A stretch of 27,978 nt of DNA, taken from a virus. The notes under the pieces were generated by a model, which searched no databases, had not been told where the DNA came from, and was given only the letters and a program-made list of their open reading frames with translations. The position numbers were made by a program, and so were the translations under genes. The stretch spans positions 1 to 27,978 of IMG/VR virus record IMGVR_UViG_3300020183_000365; one strand, given 5' to 3'. This document shows, in pieces, positions 1 through 27,978 of this stretch. The first letter of the stretch is position 1; each line of letters opens with the position of its first letter.

Positions 1-1124
1 TAAAGTCCACATCAGATTTACTTAATGATATATCTTCTCTTTTGACCCCTCTTGAAGTGTGTGATTTATTAGAAAATGCACCATCAGAAGAGACTCTTAC
101 TATTATTAACGAATTTATTGGGTTTGAGTATCCATATCTAAAAAATGCATTTAGTTCAAAAACAAAAATAAGAGATTTTTTTGCTATACTTGGAAAGAAG
201 GCAGATCCAAAGTTTTGCAGGACGATTAGAAATAATGCCCAAGCAATAGCATCTTCCCCAGAGTTATGTTTTTCCGAAGATGCAGAAACAATAAGAAAAA
301 CTCTTCTAAGCAACAAAGGTTTATCTGATGAAGATATCCAGACCTTATTAGATAAAGAAAGAGAAAGACAAAAAGATAATTTATCAACTATTGCATCATT
401 TGTAGCAGCAGTAAAAACTGACCCAAATAAATTGTTTGGCGATCAACAAGATGTATTTTGTAAAGATGGACAACCCGGTTTAGTTTCTCCACAGAGTTTA
501 GGTTATTTACAAGAAAGATTGGGCAGCACTTTGGACTCTACAATTGATATTTTTTCTATCACATGTAACAAAGAACTTGATAGTCTTGCTTCTGCATACA
601 TAGGACAAGAAAAAAAGATAAATGAAGATGACCCTGTAATACCAAAATTTACTACATTATCAATTCAAAAAACAGATGGTTCTGTTACAACAATTAGAAA
701 TGCTATTAATCCAACATTTACAGAAAAAACATCCTATGGTTCGTTTACGATTTGTGATGATGAAGGTAATTCTGACGAGGAATCACTAAACGATTATTAC
801 AACACCGATAAACTAACAGACGATGAAGGCAATATTGATGTTCAAAAAATAGTATCACCAAACTATAATAAAAAAGATTTAGGAAAAGATGTATATATTG
901 TAAACTATGTAAGTGAGCAAAAAGTAGGTCTTGACTTATTTAATACCACATATGGATTATTAACAAAATTAGATGATTTAATTTCACTTGATACAACCAA
1001 TATGTCAATTACGATTAATATTCCAAATAAAACAATACCATTTGGTCAAAAAACTTCAGAACCAGATTTTACTTCAATCGCATCAGAAGACAATATTGTA
1101 TTATACACACTAGGAAAAGAATAA
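1..1124 (+). CDS. Virion structural protein, 5'-truncated, unassigned
   Basis: This gene enters from the left edge: the frame is open from base 3 (codons AAG TCC ACA...) to the TAA at 1122-1124, with no stop before the TTG at 42. The real start is therefore outside the window, and the TTG is not convincing as a start. The first ~130 visible residues are mostly helical and charged, including the motif LTPLEVCDLLENAPSEETL and a Lys/Glu/Arg-rich stretch (KERERQKD). The C-terminal half is acidic and likely beta-rich, ending in YTLGKE. I see no signal peptide, membrane segment or catalytic motif. It is coupled to the next gene by a TAATG overlap and lies two genes upstream of the gp25-like wedge gene, so I infer a tail or baseplate component. 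I do not recognise the family with certainty. Confidence 0.8.
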   Translation, partial: KSTSDLLNDISSLLTPLEVCDLLENAPSEETLTIINEFIGFEYPYLKNAFSSKTKIRDFFAILGKKADPKFCRTIRNNAQAIASSPELCFSEDAETIRKTLLSNKGLSDEDIQTLLDKERERQKDNLSTIASFVAAVKTDPNKLFGDQQDVFCKDGQPGLVSPQSLGYLQERLGSTLDSTIDIFSITCNKELDSLASAYIGQEKKINEDDPVIPKFTTLSIQKTDGSVTTIRNAINPTFTEKTSYGSFTICDDEGNSDEESLNDYYNTDKLTDDEGNIDVQKIVSPNYNKKDLGKDVYIVNYVSEQKVGLDLFNTTYGLLTKLDDLISLDTTNMSITINIPNKTIPFGQKTSEPDFTSIASEDNIVLYTLGKE

Positions 1125-2995
1125 TGGCTACAACAGATATAACTACATTAGACCCAAGTTCTAATTATTTTATTGTTAAGAATCAAGTTTTTTCTCCTAT
1201 TGAAATTATAAACTCCGAGGATCCTTCCCAATATGTGAGCGAAAATTATTCAACATCAGATTTAAATCAAGTTGAAATATTTAATCAATTACTTCAAAGT
1301 AAAATTACTGATGGTTCTGATTTAAATAAGTATTATTTAAACTCTTATCAACAATTCATTAAATTATATATAAATGCAGGGTCTAACTCTGTGTTTTTAA
1401 GACAACGTTCCTCAGAAACAAATTATAATGGCTTAGATATATTTAAAACTATTAATTTTCTTGATTTCTTAGACATACAACAATTAAAAGACTCAGTATT
1501 AAACAGTCTTTCGAATGACCCTTGTATCCTTCTTGACTCAAAACCAAAATCAACAATTCATCCATTAAAACAACAATTTTTAAAAACCAATTTTATTACT
1601 TTATGTAGGTTGCATGTTGGGTACTTGAAAATTTGTAATCTTTATTTAAGTACAGTTTTTGATAACTCTGAGTTTTATTCTAAAGACACCACATTCATAA
1701 ACTTTGCTTTTACAACATTTAAGCAACAAATGAGTAGACTCATACCAGATTATTATAATTCAATTAAAGTGTTTTTGTATGATGAATTAAATGACCTATT
1801 AGAATCTGGCACAGAATTAACTGATGATTTAACTAAAGAAAAATATGAATTTACGTTTCCTTTAAATGATGATAATTTAGAAACAAATGTTGACAAATAT
1901 TTAAATTATTTGTTTAATAAGCAACACAAGTTTGTATCAAATAAATACAATACTGCTTTTAATCAAATAATTTTAGATGCAGACGAAATAACTAATTTTC
2001 CTTTATATCCATCAAATAACATTAATCAAAAACTTTATTCTGTTCAAGATTACTTTTTTGATAATTTACCTGTAATAGTAAAAAATGTTGATGAAAGTTT
2101 AGGGGCAAAATTATCAACTTTTCTTGCATTTGATTCAACTAGATTTTTAGTATTGTTGCTTGATATATCAGATTCTCTACCCGTTGGAGACTCTAAACTT
2201 AGAACATACAAGTTAACATTAAATTTACTAGAAAGAGATTTTACTTCTTTTACTACAAGGTCTAACTTAAATGAATTGAAAAATTTAAGTATTTCTGTTA
2301 TTAAGACTGTTGATAAAAATTTAGAATTTCCCATAACTGGCTCCACAGAAATTTCAAATATTTTACTAGAGTTAAAAACATTATTTTTGGCTCTTGACAA
2401 TCTAAAAACGTTAATAAATTATTGTTTTCCAATAAACAAAATATTAAATGTAGCAAGTTTTTTCTATATTCAAACAAATATGAAATTTTATGAAAACTTA
2501 TCAAAAGCTGTGGATGGTAGCATAAAAGCTGTTGACACTATAAATAATATGATATTGGGTAACGAAGATAAAATAGACTGTGAGTTACCAGAAGATCCAT
2601 TAAGTTTAGATAATCCAATTTTAGGTATAAACTTAGAAGTAGCCAAAATGATTGCCCAAGCACCAATTCAAATATTGAAAGGTCTTGAAGAAACATACGA
2701 CCCAAATATTGCAATCGCATCTAAGTTAAGAGACTTAAGTGTTGCAGCAGGTTTACCGCCAACACCAGTAGCGTTGTGGTCGCTTGCGTTGTTACCAGCA
2801 TTAACAATTCCGCCTCCAGTTGGTATTGGTCCTCCTTTGATCTCACCTTGGGGATATATCTATTGGGGTGTAGATGCTGGGGAAGTTCTTACCTCATATG
2901 CTAAAGATGGGTTTAATACCAAATCAGATAGCAAGATAGGATTAAAATCTAAGATAACAATTTCTGATAATCCATTTAAGAACAAAAATTGTTAA
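1124..2995 (+). CDS. Large structural protein with proline-rich hydrophobic C-terminal patch
   Basis: A 623-residue protein whose ATG overlaps the previous stop (TAATG), which supports this start. Residues 1-480 are Asn/Leu/Asp-rich and look alpha-helical, with no motif I can name. Residues about 540-590 form a distinctive Pro/Gly/Trp/Leu-rich hydrophobic segment (VAAGLPPTPVALW, then IPPPVGIGPPLISPWGYIYW), flanked by polar sequence. The prolines make an ordinary membrane helix unlikely. I infer an exposed or buried structural loop, possibly an assembly interface. Similar proline-rich ends occur, to my recollection, in structural proteins of large environmental phages. Its place directly before the gp25-like gene suggests a tail, baseplate-hub or baseplate-associated role. 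Function is otherwise unknown. Confidence 0.85.
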   Translation: MATTDITTLDPSSNYFIVKNQVFSPIEIINSEDPSQYVSENYSTSDLNQVEIFNQLLQSKITDGSDLNKYYLNSYQQFIKLYINAGSNSVFLRQRSSETNYNGLDIFKTINFLDFLDIQQLKDSVLNSLSNDPCILLDSKPKSTIHPLKQQFLKTNFITLCRLHVGYLKICNLYLSTVFDNSEFYSKDTTFINFAFTTFKQQMSRLIPDYYNSIKVFLYDELNDLLESGTELTDDLTKEKYEFTFPLNDDNLETNVDKYLNYLFNKQHKFVSNKYNTAFNQIILDADEITNFPLYPSNNINQKLYSVQDYFFDNLPVIVKNVDESLGAKLSTFLAFDSTRFLVLLLDISDSLPVGDSKLRTYKLTLNLLERDFTSFTTRSNLNELKNLSISVIKTVDKNLEFPITGSTEISNILLELKTLFLALDNLKTLINYCFPINKILNVASFFYIQTNMKFYENLSKAVDGSIKAVDTINNMILGNEDKIDCELPEDPLSLDNPILGINLEVAKMIAQAPIQILKGLEETYDPNIAIASKLRDLSVAAGLPPTPVALWSLALLPALTIPPPVGIGPPLISPWGYIYWGVDAGEVLTSYAKDGFNTKSDSKIGLKSKITISDNPFKNKNC

Positions 2996-3013
2996 ATTGT
3001 TCTATTTAATTAT

Positions 3014-3406
3014 ATGGCTAGTTATTCAGCAAGATTGCCCTTAGCTTATGACCCAAGAGAAGGGTATAGCGGGCTTGTTACTATTAAAGATGTAGCACTT
3101 CAAAATTTAAAAATGGTTCTCTATACAGAACCGGGTGAAAGAGTGTGGGATATAGATTTTGGTGTAGGAATTAAAAGATATTTATTTGAACAAAGTTCAA
3201 ATATTACTTTTTCTAATCTTCAACAAAGAATAAGACAACAAGTAACAAAATATCTTCCATATATACAAATACTAAATCTTAGTATAAATGCAATAAACGA
3301 AAATAATGAAATTGTTGAAAGCTCTAATTTTGTTAAGGTAGATATATTTTTTTCTATTTCTGGTGTTGGAAGTTTTCGTTTTTCTGAAACTGTATCTACT
3401 TCATAG
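3014..3406 (+). CDS. 25: Baseplate wedge subunit, T4 gp25-like
   Basis: A 130-residue protein, close to the 132 residues of T4 gp25. Family features visible are the central motif TEPGERVWDIDFGVGIKRYL followed by FEQ, and the later LQQRIRQQVTKYLPYIQIL helix. The family is the gp25/GpW-type wedge protein. In myoviruses it sits in the inner wedge and is linked to triggering of sheath contraction. The next gene encodes a gp6-like protein, the same 25-6 order as in T4. The coding region ends with tandem in-frame stops TAG-TAA (3404-3409). The ATG at 3014 lies 18 bases after the previous stop in an AT-rich leader with no evident Shine-Dalgarno sequence. Confidence 0.92.
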   Translation: MASYSARLPLAYDPREGYSGLVTIKDVALQNLKMVLYTEPGERVWDIDFGVGIKRYLFEQSSNITFSNLQQRIRQQVTKYLPYIQILNLSINAINENNEIVESSNFVKVDIFFSISGVGSFRFSETVSTS

Positions 3407-3421
3407 TAAGGACTAATTTTA

Positions 3422-5215
3422 ATGGCTAAAAAAATACCAATTGTAAAATACACTTCTAGAGATTTTAATAGTATCAAAAACGAACTTGTTGAATATACAA
3501 AAAGATATTATCCAAATTCTTTTAGTGATTTTAATCAAGCATCATTTGGTTCATTAATGTTAGATACGGTCAGTTATGCTGGTGATGTTCTCTCATTTTA
3601 TCTTGATTATCAATTTAATGAAAGTTTCTTAAATACTGCAAGTGAATTTGATAATATATTAAAAATTTCAAATCAACTTGGTTATAAATATGGCCCAAGA
3701 AGTACAGCATATGGCGAATTAACAATGTATATTGGTGTACCAGCTAACAGTACTTCAACAGGACCAGATTTAAATTATTTACCAATCTTAAAAAGAGGAG
3801 CTACGTTTTCTTCTTCTGGTGGCTTACTGTTTACCCTTTTACAAGATGTAGATTTCTCTCAATCTACAAACGAAGTCGTAGTCTCTAAAGTAGATACAAC
3901 TACTGGAACACCAACAGAATATGCGGTAAAAACTAAAGGTATAATTCAATCTGGTTTTTATACACAAAAGAATATAAGTGTTGGAGCATTTCAAAGATTT
4001 CTAAAATTAGATATGTCCGATACAGAAGTACTAGAAATTGTTTCTGTATTTGATTCTGATGGTAATCAATATTACGAGGTAGACCATCTATCTCAAGATG
4101 TAATTTTCAGAGAAATACCAAACTTTAATTTTCAAACAGATGGTGTTCCTTCCATATTAAAACCATTTCCAGTTCCAAGACGTTTTATTATTAATAGAAC
4201 AAAAAACACAACATTTTTACAATTTGGATATGGCTCGGAAGACCAATTAACAACAGATACTATCATAGACCCAGCACAAATTACTTTACAAATGCACGCA
4301 AAAACATATTTTTCTGATACTGCATTTGACCCAACAAATCTAATAAAGTCTGATAAATTTGGTATTTCTCCATCAAATACTACTTTAACCATAACATATA
4401 GAAAAGCTAATGCTGCTACATCTAATGTTGCAAGTAATACAATTACAAAAATTGTAAATTCAAGTTATACATTTCCAAACTTATTAAACACCACAACCGG
4501 TCAAAGATTGACTGTTCAAAACAGCCTTGAAGTTACTAATGAACAACTATTGGTTGGCGAAATAAGATTGGATCAAGCAGAAGAATTGAAACAAAATACA
4601 ATTGGTTTTTATGCTGCACAAAATAGAGCAGTATCTTTACTAGATTATCAATCATTAATTTATGCAATACCTTCAAATTATGGAAGAATCAAAAGATGTT
4701 TTATTACACAAGATAATGATTCTTTTAAAAGAAATATAAACATTTATGTAATTTCTGAGACGAATTCTGGTAATTTAACAACTGCTCCTGCAATATTGAA
4801 AGATAATATCAAAACTTGGTTAACTCAATATAAAATGATTAATGATACAATTGATATTTTGGATGCAATAGTTGTAAATATTGGAGTTGATTTTAACGTA
4901 ATTGTAAGCCCAGATTATGATAAAGTTGAAGTATTAAACAGAGCCTTATCTGCTGTTAGAACTCAATTGTTTAAGAAAACAGATATTGGTGAGTCATTTT
5001 CAATAGCAAATATATATAATATTCTTAATAAACTTACGGGTGTTTTAGATACAACAAGTGTAACAGTTTCTTCTAAATCTGGTGGTGTTTATTCTACATC
5101 TGTTCTAAATGTAGACAAATTATTGACTTATGATGGTAAATATGTTAAAGCTCCTAAGAATGTGATTTATGAAGTTAAATTTCCACTAATTGATGTTAAA
5201 GGAACTATATCTTAA
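3422..5215 (+). CDS. 6: Baseplate wedge protein, T4 gp6-like
   Basis: A 597-residue protein, slightly shorter than T4 gp6 (660). The N-terminus carries the family pattern: YTSRDFNSIKNELVEYTKRY, then DFNQASFGSLMLD, YAGDVLSFYLDYQFNE, FLNTA and NQLGYK. The middle is beta-rich. The region around residues 390-420 (AAQNRAVSLLDYQSLIYAIP, then YGRIKR) resembles the conserved core of gp6/baseplate-J-like proteins. These proteins form the inner ring of the baseplate and tie the wedges together. The start is supported by an AAGGA at 3408-3412, nine bases before the ATG. The stop overlaps the next start by one base (TAATG). The neighbouring gp25-like gene makes the assignment firm. Confidence 0.93.
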   Translation: MAKKIPIVKYTSRDFNSIKNELVEYTKRYYPNSFSDFNQASFGSLMLDTVSYAGDVLSFYLDYQFNESFLNTASEFDNILKISNQLGYKYGPRSTAYGELTMYIGVPANSTSTGPDLNYLPILKRGATFSSSGGLLFTLLQDVDFSQSTNEVVVSKVDTTTGTPTEYAVKTKGIIQSGFYTQKNISVGAFQRFLKLDMSDTEVLEIVSVFDSDGNQYYEVDHLSQDVIFREIPNFNFQTDGVPSILKPFPVPRRFIINRTKNTTFLQFGYGSEDQLTTDTIIDPAQITLQMHAKTYFSDTAFDPTNLIKSDKFGISPSNTTLTITYRKANAATSNVASNTITKIVNSSYTFPNLLNTTTGQRLTVQNSLEVTNEQLLVGEIRLDQAEELKQNTIGFYAAQNRAVSLLDYQSLIYAIPSNYGRIKRCFITQDNDSFKRNINIYVISETNSGNLTTAPAILKDNIKTWLTQYKMINDTIDILDAIVVNIGVDFNVIVSPDYDKVEVLNRALSAVRTQLFKKTDIGESFSIANIYNILNKLTGVLDTTSVTVSSKSGGVYSTSVLNVDKLLTYDGKYVKAPKNVIYEVKFPLIDVKGTIS

Positions 5216-6654
5216 TGGCTTTCAAAAAATACTTTGCTGATGCAGATACTACAATAACAAATGCCTTTAAAGCCAATCTTTCTACAAGAGGCGTTAGCGG
5301 TAATATGGGTTTATCGGATATATTAGAAGTATTCAGTATTTTTGGTCAAGCCTCTTCTGCTTCATCTGAACTTTCAAGAGTTTTAATAAAGTTTCCTGTA
5401 TCAGATATAATATCCGATAGAGCAGCAGGAATAATCCCTGCGTCTGGCTCAGTATCATGGTTTTTAAATTTATATAATGCAAAGCACTCTCAAGCAGTAC
5501 CAAGAAATTTTACCTTAACAGTTTCAGCTATTTCTGCTTCTTGGAACGAAGGTACTGGTTTGGATATGGAAGAGTACTCAGATGTGGGAACATCTAATTG
5601 GGTTAATGCGGCTTCTTCAAGTGACTCTGGTATTTCTGCTTGGGTTTCACAAGGAGGTGATTATCATGCTTCCCCTAAATTTGACCAGTCATTTAACGAT
5701 GGAATTGAAGATTTATCTGTTGATGTTTCAAGTTTAGTAGAACAGTGGATTGCGGGAACAAAATCAAATTATGGTTTTGGTATTGCTCTAAGTTCAAGTT
5801 TGGAATCAGCTTTACAATCATATTATACAAAAAAGTTCTTTGCTAGAGGGTCAGAATTCTTTTTCAAAAGACCAACCCTTCAAGCCAAATGGAATTCTGT
5901 TAGAAGAGATGATAGAGGATATTTTATTGCAAGTAGTTCATTAGCATCTGCGACAGACAACCTTAATACAATTTATTTATATAATGTTGTAAGAGGACAA
6001 TTAAAAAATATTCCATCAATAAATACAGGTGCGATTTACGTAAAAATCTATGATGATGCTGTTTCTGGTTCTGCGATATCAACTACACCCAATAATCCTG
6101 TAACTGGTGGATGGTATTCAACTGGTATTTATACAGCTTCATTTGCACTAAATACAACAGCATCTGAAGTTTTTGATAGATGGTGCAATTCTGGTTTAAC
6201 AACTTGTTTTCATACTGGTTCGATTACTATAAACAGATTATATGCACAAGATTATAATCTAACTAATAATTACGTAGTTTCTTTAATAAATGGTAAACCA
6301 TATTATGATTCACAAGAACAAGCTAGATTTAGATTTTTCATTCGCTCAAAAGATTGGAGTCCAACTATTTATACTGTAGCAACAAGTGAGATTCCAACAC
6401 AAATAATTGAAAGTGCATCTTATAAAATTTTAAGAATGTCAGATAATTTAGAAGTTATTCAATGTGATACAGGTTCTTTGTTATCAACAGGTTTATCTTA
6501 CGATATTTCTGGAAGTTATTTTGACTTAGATATGTCAAGTCTTGAACCAGATTATATGTATGGAATAAAATTAAAATTTTATGATGCAACAACAGATACT
6601 TGGAAGGAACAGAAAGAATTATTTAAATTTAGAGTAGAAAAGAATGAGTCTTAA
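5215..6654 (+). CDS. DNRLRE-like beta-domain virion protein
   Basis: A 479-residue protein. The first ~230 residues match the general pattern of DNRLRE-type domains. It opens with FADADTTITNAF, followed by a SRVLIKFP strand, an ISASWNEGTG motif, the VDVSSLVEQWIAGT helix-strand region with a following GFGIAL, and a closing FARGSEFFFKRPTLQAKW block. DNRLRE domains are beta-sandwich modules found in secreted and surface proteins, often with carbohydrate-related partners. The rest is Ser/Thr/Tyr-rich and probably beta-structured. The ATG overlaps the gp6-like stop by one base, and the 3' end overlaps the next gene by 11 bases. In T4 the gene at this place encodes gp7, to which I see no similarity. 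I infer a peripheral baseplate or receptor-facing protein. Confidence 0.85.
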   Translation: MAFKKYFADADTTITNAFKANLSTRGVSGNMGLSDILEVFSIFGQASSASSELSRVLIKFPVSDIISDRAAGIIPASGSVSWFLNLYNAKHSQAVPRNFTLTVSAISASWNEGTGLDMEEYSDVGTSNWVNAASSSDSGISAWVSQGGDYHASPKFDQSFNDGIEDLSVDVSSLVEQWIAGTKSNYGFGIALSSSLESALQSYYTKKFFARGSEFFFKRPTLQAKWNSVRRDDRGYFIASSSLASATDNLNTIYLYNVVRGQLKNIPSINTGAIYVKIYDDAVSGSAISTTPNNPVTGGWYSTGIYTASFALNTTASEVFDRWCNSGLTTCFHTGSITINRLYAQDYNLTNNYVVSLINGKPYYDSQEQARFRFFIRSKDWSPTIYTVATSEIPTQIIESASYKILRMSDNLEVIQCDTGSLLSTGLSYDISGSYFDLDMSSLEPDYMYGIKLKFYDATTDTWKEQKELFKFRVEKNES

Positions 6655-9600
6655 AGATCTTTTTAGTGTAAAGAAAGTACTTCCTCCAATTAGTAATGAA
6701 CAAATTGAAGAAGAAGTTGAATCAGTTGAGCTTTTAGAATCTTATACTATTGAAAAAAATAGAATTAAGTTTCCAATAGACTTTGCAACTGCTTCAAACT
6801 TTGTGGTATTCGGGTCTGCTCAAAAATATTACACAGATGCAATCAATAGAATTTATCAACAATATCCATATGATGGATCTAGAAAAGAAAAGATTGATTG
6901 GGAAAATTCTTCTTCACAACTTGATATTTGGTTTTTAGATAACGTTTACCCAAAATCTACAGGTTATGCAACGTTTTCACCAAATGGTTGGTCCACTCCT
7001 GTCGGAAGTCAAATCAATGGCTATGGTGAACCAACTACAAAAGAATATATTAGCATCAAAGGTGGGCCAAATCCAAGCCTCACAGCTACTACATTAGTTG
7101 ATAAATTTAAAGATGCTAACAATCAAAATCAAAAAGCAAACATTTTTAACGTAGGCGATAGCAGAGATAATAATTTACAATTGAACCTTTCTGGTGGTGT
7201 TACTGTTGAGTTTTGGTTGAACAAAAATTCATTTATTACTTCTAGCACCCAAAAAGAAGTAGTATTTGATTTGTGGAATAATGCAGCCTCCTCCAGTAAT
7301 TCATATGGTCGTTTAACTGTTGAATTATCTGGTACAACAGGTTCTCCATTTTATCTAACAATTCTTTCTGGTACTACTGGTTTAGCGTCATTAAATTTAG
7401 GTTCCTCACTTACAACTTCATCAGTAGCTAATGGAACTTGGAATCACTATGCTGTTAGTGCTATAAATTCTGGTAGTTCAATTAATGTTAAGTTTTACGT
7501 TAATGGAGAACTAAACTCTCAATATATAACTGGAAGCAATATCGGTTCAATTACTGGTTCAATGCTTGCTAATATTGGTGCTCTTAGAACTGCTGCCTCT
7601 GGTGCATCTGGTACATCAGTAGGTTGGGGTAAACTTTCTGGTTCTATAGATGATTTTAGATACTGGAAAACAGAAAGAACATCAAGAGAAATAGGCAGAA
7701 ATTGGTGGACAAATGTATATGGTGGTACAAATTCAGATACTGCTAATATAGATTTAGGCGTATATTACAAGTTTAACGAAGGTGTAACAACAACTTCTTC
7801 TGTTGATTCTACTGTATTGGATTATTCTGGTAGAGTATCTAATGGTACTTGGACAGGTTATTCATCTGCTTCAAGAAACACAGGCTCTGCTATCAATCTA
7901 TATTCTGGTGCAACATTAAGCACAGAAATAGGTGACCCAATTATCTATAACACCCACCCAGATGTTCAATCAGTTATAGAAGAATATGCCACAATTGGTT
8001 CCGACCACGATAGAACCAACCCAAATTCAATCTATTATTCTTTCCCAAATTGGATTATAGACGAAGATAATAATGGTGAATTATTAAGCTTGTCACAAAT
8101 TATGGCAAGTTACTTAGACACACTATATTCACAAATTAAATACTTCCCATCAATCAAAGAACCATATGCAAACATCCAAATTGATGAAAAACCATACCCA
8201 TTTGCATCCAATTTATTAGAATCATTAGGCGTTATAACTCCTCAATTATTCATCGATGCAAAGTTTATGGAGGAAGTTCTATCAAGGGATGAAGATAGAA
8301 ATTACGAAGATAAATTACATGAAATTAAAAATGTTATTTATGAAAACATTTATTCCAATCTTCAATCAATTTTAAAAACAAAGGGTACTGAAAAGTCTTA
8401 TAGAAACTTAATTAGATGTTTTGGTATTGATGAATCATTAGTAAAATTGAACATTTATTCAAACAATGATTCCAAGATAGTTTCTGATGATTTATCTAAT
8501 ATCACACTAAAGAAAACATCATTAAACTTTAATGATACTGATAGATTCCAATCAACGGTATATCAATTTTCAACTTCTTCAAATACAGATTCTAATTCTT
8601 TCATTACTGGTTCTTTAGCTGGTACATACGATTACACTCCATTTACATTTGAAGTCGATACCGTATTCCCACAAAAGTTACCACCAAATCATCCATTATT
8701 CTTCCCAACTTTATTCTTAACTTCATCTATATTTGGTGTACATTCTGCAAAAAATACAGCCACAGATTTAACTTGGGATACAAATGATTATTGTAACTTC
8801 CAAGTATATGCCGCAAGACCAGAACTTGAGTCACCACACGCCACTTTCTATCTCTCTTCATCTAATACTTCGATTCCTTTCCTTTCATCTTCTTTATACT
8901 TTGATGTATATAACAATGAAAAATGGAACTTTGCAGTTAAAATTAAACCACAAAGTTTAGAAAATGCAAATATTGTCTCTGGTACAACATCACAAGATTA
9001 CATAATTGAATTTTATGGTGCTTCTACTGTTGGCGATAGTGTAATTAGAGAGTTTACTGTATCTGGTAGCATTTCAAACGCTGCTGGTCTTAATATCGCA
9101 AGAGCAAATAAAAGACTATATGCTGGTGCGGAAAGAACCAATTTCTCTGGTTCACTAATAAAACAAACCGATATCAAATTACTTGATTGTAAAGTATGGT
9201 CTTCTTACCTATCAAGAGAAGAAATACTAGCTCATTCAAGAGATAGTGATAACTCTGGTATTAAAGATGCTTATATAAATTGGAAAGTATCAGATACAAA
9301 TTATCAAAATATCTTAATTCCAAAATTTGAGACACTATTATTACATTGGAACTTTAACCAAATTACAGGCTCTGATGCTGGCTCTGGGACTCCAAATGCC
9401 TCAGATGGAAAGTTTGTAGTCAACGATCTAACCTCTGGTTCGGTATCTTATAATAGATACAACTCAGCATTTAATAATCTTAAGAAATATCAATATTTGG
9501 GTCGTGGTGATTATTTCCTACAAAACGATACTACAATTGTTGACACTCAATATTTGTTTACTTCAAGAATAAATGAATTTGAAAATATACAAAATTCAAA

Positions 9601-12600
9601 CTTAATTAATATTTTAACAACTGATGAACAAAACCAAACAAGACAAAGAGATACAAGACCAGTAAATTACTTCTTCTCATTTGAAAAGAGCATGTACGGA
9701 ACAATCTCTACAGAAATGTTAAAGATGTTCTCAACAATATTAGATTTTAATAAACTTGTCGGTAATCCTGTAAACAAGTACAGAAAAGAATACAAAGATT
9801 TAGCTAAACTAAGACAACTATTTTTCTTACAAGTTCAAAACGAACCAGATTTAGATAAATATCTTGATTTTTATAAGTGGGTTGATTCTGCTGTTGGTAA
9901 ATTATTATTACAAATGGTTCCCGCTTCAGCAGATACTTCACATGGTTTACTTAACGTAATAGAAAGTCATGCATTAGAAAGAAACAAACATCAATATAAG
10001 TTCCCAACAATTGAATTTAAAGAACCAAATCTTGAGGTTGGTTTTAATGCTATCAATGAACTAACATATAATTGGAAATTTGGACATAGACCGATTTCAC
10101 AAGATGAAAGTGAAAATTGTTTATATTGGAATGAAAAAGCAGAACGTGACCAATCACCACTTTCCTCTTCCGTTTCTGCTTCAAATTATTCAAGAGAAAG
10201 AATCCTTGATGTTACATTAAACACTTTAAATAGAAAGTTCACAACTCCAATACGCCTTGACATTGAAAAAGAAAAACAAATTAAAGGTGGTATTAATTAC
10301 AGCGATAATAAAAATCTTGATTTTGTTAATATCGCTACCGCCCCACACGGTCCTTTGGATACCGATGATGTAATAAATGTACCTGCAAATTATTTGTTTG
10401 TAGGAATCGAAAACACTTCATCTGTAATAAAAGATTGCTCCGATACATATAAACCAAATGAAAAGGTAAAATATCATTTCTCTGTTGTTCATGGTAGAGA
10501 TTATAATCCTGCAACTTTGGATTATAATCAAGTAGTTAAAAGTGAAATTGCATTACCAGCAAACTTTATAAGTGGTAATGTTACAGACGGATATAATAAA
10601 GAATTAAATGATAATCTTTTCTCTGGTATAGTAATAACTAACTTACACAACGACTCATATGGTTCAACAAAAGAAATACCAGTACAAGGACCATTTACAA
10701 ATGCTTGGGTTGGTGGGCATCAATCAAGACACGTATCTTTAAATACTGGTAGTGATAATTATCTTAATAGACCAGAAGCATGGAAAGTCTTATTTGGTAT
10801 TCTTACTTCTTCTGTGTATCAAGCAACATTTGGGTTTGTTGGTGCTGATTATCCATACCCAGAAGGCAACGTAGACGAACCATCTTATCCAGTTAGAGGA
10901 CACAAAAGAGCTACATACTACCGTGATGGTACTACAAAACGTCCATTAAACATAGCCAATATAGCAACCACAACTGGTTCTAATAACTTAGGTAATTATT
11001 CACATAGATATCAATACGCACATAAATTTGGTAGAACCCAAAGATTAGGTAAATTACTTCCTACTTCATCAGTTAATACACAAACAGAATTATATGGCGT
11101 TTTAAGAAGTAATATAACTTCTGGTAGAGTTAATTTTGAACTACCAACTACATCAAAGTCAGAAGTAATATTGGTAAATAAGTTCTCTTCTCCCGGTGAT
11201 TATAGAACCATTTCAAGAGGATATTTAAATCTTTATGGCGAAGAATATTCTCCATATAATGCAATTCCATTTAGAAATAGAACTGTTCTAGGCGATGGTA
11301 GAAGAAACAATCTTGTATTAACAAATGATTCTCACCTATACTCACCAAGTATCATTTCTGGTTCCACAAATCCATATTATAGTTTGTTAACCAAACCATC
11401 TGCATTTGGTGGTTATGAAAGTGGATCTGCAACAGTAGCTTCTGCTCACAAAGTTAATAGAAATCCAGTTTGGGTAGTTGAGTATTCTGGTGCAATTCCA
11501 ATAATAACTAAAGAATTTGATAACGGATTTTATTCATATTCTATTCCAAGAAAAGATACTGGTTATGCTTGGATTAAAAATGCTTTACCCAAAGTTGTAG
11601 CTCCCCCCGCAACAGATTTCTGGGAAGAATATGAACACGCCAGTAGTTTATCTATCGTTCCAATTTCAAGTAGTGCTATTAGTTCCTCAGATTTAAACGC
11701 AACAACTAATATAAATTTTGTTGGTATGTCTATTGGAACCGCAATAATAGATACAATACAAAACAATCAATGTGGTGCAGAAATACCAACTTTACTCGGT
11801 ACTTTATCTCCTAAAGTTCCATCAACTACAAGAGCTTTAAATCTTAACAGAAATGGAGTTTTTGGTTTTTCATCATTTAAACAATTATCTCATAATAGAA
11901 ATAATAAAGTTTTAAGGCAACTTAATAATACTAACAATATTACAGTCTATGATGCAACAACAGATTCTGTTACGTGCTACAGAGAACCATCTGTTTATTA
12001 TAGATATCCAATGATGGCTACAATAGAATACATTGGAGGTTCCGAACTAAATAAATCCGAAACCACATTTGACGTTGAATTCCCATTCGATACTGTGCTT
12101 CAATTAATTGACAATTTTAAATTAGCTAACAATATTAATACTAAACAACTAGAACCAAAAATTTATAATAACTTAATCACAAAGTTAATTACTGACTCTA
12201 CAAATTATAGATTGGTATCTTTGACTTATAAACAACAAATATACCCAAATAGAATTGTTCAAACACTTGAAACATATAAAATAAGAGATTCCTATGAATT
12301 CTTAAAAAATTCAATCGGTTGGAGAGATGATAGAGAAAATAGAGATGTATTAATAGACTCTGATACAGAATATTATATTCCATTTAAATCTACCTTGTTT
12401 TCAGTTACTCAAAGTATTTGGCCGTTAGATAGATTTAGTTCTACAGGGTCAGATTATTCTATTAGTACTTCAACTTCAAGTGTATTCGACGGTTTTGGTA
12501 TCTTACAGAATAGATATGTTGTTTATCCCGTAACTTTAACTTCTAGTAATACTGCTTCTGTGTATGTGGGACCAGTTTATAACCATAATCATTTACTCGC

Positions 12601-15514
12601 TTCACCTACAAGTTGGAATTCTATTTCTTCCAAGCAAATAGTAAATATAACAGCAAATCCAAATACATATTTCTTTAGTACTGGTAGTGGTTTATATGAT
12701 GGAACTGCACCTTGGTCAGCAGGACAACTTTCTGGTAAAAATCCGTACAATGATTCTTTTGATGATTGGTATAGTTTATTAAAATATAAAAACAAAAATT
12801 ATCAGATAGTACCAGAATTTAAATTAGCTAGAAATGATAATCCAAGTTCATTCCAAAAAATTCAAAAAGCTATTTCTGGTGATTTTAGTTCTGGTTTATT
12901 TTCATTTGACTTAGATGGTTCAAATACTTTTACGTCCATAAGTGAAAAAACAAATTTCTTAGAATCAAATAAAATTGTAAATATTGAAAAAATTAATAAA
13001 GATGTAGACACAAAAACTGTTAATTTAACTTTAACTTGTGAAAGCTTAATCAAACTTAACCCAGAACCAGCATTCTACCCTTCAAATAGAACATTGGATG
13101 TTTGTAAGCAATTTATTGATAACACAATTGATTCAATAAATGTTTGGGGTTATGATGGAAGCACTATAACTCCAGTAACAAATTTTAGTAAAAATATTGG
13201 TTTAAATAATTTCTATAGACCATTTATGCAACCCGGAATTCTTTTTAATACAATTAAATCTGGTATGGCTGTAGATTTCCCAATCATAACAAGTTCTTTA
13301 ATAGTTACAAGTAGCTATTATAATTCAAACAATGAAGTAAGTGGACAAATAGATTATCAAATTGGAAATTCACAATTTGATTTAAGATTACCATTTGAAA
13401 CTATAATTGAACCAGAGGAAAATTTGGCTAATATAGATTTAGTCAACATGATTCCACTAGATTCACAATATAGATTATTAACTTCATCTTGGAACGGCGT
13501 CTTTACTGGAGATACTTCTTACAAGTATATGATACATAACTTCTTAGCTGAAACAATAGACTTCTTCTTAGAAGATTCTAAATTAACATCAATAACTTCA
13601 AAACCAGAAGAAGAATTTGGTATTGTTACACCCGGAAAACAATATAGAGCATTAGTAAAAGTTTATAAATCAAAAGATAAAAATGCAAAAAGAAGTTTGA
13701 CAACAAATATTTATACAAGACCACAATTTTTACCCGTTTCTGGTACAGATTATATAAATGACCCAACCGAACAAGAAACAATAACAATGTATAGCCGAGC
13801 TAGTGCCTTCGGCCCCCCTTGTGCTGGAGGGGTAAGAGGACACTATTCAGCCAGTGGATATACAAAAGGTGTTATTGACTCTACAAATGGTTATTACCCA
13901 TCTTTTACACCACCATATTATGATGGTGAGGCTTGGGCTATTTTAACATATAATCCCACAGGTTCTAAGCCATATAAACCATCATTAGAAGACATAATAC
14001 AAAATATTACCGCTTCTTACATAAGATTTGAAGGTCAACCAGACAATAACGGTAATGAAACGGTGGATGGTATTCACGTTGTTGCTGAATCTGGTAGTAC
14101 TACCTATGGTGGCCCATTAAGCAAAGGAAGATTGAATTTTAATTCAATGCAAGTATCTGCATCATTAAATCTATTTAATGTTGTAGAAGTTGATTCAACA
14201 AGTGTAAATAATTTAGATAATATTGTAATTACAACTACAAAATCTAAAGTTTGGGGTATACAAACTAAATTTGAAACTCCTATTTTAGATTTTGGTATTA
14301 CTCCAAATGTCTATACAAGTGACAAAAATAAAACAATAGGTATGTGGCACCAATACGGTTATATTCCTGCTGGAACTGACGGTATTTATATGCAGATTAC
14401 TGATTTACCAAAAGATTATATTTTAAGTGGGTCAGAGTCAGATGTAGCCACAACCATTACTGGAAGAAGTTTACAGTTAACTGGTTCTCTTACAGATATC
14501 GTAGGGTTTTCTAAAGACCCAATTAGATTAGGTAAAGTAGCACCTTCAAAAACTATAAAAGAAGCAATAATTGTAATACCATATTATAGTGAAAATAACG
14601 AAAGAAAATATTTCTTCTTTAATAATTTAGTAAAAGAATATATTCAATTTTTGAAATCAGACTCTGCAAATGTGAAATCATTTGATAGAATAAAAGAAAT
14701 ACCTCAAAGCATTATCAAACAAATCAATACAATGAGTGAATATGTTTTACCTCCACCAATTGATTTTATAAAAAATCAAATTCAAAATCCATTTTTTATG
14801 TATATATTTGAATTTTCATACACTTTGAGTCAACAAGATTTGGTTGATATTTGGCAAAATTTAATGCCAAGTATTGCATTAAATTTTGATGAACAATCTA
14901 CTTCAATAACACATTCTTTAGATATTGAAGATACCCTAACTGAACTTGAAATGAAAGATAGGTTAGCCAACATTCGATGGTTAACATTTAAGGTAAAATA
15001 TAAAGCAAAAAATAATTATAAATCTAAAGTTTTTAAATCAATTAAGAATACAAATAATAAGAAAGCGGTTAAAGATTCACAATTTACTAAAACTAGAATC
15101 TCCTCATTTGATAATTTTGAAGAACTAGATTATTCATACAATTGGCCTTATGACTACTTCTCTATGATAGAAGCAACTAAAATAATAGCTCAAGTAGATT
15201 TTATTGACTCAGATAGAGTCACCCAACAATTAGATAAGGTAGAAAATTCAATTAAATCATTAAATAAGAACGTTATTGAAAATGCACAATTAACTACCGA
15301 AGTGGCTGGTACAAATGTTTTAGCTACACAAGAACTTTTACAAAATACAATAAGCGTAAATACTATAGCACAAAATAATGTTAAAGTTTCCGAAAATGCT
15401 ATGAATACACCAAATCTTCAAGTCTCTTTGAATCAAACTACAGATAATGTTGAAGTTGCAGCAACCGCGATTAATTCTCCTGTATTAACAAATACTACAT
15501 TAAGAAGAACATAA
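6644..15514 (+). CDS. Giant baseplate/tail protein with two LamG-like domains
   Basis: At 2956 residues (8.9 kb, nearly a third of the window) this is the largest gene. Visible domains, approximately: residues 174-405, a LamG/concanavalin-like jelly roll (GGVTVEFWLNK, GTWNHYAVSA, GSIDDFRYW); 575-595, KTKGTEKSYRNLIRCFGI, a motif typical of phage tail proteins; 640-930, a second LamG-like region (EKWNFAVKI, KLLDCKVWSS); 1070-1120, DFYKWVDSA to PASADTSHG and ESHALERNK. Later motifs are VNRNPVWVVEY and IPRKDTGYAWI (~1604-1645), SRASAFGPPC (~2384), FTPPYYDGEAWA (~2420), GMWHQYGYIP (~2566) and YNWPYDYFSMIE (~2832). The last ~100 residues are Asn/Thr/Val-rich. LamG folds often bind glycans, so a receptor-binding or baseplate-arm role is likely but inferred. 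The gene starts inside the preceding gene (ATG at 6644) and has no internal stop or frameshift. Confidence 0.92.
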   Translation: MSLKDLFSVKKVLPPISNEQIEEEVESVELLESYTIEKNRIKFPIDFATASNFVVFGSAQKYYTDAINRIYQQYPYDGSRKEKIDWENSSSQLDIWFLDNVYPKSTGYATFSPNGWSTPVGSQINGYGEPTTKEYISIKGGPNPSLTATTLVDKFKDANNQNQKANIFNVGDSRDNNLQLNLSGGVTVEFWLNKNSFITSSTQKEVVFDLWNNAASSSNSYGRLTVELSGTTGSPFYLTILSGTTGLASLNLGSSLTTSSVANGTWNHYAVSAINSGSSINVKFYVNGELNSQYITGSNIGSITGSMLANIGALRTAASGASGTSVGWGKLSGSIDDFRYWKTERTSREIGRNWWTNVYGGTNSDTANIDLGVYYKFNEGVTTTSSVDSTVLDYSGRVSNGTWTGYSSASRNTGSAINLYSGATLSTEIGDPIIYNTHPDVQSVIEEYATIGSDHDRTNPNSIYYSFPNWIIDEDNNGELLSLSQIMASYLDTLYSQIKYFPSIKEPYANIQIDEKPYPFASNLLESLGVITPQLFIDAKFMEEVLSRDEDRNYEDKLHEIKNVIYENIYSNLQSILKTKGTEKSYRNLIRCFGIDESLVKLNIYSNNDSKIVSDDLSNITLKKTSLNFNDTDRFQSTVYQFSTSSNTDSNSFITGSLAGTYDYTPFTFEVDTVFPQKLPPNHPLFFPTLFLTSSIFGVHSAKNTATDLTWDTNDYCNFQVYAARPELESPHATFYLSSSNTSIPFLSSSLYFDVYNNEKWNFAVKIKPQSLENANIVSGTTSQDYIIEFYGASTVGDSVIREFTVSGSISNAAGLNIARANKRLYAGAERTNFSGSLIKQTDIKLLDCKVWSSYLSREEILAHSRDSDNSGIKDAYINWKVSDTNYQNILIPKFETLLLHWNFNQITGSDAGSGTPNASDGKFVVNDLTSGSVSYNRYNSAFNNLKKYQYLGRGDYFLQNDTTIVDTQYLFTSRINEFENIQNSNLINILTTDEQNQTRQRDTRPVNYFFSFEKSMYGTISTEMLKMFSTILDFNKLVGNPVNKYRKEYKDLAKLRQLFFLQVQNEPDLDKYLDFYKWVDSAVGKLLLQMVPASADTSHGLLNVIESHALERNKHQYKFPTIEFKEPNLEVGFNAINELTYNWKFGHRPISQDESENCLYWNEKAERDQSPLSSSVSASNYSRERILDVTLNTLNRKFTTPIRLDIEKEKQIKGGINYSDNKNLDFVNIATAPHGPLDTDDVINVPANYLFVGIENTSSVIKDCSDTYKPNEKVKYHFSVVHGRDYNPATLDYNQVVKSEIALPANFISGNVTDGYNKELNDNLFSGIVITNLHNDSYGSTKEIPVQGPFTNAWVGGHQSRHVSLNTGSDNYLNRPEAWKVLFGILTSSVYQATFGFVGADYPYPEGNVDEPSYPVRGHKRATYYRDGTTKRPLNIANIATTTGSNNLGNYSHRYQYAHKFGRTQRLGKLLPTSSVNTQTELYGVLRSNITSGRVNFELPTTSKSEVILVNKFSSPGDYRTISRGYLNLYGEEYSPYNAIPFRNRTVLGDGRRNNLVLTNDSHLYSPSIISGSTNPYYSLLTKPSAFGGYESGSATVASAHKVNRNPVWVVEYSGAIPIITKEFDNGFYSYSIPRKDTGYAWIKNALPKVVAPPATDFWEEYEHASSLSIVPISSSAISSSDLNATTNINFVGMSIGTAIIDTIQNNQCGAEIPTLLGTLSPKVPSTTRALNLNRNGVFGFSSFKQLSHNRNNKVLRQLNNTNNITVYDATTDSVTCYREPSVYYRYPMMATIEYIGGSELNKSETTFDVEFPFDTVLQLIDNFKLANNINTKQLEPKIYNNLITKLITDSTNYRLVSLTYKQQIYPNRIVQTLETYKIRDSYEFLKNSIGWRDDRENRDVLIDSDTEYYIPFKSTLFSVTQSIWPLDRFSSTGSDYSISTSTSSVFDGFGILQNRYVVYPVTLTSSNTASVYVGPVYNHNHLLASPTSWNSISSKQIVNITANPNTYFFSTGSGLYDGTAPWSAGQLSGKNPYNDSFDDWYSLLKYKNKNYQIVPEFKLARNDNPSSFQKIQKAISGDFSSGLFSFDLDGSNTFTSISEKTNFLESNKIVNIEKINKDVDTKTVNLTLTCESLIKLNPEPAFYPSNRTLDVCKQFIDNTIDSINVWGYDGSTITPVTNFSKNIGLNNFYRPFMQPGILFNTIKSGMAVDFPIITSSLIVTSSYYNSNNEVSGQIDYQIGNSQFDLRLPFETIIEPEENLANIDLVNMIPLDSQYRLLTSSWNGVFTGDTSYKYMIHNFLAETIDFFLEDSKLTSITSKPEEEFGIVTPGKQYRALVKVYKSKDKNAKRSLTTNIYTRPQFLPVSGTDYINDPTEQETITMYSRASAFGPPCAGGVRGHYSASGYTKGVIDSTNGYYPSFTPPYYDGEAWAILTYNPTGSKPYKPSLEDIIQNITASYIRFEGQPDNNGNETVDGIHVVAESGSTTYGGPLSKGRLNFNSMQVSASLNLFNVVEVDSTSVNNLDNIVITTTKSKVWGIQTKFETPILDFGITPNVYTSDKNKTIGMWHQYGYIPAGTDGIYMQITDLPKDYILSGSESDVATTITGRSLQLTGSLTDIVGFSKDPIRLGKVAPSKTIKEAIIVIPYYSENNERKYFFFNNLVKEYIQFLKSDSANVKSFDRIKEIPQSIIKQINTMSEYVLPPPIDFIKNQIQNPFFMYIFEFSYTLSQQDLVDIWQNLMPSIALNFDEQSTSITHSLDIEDTLTELEMKDRLANIRWLTFKVKYKAKNNYKSKVFKSIKNTNNKKAVKDSQFTKTRISSFDNFEELDYSYNWPYDYFSMIEATKIIAQVDFIDSDRVTQQLDKVENSIKSLNKNVIENAQLTTEVAGTNVLATQELLQNTISVNTIAQNNVKVSENAMNTPNLQVSLNQTTDNVEVAATAINSPVLTNTTLRRT
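13804..13832 (+). repeat. GC-rich hairpin-forming patch inside giant gene
   Basis: Within otherwise AT-rich coding sequence, a short stretch is strongly GC-rich and can fold twice. GCC-TTC-GGC (13805-13813) gives a 3-bp stem. CCCCT (13815-13819) pairs perfectly with AGGGG (13828-13832) around an 8-base loop. The codons used (GGC, CCC, GGG) are unusual for this genome. The encoded residues, SRASAFGPPCAGG, may simply be conserved, which would explain part of the composition. No T-run follows, so it is not an obvious terminator. Confidence 0.4.
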
Positions 15515-15535
15515 AAATATGATATTAGCATATTT
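15515..15535. repeat. Perfect 7-bp inverted repeat in the longest intergenic gap
   Basis: AAATATG (15515-15521) and CATATTT (15529-15535) are exact reverse complements separated by a 7-base loop. They lie in the 27-base gap after the giant gene, which is the longest gap in the window. The stem is AT-only except for one G-C pair, so it would be weak. No T-tract typical of a terminator follows; the next bases are ATATTA and then ATG. It could affect message processing or initiation of the next gene, which lacks a Shine-Dalgarno sequence, but chance is a real alternative in such AT-rich DNA. Confidence 0.35.
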
Positions 15536-15541
15536 ATATTA

Positions 15542-16543
15542 ATGGCACTTTTTAATCCAAAAGAAGAAGTTATTAATATTGAGTTAACAAGCTATGGTAA
15601 ATTTTTACTTTCAAGAGGTAAATTTAGACCAGCTTATTATTCTTTTCACGATGAAGGAGTTGTTTATGATTCCGAATACGCAGACTTTGAAGAAAATTCA
15701 AATACATCAGAAGTAAGAATACAAGAAGAAACTCCACATTTAAAACCAAATTATTCTTTTTCTTCTCCAAAAGCTTCTATCAATAAAGATATATCTCAAA
15801 TTAATTTATTGATGAATAAGTTTGAACTTGCCTCGACAAGAAATGGTCTTCAATATTCAGAACAAATAAAAGAAGTACTAAGTAATTCAACAATTTTGAA
15901 CAACTATATTCCATCATGGGAAATTTATAATTTATCATCAGATTATAGTAGTGTGACCTCTTCTACAACAACAGATAATATTCCACAGTTTAATTTAAAT
16001 TTAGAAATTAATGTTATAAAAACAAATCAAGAAACATTGCAAAACAATGAAGTATTGCAAAATTTATCTTTATTAAATGAAATTGTTTATAATGGTCAAG
16101 ATGAAATTTATATAACAGTTTTAAAACCATTAGTATTAAAAATTATAGAAAACAATACAGATTCAAATATTGATAAACTTGATATCAAAATATATAAACA
16201 AAATACAAATGAAGATGGTACATTTTCATACAGTCAATTAAAATTTTTACAAGAAAACGTAAATTATGATGAAGAAAATGATTTATATGTAAATATATCT
16301 AATGTAATATCGAACCAACAAGAAATTGATAATAAGTATGTAGAATACTATTTTGATGTAAAATTAGACAAAGAAATTACTGATATGTATAAGTGTAGAT
16401 ATATATTGCGTTCTGATGCAGACCAAGATTTAATCTTCAACAATATTGAAGACTGTAATGATTTGAGAGATAGACTAAATACTCAAGACCTCTATCGTGA
16501 CAATCCAATATTAGATGATTTAGCAGTAGGAAAGAAGTGCTAA
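15542..16543 (+). CDS. Virion protein with N-terminal 'LTxxGK-LSRG' module
   Basis: A 333-residue protein. Residues 9-47 form a module (EVINIELTSYGKFLLSRG, KFRPAYYSFHDEG, VVYDSEYADF) that closely parallels residues 8-48 of the protein at 21331. Both show the pattern L-T-x-x-G-[KR]-x-x-L-[SA]-R-G, then F-[RK], an aromatic, x-F-x-D-[ED]-x-V-x-Y. The rest is acidic, Asn/Ile/Tyr-rich and probably beta-structured, ending in AVGKKC. No enzyme motif is visible. Its place after the giant LamG protein suggests a tail or baseplate decoration role, perhaps with the N-terminal module as a docking element; that is inference. The ATG at 15542 follows an AT-rich leader with no clear Shine-Dalgarno sequence. 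The stop overlaps the next ATG by one base. Confidence 0.87.
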   Translation: MALFNPKEEVINIELTSYGKFLLSRGKFRPAYYSFHDEGVVYDSEYADFEENSNTSEVRIQEETPHLKPNYSFSSPKASINKDISQINLLMNKFELASTRNGLQYSEQIKEVLSNSTILNNYIPSWEIYNLSSDYSSVTSSTTTDNIPQFNLNLEINVIKTNQETLQNNEVLQNLSLLNEIVYNGQDEIYITVLKPLVLKIIENNTDSNIDKLDIKIYKQNTNEDGTFSYSQLKFLQENVNYDEENDLYVNISNVISNQQEIDNKYVEYYFDVKLDKEITDMYKCRYILRSDADQDLIFNNIEDCNDLRDRLNTQDLYRDNPILDDLAVGKKC

Positions 16544-18792
16544 TGTTTTATGAAAAACTAGGAAATAATCTTTTTGTTCCAAATATATTTGTTAATACTT
16601 TATTAATAGATAATTCATTCACCGACAGTAGTGAAATAAAAAACAGTTTAACGATAAATTTAAGTTACAAAAGCAAACAAAACTTTGTAGATCAATTACT
16701 ATCAGATAGCCAATATCTTTCATATATAAAAATTATAGTTGCATTAGTTACTGATAACTCTATTATTAAAACGGCAAAACAAAACTTTAATCCTAAATCA
16801 CCAGATGAATCATTGGCAAGTTTGTTTAGGGATGCAGAACAAACAAAAGTAATTAGTTTATCTGAGTTTACTGATTTTCTTGAACAAGACCAAGTAACTG
16901 GTGAATATTCTGGTACTTATGAATTCTTTTTTTCTGACATTAAAGCAACACCAGATATGGGTTTGGTATTTTTCCCATATGTTGATTTTAAATCTTTTGC
17001 AGATGATAACTCTATTTCATATGATACATTAGGTAATATAATTTCTAAATTTGATAATGAAATACACTTATATCAAATTATGAATAATAACCTCGTACAA
17101 GTAAACAATGTTGTTACGGATATGAGAGATTTAACACAATTTAAAAATAATCTTTTTACATTACTACCAAATATTGGTTTAATTAATTTTGATATTATAA
17201 ATTCAAATCCAAGTAAAAAACAATATTTCTTTGATTTATATCCATCATTTAATTCAGAAAATACTAAAGTAAGATTATATACACTTTTTAATATTAAATC
17301 GTTTATTGAAAACTTTTCTGCATTAAAAAAGAGTTATGGATTATTTACCGAAGATATTTTAGCTATTTTAAAACGTAAACCAATAGTGGTTAATATCACC
17401 AAAAAATATTCTACATCAGATACGATTTATCAAGTTGGTAGTTTCACTCTTTCTGTAGATGAAATAATTAGGTCTGGTTCTGTAGATGCACGTTATCATG
17501 TTACATTAGAAAATAATATGGTAATATCATTTATGGATAACTGTCCAGAATCTAGCACTAAGATTAATTATGAATTTGAAATTATATTTTCCGACCCTAT
17601 GTTAAAATATTTCTTCTTAAACGATACTAATTCTTCTTGTGTTTATAACCGTGTAATACAAATATATTCTCAAATTCAATCAATTGTGTGTATAGATAAT
17701 CCAATGATTTCTGATGCTAAAACTGGTAAATTTGAACGAGGATTTATAATTTCTAATAATTCACAATTAAAAAATACAGTAAATTTGTTTGTAGATAATT
17801 TTATATCTTTGTTAAATTTATTCTCAACTTTTGATGTAAAACCAGACCAAATAACAAAAATAAAAAATTTGTTAGATATAGAAAGGTCAACAATTTTTGT
17901 ATATATTGATTTTTATTCATTTGTTAATAAAGTATTAGTTGAAATTGGAAATATTTTTTCTCAACTTAATATTGCAGATGTAATATATTATAAAAAATTT
18001 GATTCAATTAAATTTGAAGTAGTTCCAAGTGTTGAAATAGAAACGTTATCTTCTGATATCTTATCGGGAATAAACGCAACCGAGGCGACTCCTGCTGGTG
18101 AGGAAAGTATGGGTGTTGTTTACAACAAATTCAATGATATTAAAATTGGCTCATATACTTTAAAGAAAGAAAACATTAAATCAACAAATCAAACAAGTTA
18201 TTTATTAAAAAATTCTGTTATTGCAACAGCAAATTCTCTTGTACCTTTTTCTAATGAATATGATTTATCATTCAACTACAATGAATCAGAAGGTTTGATC
18301 TTAAAAGAAACTAACACAAAATTTGAAATAGACACATCAAATACAAATGGTAAAAGAAAAGTATCAATTAACAAAAAAAGGAGTTCTAATAAATTATTGA
18401 ACAACTCATTTGGAAGTACCACATCAGTTTCTTTTAATGTGCCTTTCCCTACTGAAACTTTCGGAATGTCTAATCCAAAAGATGATTTGAAAAATTTCAA
18501 AGCTAAAAAAACAATTAATGAATCCATTCAAAGTTCAAATTTGCCTAAAGAAGAATTTATATTTAATGTTGCCACCAATTTAAGTACGACACCAGAAGAT
18601 TTACTTCCAAAATCGCAGCTTGAATATTTAACATTTGAGAACAATACTCTAAAATGGAAAGTTATTGAGCAAAGTTTAGGATTATCTGGAACTTATTTTA
18701 TAAGGACTTCTTATATGATATCTGGCGACTTATATTCCAAAAATAATATTGCGCCAAAGATAGCAAATGAATATAGAATAATTACTATTTAA
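16543..18792 (+). CDS. Large virion protein, unassigned (749 aa)
   Basis: I place the start at the ATG at 16543, which overlaps the upstream stop as TAATG, as seen elsewhere in this block. A GTG two codons upstream (16537) is also possible. The N-terminus reads MFYEKLGNNLFVPNIF, then NTLLIDNSFTDSSE. Residues up to ~500 look mixed alpha/beta with no recognised motif. A linker-like stretch rich in Ala/Thr/Pro/Gly/Glu lies near residue 510 (NATEATPAGEESMG). The C-terminal part is Ser/Asn/Lys-rich and closes with a probable beta region (TYFIRTSYMISGDLY). There is no signal peptide or membrane segment. The flanking genes are all structural, so I infer a virion component, likely of the tail or baseplate, but I do not recognise the family. 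Confidence 0.85.
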   Translation: MFYEKLGNNLFVPNIFVNTLLIDNSFTDSSEIKNSLTINLSYKSKQNFVDQLLSDSQYLSYIKIIVALVTDNSIIKTAKQNFNPKSPDESLASLFRDAEQTKVISLSEFTDFLEQDQVTGEYSGTYEFFFSDIKATPDMGLVFFPYVDFKSFADDNSISYDTLGNIISKFDNEIHLYQIMNNNLVQVNNVVTDMRDLTQFKNNLFTLLPNIGLINFDIINSNPSKKQYFFDLYPSFNSENTKVRLYTLFNIKSFIENFSALKKSYGLFTEDILAILKRKPIVVNITKKYSTSDTIYQVGSFTLSVDEIIRSGSVDARYHVTLENNMVISFMDNCPESSTKINYEFEIIFSDPMLKYFFLNDTNSSCVYNRVIQIYSQIQSIVCIDNPMISDAKTGKFERGFIISNNSQLKNTVNLFVDNFISLLNLFSTFDVKPDQITKIKNLLDIERSTIFVYIDFYSFVNKVLVEIGNIFSQLNIADVIYYKKFDSIKFEVVPSVEIETLSSDILSGINATEATPAGEESMGVVYNKFNDIKIGSYTLKKENIKSTNQTSYLLKNSVIATANSLVPFSNEYDLSFNYNESEGLILKETNTKFEIDTSNTNGKRKVSINKKRSSNKLLNNSFGSTTSVSFNVPFPTETFGMSNPKDDLKNFKAKKTINESIQSSNLPKEEFIFNVATNLSTTPEDLLPKSQLEYLTFENNTLKWKVIEQSLGLSGTYFIRTSYMISGDLYSKNNIAPKIANEYRIITI

Positions 18793-18801
18793 TAGAGAAA
18801 T

Positions 18802-21315
18802 ATGAAAAATACTTATTATCACCCTAGTTCTGTAACTACCGTAAATGGTAATCAATTGTATTCAAATATTAGTACAATTGGTTCACAAATCAAAGCAAAA
18901 ATATATGAGTACTTTACAGATAGTTCTGGTGCTGTAACATTTAATAAATCAAATGTTAATGGATATAAAAATTTAGTTGCTGATTATGCAAATTTTTCTG
19001 CATTAATTAAATCTTTATTTTTAGCTTCAAAGATAGATGACCCAATAAGGTCAATAATTGGAAATTATTACGTTTTTGATACAGATTTATTAAATAATAA
19101 AATAATTTATCTATTCAACTCAAACGAAGACCCAATTGATAAAAACTCTTATCCATTTCCGTTTAAAGATTTATTTTCTTTAGAAATTACAAAATTAGAA
19201 AGTACTAGTAAAGTATCAAAATTTGAAAACGTTAATATTTCAATTAATAATACAACTTTATATAATTTTATTTCCAAATATATTTTTGATGATATTGAAA
19301 ATGTTTATACTTTAAGTTTATTGACTCTTTTATTCAATTATGTTTTTAAAGATACAATAAACAAGTTATTACAAGATAGTGGTGAGTTTTATTATTGTAA
19401 ATATCAACAAGACAAGCATAGTGAAAAAAACATTTCTTCTAGGAATGGGGATTATTTATCTTATAACTTATCTTCTGAATACAACCAGTACATCCAAAAA
19501 TATGAAACTTATTTTTCTTCATCATTAAGAAGAGAAAGTGTAATTCCAAATTATTATATTACAGACTTATATTTAAATGACCAAAGCCAAAAAATAGCAG
19601 AAAAGGTTGTAACATTAAATGGATTAGTTGATGTTACAAAAGAAACTGTTTTGGGTGATAAATATTATATTGATTTAATCAGTAAACTATCTTCGTTAAC
19701 AGCAGAACAAATTACTTCATTACCAAATATAAGAAATATTTTGTTGGATGATGAATTAACAAATATAGAAAATGTAACATTATCCTCCGAGAATTTTCCA
19801 TACAACATAGATTTAAAGTTTAACAATTATTACGCAGATGGAATAATCCAAGCACTTGAAAATCATAAATTAAATATTTTAGCTACCAATAATTATTTAT
19901 CCCCTGCTACTCAAAAAACCAATTTTAATTTCTATGTTAGCTCAGATGAAATTATTAAACAGCCCACAACTGACCCTGACGCTTATATTGATTTAGATGG
20001 TTCGTTATATAACTTAATAATAAACAACAAAGTGTTCAATCGTGATATAGAAGGGGTTGAGTATGATTCAGTTCTAAAATTTGAAGAATCATATTCATTT
20101 TATCCAAATCCTAATTTAAACTTGTTTTTAACTGATAAGACAAGAAAAATTTATAACTCAAATAAAAGTTCATTTTCATTATTTGAATATTTAAAAATAA
20201 CTTCTGCACTTCATTCATCTATAGAATCAAGTTTAACGTTAGATACAATATTAAACAATAATTATATAAATTGTTCACCTATTGCTTTCCAAATTTCTAA
20301 AAAAGTTAATAACAATACAATACAAAATATATTCATTCCAAGAAATAGTAAAATTTCTGATATCTCATATATTGATACTCAAGTAATTTATGATAAAATT
20401 TATAGATACGATATTGATATTTTAAACTTAGTACAGCAAATAAATTATAGTTACAAATCATCTTATACGAATATTGAAGATTTGATTAATTCCGCTATTG
20501 GTGTTGAAGAAGTAAATATAGACTATTCAAATGTACAAGTACCAATTTCATTAACATGCACTACAACACAAAATTATTTCTTTTACAAGAATAATTTATT
20601 TACCGATAATGCTGTAGTAGTTGATGACCCTCCGACTCCAATTGACGTTAATATTGTACCCTATATTGGTTCTCCAAATAGATTGTTGTTCTTGTTTAAC
20701 ACACAAGATACAACAATTAAAAGTGCCCCAATTATTATTTCAGAGTCTGACAAACAATATTTTGTAAAAGTTAGGCATAAGCAAAGACCAGACAAAAAAG
20801 AAATTTTATTTCAAACTGTAACCGATATTTCATCTATTCAAGTATTTAAATCTTCTACCAGACCAAAATCATATAGGGATTTTTCTAATTCTTTAAATAA
20901 TATAATTTTACTAAATGGGAATACGTCTACTTCTATTGTTGAAACATTGGAACAAAATAAAAAATATTATTATACCTTTAGAAGTGTCGATGTACATGGT
21001 AATATTTCAAATCCAACTGATATATTTGAAGTTAAAATAATAAACAATGATGGTGCAATATATCCAATAATAGCTCCATATTATTTCGACCAAAATCAAA
21101 AAATAAATATGGAAAAATCATTTAAGAAATATTTAAGTATAGACCCTGCTATTATACAACAACAATTAACATTTGACGAAAGTGGAAATTCACAACTAGG
21201 AATTGATAATGGGTTTTGGGGTAATACTTTTAAAATCAGAGTTATTTCCAAAGAAAGTGGAAAAGCATTTGATATAAACTTAAACTTTACAAAAAAAATA
21301 ATTGAGACTATTTAA
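18802..21315 (+). CDS. Large virion protein with FN3-like C-terminal region
   Basis: An 837-residue protein. Residues 1-600 are Asn/Ser/Tyr/Ile-rich with no recognised motif. From about residue 605 (PPTPIDVNIVPYIG) to 755 there is a fibronectin-type-III-like pattern: SIQVFKSSTRPKSY, then LEQNKKYYYTFRSVDVHGN, ISNPTDIFEVKI. The last ~50 residues (FKIRVISKESGKAFDINLNF) look like a separate beta cap. FN3-like modules are common in tail proteins of phages and usually act as spacers or weak adhesion domains. The ATG at 18802 is 9 bases after the previous stop, preceded by a weak GAGA. It sits between structural genes, which supports a tail or baseplate role. The domain call is from pattern only. 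Confidence 0.85.
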   Translation: MKNTYYHPSSVTTVNGNQLYSNISTIGSQIKAKIYEYFTDSSGAVTFNKSNVNGYKNLVADYANFSALIKSLFLASKIDDPIRSIIGNYYVFDTDLLNNKIIYLFNSNEDPIDKNSYPFPFKDLFSLEITKLESTSKVSKFENVNISINNTTLYNFISKYIFDDIENVYTLSLLTLLFNYVFKDTINKLLQDSGEFYYCKYQQDKHSEKNISSRNGDYLSYNLSSEYNQYIQKYETYFSSSLRRESVIPNYYITDLYLNDQSQKIAEKVVTLNGLVDVTKETVLGDKYYIDLISKLSSLTAEQITSLPNIRNILLDDELTNIENVTLSSENFPYNIDLKFNNYYADGIIQALENHKLNILATNNYLSPATQKTNFNFYVSSDEIIKQPTTDPDAYIDLDGSLYNLIINNKVFNRDIEGVEYDSVLKFEESYSFYPNPNLNLFLTDKTRKIYNSNKSSFSLFEYLKITSALHSSIESSLTLDTILNNNYINCSPIAFQISKKVNNNTIQNIFIPRNSKISDISYIDTQVIYDKIYRYDIDILNLVQQINYSYKSSYTNIEDLINSAIGVEEVNIDYSNVQVPISLTCTTTQNYFFYKNNLFTDNAVVVDDPPTPIDVNIVPYIGSPNRLLFLFNTQDTTIKSAPIIISESDKQYFVKVRHKQRPDKKEILFQTVTDISSIQVFKSSTRPKSYRDFSNSLNNIILLNGNTSTSIVETLEQNKKYYYTFRSVDVHGNISNPTDIFEVKIINNDGAIYPIIAPYYFDQNQKINMEKSFKKYLSIDPAIIQQQLTFDESGNSQLGIDNGFWGNTFKIRVISKESGKAFDINLNFTKKIIETI

Positions 21316-21330
21316 TAAGAGGTTATAAAA

Positions 21331-22296
21331 ATGGCGTTTTTAGATAATTCTGGCGATATCATACTAGATGCAGTTCTTACTGATACTGGTAGACTACGCT
21401 TGGCAAGAGGCGATGGTTCATTTAAGATTACAAAGTTTGCTTTTGGCGATGATGAAGTAAACTATGGCCTTTATGACAAAACAAATGCTTCTGGTTCTGC
21501 TTACTACGATTTAGATATTCTTCAAATGCCTGTCTTTGAAGCATTCACTAACAATACCTCTGTCTTAAAATATCCTCTTCTATCAATATCTAAAACTAAT
21601 TTATTTTATTTGCCAATATTAAAATTAAACACTACAAAATTAAATAATAATAATGCAAATTTTGTTGGAGCAAATGTTATAAATGGCAATTTTGTTGTAA
21701 GATGCGATGATTCAAGCATAACACAAAGTTATGATCTACCCGCACTTCGGCGGGAGTTAAATGGTGTATTACCTTCTCAAAATGCTAATAATGGCATTAA
21801 ACTTGACCAAGGTATTGATTCAAACATTGGATTGACTCCTAATGATACTGGAAACGATTTAAAGTCAGCGGGTCTATATGAATCACAATATATGATAATG
21901 ATTGATAATAGATTAGCTTCTTTAGTTGCTGCAAGGGATGGTAATACGGCACTATCACCTTCATTTATCGATGATGATAATATAGCTACTTATTTTGTTT
22001 CTGAAGCTTCTAATGGCGGAGATTTTATAAGCTATATTATAACAAATTCTAATGGTGACAGTACTGACCAAGTATTTTTTGGGCCAACTGGTACAACCCT
22101 TAGCTTCTTGTTGAAAATTACTAATGCTCTCAAAACAGGAACAGAATTGTTTACCAAATTAGGTGGTGAAGACTCTTCTCCTCCTTCTGGGCAAGCTGAC
22201 ACATTCTATTACATTGACACAAACATCGTTGTTAGAGGCGTAACTACAGGTTCTTCACTAACAATACCCGTTAGATTTGTAAAATATAAACCATAA
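21331..22296 (+). CDS. Virion protein with N-terminal 'LTDTGR-LARGDGS' module
   Basis: A 321-residue protein. The N-terminal ~70 residues carry the module DIILDAVLTDTGRLRLARG, DGSFKITKFAFGDDEVNY, then YYDLDILQMPVFEAF. It aligns with the start of the protein at 15542, implying a shared fold or interface. The middle is Asn/Ser-rich. The C-terminus (SLTIPVRFVKYKP) looks like an edge beta-strand. No catalytic motif is apparent. The start is well supported by AAGAGG (21317-21322), eight bases upstream of the ATG. From memory, similar proteins accompany this type of structural cluster in environmental phage contigs. The exact role is unknown; I infer a tail or fibre-linked structural part. A GC-rich hairpin lies within the gene at 21739-21754. 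Confidence 0.88.
   Translation: MAFLDNSGDIILDAVLTDTGRLRLARGDGSFKITKFAFGDDEVNYGLYDKTNASGSAYYDLDILQMPVFEAFTNNTSVLKYPLLSISKTNLFYLPILKLNTTKLNNNNANFVGANVINGNFVVRCDDSSITQSYDLPALRRELNGVLPSQNANNGIKLDQGIDSNIGLTPNDTGNDLKSAGLYESQYMIMIDNRLASLVAARDGNTALSPSFIDDDNIATYFVSEASNGGDFISYIITNSNGDSTDQVFFGPTGTTLSFLLKITNALKTGTELFTKLGGEDSSPPSGQADTFYYIDTNIVVRGVTTGSSLTIPVRFVKYKP
21739..21754 (+). repeat. GC-only 5-bp hairpin inside AT-rich gene
   Basis: CCCGC (21739-21743) and GCGGG (21750-21754) are perfect reverse complements around the 6-base loop ACTTCG. An all-G/C stem is conspicuous in a roughly 30% GC genome. It falls within codons for LPALRREL and uses two successive CGG arginine codons, whereas arginine is nearly always AGA elsewhere in the window. 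No T-run follows, so a rho-independent terminator is not supported. It may be an RNA structure, a remnant of inserted sequence, or chance. Confidence 0.45.
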
Positions 22297-22311
22297 TTAA
22301 AGGTAACATAA

Positions 22312-23331
22312 ATGGCTACAACATTTAAAAATTTCACTTCAGCAGATATAGCAAATACTAGAACCCTTTTGCACGAAGCTATTCCTATAACTGGAACAAT
22401 AGTATCTGGTACATATAGTGATTTAAATATTCAAAATTATTCACATCAATTATTTCAATCCGTTTATGATTATCCTTATTTAAGTTCTTCTGCTAATCAT
22501 ATTTTTGACATTACTTTTGGTCATATTTCAAGTGGGTCTGCTTTAAGTCAAAGTAATTCTGTAGCTACAACCAAAAAAATTAATATCTATAATCAATTTG
22601 CTCAAATATTAGTTGGATATGATACTGGTAGTAATATAAAAAAATTTGACCAAGACGGAAACCATGGTACTGGTTCAATAATGAATGAACTTTTCTTTTT
22701 ATCTTTTGCTCGTTTGCTTGTAAAAGATGAGATAAAGAAAGGTTCTTTTCAAATTTCTGTTGGTACTGGTTCTGCTTATGCTTCTCCTTTCGCTGGTGGA
22801 GCATTAATAATACGTGATGCATCTGGTGTAACAGATTATAGAACAAATTCCCCAGCAGGAGATTATGGTCTTTTGTATACCAATTCTGCTGGTACAGGAG
22901 ATATAGTTGGACACGTTTATTACCAAGCTGGTGCGGTTGTGTTAACGGCATCTGTATTCCCATCTGCAACTGTTATGTCTGGTACTGCAACCTTGGATCA
23001 AACGTTAAGCGGCTCAACTATACAAACTATTGCAGACTCATTCAGAAATAGAATTCAAAATATTCAATTTAACAATACAACAGAATTAAATTCAACCATC
23101 TATTTCTGCCGTGCTTTTTCAAATGAATTTAATTATTCATCTAATCCAACCTACCTTAGTTCTAGCCAAATAGTTGTTAAAGAAGAAGCAACAGATCCAC
23201 CTGTAGCTTATATTACAACCGTAGGGCTTTACTCAGCAGATAATGAACTTTTGGCAGTTGCCAAAGTTTCAGAACCATTAAAGAAAACTGTTGATACTGA
23301 GCTTACAATTCGTACTAGATTAGATTACTAA
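22312..23331 (+). CDS. Virion protein, paralogue A with C-terminal 'VAKVSEPLKKT' module
   Basis: A 339-residue protein starting MATTFKNFTSADIANTRTLL. An AAAGGT at 22299-22304 supports the ATG. Three segments match the next gene's product: residues 141-150 (IKKGSFQISV), 194-214 (GTGDIVGHVYY then GAVVLTAS) and the C-terminus from ~266 (FSNEFNYSSNPTYL, ITTVGLYSADNELLAVAKVS, EPLKKTVDTELTIRTRLDY). The sequence is Ser/Thr/Gly/Tyr-rich and beta-like, typical of tail fibre or tail-tip proteins. No enzyme motif, signal peptide or membrane segment is visible. The neighbouring structural genes and tandem paralogy suggest a receptor-facing or fibre-attachment protein, but the precise role is inferred. 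Confidence 0.88.
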   Translation: MATTFKNFTSADIANTRTLLHEAIPITGTIVSGTYSDLNIQNYSHQLFQSVYDYPYLSSSANHIFDITFGHISSGSALSQSNSVATTKKINIYNQFAQILVGYDTGSNIKKFDQDGNHGTGSIMNELFFLSFARLLVKDEIKKGSFQISVGTGSAYASPFAGGALIIRDASGVTDYRTNSPAGDYGLLYTNSAGTGDIVGHVYYQAGAVVLTASVFPSATVMSGTATLDQTLSGSTIQTIADSFRNRIQNIQFNNTTELNSTIYFCRAFSNEFNYSSNPTYLSSSQIVVKEEATDPPVAYITTVGLYSADNELLAVAKVSEPLKKTVDTELTIRTRLDY

Positions 23332-23337
23332 TGTACT

Positions 23338-24507
23338 ATGTCAATAAAGAAGATTAATCAAAACGAATTATTTGTAAACCAAATCGAGTTTAATCCTAAA
23401 ACTAACTTCTTTATTTATGATGGTAAGACTCACTTAGATAAAAAAGTACAAGTATCTGGTGCTTTTACGGATAATGTCGGTAATATTCCTTTAGGTCACA
23501 TAAGTTTATATGAACTTAATGTTGATAGATCTTCTGGCTCTACTGGTTTGATTTATCCGTTTGTAACGAAAGAAGGTAGCTTAACAACTTTTAAAACAAT
23601 ATCTACCACCGCTTTTAATAGCGACTTTTCATATGGCGATGTTGTAACTGGCTCTTATCCTTTAAGTGCTTCAATTAGTAGAGATTTTTATACAATAAAC
23701 AGTCCAAGAACAAGAATAAACGCATTAACAAATACATTAAACTATTATTTATATTTAAGTAATCACTTTTCTTATTCTTCTTCATTAGGAGACAAATCAA
23801 CACAAGAACTAAATTTGATTAGTATTCCTTCAATATTTTATGGAAGTAAAATTAATAAAGGTACTGTTGATTTATCTTTTTATGTATCTGGTACATTAGT
23901 TGGACAGTTGCAAGATAAAAATAAGAATGGAGAACTAATACAAATTGGTCCATCTGGTTCTAATGGTTCTGGCTCTGTTGCTGGTGTTGTATTATACACA
24001 GAGGGTTTTATTCTCCTAACAGGAAGTTGGGGACTTTCACCAAAGGCGGATTATCTATCTGACCCATCAAACCTTGTAAGCGGTTCATGGACCGTTTTTG
24101 GTGCTGGAATGCAAGGAAGTGAAGTTTATAACTCTGGAAGTTTGCCATCTTCTAGTTTTGATATTACATTTAGTGGTGTGCATAAAGTCCCTGTAATGAC
24201 CTTTTTTGCACATGCTAAAAGAGGCGAACTTAATAATTCAAACAATCCAACCTTCATTGACTATCAGTATAACACGAATGCTCAAACTGGTAGTAATGTT
24301 TTCATAGAAAATAAGTTTAGATTACCAGCAAATGTTGTATCAAGCTCTTACAATGACCCAGAATCATATTTAGAAAAAACTACATTCATTACTAAAATCA
24401 ATATTTATGATGATTCTAAGAATTTAATAGGTGTCGCCAAATTAGCTAAACCAGTAAAAAAGACACAAGATAGAGATCTAACATTTAAGATAAAAATAGA
24501 TCTATAA
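23338..24507 (+). CDS. Virion protein, paralogue B with C-terminal 'VAKLAKPVKKT' module
   Basis: A 389-residue protein following paralogue A after 6 bases. It shares ordered segments with it: INKGTVDLSFYVSG (172-185), a Gly/Ser loop then SVAGVVLYTEGFILLTGSWG (213-232), ELNNSNNPTF (297-306), and the C-terminus ITKINIYDDSKNLIGVAKLA, KPVKKTQDRDLTFKIKIDL. The N-terminal ~150 residues differ from paralogue A, which suggests duplication followed by exchange or divergence of the N-terminal part. The beta-rich, Ser/Gly/Tyr-rich composition fits a tail fibre or tail-tip protein. The start at 23338 is preferred: an ATG at 23331, overlapping the previous stop, is out of frame and soon reaches a stop. 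This is the last structural gene before the DNA-metabolism cassette. Confidence 0.87.
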   Translation: MSIKKINQNELFVNQIEFNPKTNFFIYDGKTHLDKKVQVSGAFTDNVGNIPLGHISLYELNVDRSSGSTGLIYPFVTKEGSLTTFKTISTTAFNSDFSYGDVVTGSYPLSASISRDFYTINSPRTRINALTNTLNYYLYLSNHFSYSSSLGDKSTQELNLISIPSIFYGSKINKGTVDLSFYVSGTLVGQLQDKNKNGELIQIGPSGSNGSGSVAGVVLYTEGFILLTGSWGLSPKADYLSDPSNLVSGSWTVFGAGMQGSEVYNSGSLPSSSFDITFSGVHKVPVMTFFAHAKRGELNNSNNPTFIDYQYNTNAQTGSNVFIENKFRLPANVVSSSYNDPESYLEKTTFITKINIYDDSKNLIGVAKLAKPVKKTQDRDLTFKIKIDL

Positions 24508-24515
24508 AGGAATAA

Positions 24516-25058
24516 ATGACTACTAAAATTTATTATTTAGGCGTAGATATAAGTACGTCAAAAATTGGTATTGCTGTTATAGATTCTGACAAAAATATTG
24601 TTGTCAGCGAGGTAATCAAATTTAAAGACGGTAATTCACTTGAAGAAAAAGCACAATTGTTTGAAAATAAACTTTTAAAATTAAACAAGTATTATTTTAT
24701 TTCAGATGTGTTTATTGAAGAACCATTTGTTGCATTTGGAGGCGGGAAAACAACCGCACAAACAATGGCAAAACTTCAAAGATTCAATGGTATGTGTTCT
24801 TATACTGTATTCAAGGTATTTGAACATCAAGCAAATATGGTTAACGTCCGTTCAGCACGTTCAAAGCTTGGAATAAAAATACCTAAAGGTTTAAAAGAAA
24901 AAGAAGTTAAAAATACAATTATCGAATGGGTTTCTAATAAATTTGATACTTTTAAGTATGATATGACAGCACACGGAAATCCATTACCCGGCACAGATGA
25001 TAGAGCAGATGCAGTTGTTATAGCATTATATGGTGTTGAACATCTACTTAGTGTATGA
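24516..25058 (+). CDS. RuvC-like Holliday junction resolvase
   Basis: A 180-residue protein with the RNase H-like fold signature of RuvC-family resolvases. The first strand is YYLGVDISTSKIGIAVID, with catalytic Asp11. An acidic pair in VFIEEPF (Glu68/Glu69) follows. The C-terminal DDRADAVVIALYG supplies the D-x-x-D pair (Asp162 and Asp165). Cellular RuvC is about 170 residues, so the length fits. RuvC enzymes cut four-way DNA junctions symmetrically. In phages they resolve recombination and replication branches before packaging, a job T4 gives to endonuclease VII instead. An AAAGGA at 24506-24511 sets the start. The stop overlaps the next start as ATGA. A less likely alternative is another RNase H-like nuclease. 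Confidence 0.9.
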   Translation: MTTKIYYLGVDISTSKIGIAVIDSDKNIVVSEVIKFKDGNSLEEKAQLFENKLLKLNKYYFISDVFIEEPFVAFGGGKTTAQTMAKLQRFNGMCSYTVFKVFEHQANMVNVRSARSKLGIKIPKGLKEKEVKNTIIEWVSNKFDTFKYDMTAHGNPLPGTDDRADAVVIALYGVEHLLSV

Positions 25059-25699
25059 ACTTCAAACATATAAAGAAGAAACAAGAAAAGCTTATACTTG
25101 AACTTAAATATCATTATGCAGATTTAGATTATCATGAAGATGTTTTCAAAGATGCACAAGAAGAATTTAAAGAATCATTTTATGAACTTGCTCCAAAATT
25201 TGGTTTTAATGTAGAAAAACCAAAACCAGTAGAAATTTTGTTTAATACTGAGTTAAGCAGAACATCACCTTATGAATTCCAAGAAAGGGTCGAACAACAA
25301 TCTCAAGCAGTAAGCAATCAAATTTTAGAGTTTGAAAAAGAAGAACAAGACCCAGACATTCATAGCCTTTTTAGAAAAATAATTAAACTTACTCACCCAG
25401 ACACTTTTACAGAAGGTGAAACTGTTGAACAAAAACATAAAAAAACTCAAATGTTTTTAAAAGCGAAAAATGCCGCAGAAAATAAAAATTGGTATGAATT
25501 ATCGCAAATAGCTTTAGAATTGGGGATAGAGTTACCAGAGCCAACAAAAAAACATTTAAAATGGCTTGAGGCCGAAATAACAAGAATAAAAGAAAGAATT
25601 GCTCACATAACTTCAACATATGCTTGGCTTTGGTTTACAAGTGATGAGAACCGTGATAGTATAATGGAACAATATATACAACGAGTAAAATCAAAATGA
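25055..25699 (+). CDS. J-domain (HPD-motif) protein
   Basis: A 214-residue, highly charged and helical protein. Residues ~101-155 match a J domain: helix II HSLFRKIIKLT, the invariant HPD at 114-116, a short loop, then helix III KKTQMFLKAKNAAENKNW and YELSQIALELG. J domains stimulate the ATPase of Hsp70 (DnaK). The N-terminal 95 residues are coiled-coil-like (KKKQEKLILELKYHYADL), and residues 165-214 form a further helical region (LEAEITRIKERI) probably used for partner binding. No zinc-finger or Gly/Phe region of classical DnaJ is present. ATGA overlaps at both ends tie it to the resolvase and primase genes. It may recruit host DnaK to remodel replication or recombination complexes; that is inference. 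Confidence 0.82.
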   Translation: MNFKHIKKKQEKLILELKYHYADLDYHEDVFKDAQEEFKESFYELAPKFGFNVEKPKPVEILFNTELSRTSPYEFQERVEQQSQAVSNQILEFEKEEQDPDIHSLFRKIIKLTHPDTFTEGETVEQKHKKTQMFLKAKNAAENKNWYELSQIALELGIELPEPTKKHLKWLEAEITRIKERIAHITSTYAWLWFTSDENRDSIMEQYIQRVKSK

Positions 25700-26619
25700 A
25701 CAAAGTTGAAATTCTAAAAATTGCTTTTGGTGATTGCAAAAGACAAAAAGATGAACTTTTATTCTTTTGCCCATTTTGTAAACATCATAAAAATAAATTT
25801 TCAATTAACACAAATACGAACAAATATAAATGTTGGGTTTGTGATGTAAAAGGAAATAATATACGACGACTTATCAAAAAGTTTGTTTCTGCATCTATTC
25901 TTCTTGAATGGGATAGGCTTACTGGTCGTTTGAATATTACAGAACTTGATTCTATATTTGACGACAATACAAAGGTAGAAGAAACACTTATAGATTTACC
26001 AAAAGAATTTGTTTCTCTCGCAAATAAGAATCTTCCTAAAACATCACTTGCACCACTTCGATATCTTTATGACCGAGGGCTTACAAAGACTGATATATTA
26101 AAATGGAAAATGGGCTATTGTTCAAGCGGTCAATATGAAAACAGAGTAATTGTTCCTTCCTTTAGCTTGGATGGAAATTGCAATTATTATATTGCTCGCT
26201 CTATTGTTGATGCATGGCCCAAATACCTCAACCCAGAGGCTTCCAAGGACATTTGTTTTAATGAGTTATATCTTGATTGGGGTAAAGACGTAACGCTTGT
26301 AGAGGGCGTATTTGATGCGGTTAAATGCGATAATGCAATACCACTTCTTGGCTCAACATTAAATGAAAATTCTACCTTATTTAGAAAGATAGTTTTCAAC
26401 GATCCAACCCTATATATTGCCCTTGACCCAGATGCAGAAAAGAAAGCTCGTAGTCTTGTAGATAAGTTAATTGAATATGATTTAGAGATTTACAAGATTG
26501 ATGTAAGTGGTTATGATGATGTTGGAACTATGACAAAAGAAGAATTCAATAAAAGAAAATTGGAGGCATTACCAATAAACGATGATTGGATTCTTGAAAG
26601 TCAACTATTGGCGGTATAA
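25696..26619 (+). CDS. DnaG-type DNA primase with zinc finger and TOPRIM
   Basis: A 307-residue protein. The N-terminus holds a zinc ribbon, CPFC at 25-28 and CWVC at 46-49 (two CxxC pairs 17 residues apart), used by primases to recognise template. A region with RVIVPSFSLDG at 150-160 and YYIARSI resembles the RNA-polymerase domain of DnaG-like primases. The TOPRIM core is visible as VTLVEGVFDAVK (Glu203) and LYIALDPDAEKKA (Asp244 and Asp246), the metal-binding residues. It is shorter than cellular DnaG (~580) and lacks a helicase-binding C-terminal domain, closer to T4 gp61-like primases (~340). It would make RNA primers on the lagging strand; the partner helicase is not in this window. ATGA overlap upstream and TAATG overlap downstream. 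Confidence 0.92.
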   Translation: MNKVEILKIAFGDCKRQKDELLFFCPFCKHHKNKFSINTNTNKYKCWVCDVKGNNIRRLIKKFVSASILLEWDRLTGRLNITELDSIFDDNTKVEETLIDLPKEFVSLANKNLPKTSLAPLRYLYDRGLTKTDILKWKMGYCSSGQYENRVIVPSFSLDGNCNYYIARSIVDAWPKYLNPEASKDICFNELYLDWGKDVTLVEGVFDAVKCDNAIPLLGSTLNENSTLFRKIVFNDPTLYIALDPDAEKKARSLVDKLIEYDLEIYKIDVSGYDDVGTMTKEEFNKRKLEALPINDDWILESQLLAV

Positions 26620-27978
26620 TGAAAATTGCACATATTTCTGATATTCATATTCGGAATTTTAAATATCATGATGTTTATAATAAGGTTTTTGATAATTTAT
26701 ATTCTCGTTTGGTTGATATTAGACCAGACATAATTATCAATACTGGCGATACTGCCCATACTAAGCTACAACTTTCCCCAGCATACTTTGATATGACCGC
26801 TAAGTTTTTTACTAAACTTGCGGAGATTGCACCACTACATATTATTGTTGGCAATCATGACCTAAATCTCAATAATCTTTCCAATGTTGATGCAATTACT
26901 CCAATCGTAAATGCACTACAAAATTCTAATATTCACTATCACAAAGAGTCCGAAGTATTCCAAGTTGGAGATATTGACTTCCATGTTCTTTCAATGGTTG
27001 ATCCAGACAATTGGAACCTAAAGCCAAACCCAAATAGAATTAGTGTTGGTCTTTATCACGGGTCAGTTGCTGGGGTAAAAACAGACCTTGGTTGGACTAT
27101 GGACCACGGGGATATTGAAGTATCTAATCTATCTGTGTTTGATTATGCTCTTTTGGGCGACATTCATAAAACTAATCAAGCTTTGGACGAATTGGGTAAA
27201 GTTCGTTATTCCGGCGCTCTTATCCAACAGAACCATGCGGAAAGTAATGATAAAGGGTTTTTACTTTGGGACATTAGAGAAAAGAATGATTTTGATGTAG
27301 AACACATTCAATTACCAAACCCAAAACCATTTATTTCTGTAGAACTATTGGAAGATGGTTCCTTACCAGATATAAATGTTCCAGAAGGTTGTAGACTTAG
27401 AATCATTTCTTTATCGAATCATTCATCAGAAATTAGCAAGAAAGCAGCAGAGTTAGCAAAACAAAAATATAAACCAGAAAGCATTGCATTTCTAAATAAA
27501 TATGTAAATGCTTCTGTAGGCAAACAACAACTTCTTCTGAAAGAGAATCTGCGTGACATAAACGTTCAGCAAACTTTGATAAAAGAATATCTAAAACCTT
27601 TTAATCTCTCAGAGAGTGTTGTGAATCAAATCTTGGAATTAAACAAGAAATACAATACAACTGCATCTGAACACGAAGATGTTTCTCGTAATGTAAATTG
27701 GAAATTAAAACACCTTCAATGGGATAACCTTTTCAATTATGGCGAAGGAAATCAAATTAACTTTTCTAATCTGAATGGAATCGTTGGTATTTTTGGGAAG
27801 AACTATAGTGGTAAGTCAAGTGTAATTGATTCTGCCCTTTATACTCTTTTCAATACAACTTCTAAAAATGATAAGAAAGTAGCTAATATTATCAATCAAA
27901 ATAAGAAAAGTGCAAAGGGTGTAATAACTTTTGATATTGATGGATTTGATTACACAATTACACGTAAAGTTGAAAAAG
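26619..27978 (+). CDS. sbcCD: SbcD-SbcC (Mre11-Rad50) fusion, 3'-truncated by window
   Basis: One open frame starts at the ATG overlapping the primase stop (TAATG) and runs off the window: 453 residues are visible with no stop. Residues 1-~260 are an Mre11/SbcD phosphoesterase: SDIH (Asp8, His10), NTGDTAH (Asp44), VGNHD (Asn79, His80), GLYHG (His147) and LLGDIHK (Asp181, His183). The last motif is usually GHxH, so one metal ligand is Asp here. Residues ~265-360 are helical linker. From ~362 (WKLKHLQWDN) the Rad50/SbcC N-terminal ATPase begins, with Walker A GKNYSGKSS at 393-401 followed by VIDSALYTLF. The coiled coil, hook and Walker B would lie beyond the edge. In T4 these are separate proteins, gp47 and gp46, that process ends for recombination-dependent replication. 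Confidence 0.93.
   Translation, partial: MKIAHISDIHIRNFKYHDVYNKVFDNLYSRLVDIRPDIIINTGDTAHTKLQLSPAYFDMTAKFFTKLAEIAPLHIIVGNHDLNLNNLSNVDAITPIVNALQNSNIHYHKESEVFQVGDIDFHVLSMVDPDNWNLKPNPNRISVGLYHGSVAGVKTDLGWTMDHGDIEVSNLSVFDYALLGDIHKTNQALDELGKVRYSGALIQQNHAESNDKGFLLWDIREKNDFDVEHIQLPNPKPFISVELLEDGSLPDINVPEGCRLRIISLSNHSSEISKKAAELAKQKYKPESIAFLNKYVNASVGKQQLLLKENLRDINVQQTLIKEYLKPFNLSESVVNQILELNKKYNTTASEHEDVSRNVNWKLKHLQWDNLFNYGEGNQINFSNLNGIVGIFGKNYSGKSSVIDSALYTLFNTTSKNDKKVANIINQNKKSAKGVITFDIDGFDYTITRKVEK

Follow-up and report, generated by a model that had tools for sequence, protein, structure and literature searches.

The last gene of the window encodes an Mre11 (SbcD) nuclease and a Rad50 (SbcC) ATPase in one polypeptide; the single-chain fusion was confirmed as real and as widespread in aquatic phages. 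The window, which is the whole stretch of DNA that was analysed (27,978 bases), is an entire IMG/VR record of a virus contig. The gene product is very probably the SbcDC of a contractile-tailed phage, a dimeric, ATP-gated nuclease that processes DNA ends. Read directly from the data were the single frame, the order of the domains, their motifs and fold, the short linker, the sole copy in relatives and the genomic neighbourhood.

The ATG-started frame 26619-27977 contains no stop (453 aa) and is still open at the contig end (27977/27978). Mre11 stands first and Rad50 second within this uninterrupted frame, as the original prediction had it. In the window protein, Pfam Metallophos was matched by residues 1-102 (8.7e-10) and AAA_23/SMC_N by residues 363-433 (1.7e-5/6.2e-5, both below the curated cut-offs). 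Matches to both the SbcD and the SbcC families, for which the original prediction had proposed a search, were obtained with PHROGs: the SbcD profile covered residues 1-341 (4e-36) and the SbcC profile began at about residue 363 (5.7e-17). The N-terminal lobe of Rad50/SbcC with its Walker A motif is present in the window; because the contig ends soon after Walker A, the coiled coil, hook, signature and Walker B are absent from it, and these, together with the D-loop, were found in complete relatives, including the nearest one (L001; 69% identity). The features are as follows, all on the plus strand:

24516-25058, plus: RuvC-like Holliday junction resolvase gene, in the same gene run (phrog_159, 8.7e-15)
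25696-26619, plus: DnaG-type phage primase gene (phrog_47, 4.1e-38), overlapping the start of the fusion by one base
26619-27977, plus: Mre11(SbcD)-Rad50(SbcC) fusion gene, 3′-truncated by the contig end (453 of ~1,050 codons)
26619-27503, plus: Mre11/SbcD nuclease and capping domains, residues ~1-295 (AlphaFold2 model; structure alignments of L001 1-295)
26640-26648, plus: motif I, D8-x-H10 (invariant in 45/45 aligned relatives)
26748-26759, plus: motif II, GDxxH with D44 and H47, canonical form GDxxD (invariant, 45/45)
26853-26861, plus: motif III, GNHD with N79, H80 and D81 (invariant, 45/45)
27057-27059, plus: H147, motif IV histidine, equivalent of P. furiosus Mre11 His173 (equivalence by motif order; invariant, 45/45)
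27159-27167, plus: GDIH with D181 and H183 replacing GHxH, so that Asp occupies the site of P. furiosus His206 (invariant, 45/45)
27558-27674, plus: helix-loop-helix, residues 314-352, putative Rad50-binding domain of Mre11 (AlphaFold2; position; analogy with PMC3175470)
27675-27698, plus: linker of ~8 residues, 353-360 (pLDDT <50 at 352-359; first Rad50 strand from 361)
27699-27977, plus: N-terminal lobe of the Rad50/SbcC ATPase, cut by the contig end (Pfam AAA_23/SMC_N; structure alignment of L001)
27795-27818, plus: Walker A, GKNYSGKS, residues 393-400 (nearly invariant among relatives)

Conservation of the motifs was scored on 45 aligned sequences, in which D8, H10, D44, H47, N79, H80, D81, H147, D181 and H183 are invariant. 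The set of Mre11 metal ligands is complete save for GHxH, in whose place GDIH stands in the window and in all 45 sequences, as well as in the fusions of Mel-JY01, LR756501, RHph_TM61 and pT24. GHxH was read in 9/9 separate SbcD/gp47 proteins (T4, P-HM1, S-PM2, BSP38, Cr30, phiM12, a Moorella phage, an Arcobacter plasmid and E. coli). The GDxxH of motif II is not peculiar to fusions, as BSP38 and the Arcobacter protein read GDLFH. Both changes, GDxxD to GDxxH and His206 to Asp, have been reported for R555 of Mimivirus (PMC3175470) and correspond to H47 and D181 of the window, R555 being compared here by its published description. On the Rad50 side, Walker A, the SGAEK signature, Walker B, D-loop and H-loop are conserved in complete relatives. 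Separate SbcC/Rad50 proteins carry a canonical CXXC hook, whereas the cysteine spacing varies within the single family of the window: C-x6-7-C was found in most relatives, CX2C in a minority (L028, L029, L032, L033, L035, L046), C-x3-C in L013/L014 and CKC in L016 and its kin. With His206 replaced by Asp and the hook spacing altered, neither nuclease activity nor dimerisation through the hook is assured, and the Asp in GDxH may alter cleavage.

Since every viral fusion examined reads GDxH and every separate SbcD examined reads GHxH, the single-chain enzymes might be a class apart in function, with a changed active site that has, for example, another metal or cutting preference, although this is rather doubtful. 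It is unlikely that the fusion serves chiefly to tether DNA ends, its nuclease being weakened or altered and bridging or endonucleolytic nicking its main role. Metal binding would be changed by the His206-to-Asp replacement and by the His of GDxxH, GDIH is invariant across the family and also in four other fusions while the nine separate proteins keep GHxH, and R555 shares both changes (PMC3175470); however, all other metal ligands are invariant, Asp is able to bind metal, and a dead nuclease would be expected to have lost more ligands. A DNA-end nuclease stays the preferred reading.

Structures of the window protein and of L001 were modelled with AlphaFold2. In both, nuclease and capping domains extend to ~295 (capping-domain strands and helices at window residues 195-298) and are followed by a loop, a two-helix helix-loop-helix, ~8 low-confidence residues and Rad50. 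The two helices lie at 314-328 and 332-352 in the window and at 316-330 and 334-353 in L001 (pLDDT mostly 80-93). With VIA-align, L001 1-295 was superimposed on S. aureus SbcD (7dog; Z 23.4, 3.8 Å over 273), E. coli SbcD (4lty; Z 21.9) and P. furiosus Mre11 (1ii7; Z 20.9), and L001 363-1026 on Rad50/SbcC heads (7yzo_D; Z 24.9, 3.7 Å over 330); the first residue of several solved Rad50/SbcC chains falls on L001 residue 363 (Z up to 25). The aligned ranges leave out the helix-loop-helix, which was taken as the putative Rad50-binding domain of Mre11 from its position and from the R555-type analysis in PMC3175470. The ~100-residue helical linker supposed in the original prediction was rejected: the two models place the end of the capping domain and the helix-loop-helix there, and from these models and the L001 alignments the segment is Mre11's own C-terminal part, the true linker being ~8 residues long. 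How an Mre11 dimer and a Rad50 coiled coil assemble when joined had been raised together with that long linker; the question had already been addressed (PMC3175470), and the premise of a ~100-residue spacer fell. In the Thermotoga complex the Mre11 C-terminus lies ~28 Å from the Rad50 N-terminus, so that a linker of 9-12 residues suffices (PMC3175470), close to the ~8 residues of the window. The full model has a pTM of only 0.52, and the placement of the domains relative to one another, including the coil root on which the helix-loop-helix sits, is therefore a prediction. That one polypeptide acts as two proteins, by protease cleavage in the linker or by an internal start at the Rad50 part, is very improbable: the linker is short and predicted to be disordered (pLDDT <50), but the geometry of the two-protein complex accommodates the chain without any cleavage (PMC3175470).

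A search of IMG/VR gave 72 loci as relatives, which, together with PMC3175470, bears out the suggestion in the original prediction that similar fusions may occur in environmental phages. A single open frame spans the nuclease motif and Walker A in 61/72 loci; ten of the other 11 are on contigs whose start lies past the nuclease motif, and the last (L057) has a break within its nuclease part. A stop or frameshift between the domains, named in the original prediction as evidence against a fusion, was thus seen neither in the window nor in these 61 relatives. Complete relatives have ~1,030-1,080 aa, or up to 1,367 aa with an insert. Several fused relatives (L002, L016, L017, L025, L044 and others) have no ATG at the position of the window start and apparently use GTG/TTG. 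Between the window and L001, differences are in excess at third codon positions throughout the junction and its two flanks, which indicates translation of the linker region. The fused gene is also present in the complete genome of Microcystis phage Mel-JY01. Full-length BFVD matches were obtained to single-chain viral proteins: a giant-virus protein of Tupanvirus (5.9e-57; same layout, 24% identity, best structural match) and one of Tenacibaculum phage pT24 (2.1e-40). BFVD holds many more single-chain viral proteins of this layout, and A7KV18 (Bacillus phage 0305phi8-36) was listed among the matches. An assembly or sequencing artefact that merged two adjacent genes through a lost stop or a frameshift was ruled out and has next to no probability, for although the window is a lone metagenomic contig with its gene running off the end, the same frame is shared by 61 independent relatives from many metagenomes and by Mel-JY01, the spacer has only ~8 residues, and the junction shows a purifying pattern against L001.

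Insertions were observed in the nuclease part of some relatives. In the fused protein of L050 (IMGVR_UViG_3300032223_003030, 4801-8901) a ~320-aa insert splits GNHD (GNHD/CFSADHEIL...ICITGN/CNLKND) and has the look of an active-site intein. In L076 (huge phage LR756508.1, ~5600-6800) a separate ORF with many C-x2-C pairs (zinc-ribbon, homing-endonuclease-like) breaks into the nuclease part after GDIHKRQ...YLNSGWKL, and the frame resumes at SGSLIQQNHGESL; Rfam gave no match, and no intron, on the interrupted copies including L076. In L025/L027 an in-frame insert ending in DKDLDKYLEDGWEIVEE lies just after GDIHKTNQ, the same place as the L076 interruption, and the frame of L057 is broken there too. 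The site after GDIH is a recurrent insertion site in the nuclease domain (L025, L027, L057, L076).

The second sign against a fusion in the original prediction, a separate SbcD or SbcC gene, was not found with PHROG profiles in the contigs of 17 relatives (68-194 kb) or in the complete Mel-JY01 genome; this test was run on relatives, the window's own genome being visible as a 27,978-base fragment. Extra phrog_77 matches in these contigs are weak and confined to the coiled-coil part. One contig (G006) has a second SbcD match at its far end (190049-190390; 120 model positions), which looks like a terminal overlap of the contig. Three matches to the fusion were obtained in cellular genomes, all of them MAGs (one on a contig of 24 kb, another on one of 7.8 kb, and the third, cut short by an X/N run, in a WOR-3 chromosome); they were read, though this is not proven, as viral contamination or chimeric joins. 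The plasmid search returned separate genes only and no fused match.

Enzymes of this kind have been known since 2011, and the window adds another, from a group of phages that generally carry the fusion. In 2011, Yoshida, Claverie and Ogata reported Mre11/Rad50 single chains from Mimivirus (R555), Bacillus phage 0305phi8-36, plasmids, bacteria and eukaryotes; R555 homologues were abundant in aquatic viral metagenomes, with phage primases on some of the same scaffolds, and a metagenomic fusion could be confirmed only for a few long sequences (PMC3175470). The window protein resembles R555 in its Mre11-then-Rad50 chain, in keeping the capping domain and the helix-loop-helix, and in its short linker, and its gene adjoins a phage primase, as on the scaffolds of R555 homologues; unlike R555 (1,351 aa, giant amoeba virus), it belongs to a phage, and its relatives have ~1,050 aa. 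The Mel-JY01 protein (WWT39521.1, 'AAA domain containing protein', 1,066 aa) is likewise fused and GDIH-bearing, falls in the same clade in both trees and has a primase homologue just upstream; it differs in being only ~33% identical, in its CKHC hook and in a small ORF between primase and fusion. The proteins of pT24 ('DNA repair', 1,310 aa), RHph_TM61 (959 aa) and the huge phage LR756501 (1,202 aa) also combine both domains and GDIH in one chain, but are highly diverged from that of the window. T4 gp47/gp46 and E. coli SbcD/SbcC share domains, gene order and folds with the fusion, and differ in being two proteins, in GHxH instead of GDxH and in their canonical CPTC/CPLC hooks.

In trees of the two parts, the window family, Mel-JY01 and LR756501 form one group (99/99, Mre11 part; 96/97, Rad50 part), which stands apart from the nine separate pairs in both. 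RHph_TM61 lies outside the window's clade in both trees, which suggests that there may have been a second fusion event; the number of events is unsure because of the long branches. In T4, cyanophages, the Arcobacter plasmid and E. coli, sbcD/gp47 is followed by sbcC/gp46, and with this shared nuclease-then-ATPase order the loss of a stop and spacer would yield the fusion.

A primase homologue was found in 46 loci searched, positioned upstream of the fusion in relatives, and a RuvC-like homologue in 40; the group as a whole conserves the upstream primase, the RuvC-like gene and three more upstream genes. A GPW_gp25 baseplate protein (3014-3406; Pfam, 2.8e-10) points to a contractile-tailed phage. 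Elsewhere in the window, a 2,956-codon open frame (6644-15514) without a Pfam match lies amid structural-type genes, and two adjacent long ORFs (751 and 837 aa; 16537-21315) without Pfam/PHROG matches occupy its most AT-rich part (22-28% GC).

By homology, the most likely role of the enzyme is that of an SbcCD/gp47-46-type nuclease for resection of DNA ends in phage recombination and replication. Its N-terminal part would supply a complete Mre11 (nuclease, capping domain, Rad50-binding helix-loop-helix) and, after ~8 linker residues, the remainder a complete Rad50, as in relatives, with a coiled coil, tipped by a cysteine hook, between the ATPase lobes. A dimer is suggested by the folds and the short linker: two chains would most likely build the usual M2R2 head, in which Mre11 dimerises, two Rad50 heads clamp ATP and each helix-loop-helix rests on the coiled-coil root of either its own chain or the partner. 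ATP-driven opening and closing would control the access of DNA ends to the nuclease, and the 3′ single strands produced could feed recombination-dependent replication, repair or breakdown of host DNA. The separate gp47 and gp46 of T4 carry out the same end processing for these purposes. Activity and biological role are assigned to the fusion by this analogy.

Complete sequences and entire contigs show that a broad group of aquatic phages has no Mre11-Rad50 enzyme other than the single-chain form. Its fixed 1:1 stoichiometry makes it convenient for structural and single-molecule work, and the GDxH active site allows a simple mutational test.
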